64,000 bases of DNA, taken from contig NC_037257.1 in the NCBI RefSeq assembly GCF_000002425.4, positions 11,346,627-11,410,626 on the forward strand, read 5' to 3'. How positions within the stretch are numbered: the stretch's first letter is position 1; the number at the start of each line of letters is the position of its first letter. Below the pieces are notes generated by a model that saw only the letters and a list, made by a program, of their open reading frames with translations, made no database searches and was not told the origin of the DNA. The translations under genes and the position numbers were made by a program. Source of the DNA: Physcomitrium patens. Its lineage: Eukaryota; Streptophyta; Bryopsida; Funariales; Funariaceae. Shown here piece by piece: positions 1-64,000 of this stretch.

Positions 1-690
1 CCTTCAGAGCACAATATTCTTCACACGACAAGTTACAATTTACATTAGGATAGAGATGTTTTTCATGGAATCTTTACGAATAAGGGAAGTTCATTGACGA
101 TATCAAGACCTGTCCAAAATAGCAGTAGATCAGGACTGCACTTTTATTAGGACCAATAACTGAGCATGATTCCTTTTGACGGACTGAAAACCCAATTGGG
201 TCCATTAAGAGGGTTTGCTGATCTTTCCATGGGGAGCTCGTGGAGCAATTGGGTTAAGCTTCCTTGTGGCAACCAACATAGAACTAGGCAAGTTACTCCG
301 AAGACATTGAGACATGATGAAGGAAACTGGGTCCAGATGTATTAGAGTCAAGTAATCCTTTGTTCTGTACTCGCAAATTTTCTCCATACCGTTCCTTGGC
401 TTTGTAGATCCTGTTCAAGATCAAACATCTCTTAGATGCTCTATGATTTGAAGAGTTCATGCGGGGATATAGGTCACGTGGACGTGGTAACCGGCACTTA
501 GGATTCGGCCAATGTAGGCTTTGATATCTCACTGGGCTGAATTGGCGTGACGTCGAATGAATTGACATCGTCCGTGAGGTACTAACACACGCATCGTCCA
601 AATGTACCCACAAGACCAGTACCTGAGATAATCAACGCGGTCCTGCGGTCAAGAGACCTGTTAGGGTCTTTCAGCAACAAGTTTTCAGAG
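1..690. other. Unassigned upstream region, no gene recognised
   Basis: This stretch has roughly balanced base composition, unlike the AT-rich repeats later in the window, so it may be untranslated or exonic sequence of a neighbouring gene. The longest open frame is on the minus strand (293-613, 106 codons), but its translation shows no domain I recognise. No splice-consistent exon chain could be built from it. It may include 5' sequence of the acylphosphatase-like gene that follows. Confidence 0.4.
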
Positions 691-715
691 AGTGATTATA
701 AAAACTAGGGACAAC

Positions 716-1324
716 ATGTGTTCGGGCATGTGCACGCATTTTCACCCATCCACTCGCAAGAACGAAGAATACATGAAGCATCTGAAGGAGCATCAATATC
801 TTCACACCTTCAAACGTGATGGTATAGTTGCGGTTGTACGATCTCCTCACGCTCACCCTATCGAATCAGTGAGTAAATCACACCCATGTTCCGGATAATT
901 ACAGGCTTGTTGCCCGTTGGCTTACGGCGGCACACTCAAATTGCCCTAATTCACCATACTCGTCTGAATTCACATTGAATAGGATCTGATCGGCCCAGAA
1001 ATCAAACCTTCTCGTGACCTAATCTGGAACTACACATGAATTGGCATCGAGCAGGTGCATGTGAGGATCACTGGCAAAGTGCAAAACGTGCGCTACCTGA
1101 CGTGGGCAACGGAGCACGCGAAGCTGATGAGCATAGATGGGTGGATCCGCAACGTGAAAGATGGATCCCTGGAAGCTGTGTTCTCTGGAAAGTCTGTATC
1201 AGTGGACAAGATGCTTGATATTTGCAAAACTGGGCCGAGCTACGCCCAAGTGAAACAGATTGAAGCCGAAGCATGTGATCCGCCAAGAGGGACAGGATTC
1301 CACATCCTGTCTACCCACGAGTAA
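716..1324 (+). CDS. Acylphosphatase-like protein (two exons, first exon tentative)
   Basis: Exon 2 (1055-1324, stop TAA) encodes an almost complete acylphosphatase fold: the N-terminal strand VHVRITGKVQNV, the second signature GWIRNVKDGSLEAVFSG with the conserved Asn, and the C-terminal segment ending GTGFHI. Acylphosphatases hydrolyse carboxyl-phosphate bonds of small acyl phosphates in the cytosol or organelles. Exon 2 has no in-frame ATG at its start; it follows an acceptor CAG at 1052-1054. A donor GTGAGTAA at 869 ends an open frame in the same phase whose first ATG is at 716, giving a 140-residue product; this first exon (716-868) is inferred only from splice signals and phase. Odd point: in the first signature the family reads VQGVxFR or VQGVxYR, but here it is VQNVRYL, so the catalytic Arg position is Leu. 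The family call is confident; activity is doubtful. Confidence 0.72.
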
Positions 1325-3316
1325 AAATGACTTGCACCTTCTTCCCTAATACTCGCTGGCGCATTTGGCATTTGGCATCCACTCTCACAAAACTGGGTGT
1401 TCTTACCGGCGATCAGGACATGTGATGCTTTGGTCTGAATGAAGTTGCTACAATTGCATTCATGTGTGTTTTTATTATTGTTGCATCACGGATTTCAAAC
1501 TGCAGTGCCAAGTTTGTTTATGGAGTGCTCATCATCAATCTGCAACAGCATTTCATGTTTCATGCCGACAGTTGAGGTTCAAAAAGTGCCAGTTTTGTTG
1601 TTGTTGGTGTTGTTAGTGTTGTTGTATACAGAACTAATGTGGAGTTGTGTGTGTGATTGTCTCATGATCCAGCCCAATGAAATCGCCAGCTTACAACAAG
1701 GAGGTGACATCCACATGCCTTCTCAGTTCTCTCTATCTCTCTCTCCTTTTATTTTGTATATATATATAGATATAGATATAATATCCTAGTCACTCATGCA
1801 GTGCAAAGGGTCTTGTAATTTTGTGATGAAAAGTATAATTAAATGATTCTAGCCCAAGTCATCATTTATTTGAGTAAAAGGGGGATACCCAAATATAAAT
1901 AATTAATATACATGAAACAGTTTGAAAGGTAAATACATGCATTGATGATTTATATATACATACATACATACATACAGAAGTGTGTGAATGTATGTGTTTA
2001 GTTCTTTGTTCAATTATGTTGTATAAGCCATTATGTAAGACAATCCCAAAGAAACAACTTCTATAAACTCTCTTGTGATATTTGTAAACTTGGAATCCTG
2101 AGAGGCTAAGCATTTCAAAAATTGATGCTGTATGAAGTGCATACCTTGTCATTTCTTATAAGCATTGTTTATTTGTTCTTTCATATTATATTCTATCAAA
2201 AAAAATTGAATGAAGTTTTAAATTTAGTTGTGTAAGCTGCAGATCTTTATTCGCAGTATGTTTCTAATAAAATGATTTACTGTAACTCTGTCAAGTGTGT
2301 AGTTTCGTTCAAGTGAATAGAGTATTTAATGTTTTTAATTATAATAATTGGATATCTTAGTCAAACTTATTATTTGAACATACAAATGTAAAATTGTAAT
2401 TAGAACAAAGAAGTATATATATAATAAAAATAAATAAATAAATAAATATATATATATATATATATTAAAATAAGTAGCAGCAAATTATTGTATGACCATA
2501 ATTCGTATAGCATGTTGTCAGGAGTGACGGGGCTTTAAGATTATTTTGTATGGTATTATACAATTATTATCAGCTACTTTAAAAAAAACATTCCAAACTA
2601 CTTGCAAACTCTGATTTTATTTATTTATCAGTGTTGTTGAGTTTGTGTTCATCAGAAATGTTGCGTTTGAATATTTATTACAGGAAATAAAAGGAACAAA
2701 ATTAGTGACAAGGAGAGAGAGCTCAAAATTCAAGCTACCTGCTAAAAACATTCTTAATGATCATTAAATTATTATTATTATTGTTATTATTAATATTATT
2801 TATTATTATTTATTATTTGAACATTATGATAAACGTATATGTAAAGAAAGCAAAGATTTAAGCATTTGGAGTTTTGATGTTTTTCAACAAGCCAACTCTT
2901 TTAGTTTTACAAAATATATCAGAAAAGAGAAAAATATAACTATGTATATGTATATATATATATATATATATATTCAATGATCAAGAATAAGAAGTAAAAT
3001 TTGAATGTGCTCACCATTTATTCATTAGATTGTCGCATCATTTAATGAGCCAATAAATCCATAATTTACCAATATTTCACTATACCAGAACTCACAGAAA
3101 ATGTATAATAAAATAAATCTTCTCCAACAAACAAAAATCATCCATCTCCATTATGTTTTTTTCATTAATAAATAAACAAAGGTTTCGAAAAAACCAAGAT
3201 ATTATATATATTTTTATTTTTATTTCACCAACGCACGATGATTTCAATAGTAGTATCTATTGTCAAATTTGGTTGTGTTTTAAAACGTAAATGACCCAAG
3301 TATATTAAATCAGTAT
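1325..3316. other. Intergenic AT-rich region with microsatellites
   Basis: No coding region is supported here. The first few hundred bases are probably the 3' UTR of the acylphosphatase-like gene. Simple repeats visible are a TA/GATA run near 1757-1782, a CATA run near 1957-1977, an AAAT/TA run at about 2426-2466, ATT-rich repeats at 2766-2818 and a TA run at about 2948-2972. Confidence 0.6.
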
Positions 3317-3635
3317 TTGGAATCTGCCCGGGTTCGAGATTCCACGCCGGGCCCGGGCAGATCCGTGCTCGTCCGCCCTAGACTCGGCCCGTCCTTTCGA
3401 AGTGGGACTTGTTGGTCGAAGAGGGGGTCTTCACGGCTGCGCCTAGAGCATGTTGTTGCTTTCGCGTTGCGTTGCGTATGCCCGTCTTCTTCGACTTCTT
3501 CTTCTGCGTGATCGTGCCACTGACCCAGCTGAACGCTTCATCGCTGCATTCCTCCACCCTGAAGCTGCTGCTGCTGCAGCCAATTGCGCTTCTATCAAGC
3601 CGTGTCGTCACGGGGTTAACAATCCGGTAGTCGCC
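3317..3635 (+). promoter_or_regulatory. GC-rich promoter-proximal/5' leader region of SmD1
   Basis: Base composition switches abruptly from AT-rich to GC-rich at about 3325 and stays so up to the SmD1 start codon at 3636. It includes short GC palindromic stretches such as CGGGCCCGGGC near 3347 and a CTG/CAG cluster near 3564. I infer core promoter plus 5' UTR. No clear TATA box is visible at a suitable distance. Confidence 0.45.
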
Positions 3636-4963
3636 ATGAAGCTCGTCAGGTGTGCTGCTCACCTTCTCTTCTTTACTTTCGTCTTGCATGTTTGGATTAG
3701 GGTTTTCACGGTGGAATAATGCTCTACACCGTCATTGTGTGGGTTTATGTCAGTGATTCGAAGAGCGGGAAGTGGATTTTGGCCTATGTTGTGTAGTGTG
3801 CTTTAGCGGAGTGTTTTTGTTAGAGTGACAATGGTTGGGTTTCGTGGGGTTTTTGGGTTGGCGCAGATTTTTGATGAAACTGAACAATGAGACGGTATCG
3901 ATAGAACTAAAAAATGGTACCATTGTGCACGGCACTATCACAGGTGCGTCGTCCTCGTCAGTTCGTGACCTTCTTTTTGCGCTTAAACCCAATATTAGGG
4001 TGAGGTGACTCGGAGGTCCACTCTTGTTAGCCCTTCATCCCTTTTTTTTTTTTTTTTTTTTTTTTTTTGAGTGTCCCTGCGATTAGCCAGTCGTACGTTT
4101 TGATACCCGGCTGGTGCGGGGCAGAAGTGGTTTAGTTTCGGAGGTTTTAGGTTTACACAGGGCTGGGTGCGCTGCGGAGAATTTGTTCGAGGCGGGTTCT
4201 GGATTTCTGCTGTAGAGATTGATATTGTTGGAGTTTGAGAATCATGGCCGTGGAGCTTCATTTAAAGTTTATCGAAAGGTTCATACTCAAGTAGTCTGTT
4301 GCAGTTTTTTCTTGTTTCAATGATAGCATTAGTCCGAGGTTTTCCTTCAGTATGTCCTGGTTCAACTCTAGTCCAATTTGTATCGCAGCTTCTCCTTTGA
4401 GCGCCATATAAATTTATGTGCATCAGTTCTCCTTGAATAGCATGATTGCCTGCTAGTGAAGGAATTCAGAATTTCTGATCTTGTGAGAATTCTTCTGCAG
4501 GAGTGGATATCAGCATGAACACGCATATGAAGTCCGTCAAACTCACTTTGAAGGGGAAGGTTCCTGTGGCTCTGGATCATCTCAGCATCCGTGGAAACAA
4601 CATCCGATATTACATACTTCCTGACAGTTTGAATCTCGACACGCTTCTTGTGGATGATACACCTCGCGTGAAATCCAAGAAGCCTGTTGCTGGTATGTTG
4701 GTGGATTCTTTCTTGAAACCCAAGCAGCGCACCTGTTGGCTTACTTTATTCATTATGTGGTTTACTGATTTTTGATACTTAAAAAAACATCCTACCAGAA
4801 TAGTCAGGGCGTGGATGCTGCATAGTTTATTTTTGTTGAAGGTTAATTTTTTCACGTATTATTTTCCTGAAAGATCTTACAATGATGAAATGCTCTTGCA
4901 GGCAAACCTGTGGGTAGAGGAAGAGGACGCGGTCGTGGCAGGGGACGTGGACGTGGGCGTTAA
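3636..4963 (+). CDS. SmD1: Small nuclear ribonucleoprotein Sm D1 (four exons)
   Basis: SmD1 is one of the seven Sm proteins that form the heteroheptameric ring on U1, U2, U4 and U5 snRNAs in the spliceosome. Coding exons are 3636-3649 (14 nt, MKLVR), 3867-3943, 4501-4692 and 4902-4963; introns have GT-AG ends and phases fit exactly, giving 114 residues, the usual length. The Sm1 motif lies at about residues 13-45 and Sm2 at about 60-80, containing [17 protein letters not shown]. The C-terminus (about 97-114) is a run of Arg-Gly dipeptides, the known target of symmetric arginine dimethylation and SMN binding in this family. The start is fixed by the conserved N-terminus [20 protein letters not shown]. 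Nothing is broken. Intron 2 carries a 27-T tract (4042-4068). Confidence 0.96.
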
Positions 4964-6277
4964 TTTTGTATTCTAGTGCCCTTTTTAGGGTTTCCATTGT
5001 AGTTAGAGTTTCCGGTGTACGAAGATGAACCTCAAACTTGCTTTTCTATCACCTTGTGGGTGGCCGCTCCACTTTTTTTTCTCAATTTAGTAGTCCCAAG
5101 TAGGAACTAAGCGCTTGCAGGTGACAATCAACAGCCTAAAGCGGTCGAGAATCAGTAGTGGCCTGTAGTCATGTATCAAGGAAGTGCTTGGCAATGGTTC
5201 TCTAATCACGAAGCAACTTATTTAAAAAAAAAGAGACACTAGCATTTCTCAATCTTCTGTCAACTTGCAGCTTCAGTAATAATGCAATTGGCTGCAATAT
5301 CAATTGGCAGTTGACCTACACTCTGGTTTCTCTTATGTTCTCTTTTTGATCACTTGGTACGATCATTTTTCGAATGTAATTTTTCGGTTCCAATCAAGTG
5401 TAGAAAAGGTTATAAACATGTTGTGGAGTAAAACTATTCTTGCTTGGATTTTCTGATGACTAGGGTTTAGGGTTGCTTGTTCAGTTTTCTTGAGTTTATT
5501 ATCATTTAACCATGGAACATAGCATGGTCTGCGTAAGGATCAGAATAAGATAACATTTGAGTTTTCCACAACCAGATTTTTTGACATGCGTGTAGTCATA
5601 AAGTTGTTTAAAAGGACTTCCGAATATATTGCTTACGATTGGTAGTAAATAATAGACATTGTCGTGATGTGAGCCAACGTTTACCAGGAAACTGTTGATC
5701 TACAACTAAAGCAGCGTTCCGGCTATTTCCCATACGGTTCAACAGCCTCTGGTGACCATAGCGGAGCCTTGTAATACCTGCAACAGACATGGAGTAAGAG
5801 GATTCTGCCATAATTCGCGAGCGGTCTAGGATGCGGTCCTCGCATGGTGATCTTGATTTTGGCCATCACTTTGATAATATATAGTGACGAAAATGAGAAG
5901 CATTAGCAATTTGCTTCTGAGAGATGGCAACGGGTTTATGAACTTAATTTGATTCCAAACGTGTACATTCGGTGATTGCTAAACTGGTATCGCCGATTAT
6001 TTGAGTCCAATCGACAGTGGAGATTACTTATCTAAGCTTGCAATTATTGCTGATGTTGGTCACTACTCATACAGGTTCTTCATTTCATCTTGTACATTTC
6101 TAGGAATAACTTAAGGGCTAGTTCCTAAATAAAGCTGTCCGATCAGCTTGTAGCTGAAGAAGCTTTTTTTCCCGAAAAGACTAACACACTGAATTGGGAG
6201 AGCTTTGTGTGGGCATCTTGCTTACTAAAATCGTGGGAGCAAAAATTCATCAAGATTAGACAGGTTGGCAGAGATTA
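4964..6277. other. Intergenic region between convergent SmD1 and ABCG genes
   Basis: This contains the 3' UTRs of SmD1 (+) and of the ABCG gene (-). A minus-strand open frame at 5608-5811 (67 codons) is partly bounded by splice-like TTGCAG/GT and GGTAAAC motifs but has no recognisable similarity, so I do not call it a gene. Confidence 0.5.
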
Positions 6278-8413
6278 CTACCGTCGCCTGCACCCCATCT
6301 TGAGACGAAGAACAACAAAACAGAGGAATCGATATAGGATAACAAAACCTGCCATGATTCCCAGGTTGGTCCATTTGTTGTCTGCACTTCCCTGGAGGCC
6401 TCCTTGCTCCAGCACTTGACTTCCCGTGAGACTGCACTGCCCTGCCCCGTAAAGATCACTGAAGCATTTGTCGCTGACGTGAGAGTATTCATTAATCAAG
6501 AGGGCTTCCAGGGGGTATTTATAGAGGGACAAGTAGTGTGCCCAGAGCCAGTACTTCGGCAAATTATCCCTAGAAATGAAGAACCCTGAATAGAGGAAGA
6601 AAGCGCCCAATAAACCCATGACGATGGTATATCCCAGTTGGTAATTCGGTACAATGGCACTGAATAGAGCCACAAAGGAGTAGGCCGTGACGAGGAGGAC
6701 CCAAATCGTCAGGATGAAGAAGAGGAAAGCGAAGGGCTGGGGTGCAAGGCCCACCAACCAGTAGAGGGGTGCGGAGAAGAGCACGGCATTGAAAAGTAAG
6801 AAGGGGAGGAATATCAAGGTATTGGCCACTATGTAGGACATCATCCGGTACGCACCTCTCGATGTCTCACGAGACATGATACGACATTCCTCGAGGAAAC
6901 AGGGGAGGACTTCTATTGATGATGATAGAAGGAGAGTGACAATGAAAGCCAGAAGACCATAGCGCTCGGACATTCCTCGGGTGCCGTGTCCCATGTTTGC
7001 ATACACGCTACCCAGACAGATGCCTCCAATCAGTGAATGCAGCGTGCGTGCTTTTAAGAGCTGCTTCGTCCTGTAAACATTTATGAAGAACCGGTGTACC
7101 AAAACGGCGATTTCTTGCCAGCTTGAGTTAGCGAAAGAAATGTCGGACGGATTGGTACACAATTTGGTCGACTTTGGAAGCAGTACATGCGCACTGTCTA
7201 AATCTGAGCTACCGTAGTGTTGCAGTTCTGTGTTGCCCGGAGGTCTGGCAGTTGCAGGATTTTCGAACGTGCAACAGTTACAATCTTCATCCAGTTGGTC
7301 AATGATGTCAATCGCGTACTCTAGCGGATTGCTTTGCTCTGGAATCGTGTGACCTGAAGCAGCAAGTCGAACCGAGAGCAGATCCAGAGGTCCGTGATGA
7401 ATTACCTTTCCGCCAGCTAGCAACAAAATGGAGTTCAGGAGCTCAAGAATTCGATAGCTTGGTTGATGTATGCTGAGAATAATGGTGCGATTGTGGGATA
7501 TTGCCATTCTGCTCAACATCGATACCACATGCAGAGCGGAACCACTGTCCAATCCAGACGTGGGTTCATCGAGTATCAATACGGCAGGATCGTGGATGAC
7601 ATCTACGCCGATGGAAACACGGCGCCTCTCTCCACCAGAAAGTCCTCGAAAATTATCGTTGCCGACGCGAGATTTCGCAACATGGAGCAAGCCAAGCTCT
7701 TCCATGGTACTCTGCACTCGCAGCTTCTTCTCGGCCATAGAAATATACGAAGAGATGCGAAGACGAGCGCTGTACATCAAGGTCTCTTCGACAGTCAACA
7801 TTGGAAATAGCGCATCATCTTGCATTACGTAACCTGAGATCCTTCGAAATTGCTGACGCTCCATTTGTTGCTGATTGACCAACATGCTGCTTGGGCGGCT
7901 GCTTGGCCTGAGTTCACATGCCAGGACCTCCAGAAGCGTGGATTTCCCCGCTCCACTTGGCCCAGCCACTCCGAGAATCTCCCCTGGCCTTGCTTTCATG
8001 TTAATTCGATTTAGCACATACTTCGATGAGTCTATTTTCTCAATCGAATCGTCATGTTTATTGCCACAGCAGCCCCACCATCCCGGACTTGCAGATTTTC
8101 GTGGCTTTGTAATCTTGTATGACATGTCCCGAAGCTCAATCTCATAGCTCTTTGTCCTTGACAGCGGAGGTGTGGTTGACTTGAGCGCTGCCTCTACAGC
8201 CAGCTCCGAGATCTTCCATTCCGGGTATGAAAAATCGTAGTGAATTTTGCTCACTTTTTGAGATGGAAATGTCCGAGTTGTGACGATTCCATGCTTGTTG
8301 ATTGAATACAGGTGGCCATGACAGCACGCTTTGATGAAACAGGCGCTTGTAAGATTGGTTACTTCACCGCCGGTGCTCTCCATCTGATTTGTCAATGCGT
8401 TGTTATGATCCAT
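6278..8413 (-). CDS. ABCG (white-brown complex) half-size ABC transporter
   Basis: This intronless gene encodes 711 residues in the NBD-then-TMD order of ABCG half-transporters, which dimerise in membranes and export lipids, cuticle/suberin precursors or hormones. Walker A GPSGAGKST is at about 151-159, the Q-loop VMQDD near 197-201, the signature LSGGERRRVSIG at about 258-269, Walker B LILDEPTSGLDS at about 279-290 and the switch His in LSIHQP near 316. From about residue 430 there are about six hydrophobic segments typical of the ABC2 membrane domain, and the protein ends in a basic MGCRRR. It most resembles the plant ABCG4/5/8/10-type clade (family knowledge; substrate unknown). The first in-frame ATG after an upstream stop is at 8413; an in-frame TTG two codons earlier is not a plausible plant start. 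The N-terminal part before the NBD is unusually long. Confidence 0.93.
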   Translation of the reverse strand: MDHNNALTNQMESTGGEVTNLTSACFIKACCHGHLYSINKHGIVTTRTFPSQKVSKIHYDFSYPEWKISELAVEAALKSTTPPLSRTKSYEIELRDMSYKITKPRKSASPGWWGCCGNKHDDSIEKIDSSKYVLNRINMKARPGEILGVAGPSGAGKSTLLEVLACELRPSSRPSSMLVNQQQMERQQFRRISGYVMQDDALFPMLTVEETLMYSARLRISSYISMAEKKLRVQSTMEELGLLHVAKSRVGNDNFRGLSGGERRRVSIGVDVIHDPAVLILDEPTSGLDSGSALHVVSMLSRMAISHNRTIILSIHQPSYRILELLNSILLLAGGKVIHHGPLDLLSVRLAASGHTIPEQSNPLEYAIDIIDQLDEDCNCCTFENPATARPPGNTELQHYGSSDLDSAHVLLPKSTKLCTNPSDISFANSSWQEIAVLVHRFFINVYRTKQLLKARTLHSLIGGICLGSVYANMGHGTRGMSERYGLLAFIVTLLLSSSIEVLPCFLEECRIMSRETSRGAYRMMSYIVANTLIFLPFLLFNAVLFSAPLYWLVGLAPQPFAFLFFILTIWVLLVTAYSFVALFSAIVPNYQLGYTIVMGLLGAFFLYSGFFISRDNLPKYWLWAHYLSLYKYPLEALLINEYSHVSDKCFSDLYGAGQCSLTGSQVLEQGGLQGSADNKWTNLGIMAGFVILYRFLCFVVLRLKMGCRRR

Positions 8414-10680
8414 TTTCAAACACTTCGAGGAATGTTCTTCTTGTTAACCGAAGTGGACTTGAAAAATGCTCAACTGTCTGACATTGGCAGCAGCTCAAAT
8501 CTAAGACCTTGCAAACGCCAAAACACAAGCGAAAGGGGATGGCTCAAATGCTTTGTTCTTATGATCAGGCCATTACCCATTTCAAGTGTAAGGTGCAGCC
8601 GAAGTCTCCTTGACATGAACAAAAACATCTTCAAGAAACAAACTCAAGGCTGCAAACCCAATGCTTTCCATTCCGTCATCACTATCACACATAGAATGCC
8701 GCCAATTGGAAAGAAGCGCACAAGACCCTTTGTGGTTCCACAGTGACGTCCATCTCACACCAGTCGAGGAGAAAGGAACTTCAGGGCTGCGCTACAACTT
8801 CGGCAATCATGTTCTCCAAGGTCATAATTTCATCTATTCTGCAGTCTCAATAAATTCTTTTAAGCGCTCTGCCATCTGCATCTATCCGCTTGAAGTTCAT
8901 GAAATATGGCCTTCACCTGGTTTATTCATGAGTGTTGCACCAAACGTCGCATTGTTAGAACTTTTAGAACTGTTGAACTGCACCAAGAGCAACTTGAAAC
9001 TTCGAGAAACAGGGAACAGAGTGAGCGGTGCTCGCCTGTTCAAAAACTACCGGACATTGCTCTAAAACTACATGAAATAGAAAGGAAAACGAAATACTCT
9101 TACCTGCATTCGAAAGGTCCTGTCGACAAAGGTCAAGAACATGACACGAGGATGTTCATTTTATGCACAAGAGGATGGTAATGCAGCTCTGCAATTGTTG
9201 TTGCAAGAAGAGACCCCAGTCCTCTGGGAATTGCAGGCAGTTGGGCACCAGGGAAGTTGAGTGGCCATTAGTAAGTGCCAAATATCCCAGTGATCTGCAA
9301 CTTGAAGGGAGTAAGAGAGGACCAGCCTGTGTCCTAGTTGCAGGGCAGAAAGCACCCCACGTGCACACCCCATTACGTCGTTTTAACTCATTAGGTTGTC
9401 GTGTTGCTGTCACAGGATCCAAGAACTCAGGACTGCATCTGCATCGACTATAATTTAAAATTCATCTAGCTAATACAATCTCGACTCTATCATTATGTCG
9501 AAATTTGATTTTAGTCCTGTTGAAGTAAATCTCCTCGTAATTCCCTTCATCCACACATCTCCCTGTAATTTTGTGTTGAATTCTAGAGATTGAGGCAAGC
9601 AACAGAGCAACACTGGTGGACTGATCGGTGAAAATGTTGATCTTGTTACTGTCACGACTCCCTAATGATGTACAAGACTCGGATGTTTGTAAAGTAATAA
9701 CAAGCTAACCTATCAGTTCTCCAAATCAGACACTCCAATCACTTTTGAGTCACAAGGAACAGCCCTACGCCTCAATGACATCAGCGTGAAATATCCGGAC
9801 ACTCGGCTTGCTTATCAACTGCAAACTCTACAAGTCCACTGTTGATGTATGTATAAACCAAAACTTCTGAATCCATTCTTATCAATAATTTTCCATTTTT
9901 AAAGCAAAATGTGAACGGATCTCTCTATGCCATGCTCACGGTGAGGATCCACAACTTGGCATCAGATTCAGGTGTTAAGAGTTAAGTCAAAACCAACAAT
10001 GAAGTATACGATACTTGCTACAGCACTGCTTAATTAGTGCCCAACTCACTTACTTCAAGATTTTAGGGGCAGAATCGATGATTAAGTACTGGTACTTTGG
10101 AAACTTAACTCTCCTTCACATGATTTCCCCTTCTGCGTACACAGTCCACTCCAAGTCGACGATCATTCCATCTCAGAAGAGAGGATATGCTTTTGGTGTG
10201 CCTTGGAGAAATGCTTCTCAAGCTCCACAACTAATTGCCTTCGGCCACCATCATTTCTGCACAGGCTGTTACAACCATGTGCTTCTCCTGTATCCACAGG
10301 AACCAAACAATTCAATAAAAATCAGAGTTCAGAAGCCGCACAAACTATTACTCTGCTATAATGCTATCATGCCTGCTATTGCATTGAGTACGTACAGTAA
10401 AATTCTTGTTCTGACGTGAAGACAAACCAAAGATACACTGATATATCGTGTATTACTGTAATGATAGTGCCTTAATTCTTTGGTCGCCCTGCACACACTT
10501 CAGACCACACGAACTTGCAGAACTCTGCAAGAGTTCCAACACTGTTGATGAATCAAGTTGTGAACTCTTCCGCTCCTTAATCTACAAATGCGGTTGTCAG
10601 AATTCTCGGTTGAGGTTCCGGGATTTTGCAGGCAGTTGGTGCACCCTATTTTACAATTGTTCTTGCATTATTATTATGTA
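8414..10680. other. Intergenic/5' region of the ABCG gene, no gene recognised
   Basis: Moderate base composition up to about 10.68 kb suggests promoter and 5' UTR of the minus-strand ABCG gene. Several open frames of 70-134 codons occur on both strands (for example 10015-10419 +), but none shows a recognisable domain, and several overlap each other in different frames. I see no RNA gene. Confidence 0.45.
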
Positions 10681-10759
10681 ATATTTTTTTTATTCTTATT
10701 TGCATTTTCTATTTTTTTGGATATATTTGAGTTTAATATAGAGTCTCTTTCAAATCAAG

Positions 10760-13700
10760 TTTTTTTTTTTTTTTTTTTTTTTTTTTCCTTTTTTTTTTTC
10801 TTTTCTTTTCTTTTCTTCTAATAGAATTTTTCATGATCTATTAATCCTTTTCATGATCTATTAATCCTTAAAGTTTCTTACAAGCCAAAACAACTTTTGG
10901 TTGTTTTAGGCATTCTACATGAAGTATCAAACTTTGATATTTTTAATGATTTTGATTTTTTTGAGAGTAGAAAATCTTATTAAAGTCTCATTAATGTTTT
11001 TTAGGAAAAAAAAATCTTGGAATTAGTTATGGTTTTTTTTTAAGATTTGGATCCCAATTGGATCAATTTGGGAAGAGGCTTGCACCAATCCTATGATGGC
11101 TATAATTGTGGAAAATTTTGGAGGTTATGTAACAACAATACTACAAGGCAACCTAGTGCATAACAAAGTTGCCCAATGCATTTTAGAACTAATGGTCATG
11201 TATGACCTTCTAAAATCCATATCAATTTAGTTTTTATAATATATATATATATATATATATAATTAATCCTTCTAAAACATGTAAAAGTACTTCTACCTAT
11301 CATCTATTTTTTAGACAAAGTTTTTATTTAAAAACAATATGGTTTTTTGAAACAATTTCTTTGTTACTAGATTTTTGACTACCTACTTCTTGAAAATAAA
11401 TTAGTTGAAGGTGTTATAAATGTCTCCTTGCACTAAACTTTTGCATGTATGTGCTCAACTTTATTATGTTTTTGAAAAACAATTCTTCTAAATTTCTTCA
11501 AGTCACAAGTAGGAATTGGGCCTAGCATAAGTTTTACTATGTCTTTTAGGCAACACCAAAATAATCTATTCTTTCAACTTTGAATATTACAATCTTCTAT
11601 ATGCAATAAACTCAATACTTAAGATTTGATAGACTAATTCCAATATAAATTAGAAATAAGAACTTACAACTGAAAGTGTTGAAAATGATAAAAAAAAGAT
11701 TTCAAAGTCATTTTCTTGAAATGGTTGTTTTTTGGCAGTTTTAGAATTTAGAAGGCAAGTTAATATAAGAAATTTTAGGAATTAATCTAAATTCAACTAT
11801 TTTATTTAAACTCTTTTTCTGTACTATTCCAATTATCTAAATTTTTTTATTATTTTTTTTTATTTTCATATGATTCAAAAGCATGAGAAAATTATTAAAG
11901 ATCATAATACTTTACATGCTTGAACTAGTTTAATACTTCATCAAGTATTATGTTTTGAAGGTTTGAGGTTTGCCTTAGATATATCATTTTTCTATTTTCA
12001 CTTAGATAATATAAATAAGTTATTTTCTAATTTGACATTTTTTGGATTATTAGACATTTTTAAAATTTACAAAAAATTCTTTGTATTATCTTTGTGGAGC
12101 AAAGAGAGAAATTAATAATTATACTTATTAGCTATTTCATCCACTTATTTATTCCAATACCTATATATCTAATAAGCCAAATCAAAATTAAAATCAAAAT
12201 TTCTTTAGTTTTATTCAAAAGTATTAGTAACTATATATTATAGGTTGATTGAAGCATTTTATTCTATTTTAAGATTTGAATTAAATCAATATATATTATA
12301 TTTTTTTTCCTTTTATAATTTTTTAAAGTATGAATATTTTTTTATAAGAATTACTTGAGAAAAAATCCAAGAATTTATATTTAAAAAAAATCTTGGTTAT
12401 ATATTTCTTCTCTTAGAAACCTTGCTATGTATTCATTGCAAATGAATACATTTCTTTTTAATCTATGTTATTTAATTCAATGATTTTAAGAAACTTATTA
12501 AAATTAAAGATTCTTAGGAGTATCTTTAGGAAATATATGGCCTTATTTGTAAAGTAGATGTTTTAGATCTAATTATATTCTTTCTTAAAAAGATTCCTAT
12601 TTAATCTCCTTGCCTTATATTTTGGTATATAGAATAAATAAAAAAAACCATTAATTTCTATTTTCATACTAAAATTTAATTTAAACTTATAAAAAAAATT
12701 CTAACATCATAGAAAAAATATCTTTATTTATTTTAGTTGAATTTACAATCACATGAACTTCCATATGTTATGATTTGAAGTAAGTAAGTTGAACATATGA
12801 ATTTGTTTTCTCTATATTTGTAGTCTACTTAATTCATTATTATACAAATATTTAACTTATTGAATTTCAAAGATATCTTATAAAATTAAAAATAAATAAA
12901 AATAAATTGTGGCTATTTGAATTTATATTAATTTTACAACATAGAAAAGATTAGGAATAAAACCAAAATTGTGAAACAATTCATATTTATGGTCTTTGGC
13001 TTGTAATTTCTAAGCCTTACATATCTTTCTTAATATCTTAGATCTTATTGCATATTTTAACTAAACTTTATAATCCAATGTTTATTTACTTTTTGCTTAT
13101 TGAAATCTCTAAAATACTATATTAGCTAAGATCTATGTTATATAAAAGATTTAAGAGAGGCTCCTTATAACTAATACTTTAAGCATCCAATAAATAGCTA
13201 ATATTTTGAGAGTTTATTTGGATCAATAAGATTAAACATCTTATATTAAATGCATTGATAAGCCACAAACTAAGATATCATAACTTCCATGTTTGAGTCT
13301 TTGTCTTTGCAAACCAAGTTCCTACATAGATGTTTTATGGCTATTATTGATTATATAGAGACATTTTAAATTATTTTGAAGTAATTAACATATAATAGAA
13401 TAATATAGTTGACAAATTAATTTTACTTGCAAGATTAAGCTATATGGTGCATAAATATTTGAACTCATTTTCCACCCTTTGTATCAAGAAGTTGTAGATA
13501 ATAATTGCATTAAGGTATAAGATAAAAGAAATATACTTAGTTTATATTTTTCTACATAAGTCCATTAATACTTGGTAGTCTAATTTAATTTAAGTTGTAG
13601 AAAATACTATATTTCTTTAGATTTTCTTTAAGTAATTTATAAAACTATACTATTGTTTAATTTACTAATTATAATTATAATTAAATCTATATTAGTTTCT

Positions 13701-14444
13701 GAGCCATCTAAAAAAAATTGTAAATCATCAGCATAAGAGCTAAGAATCAATTACTCTTAGATCCTTAGAGGTAATAAACCTTTGATAATCTTTTGTTAAA
13801 AGAGTATTTTGGGATGAAAATTAAGAGTTTTTTCAAGTAGTAGAAATAAACATATTTCTATAGAATTTTTTTTCTTTAATTCACTTTTAAATTGAAAGCT
13901 TCAAATATAAATTATGATTAGTATTTACTTACGCTTCTATCCTTGATAATACAAATATTGTCATTTTAATAAAACTGGAGCCAAATCAAATTGATCAATG
14001 ATCCTAAAAATAAAGTTAAATTTTATACAATCATATGCCTTAATGATATTAAGCTTAAAGAAGATAATGATTTTTTTTGAAGTTTCAGCCCAATTTATGG
14101 ATCAAATCTATATTATCTAAAATATGCTTACGAGACAAAAATATTTTTTGGTCTTAGTCAATGAAATCCAACAAATAATACTTTTGATTATATTGTAACT
14201 TTAGACAAGATTGTTTTAATAGTATTTAGTAAAGTGATAATCTAATAGTTTTTTGTATACTTTTTAATCTTTAATTAAATTTCAATAAAGTTATTTTTTA
14301 ATTTATTAAAAATAAGAATTACTAGCAAAGCAAATAAAGCTCAAATAATTAACAAATAGTTATTTTTGATTCTAAAAGATTTAAAAACAAACTATATCTA
14401 TTTTGTTGAGAATAGATGTTTTGTTTCTTAATAAGGCTTAATAA
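10760..14444 (-). pseudogene. Decayed LINE (non-LTR retrotransposon), reverse-transcriptase remnant with poly(A) tail
   Basis: The minus-strand translation of about 14170-13600, with many stops and frame changes, shows LINE RT landmarks in order: an ILDNIDLIHKLG block (the family's 'SILDNVxLxxE' region), AYDCIKFNF, and the catalytic YADD within SSYADDLQFFLDGS at 13724-13735. This order and spacing match L1-type reverse transcriptases. At the downstream (left) end the plus strand has a 27-T run starting at 10760 followed by more T-rich sequence, which on the minus strand is a poly(A) tail, as expected for a LINE 3' end. The intervening sequence is too AT-rich to read. The inverted-repeat element starting at 14445 interrupts the upstream side. 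Confidence 0.55.
10831..10870. repeat. Two-copy 20-bp tandem duplication next to the poly-T tract
   Basis: A 20-bp unit beginning TCATGATCTATTAATCCTT occurs twice in tandem (10831-10850 and 10851-10870), differing only in the last base. It lies just inside the probable LINE 3' tail and may be its terminal repeat. Confidence 0.8.
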
Positions 14445-14760
14445 GGGAATGTTAAATAGACCCACTCTTTTAGTAAATCAACCCACCCTAAACCATTAGA
14501 AAAATGATAGTTCCCAGCACTCGCTCGTTCCCAACCCTAGCTCCCTCCATTCCGAACTCTCATCCAGACATTTCAATTCCCACTCAGAGATTTCGCAATT
14601 GTGTTGTATTGATATAAACTTGTTTGTTTTACCACATGGTGTGATGGTGTGATGAAGCTGCAGCAATGGAGGGGTAGGCGTTGCAGGATTAAGCATGACA
14701 TAAGATCATTTGAGAAGCAAAATTGATAATTGTTACTGCAAGCATCACAAGTATCGATTC
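14445..14760 (+). repeat. Left long inverted repeat
   Basis: It matches the reverse complement of about 28725-29012. Shared blocks are the outer 20 bp, CTCCCTCCATTC near 14541, a segment reading TTGTTTGTTTTACCACATG near 14620 and TTGAGAAGCAAAA near 14710. The inner edge is approximate because the copies diverge and differ by insertions. Confidence 0.7.
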
Positions 14761-15249
14761 AATGACGGAATCCTCCGTAGTCTCAGCACAACATTTGTGT
14801 AAAATCCAGAGCTTAGTAATGTTAATCTTCACAAACCCAATTATCTGAATCACTCACCACGTCATCGTCATAATTGCTGCAAACGATCACTCGCGGAGAG
14901 GACAATCCAACTTAATCTCACAAAATCATGTAAGAGATCACATTCCACCCACATTCCTCCCCCGCTATTCCCCGCTATTCCCCGCAATCAAGCTCAAAAC
15001 ACCCCACTCATCATCCCCCATGGCATACCACCCATCAATCTCTCGCCCCCCTTTCTTATCCAGTTTCCTTCTGCTTATGTCTGACTCTGTTGAGTACAAT
15101 TTCTTGCTCTTATTTATTTTTATTTTTTTGACACAAATAGAGGGTTCTCTATTGCAGAAAAAGAAAGTAATATACCATAGTCTCAGCCAGGTCCGCCCAG
15201 GATCGGGAACACTTAACTAGTCATCAATTTCCAATACTTATCTGTCCCT

Positions 15250-16722
15250 AATAGTGCCAACTAAGTTCCATCGAGGCTTATCCCCTGTCCATGTGGCAAA
15301 TGCTTCGTTTGTGCACCAATGAATTTAAATGACTACTGATCTAGTTTTGGTTTCTGGGCGCCGTTTACATCTGGATTGTGTTTGAGCTCATGCTGACCGA
15401 CATAATCGAGCATGTCCAGCCAAATTTTGTGATACATTTTTGGTGTGTGCTATCGGATCCCATTAAAAACAGCATCGTTCCTTTTAAGCCATAGCATCCA
15501 TGTAATAGTTCCACAAAGTAAAAACCACATCCTGCTCATTTTTCGTAAGCGTCAAAGTGTTCTGTACGCAAAAATACAGTGTTTCCAAATGAGGAACTGC
15601 GTGGAGCCTGTAGATCGTCGGTTTCCTCCATGTTGTGTGTCGTTGATGGGAGTCAAGTTGTCGCGTCTAAGGGTACGGGTGACCCCCAGCCTAGCCTCGG
15701 CCAGTGATTGATTGGTGTTAGGTGGGTCTCCTGCGCGTGAAGTAGGGGCGACTTGGGGGTAATAGTTGTAGAAGGATCTGTATTCCATGCTCTGTGTGCC
15801 GAGGTGCATTCCCAAAACCGATGGGGAACCGTTTTTCTAATCCCTGAGAGGCACATCAAACAGCACTTATTCACACTGCCATCTATCCGCCTCCGCCAGG
15901 CATTGACTGCCACGGCTCGATGCCATATTCACCAAAGCAGCCCAGCTTCCTTCCTTGTTTGCTCCGAATCCCAGACATTGAGCCAGCTCAGCTTAAAGCT
16001 ACGGGGAAGGACCCCTGCCCACTTCGACTCGATCACTGATGGGATTTTGTGTCTGGTTTTAAGCATATTGTGGCCTTTAGCTGCCGTGTAATTCATAATG
16101 GAGCCTGTATCCCTCCATTGATATCGTTTTGGGTCCCAATCTAAGAGGTCCACTCGCCCAAAGATGAGGCTGACTCACTCCTTTTTTGGCCCTCGCTGGA
16201 TCGGGACTACTCTCACACGACGGAGGTGGCCGCTAATTATCGGCGAGTCACTTCTGTGTGTATTATCGTTTGTGGTGACCCCCTGCTGATCAGTATTTGG
16301 AATTGGATTCAGTTGTGTCATCGGAATGTTAACGGTGAATACTCGGAGTTTTTCGGGTAGCCGAACATCGATCCGTCCCAGTGTGATATTGTGATTTGGG
16401 ATTTTTTGCCACACCCTTGTGGATACTTCTCCTAATTCGGTTGTTTCATACAGTCCAACCCATTCTTCCAGTTGCGGTCTGTGGTGTTCAGGCTGGAGGA
16501 GTACCAACCACTTCCTGTACAGCACTTGTGTAAGAGCCTGCCATGCGCCATTTTCTTGTGTCAGAACTCCATACTTGTGGCAGGCCTCTGCATGTGAGAT
16601 AAAGGAGTCGTTGTCCGTGGCATCTCTGTACCCACCGAGGCCGGCTTTGTGTAGGGCCGTTGCTCGTAGTTTAGAGAATCCTGGGCCGATATTTTGCACC
16701 ACAGGGCAGTGCCAAAAGCTAC
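15250..16722 (-). pseudogene. LINE ORF2 C-terminal fragment with RT zinc-binding domain (zf-RVT)
   Basis: Minus-strand frames 16852-16175 (from about 16722), 16153-15929 and 15913-15653 together resemble the C-terminal third of a plant LINE polyprotein. The key feature is CLMC followed by PHRFWEC and AHRAW at about 15800-15870, the C-x2-C...H...C arrangement of the zf-RVT domain. Upstream, FWHCPVVQNIGPGFSKLRA and a following ALHKAGLGGY block fit the post-RT region. At least two in-frame stops and frame changes break it. The upstream end is cut by the copia LTR at 16723. It sits inside the inverted-repeat element and could be captured cargo or an older truncated insertion. Confidence 0.55.
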
Positions 16723-17077
16723 TGTTGAGAATGTTTAGAAAGACACAAGAGTAGTAGTAAGTCATACACACACAAGAGTAGTAGTAAGTCATACACTTAC
16801 ACAAGAGTAGTAGGAAGTCATACACACACAAGAGTAGTAGTAAGTCATACACTTACACAAGAGTAGTAGGAAGTCATACACACAAGAGGGTTTCTAAGGA
16901 GAGAGAGCTTCACACACACAAATCTATTGATCTGGTTGTGTCTAGTATACAAGTAGAGAAAAGAGAAGAGGATAAATAGTACTTCTCCACTAGACTCTAA
17001 ATATTGTAGCTATAATAATTACTGTAGTCTACAATAAATATTATGGAGAGTGCCAGCTACATTTAATGATTTCAACA
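16723..17077 (-). repeat. copia 3' LTR (355 bp) with internal minisatellite
   Basis: It begins TGTTGAGAATG and ends TTTCAACA. Positions of about 16742-16880 hold about five imperfect copies of a roughly 26-bp unit built on CACAAGAGTAGTAGTAAGTC. The other LTR has only about three copies, which accounts for most of the length difference. Confidence 0.9.
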
Positions 17078-17284
17078 CTCCTCCTCGTTCATCATAATAT
17101 TTACATAATATAAAATTTGTATAGAATTATGATCTATACTTTTCTGTGATCTTGCAAGATCAACAATTGTTGCCTCATTAAAACCTTATCTAAGAAAACC
17201 TTATTTTATTTAAGAACAACCATAGATGAAGGAAAAAGAGTACATCATTTTCTTTAATTATTTAAAGAGCCCATTAACTTTCTT

Positions 17285-19599
17285 ATTGAAGAAAAGCAAG
17301 TCGCCGCATACCAATGCCATAAGTAAGTCGATGATGGTTGCTTAATGGGAGAGCTTTGGTGAAGAGATTAGCAAGGTTATTTGTAAATTCAATTTTCTTA
17401 ATTATAAGTACTTGATCAGTAATCAAGTCATGAGTATAACTAAAATACTTTGGATCAATATGCTTTGTCATGTCGCATGTCCTGCAAATGCAATATTTGG
17501 TCTTGTAGATGTACCTAAATACAAAAGTACTCCAATCGCTGCGAGGTATGGATATTGGTCTCCCAATATTTCCTCCTCCTCCTCCTCGCATGGATGATAT
17601 GGATCATGACCATCACGACCACGTCCAACCATTGGTGTGGACAATGGATAAGCATCAATCATATTAAATCTTCACAAGATTTGTCTAATATATGTTAGTT
17701 GGTAGAAAAAAATGCTACCATCTGTTAGATGCATAATCTGAAGACCAATGCAGAAAGTTATTTTTCCTAGCATTTTCATCTCAAATTCATGTACAAGTAG
17801 ATTTGTAGCTATAACACATGCAGATGTAGTGCCTACTAGGTTAAGATCATCAACATATACAGTGATGATCACAAAACCAGTTTTATCTCGTTTGATAAAT
17901 AAACAAGGGATTAGTGGATCACTTATAAAATTATTTGTAATTAAATAATCTCAAAGATGTTGATACCACATTCGTCCGGATTGCTTTAAACCATACAAGG
18001 CCTTACATAGATTTAATACCACGATATTTTCTTGGATTGGGTTGATTTGGAGTTCTTGTTTCTAAGCCAGGTGGAACTTTCATATAAATATTTGCATCAA
18101 GAGAACCATACAGATAAGCAATTATTACATCCATCAGATGCATCTCAAGGGTGGCATGAACTATCATTCCAATAATATATTGAAATATAATTGAATCCAT
18201 GACTGGAGAATATGTAGATTCATAATCAATGCCAAATCATTGAGTAAATCTTTGAGCAACAAGACGAGCTTTATAGCGGGTTATTTGGCCTTGAGTATCT
18301 CGCTTGCATATTAATACCATTTTATATCCCATAAGGCAAGATGTAAGAGTGTCTACAATTGGACCAAAGACTTTTCTCTTACGCAAAGAGGGATACTCCT
18401 CCTCAATAGCAATTTTCCATTTTGACCAATCTGAGCGATGCATCCCCTCTTGGATGGTTTGAGGTTCAGGATCGTCTTCCTCGTAAGAAAGGGCTTCTAT
18501 AATCATATATGCAAATGATTCATCTACCGTAATAGATGGTCTGTCCCAAATATTATTTGTAGCATAATATAGAATAGATAATTCTTTACTCAACTTATTC
18601 TTATTCCTTCCAATTCCAAGATTATTTTTCATAGGAATTGAAGGTATATTATGCATCGATATATCATCATGAATTGGTAGTCCTATAAGATGAGTGACAA
18701 TTTCATGAGAAATAATACCAGGATTAGTTAATTTTATGGCTTTCTTCTTACGTGGTTGCTTATCTGGTCCACGAGTTCTTTTAGTTGTTGTTGTTGTTAT
18801 AACTTAAGGTATTGTAGTCAATGGCACTGCAATCTGAGCAGGTGCATTCTGAGCCTCATTAATAGGAACTCTTGTAATTCTAGATGCATAATTGAAGCCA
18901 TCAAGTATTTCATCCGTGATTCGTTTTAAATATAAAATCTTAACAACTTTAATTTCTGCCACAGATGTCATAGGATCGGAATTCATTGTAAACGTTTTTG
19001 GTACTTCAAATATGAGTACTTTATTTCTTTGTTGATTGAATACTTCTCCTTGAAGAGATGGAAATACAGTTTCTTCAAAACGGCAATTTTGCAAACGTGC
19101 ATGTAATAATGTGTCAGGTGATGGATCAATAATATGAATAATGCTTGGTGAATCAAAACCAACATATATGCCTTCTTGTTGATGAGCTCCAATGGTACGC
19201 CGTTGAGGTTATGGTACTGGAATCCAAGTACGGCAACCAAATACTCGTAAGTGAGATACATTTGGAACACGACCCAAAATGAGCTCATGTGGTGAAACAA
19301 TTTCAAGAGAAGAAGGACGGAGGCGTATTAATGCTGCAGCATATAAAATTACATGATCCTACATAGATGCATGTAGATATGCGTGAAGGAGGAGTGGCCA
19401 CGTAATGAGTTGTATACGCTTTATAAATGACTCTGTAAGTCCATTTTGAGCATGTTCATATGGAACATAATATGTCAACTCAATTCCTGTTGCAGTACAA
19501 TAGTCTTCAGAAGACTTTGATGTAAATTCTTTTCCATTATCCATACGCAATGTTTTTATAGGATAATCAAGAAAATATATCCGAAAGTGAATAAGCATA
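17285..19599 (-). pseudogene. copia pol, 3' part: integrase end, reverse transcriptase, truncated RNase H
   Basis: Reading on the minus strand from the gypsy insertion: 19599-19359 gives the second half of integrase (YPIKTLRMDNGKEFTS, then PYEHAQNGLTESFIKR, which holds the catalytic Glu). RT follows at 18656-17672, with RYKARLVAQRFTQ, then AYLYGSLDANIYMKVPPG, and the catalytic YVDDLNLVG near 17860. RNase H starts with TRPNIAFA near 17490 but jumps directly to KHIDPKYF and ANLFTKALP, so its middle is deleted. Several stops separate these blocks. The continuation upstream is at 25874-26524. Confidence 0.85.
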
Positions 19600-19764
19600 G
19601 ATATTGTCACGGACACAAAATACAGACTTGAAATCTAACAAGAAGTTCAAGAAGAAATGGCAGAACTAGATTAAACAGATGAGTACAAGAACAACACCAG
19701 AAAGGTGAGCTAGAACTCCAAGAGATGTGTTGTCGAGACTGAAGAACTCTTCAGCCTCGATCCC

Positions 19765-19772
19765 TATATATA
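19765..19772 (-). promoter_or_regulatory. LTR TATA box (3' LTR)
   Basis: TATATATA is followed 32 nt later (minus strand) by the 11-mer AGTCTCGACAA, the likely RNA start. The same arrangement is present in the 5' LTR. Confidence 0.7.
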
Positions 19773-19813
19773 CTCCTACTTAGGAAGCTTCTCGAGCTAC
19801 TTCTATTAACTAG

Positions 19814-20090
19814 GAAGCTTCTAGAAGGTTCCAGAGGCTTCCTTTCTAGAAGGTTCTAGAAACTTCTCGAGCTACTTCTATTAACTAGGAAGCTTCTAGA
19901 AAGTTCCAGGGGATTCCTTTCTAGAAGCTTCTAGAAACTTCTCTTCTAGAAGGTTCCAGAGACTTCATTTCTAGAAGCTTCTAGAAACTTCTCTCTAAAA
20001 GGTTCCAGAGGCTTCTCTTCTAGAAGGTTCTAGAGGCTTGTTTTCTAGAAGGTTCTAGAAACTTCTCTCTAGAAAGTTCTAAAGAATATG
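19814..20090 (-). promoter_or_regulatory. Array of heat-shock-element-like GAA/TTC units in LTR U3
   Basis: Units of TTC and GAA recur at an exact 5-bp pitch. Perfect five-unit alternations lie at 19844-19866, 19919-19941, 19969-19991 and 20043-20065; the second extends with one orientation change and one GAG to 19966. A six-unit run with one GAG substitution lies at 19814-19841. This matches the nGAAn/nTTCn inverted array bound by heat-shock-factor trimers. The array lies directly upstream (minus-strand sense) of the TATA box. The equivalent array in the 5' LTR is at about 25592-25850. Heat response is inferred, not shown. Confidence 0.75.
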
Positions 20091-20616
20091 TTCCTAACAT
20101 CACCCCCTCCTTTAGCTTCGAGGTCTCTGAGAAGCAATGTTGTTGATCAGTACCAACGCAAGAAAATGAAGATCTGTCGCATAACTTCTGCTATGAACTC
20201 CAACTGTTGTTTACAAGGCAAGTGATTCATCGACCCTTGAAGCCAACGGTAGTGGCCCACGCCTTCGACTTCTGACCAAGCATGAACTTTCGTGTCCTCA
20301 TTGTGAAATTGTCCTACAAACATGCCTTCTGGTTGACCATCGTAAGTAGGCTCGATCTCAAATACGATCACCAATGATCAGTTACTCGGTATCCTCTGTC
20401 GTCGTCGTGGTACATGTAGTTCTTCATCTCAGGGTCGCCTTCGTGAGCTACTTGGTTGCGATACTCTGACTGGCATAGTATCTATCTCTTGGCTATCCAT
20501 ATCAAAAGACCAAACTACGATCTATCTTGGAGAAAATAACTACATCAACTATGAATTTTGCTGGTGCTCTCCCCTTTTCTTATATTGTTGGGAGAACAAG
20601 CTTCAGAAAGAAGCTG

Positions 20617-23600
20617 TCATCGAATTGATTTAGGTTTATCGGGATGTCGTTGATAAAACTCCTCTACTTTTTGTCGCGCATTCGCAAGATTTTCAGCTGG
20701 CTCCCACGTTCGCTCATTAATGTCATAGTTGCACCAATGAACAAGATATTCTAACTTTCCCCACCTTCGCCGTGAATCCAATACCTTTTCAACCTCGTAT
20801 TCTTCATGGTTCTCGATTTCAATATTAGGTGGCGGACATTGCACTCTTCCAGGAAAAGATGACTCTCGATAAGGTTCCAACAGAGAAACATGAAAGACTG
20901 GATGTACCTTCATAGAAGCCGGTAACTCCAACCGGTATGCCACTGGATTAATTTGCTTCTGGATGATAAATGGTCCCAATCTTCGATAGTCCAACTTATC
21001 ACATGGTCGCTTGGTCTTGATATTTCGTCGAAGAAGCTAGGCTTTGTCTCCAAATTTGAAAGTAGGTGCTGGATTCCGAAATCTATCTGCAGACGTCTTA
21101 TAGGATTCTTGAGCGGATTGTAATTGAAGCTTCAACATAGTTTGAAGCTCTGATAGTTGCTTCACAAATCCTTCAGTTGCTGGATTGTTATTTGTTGATG
21201 GACTCAATAAATCAAGCTTCGGATGATACCCATAGTTGGAAAAGAATGGTGTTTGTTGAGTCGACGCATGGAGGGTGTTGTTATATGCAAACTCGGCTAG
21301 CGGTAGATATGCAGTCCAATCGTCTTGCTGATAGTTGATGTTGCATCGTAAGTACTGCTCCAAGACTTGGTTCACCCATTCCGTTTGGCCATCAGTTTGA
21401 GGATGGAAAGCTGAAGAAAGCTTGATATCCACCTTCAATATCCCAAAGAGAGATCTCCAAAACTTTGACACGAACTAGGTACCTCGATCTCATATGATAT
21501 CATCTGGTAGTCCATGATATCGATACACATTATCGAGAAAGAGTCTTGCTGTGACTTCACTGGACGATGTCTTCTTACAAGGAACAAAGTGTGCCATCTT
21601 CGTAAGCCGATCTATTACGACAAAGATGCTGTCAAATGAGTTTGATGATGGCAAGTCCGTGATGAAGTCCATAGAAATTGAAGACCATGGTCGACGTGGA
21701 ATTGGCAATGGCTGTAGAAGTCCATAAGGGCGATGCCGAGGATTCTTAGATCTTGAACAGATGTCACAAGAGAGGACAAAATCTTTCACATCCTTCCACA
21801 TTTGGGGCCACCAAAAATCTCGGGAAATAAGCTCCAAGGTCTTGTTGAATCCAAAATATCCCGCAGCTGGAAAATCATGGCGAGATTGAAGAACTCGGAG
21901 TCGTGCTAGTCCTTTTGGAATGTACAATCGCTCTTCAAAGTATAAAAGATCTCCCTCCACCTTGAACTTGTCGTCATTGGTACGTTGCTTGATATCAATG
22001 GCTACTGAATCTTTAATGGTCATAGCACGTACCTGGTTTAGGAAGTTAGCATCAAATGATACAATAGTAGCACAAAGTTGAAATCTCTTTGGCTTCAATA
22101 ACGTTGTACATTGTTGATCAAACGCTGCTTCTCCAGCCTTTGGTGCAAGATACGATCTCCTTGATAAAGCATCGGATAGTCCTTGCTGCCTTCCAGGTCG
22201 ATAAGTGATAACAAAATCGAATCTAGATAGCGACATATTTCACCGAGCTTGACGCCGATTTAAAACTCGAGCCGTCATGAAATACTCCAAATTCTTGTGA
22301 TCCGTATATACAGTTACTGGATGTGCAGCTCCTTCAAGAAAGTGACGCCATTCTTCGAAAGAATCCACTATAGCAAGAAGTTTCTTATCGTGGATCTCAT
22401 AATTGATTTCAGCAGCAAAGAACTTCCGAGAATAGAATGCAACTGGATGGAGCTTCTTATCTTCACTCATTTGTGAAAGCACAGCTCCCAAAGCAAAATC
22501 TGAAGCATCAGTTTCTAAATAGAAGGCCTTTGTAAAGTCTGGATGTACCAAAATTGGAGCTGTAGTAAATGCTGTCTTCAAATCTTGAAACGCCTTCTCC
22601 GCCAAAGGTCCCCATTCCAACTTATCCTTACATGTTAATCGAGTGAGAGGAGCAGCAACTTGAGAATAATTCTTGATGAAGATCCGATAGAAGTTAGCAA
22701 AACCAAGAAAGCATTGTACGTCTCTAACCGTCTTCGGAACCTCCCAAGACGTGATTGCTTCTACTTTCTTGGGGTCCATCTTCAAACCTTCTGTAGTCGC
22801 AATGAACCCCAAAAATTCCATCTCCGTTTGGTGAAATAAACTCTTTTCTAATTTGGCATATAGTCCTCGCTTGCGTAGTTTCTCCAAGACCAAACGAACA
22901 TGCTCCTCATGCTCTTCCTCGTTTTTAGAGAATATTAGAATATCGTCCAAGTAGATGACAACAAAATCGTCGAGGTGTTCTCGAAAGATGTCATTCATCA
23001 TATGTTGGAAAACCGCTGGAGCATTGGTAAGACCAAAAGGCATGACATTATATTCGAAATGACCATACCTTGTACGGAATGCTGTCTTCCACTCATCTCC
23101 TTTCTTGATTCGTACGAGATTATAAGCTCCCCTTAGATCAATTTTTGTAAAGATCTTCGCATGTCCAAGTTGTTCTAAGAGACTAGAAATCAAGGGTAAT
23201 GGGTAACGATTTTTCTTTGTTACCTTGTTGAGGCCTCGATAGTCCACACACATCCGTAATGATCCATCTTTCTTCTTCACAAATAAGATGGGTGCTCCAG
23301 CTGATGATTTTGAATGACGAATGAAGTTCTTGGCTAGATTCTCGTCGATGTACTTTCGTAACTGTGCCAACTCCGTTTGCGATAGATTGTAGATTGGGCC
23401 AAAAGGTGGTTGTGCTCCTTCTTGCAAGTCTATGGCACAATCATATGGTCGGTGTTCCAGTAGTATGTCGGCGTTCTTCTTTTGAAACACGTCTTCAAAA
23501 TCTTTATATTGCTCCGGTATACTTGCTGTTGAGATCTTCTCCTCGATAGTTGGAGCCGCATAAATGACAAATGGAGTGCCTTCCTTAGATGATCTTATAA

Positions 23601-24213
23601 ACGCTCTTGCTCCAATGAATAAGGATTTCTTTTTTCGAGGTTTTTTACGAGGTTTTTTCTTGGGTGGTTTTGTGGGAAAAGTCATCTTCCACAACCTCCA
23701 ATCTATCAATGGATTATGTTTTTCCAACCAAGAAAGACCAAGAATAATAGGATTTGATGGGGTTCTAATAATATTAAAAATAATATGACTACTATGGTCT
23801 TTAAACGTTACTTCTATAGGTTTTGATTCATGGGTGATGCTACCAGACAATAAAGGTCGCCCATCTATGACCTCAACATGAACAGGTTTTGATTTTTGTA
23901 CTAAAGGGATCTTATGACGCTTTGCAAATTCTTTGTCTAAAAAACAAGCAGATGCTCCTGAATCTAGTAGTGCTAAGGTTCTCAGTTTTTGAGGGCCGAT
24001 AAATAGAGGGATTGTAAAACAAAGTGCAGGTTGGGCAGAAAGAAAGGAACTTGATTTTTGTTGGGATATTTCATTGTCCAGCCGCACGGTTCCTACTGTG
24101 GCTGGGCATCCTCGTTTTCCTGAACAAATACTCTCGTAGTCTTGACTATGCCTCGATTTTGCTTTTTGGGGCAGTTTCCGACTTTGTGGCCTTCTCCACC
24201 GCAATACAAGCAT
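20617..24213 (-). pseudogene. Chromovirus A pol: protease-RT-RNase H-integrase-chromodomain, four nonsense codons
   Basis: Protease has LLDSGASACFLD near 23950. RT runs from about 23440, with YPLPLISSLLEQL, then FTKIDLRGAYNLVRI and the catalytic VIYLDDILIFS near 22940. RNase H includes TDASDFALGAVLSQ and YTDHKNLEYF. Integrase has a zinc-binding region where the second His appears as Tyr (AAGYFG), CDIC, and the catalytic core with SMDFITDLP, a DRGT block and TDGQTEWVNQVLEQYLR. The C-terminus carries a chromodomain (about 20830-20680: [26 protein letters not shown]), which binds methylated histone tails in this family. In-frame stops are at 22240 (TGA for the expected Trp), 21490, 21475 (TAG at a Gln position) and 21037 (TAG at a Trp position). 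Pol overlaps gag by about 120 nt in the -1 frame, so expression would have used -1 frameshifting; no canonical slippery heptamer is evident. Confidence 0.93.
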
Positions 24214-25118
24214 AAATTTTCCTCCATACGTCGCTTTTTTTCTTCTATAGTAAGAGATTTGATACGTACCGCATTAATTTGCATGTCTTCCACCTCTGAA
24301 TGCGAATTCACACTGCTTGCCGACATAGTTGGAGCATGGCGAATTGTATGTTGTCTTGAGCGTTGGTCTTGGCGACGTTGGAATAGGTGATTATCGCACT
24401 TCACAGCTTGGCTAATGGCTTCATTGAGCGTTCGTGGATCAGGAAGAGTTAACAGCAAATCCTTCACATCATCTCTTAAATCCCAATAGAATTGACTCAT
24501 CAACGCTTCTTCATTCCAATTGATGTCGCATACTAATTGCCTGAAATTCGAAGCATAGACTGATGTAGAACGCATCCCTTGTCGTAGCGATCGGATCTTT
24601 GTTGTAGCCCATCGAACCTTATCATGTTCACCAAATGCTTCCGCAAATGCTTCCAAAAAGGTTTCGAAGTTGTTTAATATGGATGATCGTTTCTCAAACA
24701 AAGGAGCAAACCATGATAGAGCTTGTCCCGTAAGTAAGGTTCCAACAAGCCCAACACGTGACTCCTCCGTTGGATATCGTTCGGGCTGTAAAATTGTTAT
24801 CAACCTGATTTGATTGACGAATCTTCGAAACTTGGAACGTGTTCCATCAAACTTATCTGGAAGGCTAACTCGAGGCTCCTTATGTTGTAGAACTAGTGGT
24901 TCTTGTCGAACCTGAGGTAAAGTTGTTTCTCCAAGTGCCGAAATTTGAGGCTGGTGTAGTTTAGATTGTGCTATCCCAGATACTCCATCATTATGAAGCC
25001 TTGCTACCACTCCTTCAATCTCTGCAATTCTTTGTGATAACGTAGCGAGGGCATTCATAATAGCATCTAACTTAGACTCCGAACTTTCTGTCATACTAAT
25101 GTCTTGACCTCCGACCAT
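24093..25118 (-). CDS. Chromovirus A Gag (intact, 341 aa)
   Basis: A complete open frame starts with ATG at 25118. The early part has a short heptad-like coiled-coil segment (IMNALATLSQRIAEIEGVV). The central retrotransposon Gag domain contains FDGTRSKFRRFVNQ, then LLTGQALSWFAPLFE, and a later FRQLVCDINWNEEALMSQFY block. A single zinc knuckle CLYCGGEGHKVGNC (CCHC) is near the C-terminus. Gag forms virus-like particles and binds the RNA genome. The frame is undamaged although pol is broken, so this copy might still supply Gag in trans; that is inference. The ATG follows a structured leader with four stem-loops. Confidence 0.9.
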   Translation of the reverse strand: MVGGQDISMTESSESKLDAIMNALATLSQRIAEIEGVVARLHNDGVSGIAQSKLHQPQISALGETTLPQVRQEPLVLQHKEPRVSLPDKFDGTRSKFRRFVNQIRLITILQPERYPTEESRVGLVGTLLTGQALSWFAPLFEKRSSILNNFETFLEAFAEAFGEHDKVRWATTKIRSLRQGMRSTSVYASNFRQLVCDINWNEEALMSQFYWDLRDDVKDLLLTLPDPRTLNEAISQAVKCDNHLFQRRQDQRSRQHTIRHAPTMSASSVNSHSEVEDMQINAVRIKSLTIEEKKRRMEENLCLYCGGEGHKVGNCPKKQNRGIVKTTRVFVQENEDAQPQ

Positions 25119-25161
25119 TCTAAAAGAAGGACAAAAATGACCCTATAAGAGGCAATATTGG

Positions 25162-25350
25162 TTTATAGGAGGGTAATCCACAACCTATAAAATGCCTTAA
25201 GAATTTCAAGAAGAGGGATAATCCACTCTCTCCAAGAAGAATAAGACTCCAATATTGTAACAGAAGAAGTATCAGTTTAGAGGAGGGTAATCCGCAACCT
25301 CTAAAAAATGCTAGTATACCTTCAAGTAGAAGGGTAATCCACACTCTACT
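25162..25350 (-). promoter_or_regulatory. Four stem-loops with a shared loop in the chromovirus A leader RNA
   Basis: Stem-loop 1 (25162-25191) has arms TTTATAGG/CCTATAAA; stem-loop 3 (25276-25305) has TTTAGAGG/CCTCTAAA; stem-loop 4 (25325-25350) has AGTAGA/TCTACT. Each encloses a 14-nt loop of the form AGGGTAATCC(A/G)CA(A/C). Stem-loop 2 (about 25212-25229) keeps the loop core GGATAATCCA but has only a 4-bp stem. The arms differ while pairing is kept, which points to selection for the fold. The position between priming site and gag suggests a packaging or dimerisation signal. Confidence 0.72.
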
Positions 25351-25385
25351 AAGAAAGAACTAGCTTTAATATCTCAAGTTAGTGT

Positions 25386-25396
25386 AGTCTCGACAA
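25386..25396 (-). promoter_or_regulatory. Putative self-priming primer-binding site of chromovirus A
   Basis: On the minus strand TTGTCGAGACT begins 2 nt after the 5' LTR. It is the exact reverse complement of AGTCTCGACAA at 25534-25524 (minus), 32 nt downstream of the TATA box and hence at the predicted RNA 5' end. No tRNA-like priming site is as well placed. Confidence 0.72.
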
Positions 25397-25398
25397 AC

Positions 25399-25868
25399 TG
25401 TCACGAATACAAAATACAGACTTGAAATCTAACAAGAAGTTCAAGAAGAAATGGCAGAACTAGATTAAACAGATGAATACAAGAACAATACCAGAAAGGT
25501 GAGCTAGAACTCCAAGAGATGTGTTGTCGAGACTGAAGAACTCTTTAGCCTCGATCCCTATATATACTCCTACTTAGGAAGCTTCTCGAGCTACTTCTAT
25601 TAACTAGGAAGCTTCTAGAAGGTTTCAGAGGCTTCCTTTCTAGAAGATTCTAGAAACTTCTCAAGCTACTTCTATTAACTAAGAAGCTTCTAGAAAGTTC
25701 CAGGGGATTCCTTTCTAGAAGGTTCTAGAGACTTCTTTTCTAGAAGCTTCTAGAAACTTCTCTCTAAAAGGTTCCAGAGGCTTCTCTTCTAAAAGGTTCC
25801 AGAGGCTTGTTTTCTAGAAGGTTCTAGAAACTTCTCTCTAGAAAGTTCTAAGGAATATGTCCCTAACA
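25399..25868 (-). repeat. Chromovirus A 5' LTR (470 bp)
   Basis: This is the promoter-bearing copy for the minus-strand element. TATATATA lies at 25559-25566 and the putative RNA start at 25534. Against the 3' LTR, every substitution I noted in the first 300 bp has A or T here where the other copy has G or C. Confidence 0.93.
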
Positions 25869-25873
25869 GATAT

Positions 25874-26524
25874 AAGATTTGCAAATACCATGTTTCGAGT
25901 TGATAATAATGAAACATGTGATTTTTTACCTGATGCATCAACAAGGACCAAAAAATAACAAAATGGTCCTAATATTGGATTAATAGGACCACAAATATCA
26001 CCATGCAATCTTTCAAGCATTGGTGGTAATTCTTGTGGAAGTTTCCAAATTTAAGGCAGAGTAATCATTTTACCTTGCATGCATGCATGACATAATTCCA
26101 TAGAGTCTACATCTGTAGGCTTTAAATTGTGCCTAGTTATACATGGAATGATCTTTCTAAATAATGTGGATCCTGGATGTTCCAATCGTCCATGCCAGAG
26201 AGAAACATGACTCTTTGAGATGGATGATGTAAAATTAAATATAATGGGAAGTCGAATCATAATTTGATATAAACCATTTTCTGTAGCAAAAGCTTTTTCA
26301 ACAACTTTATGGTTCTTTACAAGAACCAAAACCTCTTTTCTACTTAAAGTGGCAGTCGAGAAGTGATAACCATTAATACGCACATCTCGATAGCTGATTA
26401 GACTCCGAGGTGCTGAGGATGCAAACATCGCATGTTTACATTTTATGATGGAACCTGCATGTAATTTTACCATCGCTGTGTCCTCTTGGAAACAAAACGC
26501 ATTTGCTCCAGCCATGGTCATCAT
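25874..26524 (-). pseudogene. copia pol, 5' part: GAG-pre-integrase and integrase start
   Basis: Minus-strand frame 26524-26051 contains SHVSLWHGRLEHPGSTLF and CHACMQGKM, the GAG-pre-integrase/zinc-binding segment of copia polyproteins. The next block, 26020-25874, has ERLHGDICGPINP and YFLVLVDASGKKSHVSLL, the start of the integrase core with a catalytic Asp. A stop separates the two. The reading then runs into the gypsy LTR at 25868 and resumes at 19599. Confidence 0.85.
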
Positions 26525-26539
26525 ATTTTTAATTTGCCA

Positions 26540-27397
26540 AGTTGAAGATTTTTCAATAAAAAATTATCTATCTCGTAAGATAGTATATGTCGTTGCAAAA
26601 TCAATGAGCGCATCATTTTATTCTTTCCATATGGGTAGAAATGGTCTTGACTATGACTACCCTAATACTTATGAGCACGTTTTCCATGTTTATATAATTT
26701 CTTTTTAGATTTTGAAATATTAAATGCATGAGATTCTGGAACTATAGTTCCAATACGACGAGCTTCCGCATTGTGCAAGAGTAGCTCATTTTGCTTCTCC
26801 GCAAAAAGTAGATAGGACATGAGATCAGAATGACTCTGAAATTTCATGTTCTTGTATTGTTGTGCAAGCACAGCAGATATTGGAGGAAATCTAGAGAGTT
26901 TTCTCAATTATTTCTTCTTCAGAAATACTTTGTCTACATAATCGTAATTGTGAGACAATACTATACATTTCATTATTGAAAGCATTTAAATTTGTAAAAT
27001 CCAAGAGACGTAAATGTGTCTAATTATGACATGCACGTGGAAGAAAAATGGTCTTTTGATGATCAAACCTAGATTTAAGATTCTTAAAAAGTTTTGCAGG
27101 ATCTTCTATTTTCTAAAATTCATGTTGTAATGCAGGTACAAGATGACAACGAAAGAAAAGAAGTGCTTTCCAACGAATAGCAGGAGATATAGAAATACTT
27201 GTTGTAAGAGATTCTTCAAACATAATGACATCTGAGAGTTATTTTATAAATAAATTTGCTTTTGCCATTTTTGCCCATAATAGATAATTGTTTCCATCCA
27301 CAGTCAATGGTGGAAATAAAAGAGCTTAAAAATGTTGGGATGCATTGGTAATAGTTGGAACCATAGTAGAAGTAGTTAAAGATATTGAAGCACTCAT
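26540..27397 (-). pseudogene. copia gag, several stops
   Basis: From ATG at 27397 the minus-strand translation gives MSASISLTTS, then LTVDGNNYLLWAKMAKANLF, IRWKALLFFRCHLVPALQHEF and LSRFPPISAVLAQQYKN, a typical UBN2/Retrotran-type copia gag. At least five in-frame stops interrupt it. The best open piece is 26907-26662. Confidence 0.75.
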
Positions 27398-27513
27398 TAT
27401 AAATAAATTTGTAAAGAAAATACAAGATCAAGTAGAAAAGTTGAGTAAAACGTACCTTAAAATATGAAGTCAAATAAAATAATAAACTTGAACTTGAAAA
27501 AACAAAAATATAT

Positions 27514-27552
<39 letters not shown>

Positions 27553-28101
27553 AGATTGTAGATTAAGGCAGGAGAACAGCAATAAGATGGCATAGCAAGC
27601 AACTGTAAGGTAATAGGGTGGCAGCGGTGGGCAGTGGCGGACAGCAGCTGCGGGCAACGACGGGTGACAGCAGTGGACAATAGCAATGGACAGTGGTAGG
27701 CAGCTACAGCAGACAACGACGGACAGCGGTTGGCGGCAACAGTAGACAACGACAGATAGCAGCGACAGACAGCAACGGCAACAGCGGTGGGCGGCAGCAT
27801 TAACAGCGACAAGGTGGCAGCGGCAGGTTTGGCGACAACTTGGCAACTGTTCGGTGGCAGTAGGAGCAGGGCACAGTAGGGAGCAAGGAGCAAGATGGGG
27901 TGGAGTTGGACTGGATGAAGTATTCTAAGTAAGTAGGGCAGAGAGTGGAACAAGTACTCTAAGTAAGCTAATGTGTGAGGGGCCAGTGAGAAGAACAAGA
28001 TTATGAGGTAGACACTCAGAAAAGATAGCAACAGGTTTGAAGACTCAAATATTAGACCAAAAAATTGTGATAGTGTGTAGAAGAGAGTCGTGCTGATAAT
28101 G
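27398..28101 (-). other. copia untranslated leader with low-complexity tracts
   Basis: This lies between the 5' LTR and gag. A 29-T run is at 27516-27544, and about 27600-27850 is rich in CAG/CGG/GACAG-type triplet-like repeats. Open frames here (27457-27846, 27543-28154 on minus) are compositional artefacts, rich in Cys, Leu and Ala, with no domain. Confidence 0.6.
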
Positions 28102-28402
28102 TGTTGAGAATGTTTAGAAAGACACAAGAGTAATAGTAAGTCATACACACACACAAGAGTAGTAGTAAGTCATACACATACACAAGAATAGTAGTAAGTC
28201 ATACACACAAGAGGGTTTCTAAGGAGAGAGAGCTTCACACACACAAATCTATTGATCTAGTTGTATCTCATATACAAGTAGAGAAAAGAGAAGATGATAA
28301 ATAGTACTTCTCCACTAGACTCTAAATATTGTAGCTATAGTAATTATTATACTCTACAGTAAATATTATGGAGAACATCGGCTACATTTAATGATCTCAA
28401 CA
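28102..28402 (-). repeat. copia 5' LTR (301 bp)
   Basis: It begins TGTTGAGAATG and ends ATCTCAACA, matching 16723-17077 but with fewer copies of the about-26-bp minisatellite unit (28124-28205). Confidence 0.9.
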
Positions 28403-28724
28403 AGCTCCTTCCAATATGTTAGTGGTATATATTTAACTTTTGAGATCACATCTTTTAATGCCTTAGCTATATAATTCCATACTATCGATCTTCTTTTACT
28501 TTAGTAGCGTTTGATGGTAAAGTATTCCATGCTAAGGATCCATTTTCTGCCTTGGATTTCTTGCTCTTTCAAGTTAGACAATTCTTCCTGCAAACTCTCA
28601 TTCAATTCATTTGTAATCTTGTTCTCTGTGGCAAGCTTCGAAGTGAACTGGCAATTCTACGCTTCTTTATTTTGAGAATCCTCTATTTCCATAATAAACA
28701 TTAACTCCTCTTTCAATATTTCTT

Positions 28725-29012
28725 TAGGTCAATCACAAGTTATTCCTTGACCTTGTACTCATCGCAGTTTTGCTTCTCAGAAGGTCTTGTCTCATACTTA
28801 ATTTTGCAATGCCGACATAGTATCATGTGGTAAAACATACAAGTTTCTATCAATCTTGCTTTGCTTTCCAAAACCTTTGATTGGAAATGGAGGTGTTTGA
28901 ATGAGAGTTGGGAATGGAGGGAGCAGATGCCTGGAAACCATCATTTTCTTTTTTTGATGGCTAAGATAAGGTGGGTCCATTTAGTGAAAGAATGGGTCTA
29001 TTTAACATTCTC
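28725..29012 (-). repeat. Right long inverted repeat
   Basis: This is the reverse-complement partner of 14445-14760; read on the minus strand it begins GAGAATGTTAAATAGACCCA. It contains a 60-codon minus-strand open frame (28798-28980) that is not preserved in the left copy and is therefore unlikely to be a gene. Confidence 0.7.
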
Positions 29013-29652
29013 TTAAATATATCATGTCTTTAAATAAGCAAGAGAATTTATTCTAGAGTTTTTTAATACTTTCATTGATTTATCTCAAATATAAAAGACT
29101 AAAAGCCTAGAAGATGTCAAAAGTTATTTTAAATCATCTATCTACTTTGTTTATATGAAAGAAGAAATAAAAACCATTTTCTTTTTTTTCTTTTTTTCTT
29201 TTTTTAAGATTATAAATTTATATTAGAAGTATTTTTGTTTTATTTTTTGTTTTATTTTTTGGCTTAAAATCATATGCAAAACAAGCTCTATTTCTACAAA
29301 CCTTTTGAATTCTAGATCTAATTTTTTTTGTACATCTACATTCTATTGTTTAAAAAAGTATAAAAGAAATAAATATGCTTTAAAAATTATCTTGAAAGAA
29401 ATATATGTCAAATTTTATGAAAAATTTTAAAATATTATTATATAAAGAAATATTTAAGAATAATAGAATAATTCTTTTAAGTACCTAGGATTCAAATTTT
29501 AGCTAATTTAAGGCCTTAGTAAAGAAATTATTTGAATAAAAAAATTAGATAGAAAATTGATTATACAAGGTAGTGATTTTCTTAAAATTTTATATTCAAA
29601 AATATTAGGTTGATTAAAGAATCTAGAATTTATATGTATTTGTATATATGTA

Positions 29653-29703
<51 letters not shown>

Positions 29704-32700
29704 CATAATAGAAACTTTATGCTATCTCTTTTATTATTTTGATTAAACTTAATCAAATTAGTAAAAAATTATTATGTAGGTCTAAGTATTCTTTGAAGCT
29801 ATCCTATGCTTCTTATTCTATAGTAAATAAATGTCTATTATATTGTAAAGATTTGACTTCTAATCTCTCTATCATAACTTCTTGACTTTTTATTATCTAT
29901 CCAATGTTTTAAAATAGATGTAGATGCATTTTCAAAGTATTGTTCTCTTATGATTATTAGTAAAAAAAAATATTAACTATATGAATATTTTTAACAAGAA
30001 TATTATTTTAAATTATTTAGAAAAATTTATTATAAAGTAGAGAGTCTATAAATAATAATGATAATAATAAAAATAATAAAAAGAAGAAGAAGAATGAATA
30101 TCTTTTCTTTACAAGCATTATTATCTACTTTAGTGTATTTTAGAGTTGATTCTAGAATATGATAATTTATCTTCTTCTATAACTTTATCACTAATTTTCT
30201 TTCATTAATATTACTAAGCTTATATTTTTTTAAGAAGAAGAGATTACATTTTGGTTTAAAATATTTGATTTACTTATTTAGATATCAACTTCCTATAAAA
30301 GCTTTCAACTAATTCTACTCTTGTTGATGCAATTATTTTTTATTTTTTATTTTTAAAATTTTTAATTTATCTTTGATAACAAGTTGAATTCACTTAGTAA
30401 TTTTTATATTGAATCTACTATTCTAGAGTGGAATACTATATATTAAATTAATACTATATTATAAGATAAGAATATAAAAGACAAGATTAATTGTAGTAGT
30501 TAATTTTCTAATTTGACTGAACCATGGTAGGGATTGGTTCAAGCCTTGTTGAAATCTAAGATATCTAAGTTTATAAAAAAGTCTCTTAAGTTATTATAAA
30601 TATAAAGTAGGAGAATTTATAGTAGTTAGAATAGATAGTGAATGTTGACAATATTCTAAAAAGGAACTACTCAAAGTTCTATAATAGCAAGTAAGTAAGG
30701 CTTATTACATATATCAAACAAGTAGTTTTTAAGAAACAATATTTTTTGGCATAATTTTGTTCTTTCTTCTTTTTTTCTTATTGACTTTGATAGTTCTTTT
30801 TTAATCTACTTTTTAAAATCAAACCATTAATATTAAGTTCTATTTTTCTTACTTGAATTTAATATAACATATATTATACTCTTGTAATAATTATAAACTA
30901 TATTCAAGAATACTTATATGTTTTTATTGAATTTTTAACTAATTAATAAAAAAAATCTACTATTATGTTTAATTTTTTTTCTACAAAAACTTTATAAGTA
31001 CTTAGTACTAAGTTAAAATGGCTTTTTTGGCCAAAATTTTGCTTTTTAGTTAATTTCATTCTAACACTTATTGTTGCTAAATAAGACATATAACAAATCA
31101 AAATTGAAATGATCTTAACATGTTCCAAACTCTAGTATTTAGCTAATGACATAGAAGTAGCTCTTGATGCCTTTAATACTACCAACTCAATTGTATAGAA
31201 ACTTAAAGATTTTGAGGCATAGTATGGCATACTTCTTCATTGTAAAAAAGAACAACTTTTTTCTCTTCTATTTCATTAATCTTTAGAAAAGATTTGAAGT
31301 AGATTTAAATAACTTTATAAAAATTTGAATAAAACTAATTAGACATATTTTTATAAGATAAAATACTACATGTTGATGTTTCTATCTAATGATATCTCTT
31401 AATTTTTAGAAATATTGCAAGCCATATTTGAATACATCTTTAATAAATTTTAGTAGGTTAATTTATTTTTTAATACGCTATTTAATATTTAGAATACTTG
31501 TATTACAATCCAAATAGATTTTTAAATTTAATATTTTAAAATTTACTATAATTTTTTTAATAAAAACTAATATTAAGACCTATTTTTGTGTCAAAATCTA
31601 ACTCAACTTCCAAATTTAATTTTTAAATTATAGACAAGTTTATTAAACAATATTATAGAAAATCCAATAAAATTTAAAAAATAATAAAATTATAAAAATC
31701 AACCTCACCATATCTACCTTATTATTCTAATATATTTTAAAATTTTATTCTTTACCATTATTATAGAATATCAATTTATAAGGCTCTAATTATTATAAAT
31801 AATAATATGAACAAGAAAATTTACTGCTATATAGAAATAAATTTAATAAAAGTGAACCTCTTTGTTTATTTGGTGTTGTTTCCTCAAGTTCTACTACCTC
31901 ACATTTATAATTCTTAGACTTTGTTGCTAATCAGCACATGATTCTATCTAAATCACTATTATGCTACTATCACAATTTATTAAATCCTTCCACCATAGTA
32001 TTTTGACAGTAATAGACTCCATAAGACCATTAGATTAGATTTTATTTTTATTTATTTAAAATAAGATAAAAATATTATTAATTAAAAATATTCCACATCT
32101 ATATAACTTAAATTATAATCTTAATTTAATTTTTTAATCTATCGTATGAAACTCTATTATCATTTAAAAAAATATTAAGCTATTATTAAAATTCAATTAT
32201 CTAATTTTTAAGCTTTTAACTTAATATTTATCAAAAATAAAGATAATGAATATTATTTAAAGATTAGAATTAAATCTACTTATTCTAATTTTATAATGAC
32301 AATAAAAAAAATTAAATGTTAAAATTCTACAATAGCATTATTATCTTGTACATTTCAATTCTTATTACTTAAGCTTTATATATACCAATAATTTAATTTT
32401 TAGTCTATTTCCAATCAAATCTATTTTAAGCCTCTATAAAGATTTTCCTTAAATAAAATCTAAGTCACTATATTCTATTAAACTTGTAATGCTTTCTTTA
32501 GATTTTTTTATAATATACATCTTTATCAATCAATATGTATAATTAAAATATCTTTATCCATGTTAATCTTAGTTATTATTTTATATTTTTTTATTTATTA
32601 ATAATTTTATTCATTATATATATATAATTATTTTATGAAGTATTTCTATAAATTTTTAAATATTTTAGACTTGTAAGAATTTTCATAAAAAATAAATCTA

Positions 32701-33441
32701 AAAAATATTTTTATAATTTATTCAAATAATAATGAAAAGTTTATATCTAAAATAATTAAAAAGTTTTGTAAGAAAAATAATATTTAAATCTACTTTACCA
32801 ATTCTTGTAATTTTTTTCAAAAGGACAATACAAAATATATATATAACTTTGATAGAATCAATACGTAGTATATTCAAAGTTGTTCATTTCAAAAAAATAT
32901 ATATTCAAGTTATTATTATGGCATATTATTTTTAAAATTATTATTATATTATACTTAAGTTACTATTATTGCATATTATTTTTAAAATTCTTTTAGACCA
33001 AAGTTTTAAATTGTTTTATATTATACCAATTATAAACTAATTTATTTTTTATTTAACTATTTAAAATATTTGACTTATTTTTTTATCATATTCTACATAA
33101 ATATTACAAAAAACTTGGTAATAAAATTTATAATGTACTTTTTTGATAATTCTAGAAGAAGCTTTTTCTTAAAGATAAAAGCTTTATAGCTTGGAAGTCT
33201 AATAAATATTCTTTAATTTTAGTATAATCTTTTCTACTTATTATTTAATCCAAATTAGTCTACTTATAGACTTTAGCTCTTCTTTTATATACAATTCTAC
33301 TAATATTTATAATATATCATATTAACTTGAGTATTTTTTCTAAAATCAAAGTAATGGTAATATGATTTTAAGCAATAGCAATCCAATAAGTCATAAATAT
33401 TCTAGTAATTATTTCTTCTACTTAAGTCAAAGTCTTTGCCA
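29013..33441. other. Strongly AT-rich decayed repeat DNA, nothing readable
   Basis: No reliable coding signal remains. A long TA microsatellite lies at about 29656-29701. Short homopolymer and ATT-type runs are frequent. Composition matches the other decayed parts of the island, so it is probably ancient transposon sequence. Confidence 0.5.
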
Positions 33442-33446
33442 ATGAT

Positions 33447-33983
33447 TGTCAAGGACAAGAACTTGATGAAAGCAAATAAATAAATGAGACTCTCTCAAAG
33501 AAATTTGACAAAATAAAAATAAAGAAGTATATATATTAAAAAAGAAATTAGAATGGCTATTGCTAAAAGGCAAGGAAATTAAAGATTCTTGAAATTAGAC
33601 TACAAGTAAGAAAAGAATTGATAAGAGTGAAGAAGGCTTCACTCTTGCTTCTATATATACTATCTATCTAGGATCTATATGGCGACATTCTATAGGACTT
33701 CCAGAAACGTGTTGACCTTGTATGATACATATCTAATTTGTAAGATAAGTTTTCTATATGAATGCTATATAATTAGCTTGTTTTTTAAGCTACCAACACA
33801 TGTGATACATGATTAGCTTGTTGACCAAGTTTCTAACCTATCAATCAATTACAAACATATGTAAAGTCAAAACAACATCTAGCAAGCTTCTTTAGAATGT
33901 ATTATGAAAATAATCTACTTTTACCTACTTCTATCTATTCATATTATCTAGGTAATAATTATAGTAGGTATATATCCATGACA
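33447..33983 (-). repeat. Chromovirus B 3' LTR
   Basis: It starts TGTCAAGGAC and ends CCATGACA. TATATATA is at 33652-33659 and the putative RNA start ACTCTTATCAA at 33628-33618 (minus), 31 nt downstream. Confidence 0.88.
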
Positions 33984-34566
33984 TTATCTCCCCTTTTAGG
34001 AACAAGTTCTATAAAGAACATTGATTATATATTGAAGAAGTCTATGATACAATGAATTATATTTGCTATATATTTTGATCTTTATTTCTTTTAAAGGTAG
34101 TTAATAGGTCGTTTCAACCATTGATAATATTCTATTCCAAGGTAGAAAAATCACCCTATTATTTCCTTATTATTGAAACCTTTATAATTTCTTTCAAATA
34201 AAATATTTGTACCACCATCAAGAGTCATTTCTACCTACAATAAAATCACCTAACATCGAGAGTCTCTTTTTAGATCATGATACCAAATGCATTGTATCTT
34301 ACCATCTATTTGAGGAAGAACATGACATTCTTGAAGGTCTTCATCTCTATTATGTCATCTTAAAGATTAAGATAATTACAATATTTCCTTTGGTAAGTTA
34401 GCAAATGATGGCTCTTAAGTTGAATTTGTTGGCTATTGATTCTCTATTTCATTAATGCCAATATCAAAATTACAAACAATGATAGAAGATAGAATGTAAT
34501 CTTTCTTAAATTATGTTTCTTTAATAGTAAAGATTTGTTATCCTTCATCTTGATTTTGATGGATGT

Positions 34567-34666
34567 NNNNNNNNNNNNNNNNNNNNNNNNNNNNNNNNNN
34601 NNNNNNNNNNNNNNNNNNNNNNNNNNNNNNNNNNNNNNNNNNNNNNNNNNNNNNNNNNNNNNNNNN
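34567..34666. other. Assembly gap of 100 N
   Basis: Exactly 100 undetermined bases, the usual placeholder for a gap of unknown size. It lies in the 3' coding end of chromovirus B, so that region cannot be interpreted. Confidence 1.
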
Positions 34667-34672
34667 CCTATG

Positions 34673-37600
34673 TCAATGCCACCTTAAGTCTAAGACTTCT
34701 TTTATCTTGAATTTTTTATTATTATCCACTTCTATAAGAGGCAGTGGTATTTGTCTTTTTCTTGAGATATTCACTATCTTATATTGCTCTAAAAAAGCCA
34801 TGTGAAATTCAAAATGGATTTTCATAGACTTAGGTAGATTTAATTGATAAGTAATTGGATTGACTTGTTCACAAATAGGAAATGGTCCAAATCTACAATA
34901 ATCCAATTTATCACAAAGACGAATACTTTTAATATTACAAAAAAGTAATTATATCTTATCACCAATGTAAAAATGAGGTTGTTCCTTATAATAAGTATCT
35001 CTATTTCTCTTTTATTATTCTTGAGCTTCTTTTAGTCATGCCTTCATTATTGTATGTAGATTAAATAAGTGATTTTTCAAATCACCTACCATAAGATTAT
35101 TAACTTTTAAAAAGTCAAAACCATCAAGTTATAAATAATAACCATAATTAATAAAGAAAGATGTTTGTTGCATAGAAAAATGTATTGTGTTATTATAAAT
35201 AAATGCTACCAATGGCAAAAGAGTTGTCCAATCATCTTGTTGGTAGTTGATGGTACACCTCAAATACTACTCGAAAACTTCATTTATATGTTTTATTTGT
35301 CTATCAGTTTCAAGGTGGAAAGCCAAAGATAGTTTTATGTCTACTTTTAGAATCTTAAAAATCATTTCCAAAAATATTAATACAAATTGAGTTTTCTTAT
35401 CCAATATAATATCCTTAAGCAATCCATGAAAGTAATAGATTATCTTAAAGAAAAGCTTAGTTGTTTCTTCACATGTGATATCTTTTGTATATGATAAAAA
35501 AATTTCCATTTTGATGAAATAATCTACTATCACAAATATAGAATTATAAGAATATGAAATTAGAAGATCTATAATAAAATCCATAGAAACAGAAGACCAT
35601 GGTTGTTTTAGAATGGATAATAGTTGAAGAAGTCTATAGGATTAATGAGGAGGAATTTTTGACCTTGAACAAACGTCATATGATTTGACAAAGTCTTTTA
35701 TTGCCTTTCACATTTGTGGCCACCAAAAATATTTGAATATAAGTTTTAAAGTCTTATTATATCAAAAATTTCCAATCACTAGAAAGTCATGACATACTTG
35801 AAAAATACATAATGTGCTTCTCTTTTTAGAATATATAGATGTCCTTCAAAATAGAATGGATTATTTTTGAATTCAAACTTAGAAGCATCCTGAAACTTAG
35901 AAAAAAGTCTCTTAATAATATAAATAAGAAGATCAAAAAACATACTTGATTAAATTTATTTTACAAGAATTGAATCAACAATCAATATTGATTTTATTGC
36001 TTGAAGATGAAAATTCTTAGGCTTCAAGAGAATCATTCTTTGTTGATCAAAAGATGCATCTCCTTCTTTTGGTACAAGATAAGAACATCAAGAAAAGACA
36101 TTTAATAAATCTTATTATTTTTTGAAACAATAAGTGATCTTAAAATCAAATCTTGATAAAAACATGCTCTAATAAGCTTGGCAACAATTCAAATCATGTG
36201 CTCATATAAAGTATTTAAGATTCTTATGGTTGGTATAAATAATGATTGGGTTGGAAGCAACTTCTAAATAATGGTACCATTCTTGAAACAAATCCACAAT
36301 TGCAAGAAGTTCTTTGTTGTGAATCTTCTAGTTAATCTCTACTATTGAAAATTTTCTTGAAAAAAAAGCTATTGAATAAAATTTATCATCTATTTCTATT
36401 TTTGATAATATGGCATTGAAAGCAAAGTCTAATATATTTTTTTTAATAAAGAATGGCTAAAAAAAGTCAACATGATATAAGATTGGTAAAAAAATAAAGG
36501 CTATCTTTAAAGCTTCAAATATTGCTTCTGATTCTTGATTCTATTAATATTTGTCTTTATAAGTCAAATATGTAAGTGGAGCTGCAACTTGAAAGAAGTT
36601 CTTGATGAAGATCGAGTAGTAGTTGGCAAATCTCAAAAAATATTGGAATCTCCTACCGTTTATGAGATCTTTCAATCCATAATAGTTTGAACTTTCTTAG
36701 GATCCATCATAAGACCATCATTTAAAATGATGTATTCTAAGAAGTTAACTTGAATAGTATGGAATATATACTTTTCTATCTTAACATAGAGTTCCGCATC
36801 TTTTAATTTTTGTAACACATGACAAATATAAAGTTTATATTCTTCTTTATTCTTAAAATAGATTAAGATGTTGTCTAGGCTATAAAAAATAAAATCATCT
36901 AAAAATTCTTAAAAAACATCATTCATTAGATGTTGAAAAGCTATTAGTACATTTGTAAGTCCAAAAAGCATGACATTGTATTCAAAATGTCCATACTTTG
37001 TTCAAAATGTAGTCTCCTATTCATCTCTTTCTTTGATACATATCAAATTTTCTACTCCTCATAGATCTATTTTTATATATATCTTAGCTTAATTCAATTA
37101 ATCAAAAAATTTAGATATCAAAGGTAGTAAGTAGCTATTGTTGATGGTGATTTTATTGAGTCCTCAATAATCAACACACATTAGCAATGATCCATCTTTT
37201 TTCTTTACAAATAAAATTAAAGCTCTTTCTAGAGATTTGAAATGGCATATGAAGTTCTTTACCAAATTTTCTTTAATATATTCCTTCAGCTCAGCCAACT
37301 CATTTTATGATAAATTATAAATTAGTCCAAATGGTGGTTGAGCTCTTTCTTGAAGGTCAATTGAACAATCATAAGAAAGATGTTCTAATAGAATATTTAC
37401 ATTTTTTTTTTTTTAAATATATCTTAAAAATCTTAAAATTGGCTTAAAATGCTACTTAAAATCTTTTCACTATTAGAAATATATGCGATATAAATAACAC
37501 AAGGTAATCATTCTTTTACAATATGCAAAAAAACTCTTATACCTACAAATACAAATTTAATTGCATAAGACTTATGACTTTCTACTTGATCAATTATACT

Positions 37601-38990
37601 TTTAGTAAAAAATTAAGACTACAAAAAATTCAATCTATTTTTGGATTATATTTTTTTAGCTATAATAAACCTAAAATAACATGATTAGAAGAAAATCTAA
37701 TGATATTAAATATTATAAAGCTACTATAACCAATGATTGTTGTTTCTATAAGAAAGATTTCATAAATAATATTTTCTAAAGATAATGGACGATTGTCTAT
37801 GCCTTCTACATAAATAGGTTTAGTTTTATTCACTAAAGATATGCTATGTCTTTTAGTAAATTCTTCATCTAAGAAACACATTGAGGCTCCTAAATCTAAT
37901 AAGGCAGAGGCTTTGTGATGTTTAGATTCTAAAATAATATTTATTATAAAATAAAGAGAGGGTTCTAAAGAGAGAATAAGACCTTCACTAGGTATTATAT
38001 AAGGTTTTAGTCACACGATGTCTATTATAGCTAAACAAACTTGTTTTTTGACATACTAACTTTTTTGATAGCTGTACTCTTCATTTTGTGGTTGTGTCAC
38101 TTCTTTGGATAATATTGAGTAATGTGCTTAGGTTTTCCATAATATAAGTACAATCCTTCTTGACTATGATGAGTCTATTTTTGCTTAGTAAGAAATTTAA
38201 AATGTATCGTATCATTTTACATATCGTCTACTTTCAAATATGTATATTATAAAGATATTGATATTATTATTAAATTATAGTAATATCAAGGTATACTTAT
38301 AAAACTCTCAAATTAAAATTCAAAAAGTTGATTGTTACACCTTACAACAAAGTCAATTACTTGACTCAATGTTTGAAAATTAGATAAGTTGAGCATCAAT
38401 TTTTTTGCCTCATATTGTTATCTATAGAAAAATTGGTTAACAAGTGCAACATCATCCCACTTAATATTAATTACAAGTTGTCAAAACTATGAAGTATATA
38501 ACATTATCGATTGATTGTCTTGTTGTAAAATATAGATCTTATTGGTTGTAATAAAAATTGTATCATGTTCTCCATACATTTATAAAAACTTCACCAAAAA
38601 AGCCTCTAAATTATCCAATATTGGATCTTCTCATTCAAGAAAAGATTAAAATCATGATGATATTGAATCTGAAAAGAGTGTATCAATGAATCTAACTTAC
38701 AAGCTTGAAATTGAATAGCTTTAGAATTGAAGTTCAATCATAAGTTATACTTGATTGATAAATCTTCAAAACTTGAATCTTTTGCCATCAAAATTCTTGG
38801 GCAGTGCAACCTTTGCTTCTTTAATACTAAAAGAATCTTCCACTATAGAAAAAGGGACATGATTTAGTGCAAATATTGAAGAAATTCCAATCATTTCTAT
38901 ATCTTTGCTCCCTGGTATTTGTTTTGCTCTCTATAGTAGTAAATTGAGATGATGCATTGCAAGCATTAACTCCTTTAATTGCTCTTACAT
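34673..38990 (-). pseudogene. Chromovirus B gag-pol remnants
   Basis: Recognisable islands on the minus strand, by comparison with copy A: integrase C-terminal region at 34906-34673 (MDYCRFGPF, then MKIHFEFHMAFLE), integrase core at 35584-35267 (MDFIIDLLISYSYNSIFVIVD, here quoted in part), RT and RNase H between about 37400 and 36200 with numerous stops, protease-adjacent sequence at 37881-37660 (CFLDEEFTKRHSISLV), and a zinc-knuckle relic near 38120-38160 where knuckle Cys positions read Tyr. Gag sequence is unreadable in one frame. It is clearly non-functional. Confidence 0.85.
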
Positions 38991-39246
38991 TTGTACTATT
39001 GCACTCTTCATTTTAAGAAGCTCTACTATGATATTACTTAAAAAAAGAAAGATGTCTAGTATTACTCAAGATAAATAGAAGAAAAGACTTTAAATTTTAA
39101 AAAAATAAAATAAAAATAAAAATACTAGGAATAATATTAGTTTAGAAGAGGATAATCTATAATTCCTAATTTACTTAATTCTTATCAAGAAAAATGGATA
39201 CTCTACTCTTAATTACGAAAAGATAAAGCTCTGATATTATAAGTGT

Positions 39247-39257
39247 ATTCTTGTCAA
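39247..39257 (-). promoter_or_regulatory. Putative self-priming site of chromovirus B
   Basis: TTGACAAGAAT (minus strand) lies 2 nt inside the 5' LTR, the same position as in copy A. It pairs at 9 of 11 positions with the putative RNA start ACTCTTATCAA; both mismatches are explained by C-to-T decay. Confidence 0.6.
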
Positions 39258-39259
39258 TC

Positions 39260-39809
39260 TCTTAAGGACAAAAACTCAATGAAAACAAATAAACAAGTGA
39301 GACTCTTTCAAAGAAATATGACAAAATAAAAATAGAGAAGTACATATATTAAAAAAAGAAATTGGAATAGCTATTGCCAAAAAACAAAGAAACTAGAGAC
39401 TCTTGAAATTAGACTAGAAGTAAGAAAGGAGTTGATAAGAGTGAAGAAGGCTTCATTTTATTTTCTATATATATTATCAACCTAGAATCTATGTGGTAAC
39501 ATTCTATAGGACTTCCAAAAATGTATTGACTTTGAATGATACATATTTTAACTTACAAGATAAGTTTTCTATATGGATGCCACATAGTTAACTTGTTCTA
39601 TAAGCTACCAATACATGTAGCATGTGGTTAGCTTGTTGACCAAGTTTCTAACCTATAAATCAACTACAAACACATGTAAAGTCAAAACAACATCTAGGAA
39701 GCTTCTAAAAAGCTCTTCTAGAAGATATTATGTAATTAATTTATTTTTACCTACTTCTACCTATTCATATTACCTAAGTAATAATTATAATAGATATGTA
39801 TCTATAACA
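39260..39809 (-). repeat. Chromovirus B 5' LTR
   Basis: It aligns along its whole length with 33447-33983. TATATATA lies at 39466-39473 and the putative RNA start at 39442. The U3 keeps a GAAGCTTCTA and TTCTAGAA pair near 39700-39722, far fewer heat-shock-like units than copy A. Confidence 0.88.
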
Positions 39810-39814
39810 ATGAT

Positions 39815-41149
39815 CTTATGTTAACATAATTTTAATTTATTTTATTAGCTATTTAAGATGAATAATTCTATTATTAAACTATCTTTATATTTATGATTTT
39901 ATTTATAATTATTTTAATAATCATAATATTTTTTTCTAAAATAAATATCAAAATAAAAAATATGAAGATTCTAACAATTAAAAAATCATAATATCAACTT
40001 ATATTTTTAAGTTTTTATTATTTATAATATAGATCTTTATTTAATAATCAAAGCTTTTTAGATATTCAATGCTATTTACTAGAAAATAACTATAAATATA
40101 AAATAAAAAACTTTAATAAATGATACAACTTATATATTTATTGATCTTTCTCTAAATAAATTCTTAATTAATATCAAATAGAATTTTTAACAAAATTTCA
40201 ATAATGCTAGTTTTTTATGACATTATATGACTAAATTTATAACAAAAGGCATTGGTTATTTTTTCAATCATAAAGATGATCTCTTTATCTATATTTTTAG
40301 CTTTAGATACAACCTATGTATTAGCTAGGGATTATATTCATCAATTATGCTTCATAGAACAGTAATTATGATGTCAAGATACATCCAAGATATAAATGCT
40401 TCTTTTATTATGGTACTTCTTTGTAACACAATCTAATTTACAAGTACTCTAGATTCAAGAAACCAATGTTTACTCTTTTTTTTATTCAAGCATAAAATGT
40501 TATATTATTCTTCCTAGCTAATATGATTTCAAAAATGCAACAAATAAACTTGCCATGTTTATAATACTAATTGTTGAACATTTGAATTTCAAAGAAAGAA
40601 AGAGCTATCATATATTCCTTCACTAGTTTTTATAATGCCTAAATTTTTTCCTAAACAAAGCTTCTATCTTAAATTCACAACAATGCTACAAGTATTTGCA
40701 TTTTTATTCTAACTTTGTATTGTATTGTTATCTTTTTTACATTATAGCTTTTGCTAAAGATTGTTGATGTCATCCATGATATTGACACTATGATTAATAC
40801 ATCTATCAAATGAATATAAATAACTACCTTTTGAAATAAAATTTTATATATAAAATTTTATATTTTATAATATAATGGTAATATTTAATTAATTTTTTTA
40901 TCAAGTATATAGATTATTAAAAAATGTTAAGAACTTGAAAAAAAACTTTGCATACTTGATGTAAGATAGAAGCTTTGATTAGAAGTTATTTGGTAGCATT
41001 ATTAAGTTTTTTTTTTTTTTTTTTTTTTTAATGTGATTCTTATATGAATATTTATGTTAAACATTCTTATAATTCTATGTTGCTCTTTAGTTCCTAAATC
41101 AATAATATGATATTTTATTCAAAGAATCAAAAGTACTTATTTTCTTCTA
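39815..41149. other. AT-rich decayed repeat DNA
   Basis: No gene is recognised. A 23-T tract lies at 41007-41029. The composition is that of old transposon sequence. Confidence 0.5.
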
Positions 41150-42070
41150 AAGATTTATATTTTAATTTTTTTATGACAAACAACAAGATTAAGTATATTC
41201 TTGGCATCGAAGTTCAATAAGATCAATCTCATAAAACTTTTATATTATATTAAGATAAATATATTATTGATTTTTTGAATAAATTTAACATGGCAACTTC
41301 TCATGTAATTTTAACTTCTTTAAAAGCTATAATTTGCTATTCTAAGCAAGAAATGAGTTTGCTATTGATAAACAACTTATACAAAAGTTACTTTAGTAAC
41401 AAGCTATTGGAAGCCTTTAGTATCTTATTGTATATATACAATGTACTTAGTTATTTTTTTTAATCATTTAAGTCAATTTATGGTCAATTTAGCCTTTGTA
41501 CATTAACTTAGAATAAAAAATATTTTATTATTTATAAAAAATACCTTAGCCAATTCTAACCTTTATTTCTCCTAGTACTTAGGATCTTTCTATTTCTCAT
41601 TAATTTTGTAGTTGGAATGATGTTGATTAGATAAGCATCCTAAATATTAGACATATTACTTTTAATTACATCTTTTAAATGGTCTTTATTATATATTTTA
41701 ACTTAGAAGAATTTTAAGCAATCAAATTTGGATTTTTTCTCAATTAAAATATTAGACATTTTTGTAGCCACAATTGAAGAGCTTATGTGGCTCCAAATTA
41801 TAATTATTAAATTTAATCATTCTTTTTTATCACTAAGTATTATTTATAATGACAATTAGTCTTGCATTGTATTGGATAAGAATCTTAAGTTTTATAATAA
41901 ATTAAAATATGTTGATCTTAATATTTATCTCTTATAAAAATAAAAATAAATCTTAAATTTAAATAATTTTTGTATTTTATATATAGACAAATATTTCTAC
42001 AAAGTTCTTATATAAGATGAAATATTAAATTTTCTTACAAAGACTAAACTTAATATTTTCTTTAATTTCA
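41150..42070 (+). pseudogene. Decayed Ty1/copia RT/RNase H remnant
   Basis: Across several frames and stops the plus strand reads KYILGIEVQ, DKYIIDFLNKFNM, QAIGSL, a Trp-Asn-Asp-Val-Asp block corresponding to the 'DADWAG' RNase H site, then ATIEELMWLQ, SCIVLDKNLKFYNK and YVDLNIYLL. These correspond in order to the C-terminal RT and RNase H blocks of copia pol ('LGIEV', 'AIGSLMY', 'ATTEAEY', 'NQSCI...HxKTKHVDI'). The longest open piece is 41275-41463. LTRs were not identified. Confidence 0.6.
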
Positions 42071-42333
42071 GCCAAGAAGATGTATTTGAATATATATATA
42101 CATAATTTTATTTTTTAAAATTTGAATATTAACTTCTATTATTAATTTAAAATCTAAAAAATATTATAATTAAATTATACAATTAAAGAAGATATTTTGG
42201 TTTTAATTAGACTAATAACATCAATTATTATAATACTCTATTAAATCTAGAGTTGTACACATTAGAAATCTCAAGAAACAATACTTTCAAGTATATATAG
42301 ACTTATTTTTTGTAACTATTTACTTACTTGTTA

Positions 42334-42334
<1 letters not shown>

Positions 42335-42366
<32 letters not shown>

Positions 42367-42402
42367 AATCAATCAATCAAACAATCAATCAATCAATCAA
42401 TT
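42335..42402. repeat. 31-A tract followed by CAAT tetranucleotide repeats
   Basis: A run of 31 A at 42335-42365 passes into repeats of CAAT. This could be the tail of a plus-strand retroposon, but no body was recognised. Confidence 0.8.
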
Positions 42403-43383
42403 ATCATGTATTATATATTAATTTAGATTTAGAATTATTTAATTATTTTTTTCCTCTTAAATTTGCATAATATTGATGCAATTGAAATTAAATGGTGCTC
42501 AAAAATATTATAAAGGATTAGTGTTTTAAGAATACATAAATACTATGTATTGCAATGTGGCTATTTTATTGCTTGCAGGTATAGGTGGTCCACTTCTTAA
42601 TCCCTTCTTATAGCTTGTATTGATATATGATGATTCAAATAAAAATGTCAGTATAAAGATAATATTTTTATTTAATAAAAAAAATTAACTTCTTTATATT
42701 ATTTTTATACTTTTTATAGTAGATTTTACTACTCTACAAGATGTTTGCCATCATTTTGTAGAATTTAAGGCAATACAAAAAAAGAATGTAGATTGATAGG
42801 ATTGATGTCATCTTCACTTAATAATATATTCAATTGTTTAACTATTTCTCTCTTTATAATTATGGATTTATCTCTTAATTTTTAGAAAGTAATTTAAATA
42901 AATATTTTAGCATATATTAGTAATAAGTATAATATAAAAGTACCAAAATTAGAAATATGCTCTTAGATTAAAGAAATCCCACTAGTAGTCTTAAATAAAT
43001 TAATTAATTGTAATTTCTTAGCTATCGCTATAATGTTGGTTTTAAATACAAAATAATATTTTCTAAGTATATATTGTATTTTAAATGTACAACCTACTTT
43101 AACTTGTAAGTTTAAAAACTATTATTAAAAATAGGATTTTAATTTTTTTTTACAAATATCTTATTTATGAAAATTATTCAAGATACTTTATTTCTTACTT
43201 GACATCTTCTTTGTCAACTTACAAAATGTGGTTAATTTTACACAATGAAAAACCTCAAAAGCTTCTAAAAAAAATTATGGTGGCAAGCTTTCACCTAGTG
43301 TTGCATTAAAAGTGTCCAAGATCAATCCATCTTTACATTGTATAGGCTCTCCTATTGCAGCTTCTTCTTTCTCCTTTTTTTTT

Positions 43384-43414
<31 letters not shown>

Positions 43415-43470
43415 GTTTGTTTTTTTTTTTGTTTGTTTGTTTTTTTTTTTTTTTTTTTTTTTTTCCTTGT
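42403..43470. other. AT-rich repeat DNA, right edge of the transposon island
   Basis: No gene is recognised. The edge is marked by a T/G-rich tract at 43373-43465 (TTTTG-type repeats and a long T run), after which composition becomes genic. Confidence 0.5.
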
Positions 43471-44879
43471 TGCACTAGAATGTTGCATCTATATCTCTAT
43501 CATCTCCACATCCTCCTTCCTACTTAAAATGTTGCCACATGTGACAACCACATCGATGCTTAGAAGTACTAGGCATAATTGTTAGTATTGGCAACCTACT
43601 TACTGAAGTGTTTACTAACCTACTTATTGAAGTGTTTAATGCATGTCCCTCTCAGTAAAACATTGCTCGCTCAACAAGGGCATCAGATTCGTGTTTACAA
43701 ACACTAGGTCATGATAGAATGTTCCGTACCTTGTTAGGCGATGCTTTTGGATATTGTGATTCTATGTCTGCTATCGTTCTGAATCCAAATTAGCACACAA
43801 CCTTAGAATTCTCATCCCAATTGACATATCCGTTATGAACAGAGAGAGAGAGTTTCGATCACAATATTGATTAGCGGCCACAGAGTAGAACCAAGGTAAA
43901 TATTGCATGCTTCTTGACCACAAGCATTTCCTTGAATCCTCTCCAAAGGGAAAGGTCTGAAGCTGTATAAGTGAGAGCTTTTTTCTGCCTGGAAGCAGAA
44001 ATGATTGTAAAAAGGAGTGCTGCAGTCATAAACAGGGACATTAAAGCTCACAACAATGCACTGGCAAATTGTCAGATAGGAATACTTGGTGTTTCTTTCT
44101 TTATTTATGTCAGAGGAATGAACGCAGCAGAAACTTGAGCAGAGAAAATGCGAAGAATCATGAAGAGCGGATATAGGTGAATCATCGAGACTACATTGCG
44201 CTGATTGAATTCATCTGACATAAATTGTACAAATCACAATTGAAGAACCGCAACGTTCAAACGATTTCACCATAATTGTTATTGCTGCTTCCTAATGTGA
44301 GACGATCTCCATGCTCACAGCTCTAATTAAAACTAGCAGGCCAAGTTTCTCTTTGTCTCACAATATTCAATCATATCGACAAAAAGAAACCATTCAATGC
44401 CACCAGGTAAGTGCGCACTTCCTTTCGAGATTTACACCCACATCCTATCAAAATTGCATCTAAATAATTGCAATATGTTCAAGCGTTGTTGCATCAAGCA
44501 CTGGTACCAGAACAAATATCACAATGAATCAAATAATTACGGCATTATGAATACGTATTGGTGAACTCTACATCAGGCTCGGGAGACGCCAATTATAGCC
44601 TTCTACATCTGATTACCTCAACTCGTCAACCCAAAATTCTAAGAGTTTGATGGGAACCTTGATAATACATCTACAGTCCTGAATATACAGGTAACTTTTG
44701 AAGGAGAGCCAGCGGTCACTGGTCGCTGATGTTACTATTACACGATAAACTCTTGCCAACACTTGCAGCTTGGAAAAAGAAGCTTGCAATAGAAATTAAG
44801 GAGCCTCAACATACTTACTCTTTCAAGCACTACTGTAGTGATATCAAAGACGTCGAAACCACATGCTGCCCAGCCCTTC
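43471..44879. other. Downstream region of the NPF gene
   Basis: Composition is non-repetitive and balanced, with no supported coding region. It probably includes the 3' UTR of the minus-strand transporter gene ending at 44880. Confidence 0.5.
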
Positions 44880-47826
44880 CTATTTTAGCTCTTTGTATCC
44901 CAGAGGTGCCACGGCGTTGGGAACTGTCAGACAGTGGCCTGATTGAAGGGTGCCACTTGAGTCGGAACTCGGAGATTCAGGAGACCTCCTGCTCCCATCT
45001 GCCTTGTTACAGTCTTTATAGGTATACCGTTTAGAAAAAAATGTGTAGAATAAGAGATTGAGCAAACTCAAACCTGCAAGAAGCCAATAGAAATAGTCCA
45101 TGTGGCTTTCATTCAAGTTGTTCCCAATCCAGCCTCCATTCGAATCGTACGTAATATTTGTGACAATGGACACTAAAAGGCTACTAAGAAAACTTCCTAC
45201 TGCTACTGTACTTAGGTACAAAGCGTTACCCAGGCTGCGCATTGATTCTGGAGCCTGGTCTAAGAAAAACTCCATCTGACCGACTGAGAGGAACACTTCG
45301 CAGATCCCAGTTAACATGTATTGCGGTAGGAGCCAAAAAATGGTCATAGGAAGAGGTCCAACATAGTCTTTGCCAAGAGAATGCGCAAGGCGCAGACGTT
45401 TCATCTCTACAAAGGCAGCAACGGTTATGGAGAGCGTGGATATAACTTGCCCAACTCCAATCCTCTGCAACATTGTCAATCCACGTTTATCTCCTGTGAT
45501 TCGTCGTACGGCAGATACAAAAAATTTGTCATATAGGGGTAAAAATATGCAGATTGTTAGAGTGACGAAGAGGGGCATCGAGGCAGCTGGAATTTGAAAG
45601 CTAGGTCCCATCTTTCTGTTCAGCGTGGTACCCTGGTTAAGAAACAGAGTGCCCACTTGAGCAAACACGGCGGAGAACATTAGGTTCGTCACCCAGATTG
45701 GAAGCATGCGAACCAATAATTTCACCTCCTCGACTTGTGTAACTGTGCACAGTCTCCACGGATCAGGCTTAATCACTTCTTCAAACCTAAACACACATTC
45801 GTGTTCCATGACTTGAACTGTGGCAGCTTTATCCAAAAATCTGCAGATGCAATGTAGATTTGGAAACAATCAATACTAATAGAACAACGAAACCCAGCTC
45901 TGACCAATCACTAATATTGTGTTATCGACTCTGCCGTTATGTATGTCTACATGCCACAATGATCTCACAGCCAGATGATTTTAAACATGCTGAAAGGTAC
46001 TTGTTTCTTAATATTTACGTGTTCCTTTATACATAAATCGTTGAGTTCGGCGCTGGGATGGAAAAAAGTGTCTCACAGGAGGCCAGAAGTATGCCGACGC
46101 AGTTTGCCATGAGCCTGAGTCAAAGCTTCCTTGTCGTCGAGTTCATATAGAAGCTCGGGATTAGTTGGTACAGAGACCCTCCAATTTCGAGCAGCGGATA
46201 CAAGGACTTGAGCAACGCGTGTGAATGGACTTCCTCCGCGGATATGATGAGTTCGATACAAGGGAGTACCGATGAAAAAGATCAGCGTAGCCAATCCAGC
46301 GATGCCCGTCGGGATTCCGTATCCCCACGACCAGCCTATGGTGTCTTGCGCGTAAACTAGCAGGCTTACTGAGAGCATTGTGCCAAAGCTAATGCTCACA
46401 AACCACCAGTTCGGAAATGACATTTTACGCTTTGCTTCGACTGGATCGGTGATATCGAACTGGTCACCTGCAAAAGCTGTCACGCATGACTTGATTCCTC
46501 CTGCGCCCATGGCCATTAGGTACAGTGCAAAGTAGAAGAAGCCACGTTGTAATTTCGTTGCTGGTGGACATAATTTTGTCAGTGCTGAGGTCAATTCCTT
46601 ACACTCCGGGGGCTTCAACACTGGTAATGTTACGGACATTGTGACAAAAGTTAGAGCCTGCACACAAACATTCCCAACTCACTGTGAGTTTCCCAAAGCC
46701 GACAAAATTTTGTCTCACAAGGAACGACCAGTTTTTGTCTAATGACGATCGATGTCAATATTTCACTAGACGATCGGCCATTTCTTTCGTTTAAGTCTGA
46801 ACCTCGCACAAGACATGAACAAAGTACTCTACGCACTGACTCTGTTTCAGTTCGCTTCGCTTTCAACGTCGAAACTGCGAATCAGCTTCAGAACCTGAAG
46901 ATGTATCAATATCTCTGGCACGGTGGCTAGTGCTTACCAGGAAATATCCGCACAAAAACGTGCCAAGGGTTAAGTAGCGTCCAAGACAAGCGTCCGCAAT
47001 GAAAGCTCCGATTAGTGGAGTTAAGAAGGTTGTTCCAGACCAGTTGTTGACATTCCTTGCGGAAACCGATATATCCTCATGGAGGACTGTTGTGAGATAG
47101 ATGACTAAATTGGATGAGATTGCGTAGAACGCGACTCTTTCACATACCTCGCATCCTGCAAATGTTCACAATAACAGCATTACATCGGCCAAATGCCCGT
47201 GTTGAACATGCTCATTGGAAAATCAATGTCTCATGAACAAGCGACACAAGGGACAGGTTGGCTGCCACTAAATGTGTGGCTCGTTCACGACGTTGAATAA
47301 CGATTCTGAAAAGTTCAAGTTCGCTCTTTAACAGACCATTCGTCATGCATGAATAGAACCACGGTCTCCACGTGAAATTCTGGCATTGAGCTACTCTACA
47401 TGCAGCTAAACAATTTAGACCAAATGTTTTCCCCCCTTTGATCTGTTACATCTTTCACGAGCTTAATGTGAAGCGCACGAAATTTTGATGAAAGATAATT
47501 TTGAACACATTCTTCGGAGACTGAAACATGTCATAATTTAATCATGAAGTTACTGTTCATCACGCAGAGGATATTGATTTTCTTCCATTTCACAAAATTG
47601 TAAAGAGAAAGGTAATCCAACCGAATATAGGCCAACACGCTTTCCAATTCCCTGTTCTGGATTTGATAGACGGACGTCCACGAACATCGACAGCACCATC
47701 GGCTACGGTGATATCGTCGATCATATCGTTCTTCACCTGAAGTTCTCGGCTATGATCTGTTTCAGGAGCATACGCCGCAAGGGCGAGCTCCTTCAACATT
47801 GCTATCTCTGCATCACTCGGTGCCAT
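44880..47826 (-). CDS. NRT1/PTR family (NPF) proton-coupled transporter, four exons
   Basis: Exons on the minus strand are 47826-47622, 47155-46938, 46657-46077 and 45840-44880; all introns are GT-AG and phases join exactly, giving 654 residues. NPF proteins are 12-helix plasma-membrane or vacuolar symporters for nitrate, peptides, hormones or secondary metabolites. The proton-coupling motif ExxER is present as EVCER (about 71-75). Typical NPF blocks are GNWKAC near 60, FYFALYLMAMGAGGIKSCV with AFAGDQFD (about 182-209), FLDKAATV at the start of exon 4, and MEFFLDQAPESMRSLGNALYL late in the protein. The first ATG of the frame is at 47826; a GTG three codons upstream is not credible. At 654 residues it is somewhat longer than usual (about 570-620), mainly at the termini. 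The substrate cannot be told. Confidence 0.93.
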
Positions 47827-49600
47827 CTTGGGCACAATTTGCCTGTTAAGAATCCACCACAGCCACTGTCAACGCTGCAAACATGCAGTTCCCCCTTCCC
47901 GATGGGATCAGTTCAACATATTGCTAGTTCTAATGCTCATGACTATTTACATTGCCTTCACGAGTTTCGTTCTCCAGCAGTTAGAAGTGCTGAAATCAAT
48001 CACCAATACAACTACAATGCCAATCACAACATCGATCACGAAGACACCTCTTAGACCCAAACAGACCTGGCGAATTATGATAAGTCTTGAGGCGCTCGAT
48101 GCGCCCGGTCACTGAATGAATGATGGAGATAGACACCACCCTCGGAGTACTATAAATCCTCACTCTCAGCCCACGGAAATTGGAGGGACCCCTCCAAACG
48201 CAAGACAAAGCAAGCACGCATGCACAGGAGGGGGACGGTGGCCCCGCAACCGCGCGATGCAAGCAAGCTAAGCAAACCAAGGTGATATGACGTCGCAATT
48301 GCAAAGGTAAAAAGAAAAACCTTAGCAAAATAAAGATCATAAAGTGTTCCACTTCACAAGCAATGCAAGCGAGCGCGATGCCGATTCGCCGCAGTCAGCA
48401 AGTTTGCCGTTCCGTCCACAAATTAATTGGCTCGGACCGTTAATTGCGTGAAATTCCGGACCGGGCCATAACGTCCATCGCTCCTACTCTACCAGTAATG
48501 TCCAACTCTGTATGGACTCCACGTCCTCCATGGTCAAGTATGGTGGAAGGTGAATACTACATGGAAAGAAGAGATACTCTGCACGCGGTTTACTAACTCA
48601 TCACACCCTCTGCAGTGCAGGCGAGGGCCTTGCAGCAGCCTGGCGCTGTTAATTTGGCACAGCGGTGGTTGTGGCTGCAGTGCACTCGCGCTTCATCACG
48701 AGATCCTGGCATGACATACTCCGTGGGGCCTCCTGTCTTGCCCCCACCACCGCTTGATCCTCCCGACAGCTGCACCCCTTCATCTGGCCTGATCACAAAG
48801 TACTACATCAAAATTACTCGCCCGTCATCAACGAGAGTACCATCCCACCATGAAAATTCTGCTTCTCCTCCAAATTAGCCTCCCCTCCTCCCTCCTCCGC
48901 GAAGCAATCGCCACCGCTCACCCCCACTCACTGCCGTGCCCCTTCACACTCCCATTACATCATTAGCCTCCGTCTTGCGCTCTGTGTGTGTGTGTCTCTT
49001 GCCAATCGTACACCCGCCAATCGTCAATCCCATCATCACCCTAAGCTTGAATGTCCCTCCATTTCCAAGCCACTTGAATATCCATCCCACCCAAACGCTG
49101 CTAATCTCACCTTCGTGCCTGCATCGTCATGATTCTTCACCATCTCCCAACTACTTGGCTTTCCCCTTGCGCCACCACTTCCTCAATTACACTTACTTGT
49201 GCAGCATGTGTTTTATACAGCCTTCATTTCATGGCTGTAGTGTGTTTTGGTTTACTCGCCTTGCTTGCTCATCCTTTGTCAACTCCTTCGTCCGATAATG
49301 TGGGAAAGAGCTCGACACCAGTGTTTGTTTGTTAGTTTGTGTCGGATGCAGGCTTCAGACCAGATGTGGCAATGGTGGTCGTGGTAGAAGAAGATGAAGC
49401 AAAAACGGCAGTCAGCGGCTGTTATCGTTGTTGTTATTGTTGTTGGTGTTGATGTTGTTGATGTTGATGTTGTAAGGCCAGGCTGGAACACGCACACAGA
49501 CAGACATTGATCCTCCTCATGACTAGACAACTTACCGTTGCAACTGCTACCGAGAGAGAACCTACCAGGGCTTCGTCGTATTGCCGCCCTTTTTGCCCTT
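47827..49600. other. Upstream/promoter region of the NPF gene
   Basis: Moderately GC-rich with CT-rich stretches; this probably contains the 5' UTR and promoter of the NPF gene. Open frames on both strands (for example 48615-48878 + and 47996-48352 -) lack recognisable domains and overlap. A TTG/ATG-type trinucleotide repeat (GTTGTTGTTATTGTTGTTGG) lies near 49425-49472. Confidence 0.45.
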
Positions 49601-51585
49601 TGTTCCTCCTTTTCCATGCACTAGCTTTGATGTAGTATAATAATAAGTATAATAATAATAATAATATGCAATACAATATTGAATCATACAAACATATTTC
49701 ATTAGTACCACTTTAAAACTAAGCAAAACAATGAAAACCACACAAACCCACACACACACAACACTTCCAAAAATCAATTGAACTAAATGACCAATAAATT
49801 AACAATATTAAACATTAAAAAAATTGAAACCTGGTGCATTTTTGTTGAAATTTATGTGAAAGATAAATTTTTCTAATAAATGTTTTAACCAATTTTTTTT
49901 TGTGTAAAATAGATTGTTTGAATTTTGTTTTTAGATTATGTTTAGAGATTATTTTGTAAGTTAGTTAGATAATTTTGAAAATACATATACAAAAAAAGAA
50001 CTGAATTTACATTACTCAAATAATGGAATTTTAAAATTCCTAAGTGCAATATGGGCCAATTGAATATTCAATGCTTTCAACACAAGTAATTTCAATACCA
50101 AACTAAAATTTCTTACAATATTTGTCATCAAAACATTTTTTAAGATGATCACAATTATGTCTACAAGTAAACACATATAGAAATATGTTTGTATATATAT
50201 AAATATATATTCACACATACTCACTTGTAAGTAAGTAAGTTATCTATATAAAATCAAATTTAAAAAATGAAACTTTCACTTTTAAAAAAAGAGATGAAAG
50301 ACAATTTTATTTCTTATATTCTGATTTTAAAACATTATTCATATGGAGGTATGTCTTTGTTGTACAACTAATGATGATCATCATGATGTTTCTATCATTA
50401 TACCAAAATCTGAGATTTGATACATACACATTGTATGCAAAAACATCATTACATATGATTTATTTTTTCACAATATTTTTCTTTTGTCACATCATCTTAT
50501 TTTCAAGAAGCATATCATTGAAAACTATAACAACATAGGAATGAATTCAAAAAAATACTAATAAAACAAAACCCACACAGAAACCAGCCAAACTACCCAA
50601 AAAAAATAAGTTAAATCAGAAAAAGTACTTTTTGCAAGTGCGACAACAAAATAAGATTTGATCAAACTAGCAAATGTCTACTTGCCAAACTTCAAAGTGC
50701 TAAATATTACTAATAATTGATTTACTTATTTAGTTGGTCATATACAACCCATCATCTAAGTTGTGACAACTGGAGAGACCATCAATAATCAGACTTCCAA
50801 GGTTTCTATTTTCCAAAAATCAAATAAATAAACAAGGGGCCATAATAATAATATTCAAGGCACATTCCATGAGAGGTGAAAGCCACAGTGTGCTTGTCAT
50901 CTTTACATAATAATTGGGAAGTGAGTCACAAAAGGAGGACTCTCCACATGTGACATTCACTCACCATTGACACAGACAGAAAACAAAAGTAGTGAGTATG
51001 GAAGAGATGGGATGGATAGAGATGCATGTTCCAGAAGGCAGCAATGCATCACATAATCTACACATCTGATTTGGAGCTGTGTCACCGAAGGAATCAACCA
51101 GGGGGCTAGAACCCAGTACAACAACCAATCAATCATGCAAGTAAGCAAGTAAACAAACAAGCATGAACGGGAGCAAGCAAAGCAGATGGTTGTATTTTGA
51201 GGCTGGAGGTTGTTAGAATCTGCCACAGACATGGTGAGATGGCAGAGATCAGGTTTGTGTGTTGTGTGCCAGAACTGTTGTCCTGTCCTGTTCCCTTGCC
51301 CCCCCCCCCCCCCCATCCCCCATCACCCACAAGTATTTGGCTGCTCTTCACTTCTACTCCGCTGAGGGTGTGTATGTTAGAGTAGCTTGCCGTAGGATTA
51401 GCAACCAAATGGGGCAAAGTAGTCGTGGCCTCTGAGAAGCCATGTGGGGTGGGAACACACACCACATTGAAGTTGTGAGGCAAGACTTCGGAATGACCAT
51501 GACCAGGTTATGAAAGCCCACTTGTGTTCCCCTGATGTTGTGTTCCACTCTCTCTTCATGACCATCAAACCTGCTGCAGGTAAAA

Positions 51586-51620
<35 letters not shown>

Positions 51621-51627
51621 GAAGACA

Positions 51628-51661
<34 letters not shown>

Positions 51662-52350
51662 TGTCCATGATTAAATTAATTTTTATGGATCCCTCACAAT
51701 GAAGATGTGAATGCACAGCACTCAGCTAATAAGTTAAACTGGATTAAGTTGTGAGATATAAAGTCTTGTTTCATTACCAATGATATGTATATATAGAGAG
51801 ATATATAATAAAGAAAGGTCATGCCCAAAGTTGCAAAACATCTGCTTTCTTCTGAAAAAAAGCTTCTAACTGAAAGTGTAGATAAAAATAAATAAAAGGG
51901 AGCAGAAATTAAAGTATTTTGTAATTATCAAAATTATGCATGAACATCAAAATCCCAAAGTTCGAAAGTGAAATATTTAAAATTTTCTGACCTACCCTCT
52001 CTCACACTACATATGTATAGAAAATGAGGAAACTATGTTATTTTTAACTTCTAAAACTACTTTTTCAATAAGTTTTATTCTACACTCCTTATTTCTTTCT
52101 TTCTTCTTCTTTTTTGTCTCTATCACCCACTTCCTACCATTCAACATTTTCAACACATCATATAGATAAAAACAAAGAAGAAGAAGAAGAAGAAGAAGAA
52201 GAAGATGTGATTCATGACTCACTACAGTGTTTGGAATTGTGACCTCTGCAATCCACCATGGAAACCAGGTTGGCTGAACAGTGACTGGGAAATGAAGTAA
52301 TCAAAACGAACAATATGTGACATACCTCCCTTTAGTTATTTATTTATTTT

Positions 52351-52396
<46 letters not shown>

Positions 52397-55300
52397 GATA
52401 CTGAGAGAGAGAGAGGGGGGGGGGAGTTGGGCAGGTATTGGGAATTCATGGTCACTTTGTGACCAAAGAGAGGGATGGATGGATTAATGAACATCTGAAT
52501 GGATGAATGTGCGTATTTCGCTCCCAACATCTGGCGCTTTTCCGTGCAGGCCTGGATGGATGAACGAACGTACAGAATCTGCGGCAAAGAAGAATGAAGT
52601 AACTAACTTACTAACTAATATACCTGATAACTAAGGGTGCGGTCAACTACGTCACCAACTGCAAGGTAGCTACTCCAATGATTTCCTCCTTTCCAATGCC
52701 AGGTCACCATGCCAGGTCAGCATCTCACCGCTTCTAAGGGCTCCTCTTCTGCAGTTTCATGCCACTTCGCCTTTTTCACCCCCACATCTGCGGTACCAGA
52801 GGCCTACTTTTTAAACTTTTTTTTAATTCCTTTTTCTTTTATATAAATTTCATGTTGCATTTTCTTGAGGCAGCTGAGCCTTGTGCAAGCACGCCTTGAC
52901 TTTCACACTTTTGATGTGGTAACAACTGGAAATGAAGTGAAGGGGGAATAATAAAAAAATAAAAAATAGTACACACCTAATTATTTCCTCCTTATTCCTC
53001 CTGCACCACAGTTTGAAGCCAGGAAAAAAAATAAAAAATAAAAAATAAATTACAATTCCTTAAAAATAGATTAAGTAGAGAAAAAAAAGGGGGGGGGAAC
53101 GGAAAAGTGGAGATGACAGTGAAGGCTTAGTAAAGCAGGAATTGGTTGGGCCGAGTATGTGGGTGAATTAATAACCCACATTATTGTATAACAACGTAAA
53201 CAAATCAGAATAATAACAAAAATGTAAAATTGAGAATTTAGATCAATATTTTCAAACGAAAAAGAAAAAGAAAATAACCTTAGCTTCGAGGAAGGAATCT
53301 CACCAGTGTGTGTGTGAGTGTGCTCACAATCCACATGACCAGCTTGTGAACATCATTGGATGTAACTTTCACCTCTCAACGGTCTCATCCCAAAATAACA
53401 TACGGTGGATGGATGTCATTCATCTCCTCAACCCGTTCGTTCATCCGTACTCCCATCCATGCATACGTTCATCCTCTATTCATCCATCCATCGATTCGAT
53501 TATTTCCTTACTAAAACCCCTACTGTTCAATATTGGAATGTACATAACAGAAATATATTTAAGAATTGTTATTCAAAGGAAAAAATACATTCGTGACTAG
53601 CTGTGCATTCAAAATGGAGATGAATGGAGCAAGTAAAACTAAATATTTCAACAATGAGATATTTGTACTATAACATTTCTTTTTTTAGTAAAAGGATTAT
53701 TGCATAGATTATTGTCATAAATGTTACAAATAGATTATTAATTGTTAAGAATCTGAATAAATATTATATTTCATGCTACTTCATGTAACTGGATATTATT
53801 GATTCATATATGTATTCATGTATGTATTTATGTATGTATATATGTGTATATATTTCGTCTTATTAATGCTATAACATCTAACATTATAGTTTATTCATTT
53901 GAATTTGATGATTTTGTCCCAAATCAATTTCTAAACAGAATGAGACTTCAGGACATTTTAATATAAAGTAGTTCAAAAGCCTCATGTGGTGTCAATTGTG
54001 TCAGCACAATCAGCTGCCATAATACAAAACATGACTGAAAATGTAATTTTCCAAATGATGTGTTGTGTTGTAATAGTAATATATTACACAAGGTAATCAT
54101 GTGAATTGATTGTACAGTTCAACTGGTATATAAATTCTGCATAACTAGCTTGTTGAAGCTAAATTAAATAAATATTTAACGTCTTCATGATAGCATCATA
54201 CTAGAAGAATGCATCTAGTCATTTTTTCAATTTTAAAAAATAACGTAAATTTTTTCGTATCTAATATGTTTTCAAATTTGATCTGAGATTCTTCAGATTA
54301 ACATATTATTCTGAAGAATTTGTATTTACCATGTAAGATGGAATAAAAGTAATGCTTGTGTTTGTCTATATATATATATTGAATCAATAAGATAATTATT
54401 TTGAAAGGATTAAGGGAAAAAAAAAAAAAAAAAAAAAAGAAGAAGAGAAAGAAAAAGAAAGAAGAGAGTGAAGAGAGGATGGCTCCAAAGCTTCTAGAGC
54501 CTTTTCATATACATTAAAGTAAGTGATATGGAAGTCTATATACATGTATGCATGTATATACATATATGTAATCTTAAAAAACACCCTGAATTTGAAAAAC
54601 TACATGCTATATATATATATATATATATACATATCAAAGTAAAGAAAAGAAGGGTGATATGATTTTAAAAACATATTTTTAATGGATTGGTTGAGATGTT
54701 TTCTTTTCAAGAAATTCAGAATTGACAACAATTAAGATATAAAATCAAAAATAATGCACAGCACAATGAATGAGAAATATGAATAAATAAATAAATAAAA
54801 TTAATTGATCTCTAATAGAAGATCATTGTCGAATATTTAAAATGATGATTTCAGAAATATTATAAATTTGAGCTATTTTGTGTATGCATGCTGAGTATGA
54901 AAAAGAATTTGTTCATTGTTGTTGGATAATGTTACAAAAATTATAAAATCCAGTTGTTGAATATAAATGTTTTTTTTTATATATACAATTTGAACCCTCA
55001 ATATGAAATATCAGAGCACACAAGCACTATTAAAATACTATTCTAATTACTGTACAATGAACCGTATTCTTCCATGTAGATCTTCATAAATAACAAAATA
55101 ACAAAAAAATAAAGAATCGGGTACAACACAAAAATTATTGTAAAAAATAACATATTTACTTATATTTGAAAATCTAATGACTAAATCTAGGTCAATTAAA
55201 TTTTAAACCAATCACATTATTCTATGTTTGAGACAAAAAATCATAGTATTTTTGTTAAATAATTCTTTCATTTTATTCTATTATCTTTATTTAAAAACAT

Positions 55301-55408
55301 ACTTGTACATGATAATGCTTTCATACAATGAAAAGTGTTTTACAATATATTACTTTGGACATCATTTGTATCTCAATCTTAGAAAAGTGGTGATTCTATT
55401 TTATAATG

Positions 55409-55448
<40 letters not shown>

Positions 55449-55698
55449 CATTATATACATATATTGTCATTATATTGTCATTAAACATTATATACATATA
55501 TAATATTTTGTTTAAAAATATTAACAAAAAAAATACTTCTATTTTTAGTAATTACAATGTAATTCTAAAAACTGTCTGAATATATATTTTTATTTTTAAA
55601 GTGATTGTGCTTTAGATATTCTAAGGTTGTAAAATAGATGTATCAAGAAATAAATTTATTTTTGTGAACATATATAAAATAAAACATATTTTTGTGAA

Positions 55699-55746
<48 letters not shown>

Positions 55747-56999
55747 AATTTATTGATAACTATAATTTTTTGTTTTTAATTTAAATGTTGTATTTTTATT
55801 TATATGCAACTCTTGTAAGAATCTTTTGTATAAATTTCAAAATATTAAGCCCCAGTTACCATAAAACTAATTTGCAATCGTTTTAATTACTTTATCTTAG
55901 TCTAATTGGTAGTATCATCTACATTGCTGTAATTTAAATATCACTGCAAAAGAAATTTAAATTCTCTTTGATCCATTTTTTCATACTATGTTTATATATT
56001 TTTAGTAAATTTAAAAAAAATTAATCAAGCAAGAATTTTAATTATTTTCTGTAATCACTTTTAATTTTTGTGAAACTTCAAAAAATTAAATCGGTATAAT
56101 TTAGTCAAAAAATATACATATTTTTATATTTGGCAACAATTGATGATTTTAAACATTAAAAATTTATTAAAAAATATATGTGTACTAAATTTCTTATAAC
56201 AAATATGTCTACTTCTACTTATATTTTAAATTTATATTTTATTCATTTTCTAATTTTTATGTTTTTTTTGATTTTTTTAATATATATACATACAAAAATT
56301 ATTTTGGTTTATTTTTTATTTTTTTAATCTTAAATATACATGAATTTATGAAACTAAATCTAAAATAGTTATGAGAAATTAAGTAATTATCATAATTCAA
56401 TCAATTCTTACATATAAATTTACCCTTGAATTAATCTTGTTGTAGTATAATAAATAAAGACTGCAATGAAAACTTTCAACAAATATATCTATAAGAATAT
56501 ATTTGTTAAAGGTACAATGTATAGAATTGTAGATTAAAAAAAAATGTTGCCATAGTAAATAAAAAGATCTAATACTGAATAATTATTATGTTGATTTAGT
56601 AAAAAAAAACAATTCTACTATGACGGTAGAAATATATTTAAATAAATCATGAGTACTTTGGGTTTTTTGTGATTAATTAAAAAAAAATCAATATAACAAC
56701 ATAAATTGAAATAATTTTATAATAGGCGATTATAAGATATTTAATTATTTAAAATAAAAAATTATAATACATTTAGATAATTATTTATAAAAATAATTAT
56801 TGAGAGAAATTTCTTTAAATTTCCTTATGTATAGACACTAATTTGTTTTTGAAATAATTGGCAAAACTGTATCACAAACCTTAGAAGCTTGTCATTATTA
56901 AATAAAGGAGCTAGGTAAATTATAGTTTTGGATTCGACTAAAAAGACGTTTGATTCTATTTAAAATTCAAATAAACAAATGAATAAATGTAATTTACAT
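49601..56999. other. AT-rich intergenic DNA with many microsatellites
   Basis: No coding region is supported. Simple repeats: AAT near 49640-49668; a 16-C run at 51299-51314; TA at about 51589-51616; AAT at about 51629-51660; AGA at about 52172-52204; CA then TA at about 52351-52396, followed by GA and a 10-G run (52415-52424); a 22-A run at 54417-54438; TA at about 54609-54629; TA inside a palindrome at 55402-55455; TA at about 55704-55743. ATCC/GGAT-type repeats lie near 52470-52510 and 53404-53485. Confidence 0.6.
55402..55455. repeat. 54-bp near-perfect palindrome centred on a TA microsatellite
   Basis: TATAATGACAA on the left and TTGTCATTATA on the right flank about 32 bp of alternating TA, making one continuous inverted repeat. 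The segment TATTGTCATTA recurs twice more immediately to the right. Confidence 0.85.
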
Positions 57000-57059
57000 T
57001 TAATTTAATTTTACTGTTTTATAATTGTACTTTAAATAATTGAATCAATGTTACATGTA

Positions 57060-57486
57060 ATGTAAATATGCAAAAGAATATGCATAGTTAAGAATTATTT
57101 TCTTTAATATTAATAAAAAAATTAAAAACAGCTTCTCAAATTTGGATTATATTTTTATATTAAATTTGTTCTTAAAGAATAATTTTTCTAAAAAAATGAT
57201 TATGTATTATTTTTGAGTAACTCAAGAATGTATTAATCTTTAGATTCTTTGTGATTTATGTCCTTGGTAGAGGATGTTGTTGATGTATAAAGTGAAGATG
57301 GTAAATGCGGAGCCTTAATAGAAGTATTAAATATTTCTATTGGCAATAGAGTTTATAAAATCAAGGTAGGCCATAAAACTATTGATGATCTTATATCACT
57401 TTCTAGGCAATTTTTTAAGCCCATAGAGGATTTTTTAGAATTAATTCATCATTTTAAGTGGCAAAGATGAGATTTCTTTGGAACCT

Positions 57487-57524
<38 letters not shown>

Positions 57525-57620
57525 TTCTTTTTTTGATTTAGCCATTAAGAAAGGTAGTTTTGACATCCACCAATATATCATTGGGCTATGGCCATGTGGG
57601 AGCTTATGAAAGTTCTAAGT
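57060..57620 (-). pseudogene. Decayed copia reverse-transcriptase remnant
   Basis: On the minus strand near 57580-57530 the translation gives DILVDVKTTFLNG followed by KK and EYM, matching the copia RT block 'xxxMDVKTAFLNGxLxEEIYM'. Further on, after a TA microsatellite (57488-57517), KILYGLKN fits 'KSLYGLKQ'. The rest is degraded across frames. It is short evidence, but the two blocks are in the expected order. Confidence 0.45.
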
Positions 57621-59400
57621 ATTATTGGATGCATGGAAGTTGAATTCTTCTTCCATAGTTTATTGTCAATGAGCAGCTTTGAAAGAGCACAAAAGATGTT
57701 AATAAGTAGTCAATCCCAAAAATATAATTGGAAGATAAGTGAAAAATGCTTGTTTATTTTTGTTTGGTTTTGGTAGTTAGGAATAAAGTTAGAATATTGA
57801 TGGATTATACTTTTCTTCAAGAATATGTGAAGAATGGATTCTTTTATATATTTGAATTAATTTTTGAAGTTGAAGAGGTAATGAAGAGCTTGATGAAGTT
57901 GAATCTTCTAGAATGGAGTGGGATATGATGCAAGTACAAGAGTTTTAAGAACATTGAGCATATTGCAAATGTAGAGTATGACTTCTAATTTGGATTTAGA
58001 ATTGAAATAATGCATAGATGGTGATGGTAATCCCAAAAAAAGAAGTAGAAATAGTTGAAGAATTGGAGAATTTAGTATAGAGTCTCCAATAGTTGCCTTC
58101 AAGTGAATTAGAAGGAAGCAAAGACCAATAGTAGAGGCATCACTATATGGATTAAGAGCTGCATTAATTGGCAAAAATCATTGAATGCCTAAGGATGAAT
58201 AAAAAGTATCAACAAAATTGAAAGAATCACTTGAAATTGACCAAAGTCAGGACTAGATACATGAAGTGGAGGTAGTACAATTGAAATAACTTTGAAACTT
58301 TTAATATATAGAGATGGTACTTGTTGCAAAGCAATATTAGTGACATGCTATTTTTATTTTATTTTATTTTATTTTTTACTAATATAATTGAAGCCAATTC
58401 AATTATGTGATAAAACAAAGGATATTGCATTATATGATAAAATAAAAAAATAAAGATTATATTATAAAAGAGCTTAAATAAAAATAATTTAGTAAATTAT
58501 TTTAAAAATATAGATAATAGATAAGGAAGTAGCAAAAATTAATAAATTCTAGTGATGCCTTCTTGAAGAAGAGATTTCTATTTATTTTGTAGAAGCTAAA
58601 TTGAATCAAATAAAAATAAATAAGATAAATATTTAATATAGATATTTTAAAGAAAAAATTAAGAATAGGTTTTAGTAAAAATTACATCAAAATATAAAAG
58701 TTTGATATCCAAAGGGGGTCAGTTATGAACCAAAGTTGAAATCAGACCTAAAGATACAAAACTATCAACCTACAATGACTCTAATGTACTTTGGTTGCTT
58801 AAAAAGTGGAATTTGAGAGTAAACTCGTGAGAGGATTTTTAAGAGTTGATTTCATGTAATTTAAAGCCATATTGAGGTTTTGAAGGCTTTTCAAAATAAG
58901 GAGATACATTCAATAGTTTTGGATTTTGAGAAATAAAAAGAAGTTTACAATTTTAAAGATTATATGAGTCTTGTAGCATATTTATGGATGAAATTTTGTT
59001 AGACTATAACTATATTTGTTTTACATATTTTTGAAAAATTTTATATTAATCAAATATTTAGATTAATTATTATGAGAATTTTTGTAGATTATAGTCTTAG
59101 ATAATTGAAATTTAGGATCAATGAGGATTTTTGTGATTTTGCAACATCCACCAATTTAATTAAAGCATAAATTGGTGAAAAAATTTTAGACTTAAAAATC
59201 TATACTTTAGCCAATTTTTGAAGTAATTTAATAATTTAGCAAAGAAAAATTGTTGTTAGAAAATCAACATTCAAATTGGAGAAAGAGAGATATCAACATT
59301 TGAAAGGTTTTGGAAGCTTTTCTTTCAATTGGTGAGTTTGATTTTCTTCAAATTTTGTATACTTGTTAATTTCTTTTGATTTAAAATATAAAAAAAATTC
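57621..59400. other. AT-rich DNA without a recognised gene
   Basis: Open frames of 60-90 codons occur (57588-57776 +, 57908-58174 -) with no recognisable domain. Composition is slightly less AT-rich than the surroundings, so this may be an older transposon body. A TTTTA repeat lies at about 58346-58376. Confidence 0.4.
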
Positions 59401-59439
59401 AATGAAAATTAATGATCTAATTGATATTTATTGAGATTT

Positions 59440-59790
59440 TAAAATAGCTTTAAGAAGTGATTAAGATTTACTTAGGATTTTCTTCGAGTTTGATTTAAGA
59501 TTTAATATTTGATTTGGATTTTAATAGAATTTGGTTTAGGATTTAGTATTTTATTAAAATTTAATTAGAATTTGGTCTAGGATTTTATTAGAATTTAATT
59601 AGGCTTTGGTTTAAGGTTTGGTTAGGATTTCATTAGAATTTGGTGTAAGATTTGTTTAAAATTTGGATAAGATTTAATTAAAATTTATTTTAGATTTTTT
59701 AGAATTTTTGGAATTTTATTAGAGATTAATTAAGGCTATATTAAGATTTTATTAGGATTTGTTTAAGATTTATTTTTAAATTATTTAAGA
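59440..59790 (+). repeat. Degenerate short-period repeat array (GGATTT/AATTAG-type)
   Basis: Words such as TTAGGATTT, GAATTTGGTTTAGGATTT and TTTAATTAGAATTTGG recur with a period of about 9-18 bp over roughly 350 bp, too diverged to define one unit. Confidence 0.6.
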
Positions 59791-60472
59791 TATTTATTTT
59801 TAGTATTTTTAAAGTTTTTTTTATTATTTCTTTTAAAGTTTTTATTTTAATATTTCTTTAATATTATTGTATTTTCTTTAAAGATTTATCTACATATTTC
59901 TTTAGAATATTTTTATTATTTATCTTTGAGATTAATTCATGACTTTTTTAATTTTCTTTTGTAATTTCTTTTAAACTTTATTTGAATTGGTTAAAAATTT
60001 GATTTGAGTTACTAAAGATTATCTAAAATTTAATTAAGATTCAATTAGACTTTGCTGGATCTTGTTATTTCATTTTCTATTTACCTTCCAAAACTAGATG
60101 CTTGGTGTATTTTCAAGCAAGAATTCACGTTATACAATAGCGAAAGATAAGCAATTTTCATGTATTCATTTTTTGGTGCTTGTATCTCTTGTTTATAAAG
60201 TTATAGCTTAATAAAATATATTTAAAAAATTAGTTGTTGAATTTCATCCAATATTCAGCATGTATTTTAGCATAAGCTTTAATTCCAACTATCCAAAAAG
60301 GTGAAATATCAAGCTTTCTTTGGTGCCAAAGTTCAAACGACATGGTATCAAGAAAAATGGCCTTTGTATTCAATTAATTTTAGAGATATGTTACATACAT
60401 GATTGCTTTTCTATAATACGGTTTAAAAAATTTGGCTTCATAGAATATACATTGGATTGCATTGAATAAGAC

Positions 60473-60476
<4 letters not shown>

Positions 60477-60504
<28 letters not shown>
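60477..60504. repeat. 28-T homopolymer tract
   Basis: A run of 28 T. It could be the reverse-complement tail of a minus-strand retroposon whose body would lie to the right, but none was recognised. Confidence 0.85.
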
Positions 60505-61154
60505 GCCACTCTATTCTATCATAGAATATATATTCTGAGCTAATGCTAGATGCCATAAGAAATTAGGTATTGATTAAAGTCAAAAAGAAAGAACTCTTCT
60601 CCTTGATTAGATTAAAGGCTTCTTAACTTATACTTAGTTTGATTTTTAATTCATATATGAATTTTTTTGAATCTATCCAAGTATTCATTCTTGCAACAAA
60701 AGAGGTAAAATACAATATAGTATAAAAAGTAGTCTATAAATATAATATAGTATTTAAAATCAAAAAATATTAGATTAGCAATTTTTCTTTTGAAATTGAA
60801 GTAGATCAATTGAAGCTTATTTAAGGCTTGAAATTTAGACACCTTTAAAAAAATTGTAGCAACTTGCATTTTATGAATATATAAGAAACATAGTTGATAT
60901 AAGACTTTGTGAATGAAAAATCTAATAACTATATTATGTTTGAATAAATTATGAAGTTGATTTGAGCTTGTATGTTTCAATTGTTGATACTACAAGTAAC
61001 TTAGATAGTTAATAGATGTAACATGGATTCAAACTAGTGAGATATTGAAAAAAAGTGGTGTTTGATTGGATGTTGACTTGTATTTATTTGGTTAGCATCT
61101 AAGTACTTGATTTTTGAATAGACTCTACTACATTAGTGGTGGAGTATTAAAAGT
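60505..61154. other. AT-rich DNA, no gene recognised
   Basis: A minus-strand open frame at 60651-60980 (109 codons) is rich in Ile, Phe, Leu and Lys as expected from AT-rich DNA, and shows no domain. Confidence 0.45.
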
Positions 61155-61159
61155 AGAAT

Positions 61160-61699
61160 TATCAAGGACATAAATCTCAAAGAAAGGAAATCTTCAATAC
61201 ACTCTTGTGTCACTAAAGAGAACTAAAAAGTCACTCAAAAGGTGATATAATATTAAATTAGAATGGCTATTGCCAAAAATAAGAAGACTAGAAAGTCTTA
61301 AAATAAGTCTAAGGATTAGAAAGGGATTGAAAAGAGTGAAGAAGGCTTTAGCCTTGCCTCCATATATACTCTTAATTAGGAGCTATGTGGCAATGTCGTA
61401 TATGACCTCCAAAACATGTTGATTTTGCAAGACACGTATCTTAATTTGTAAGACAAGTTTTCTATATGTTTGCTACATAGTTAGCTTATTTTGCAAGCTA
61501 TCAACATGTGATTAACTTATTGATCAAGTTTCTAATCTATCAATAAACTATAAATAGATATAAAATCAAGCAGTATCTATGAAGCTTCTAAAAAGCTTTT
61601 CTAAAAGATCTTATGAAATTAACCTATTTTTATCTTTTTTTATCCATTCCTACCTAATCATATAACTATTTACTAGAATATTTATGTGTTTCTGTGACA
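61160..61699 (-). repeat. Solo chromovirus LTR (B/C sub-family)
   Basis: About 540 bp aligns end to end with the LTRs of copy B in the same orientation. It starts TATCAAGGAC (TG eroded to TA) and ends TGTGACA. No element body adjoins either side. Flanks AGAAT (61155-61159) and AGAAC (61700-61704) are a 4/5 target duplication, consistent with LTR-LTR recombination after insertion. Confidence 0.8.
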
Positions 61700-61704
61700 A
61701 GAAC

Positions 61705-62948
61705 AAAGGTCCAATCAATGCACCAATTTCATCAATTAAGTTGAGGTAATTAGAGATAATTATCACATTTAGTTGGAATTAAGTTTTGTCATATTGGTTC
61801 TAAAAAATATCTAAATATATGGTGGTTTAAAAAAGTCTATGCTTAGTAAGATGTATTAATGGATATAATTGATTTATAACAATTTTAGAGTGTGGTTTGT
61901 TGTGAAAGTAGTAGCCAAATAGAGACAAGGTGTTGTTTGGCATTTATGGTTGTCATTTTGTGGTTAAAGATTGCCACTAATTTTGCATGATGAGAAGTTT
62001 ATAAAATAAAGATGCAAATTGATAAATAGAATTGGCATGAAGGTGAAAAGGCTTGCCAATATCTATTTTGTTTCTATATTGTCAAGTTGAGTGTATTAAA
62101 GGTTTAGTATGAATAAGCAACAAATTGAAAAGCTTATTGCTTTAGCAACTATATATGCTTGTATGAATTATTGAATAGATTCTATATTTGTATCCAAAAT
62201 ATACAAATTGTCACATAGAAAATATTTGGTAAGGATTGTATTATCACATGCTGAGAAATAAAAAATTTGATTTTTTATAAAAATTCCACTACTTTGTTAG
62301 TTGGAGTCATTAAATGAAAATATATATTTTTTTAATAAATGAAGCATAAAAAATGTGTTAGTGAGGCAAATGATATATGTATTTATTATATAAATTTTTA
62401 TTTCATCTTTTCTAAAAATATAAGTTATAGTATTATCACCAAGATAGACTTTCTTTTGATGAAATGAAAAGGATTTAAATATGATGAATTGATTTTTATC
62501 ATGTCCCAAGTAATGTGATGCTTCTATGTTAATGAACTATTAATTATCTTTTATTTTTCTTAATGGAGAGAAATTTTCGAAAAAATATGCTTATGCAAGG
62601 TATATATTTGTATAAAATTTAAAAGGTATCTATTTTATATTTTTAGATTGCTATGTATTTTTATTTTTCTTACTTTCATTAGAAGTTGATATGATATTAG
62701 TCGCAACTTTTGACTTCTTTTTAAAGCAATTTGATCAAATCATCCTATCTTTTGCAATAAAAGAATAAAATAGTTGGTTTTATTTTACTTTCTAGGTATT
62801 TGTGGTTTTTTGTAGATTATTTTGAAGTTGTTCTTATTTTCTACTTATTCTTATCTTTGTATCTTGCAACGAAGACTTGGGATTTTAAAGAGAAGCATGT
62901 TATGGTTGTCTCTTCTTCAAAGATGATTGCAATTAATTTTTGAGGTAT
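61705..62948. other. AT-rich DNA between two oppositely oriented LTRs
   Basis: No gene is recognised. The minus-strand frame 62297-62509 is AT-compositional. Confidence 0.5.
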
Positions 62949-63497
62949 TGTCACAAATATATACATGTAAACCAATAATTATTTATATGATTTAGATAAT
63001 AGTAAGTAAAAGCAAGTCAATTCCATAATATCTTCTATAAAAGCTTCTTAGAAGCTTCATAGATACTGCTTTGATTTTATAGGTGTCTCTAATTGAATTT
63101 TTAGATTAAAAACATGGTCAACAAATTGGCCATGTATTAGACATGTTGATAACTTGAAGAACAAGCTAACTAAATGGCCCACATATAGAAAACTTGCCTT
63201 ATAAGCTAAGGCATATGTCCTGCAAAGTCAACACATATTAGAGGTCCTATAGAACATCGCCATGTAGCTTTCAGTTAGATAGTATATATAGACGCAAGAA
63301 TGAAGCCCTCTTCATTCTTGTCAATTCTTTTCTTGTTTCTATTTTAGTTTCAAGAGTCTCAAGTTTTCTTGTCTTTTGGCAATAAGCCATTCCAATTTCT
63401 TTTTATTTTATATACTTCCTTATTTCTATTTTGTCACTTTTTCTTTGACATGGATTTCATTGGTTTATGCATCATCTTCTAGTTCATGTCTTTGATA
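62949..63497 (+). repeat. Chromovirus C 5' LTR
   Basis: It starts TGTCACAAAT and ends TTTGATA (CA eroded to TA). TATATATA lies at 63283-63290, with the putative RNA start ATTCTTGTCAA at 63314-63324, 31 nt downstream. Confidence 0.83.
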
Positions 63498-63499
63498 GA

Positions 63500-63510
63500 T
63501 TGATAAGAGT
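63500..63510 (+). promoter_or_regulatory. Putative self-priming site of chromovirus C
   Basis: TTGATAAGAGT lies 2 nt inside the LTR. It pairs at 9 of 11 positions with this copy's RNA start (63314-63324) and perfectly with copy B's RNA start ACTCTTATCAA. Confidence 0.6.
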
Positions 63511-63699
63511 ACACTTATAATATCAGTGTTTTGTCTTCTCTTAATTAAGAATAGATTACCTTTTTTTCATGATAAGACATAAGCATATTAAAAGTTGTGG
63601 ATCACCCTCTTCTAAACTGATATTATTTTTAGTATTTTTTTTGTCTTGAAGTGATTTTTTCTACTTGTCTTGAGCGGTATTAGATATTTTTCTGAGTGT

Positions 63700-64000
63700 T
63701 ATTGTGACAAAGCTTGTTGAAATGAAGAATGCAATAGTACAAATGGAAGAGCAATTGAAGAAGTTGATGCTTGCAATGCATCAATTTAGCTTACCACCAT
63801 AAGGATCAACAAGAATGGCAGGAATTGAGGATATAGAGATGATTAGAGTTGCTTCAACATTTGCACCAAATTATGTCCTTCTATTCATAATGAAACATCC
63901 TTCAAGTGTTAGAGAACCAAGAGTTGTTTTGCTCGAGAAGTTTGATGGTACAAGATCTAAATTTTGAGGATTTATTAATTAAGTACAACTTGTGATTGAA
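63700..64000 (+). pseudogene. Chromovirus C gag, 5' part with stops
   Basis: The plus-strand translation VEMKNAIVQMEEQLKKLMLAM corresponds to the coiled-coil-like N-terminal region of copy A Gag, followed by the FDGTRSKF block. In-frame stops lie after SLPP, after SKF and after GFIN. The region is truncated by the window end. Confidence 0.8.

Follow-up and report, generated by a model that had tools for sequence, protein, structure and literature searches.

Likely self-priming by the predicted RNA 5' end, and a hairpin across the U3/R boundary, in moss chromoviruses of the Tf1/sushi-Tcn1 group

The fission-yeast element Tf1 uses an 11-nt primer that is cut between bases 11 and 12 (PMC7175516), and a three-duplex 'pretzel' leader has been described in the Tf1/sushi group (PMC10085805). 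Among plants, self-priming has been predicted for the majority of Tcn1-clade elements, in mosses and club-mosses, and the affinity of this clade to Tf1/sushi has been noted (Neumann 2019, PMC6317226); the novelty that the original prediction claimed for self-priming in land-plant chromoviruses is therefore not upheld. The Selaginella moellendorffii element SM-Tcn1 was reported to have neither a tRNA primer binding site nor evidence of self-priming, and the same study reports no Tcn1-like clones from the ferns tested by PCR (Novikova 2010, PMC2864245).

The window analyzed here, 64,000 nt of the Physcomitrium patens genome, contains three LTR retrotransposon copies, A, B, and C, and the LTR fragment D (Table 1). 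We consider it very likely that A, B, and C are self-primed chromoviruses of the Tf1/sushi-Tcn1 group with a hairpin at the U3/R boundary, in which the RNA start, its cleavage, and its extension are predictions made from the sequence. The LTRs of copy A are 96.8% identical over aligned bases. Matches to the integrase zinc-binding, SH3_Tf2-1, and Chromo domains follow those to reverse transcriptase (RT) and RNase H, which is the order of a Ty3/gypsy chromovirus; the piece carrying the integrase core (21037-21474) gave no Pfam match. When the translation was read by eye against the HP1 positions, the chromodomain showed Y, W, and Y as putative aromatic-cage residues. An interrupted pol reading frame makes it probable that copy A is non-autonomous. 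Copy B, whose LTRs share 85.5% identity, is a related element of greater age that has decayed, and a 100 N assembly gap lies within it (34567-34666). Direct repeats with 91% identity (16799-17082 and 28122-28409) are found on either side of copy A and its surroundings, and copy A may be nested inside another repeat. The host neighborhood also includes a reading frame for an ABCG-type transporter (6278-8419), for which the named matches of highest identity among the best 120 of 7703 were from mosses (Physcomitrium, Sphagnum, and Ceratodon, 54-61%), and one for a POT-family (PTR2) transporter (44880-45869).

Table 1. Positions of the retrotransposon features in the window (5' and 3' refer to the direction of each element).
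Feature	Position	Strand	Remarks
Copy A, complete Ty3/gypsy chromovirus insertion	19605..25868	-	LTR pair, TSD, domain matches
Copy A, LTRs	5' LTR 25399-25868; 3' LTR 19605-20099	-	
Copy A, TSD ATATC	5' side 25869..25873; other copy 19600-19604	-	
Copy A, TATATATA box	25559..25566	-	Box start 32 nt upstream of predicted RNA start
Copy A, predicted RNA 5' end and self-primer AGTCTCGACAA	25524..25534; 3' LTR copy 19730-19740	-	
Copy A, priming site TTGTCGAGACT	25386..25396	-	2 nt beyond LTR end
Copy A, hairpin in 5' LTR	25527..25554	-	11/12 pairs, one G-U
Copy A, hairpin in 3' LTR	19733..19760	-	12/12 pairs, one G-U
Copy A, gag ORF	24093..25118	-	Retrotrans_gag and Ty3_capsid matches
Copy A, pol ORF piece: protease, RT, RNase H	22240..24213	-	Domain matches
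Copy A, pol ORF piece: SH3_Tf2-1 and chromodomain	20617..21036	-	Domain matches
Copy A, polypurine tract GGAGGGGGTGA	20100..20110	-	Precedes 3' LTR
Copy B, related element, decayed	33447..39809	-	TSD and LTR pair
Copy B, TSD ATCAT	39810-39814 and 33442-33446	-	
Copy B, predicted RNA start ACTCTTATCAA	39432..39442; identical 11-mer in 3' LTR 33618-33628	-	
Copy B, priming site TTGACAAGAAT	39247..39257	-	
Copy B, hairpin in 3' LTR	33621..33648	-	11/12 pairs, one G-U
Copy B, decayed hairpin in 5' LTR	39435-39462	-	8/12 pairs
Copy C, 5' LTR	62949..63497	+	B-family member at right edge of window; body leaves window
Copy C, predicted RNA start ATTCTTGTCAA	63314..63324	+	
Copy C, priming site TTGATAAGAGT	63500..63510	+	
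Copy C, hairpin in 5' LTR	63294..63321	+	12/12 pairs, one G-U
LTR fragment D, B/C family	61247..61652	-	Start ACTCTTTTCAA at 61337-61327; hairpin decayed, 9/12 pairs

A scan of prokaryote genomes yielded eight further contigs, L001 to L008. L001, from Synechococcales AVDCRST_MAG81, was 94.6% identical to copy A over the RT-RNase H stretch, and L002 to L008, from a Trichormus MAG (ERR2144891 bin), showed 60-77% identity over the matched pieces. These contigs are probably eukaryotic contaminants within cyanobacterial MAGs, and those of the Trichormus MAG may come from the fern Azolla, a host of such cyanobacteria. Scans of viral contigs gave nothing useful, and a tblastn search of plasmids returned only three records with distant matches. 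In a midpoint-rooted RT tree of 27 rows, built without named Tcn1 references, A, B, and L001 grouped with the database proteins P0002, P0007, and P0010 (94/99, drawn open), and L002, L003, L004, L005, L007, and L008 formed a separate group (99/99). L006 and the frog and Absidia elements were placed elsewhere, and the sole named seed-plant protein, from Tanacetum, lay on a very long branch.

Re-reading of the sequence bore out what had been proposed for copy A: the putative priming site is the exact complement of the 11-mer that begins 32 nt from the start of the TATA box. The LTR of copy A terminates in CA at 25399, and the priming site thus begins 2 nt past the LTR. Start and site paired at 11 of 11 positions in six of the nine copies that show both (A, L001, L003, L005, L007, and L008); L002 and L006 were left out of this count, apparently because their matches start too far 3' to show the sites. 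The six exact pairs use three different 11-mers, AGTCTCGACAA, AAGGCGAACAA, and AAGGTGAACAA. The covariation of start and site expected from the original prediction is clear between families, and exact pairs at equal spacing extend to another deep clade, represented by contigs taken as eukaryotic. The remaining copies pair less completely. Copies B and C each match at 9/11 positions, and the start of B is the complement of the site of C and vice versa, as had been noted before. In copy C both mismatches become G·U in RNA, giving 11/11 pairs in place of 9/11 Watson-Crick pairs, and the two mismatches of copy B are A·C; the 5' side of L004 pairs at 7/11. The geometry was nearly constant: 2 nt separate the LTR end from the priming site in 9/9 copies, the first base of the TATA box is at -32 or -31 in 8/9 copies (-28 on the 5' side of L004), and the -1/+1 step is CA in 13/13 LTRs.

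The expectation by chance was estimated from 1000 dinucleotide shuffles of the LTR of each copy. In none of the six exactly pairing copies did a shuffle give an 11/11 match (0/1000 each). A 9/11 match was equaled or bettered in 250/1000 shuffles for copy B and 164/1000 for copy C and is weak when taken alone; these two copies count as evidence because their matches occupy the same position with respect to the TATA box, the CA step, and the end of the LTR. The primer:site helix was present in the best fold of six of seven leaders, with a mean probability of 0.94-0.96, copy B being the exception. For most copies, the whole leader folded into a structure barely more stable than those of shuffled sequences (z -0.35 to -2.99; copy B, +1.49). 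When the leaders were compared with the 'pretzel', the central duplex was predicted in 6/7, and the flanking duplexes differed between copies, with mostly weak z-scores. Taken as a reading of the sequence, self-priming by the first 11 nt of the predicted RNA is well supported. Pol II would initiate at the CA that lies some 32 nt downstream of the start of the TATA box, and the first 11 nt of the transcript would fold back to pair with the priming site, 2 nt past the LTR end. Cleavage behind nucleotide 11 by RT/RNase H, and extension from the end so released, would follow, as has been reported for Tf1.

A whole or half tRNA might instead prime reverse transcription, the complement in the LTR being accidental. 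tRNA use is prevalent among plant elements, with Met the commonest (PMC6317226), but none of the nine copies has a TGG in the 24 nt adjacent to the LTR, and the exact pairs, built on three 11-mers and never reproduced by shuffling, are hard to regard as accidental. We therefore rejected tRNA priming, by the test for a tRNA-type TGG, as very improbable. ARAGORN found no tRNA gene in the window. The exchange of start and site between copies B and C is less easily assigned. The original prediction put their mismatches down to later C-to-T decay, and parallel decay is possible, given that the copies differ at two positions only, both transitions, and that the two LTRs of copy B differ by 65 transitions and 13 transversions. 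Decay as the sole cause was rejected. Copy B carries ACTCTTATCAA in both LTRs (starts at 39442 and 33628), which is most simply explained if this start was present before insertion, and in copy C the U3 arm of the same LTR has a base that compensates for the differing start base; the difference is thus at least partly older than the insertion. B and C may tentatively be seen as recombinants between two sublineages, in each of which the start of one sublineage is combined with the site of the other. The exact swap, the shared start of the two B LTRs, and the fit of the U3 arm of C to its own start all favor such an origin, and recombination between elements near the U3-R junction has been proposed for fission-yeast elements (PMC10085805). 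However, the U3 arm in the 3' LTR of copy B fits G, not A, at position 7 of B's start, and recombination is a fair rival to decay, two sites being too few to decide.

A hairpin that the original prediction had not noticed spans the U3/R boundary and overlaps the 11-mer. It consists of 12 pairs and a 4-nt loop, with its center some 6 nt before the RNA start; the 5' arm lies in U3, and the 3' arm includes the first 8 nt of the 11-mer in the A and B families or the first 9 nt in the Trichormus-MAG contigs. With G·U allowed, at least 11 of the 12 pairs form in 10/13 LTRs (both LTRs of A, L001, the 3' LTR of B, C, L003, the 3' LTR of L004, L005, L007, and L008). The hairpin is decayed in the other three, namely the 5' LTR of B (8/12), D (9/12), and the 5' LTR of L004 (at most 6/12, three centers tried). 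At least 11/12 pairs were found at 0.16% of 99,589 centers in the same DNA, true sites included. Among 332 TATA-like sites, at least 11/12 pairs at that spacing occurred solely in these LTRs and in simple-sequence repeats (AT, GT, and CATA tracts; one at 1951). When the U3-R context was folded, the stem had a mean pair probability of 0.82-1.0 in those 10 LTRs that keep 11/12 or more pairs, 0.24 in the 5' LTR of B, and 0 in D. For the 3' LTR of A, C, L005, and L007, the hairpin was computed at -12 to -18 kcal/mol versus -10 to -16 kcal/mol for the 11-mer duplex formed from two strands; in L005, the computed primer:site duplex was stronger than the hairpin.

The two arms fit each other within an LTR better than across families: the mean was 11.2 pairs with the own arm versus 5.8 across families, where the highest value was 10. 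When arms were permuted among 12 LTRs, the observed total was reached in 0/20,000 permutations. Permutation within families was not significant (1570/20,000), so the support for the hairpin comes from between-family differences, which cover only two deep clades. Stem pairs were counted by script, and MAFFT could not register the two clades. Four loop-proximal pairs in the A and B families, and three in the Trichormus-MAG contigs, lie outside the RNA 5' end. These change between clades with pairing kept (read outward, GAAG/CTTC versus TGG/ACC and TAG/ATC), indicating that the stem itself is kept, beyond mere likeness to the priming site. A copy of the priming site placed in U3 was accordingly rejected as the sole origin of the 5' arm. 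Full-text literature searches on hairpin-type topics and on self-priming and the clade found no description of this hairpin, which is weak evidence; several papers on Tf1 lay outside their coverage.

Some contigs showed further peculiarities. In L004, the start in the 5' LTR (L004:169-336) is altered, yet the U3 arm and the priming site still agree; its 3' LTR has a different start and an intact hairpin, and L004 is a mosaic or decayed copy. L008 (L008:2-4967) looks like a tandem LTR-element structure: two internal regions flank an LTR whose self-priming pair is exact.

Self-primed elements face an inherent problem: the primer sequence is present at both ends of the RNA, but cleavage and extension should be confined to the 5' copy. 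Since the predicted RNA start lies inside the hairpin, the 11-mer at the 5' end would be without a U3 arm to pair with and so be available to the priming site. The 3'-LTR copy keeps its U3 arm and would be locked in the hairpin, which would keep it from pairing with the priming site and from being cut; without such masking, cleavage of the 3' copy after nucleotide 11 would sever the template for strand transfer. That the hairpin masks the 3'-LTR copy of the primer and leaves the 5' end free is proposed with much less confidence than self-priming itself. If true, the hairpin would solve the two-copy problem by geometry alone. A broader form of the proposal, which we regard as possible but somewhat doubtful, is that a conserved, covarying U3/R hairpin is common to self-priming chromoviruses of non-seed plants and acts as a copy selector, the primer being free only at the true RNA 5' end. 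The 11-mer would then be locked wherever U3 is attached, in the 3' LTR of genomic RNA, in read-through transcripts, and in plus-strand strong-stop DNA; the 3' copy would not be cut as a false primer, and plus-strand DNA would be kept from self-folding. We take the RLG1 family to belong to the same clade as the copies described here. RLG1 is a chromodomain gypsy family expressed in Physcomitrium protonema (PMC7466625), and the masking role is testable in this laboratory moss.

The palindrome could also act in DNA, as a promoter dyad at the start site, with pairing to the priming site as the only role of the 11-mer in RNA. It sits exactly at the TATA box and CA start, and one paper notes that hairpin structures are often involved in the Pol II promoters of LTRs (PMC3601003). 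We consider this rather unlikely, given that complementarity is conserved between clades and the sequence of the stem is not, and that stems of this quality at TATA spacing are as rare as described above. A contact between the RNA ends, in which the free 5' end pairs with the U3 arm of the 3' LTR and aids strand transfer, seems less likely still. The U3 arm is complementary to positions +1 to +8 or +9, and end-to-end RNA contacts are known for Ty1 and Ty3. However, the three or four loop-proximal pairs involve bases that precede the RNA start and are missing from the 5' end, yet these pairs also covary between clades, and a local hairpin should form more readily than an end-to-end contact.

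To our knowledge, no hairpin across the start site is known for Tf1. Among the fission-yeast Tosmo elements, the difference in one U3 reaches to within 9 bp of the U3-R junction (PMC10085805), so a U3 hairpin arm may not be conserved there. SM-Tcn1 resembles the moss copies in its clade, Tcn1, to which they probably belong, in having gag and pol with a chromodomain, and in its 5-bp TSD; in contrast to these copies, for which self-priming is predicted, its authors did not find it (PMC2864245). The plant Tcn1-clade chromoviruses resemble the moss copies in being chromodomain Ty3/gypsy elements of non-seed plants with no tRNA-type primer binding site and with predicted self-priming, whereas no mention of the U3/R hairpin was found for them (PMC6317226). 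In the Tf1/sushi group (Tf1, Tf2, Tj1, Tosmo, and sushi-ichi), the first nucleotides of the RNA, 11 in Tf1, serve as the primer, the site lies just beyond the LTR, and the 5' leader is folded into the 'pretzel' (PMC10085805). The moss copies share with this group a predicted RNA start that complements the LTR-adjacent site, and differ from it in having plant hosts.
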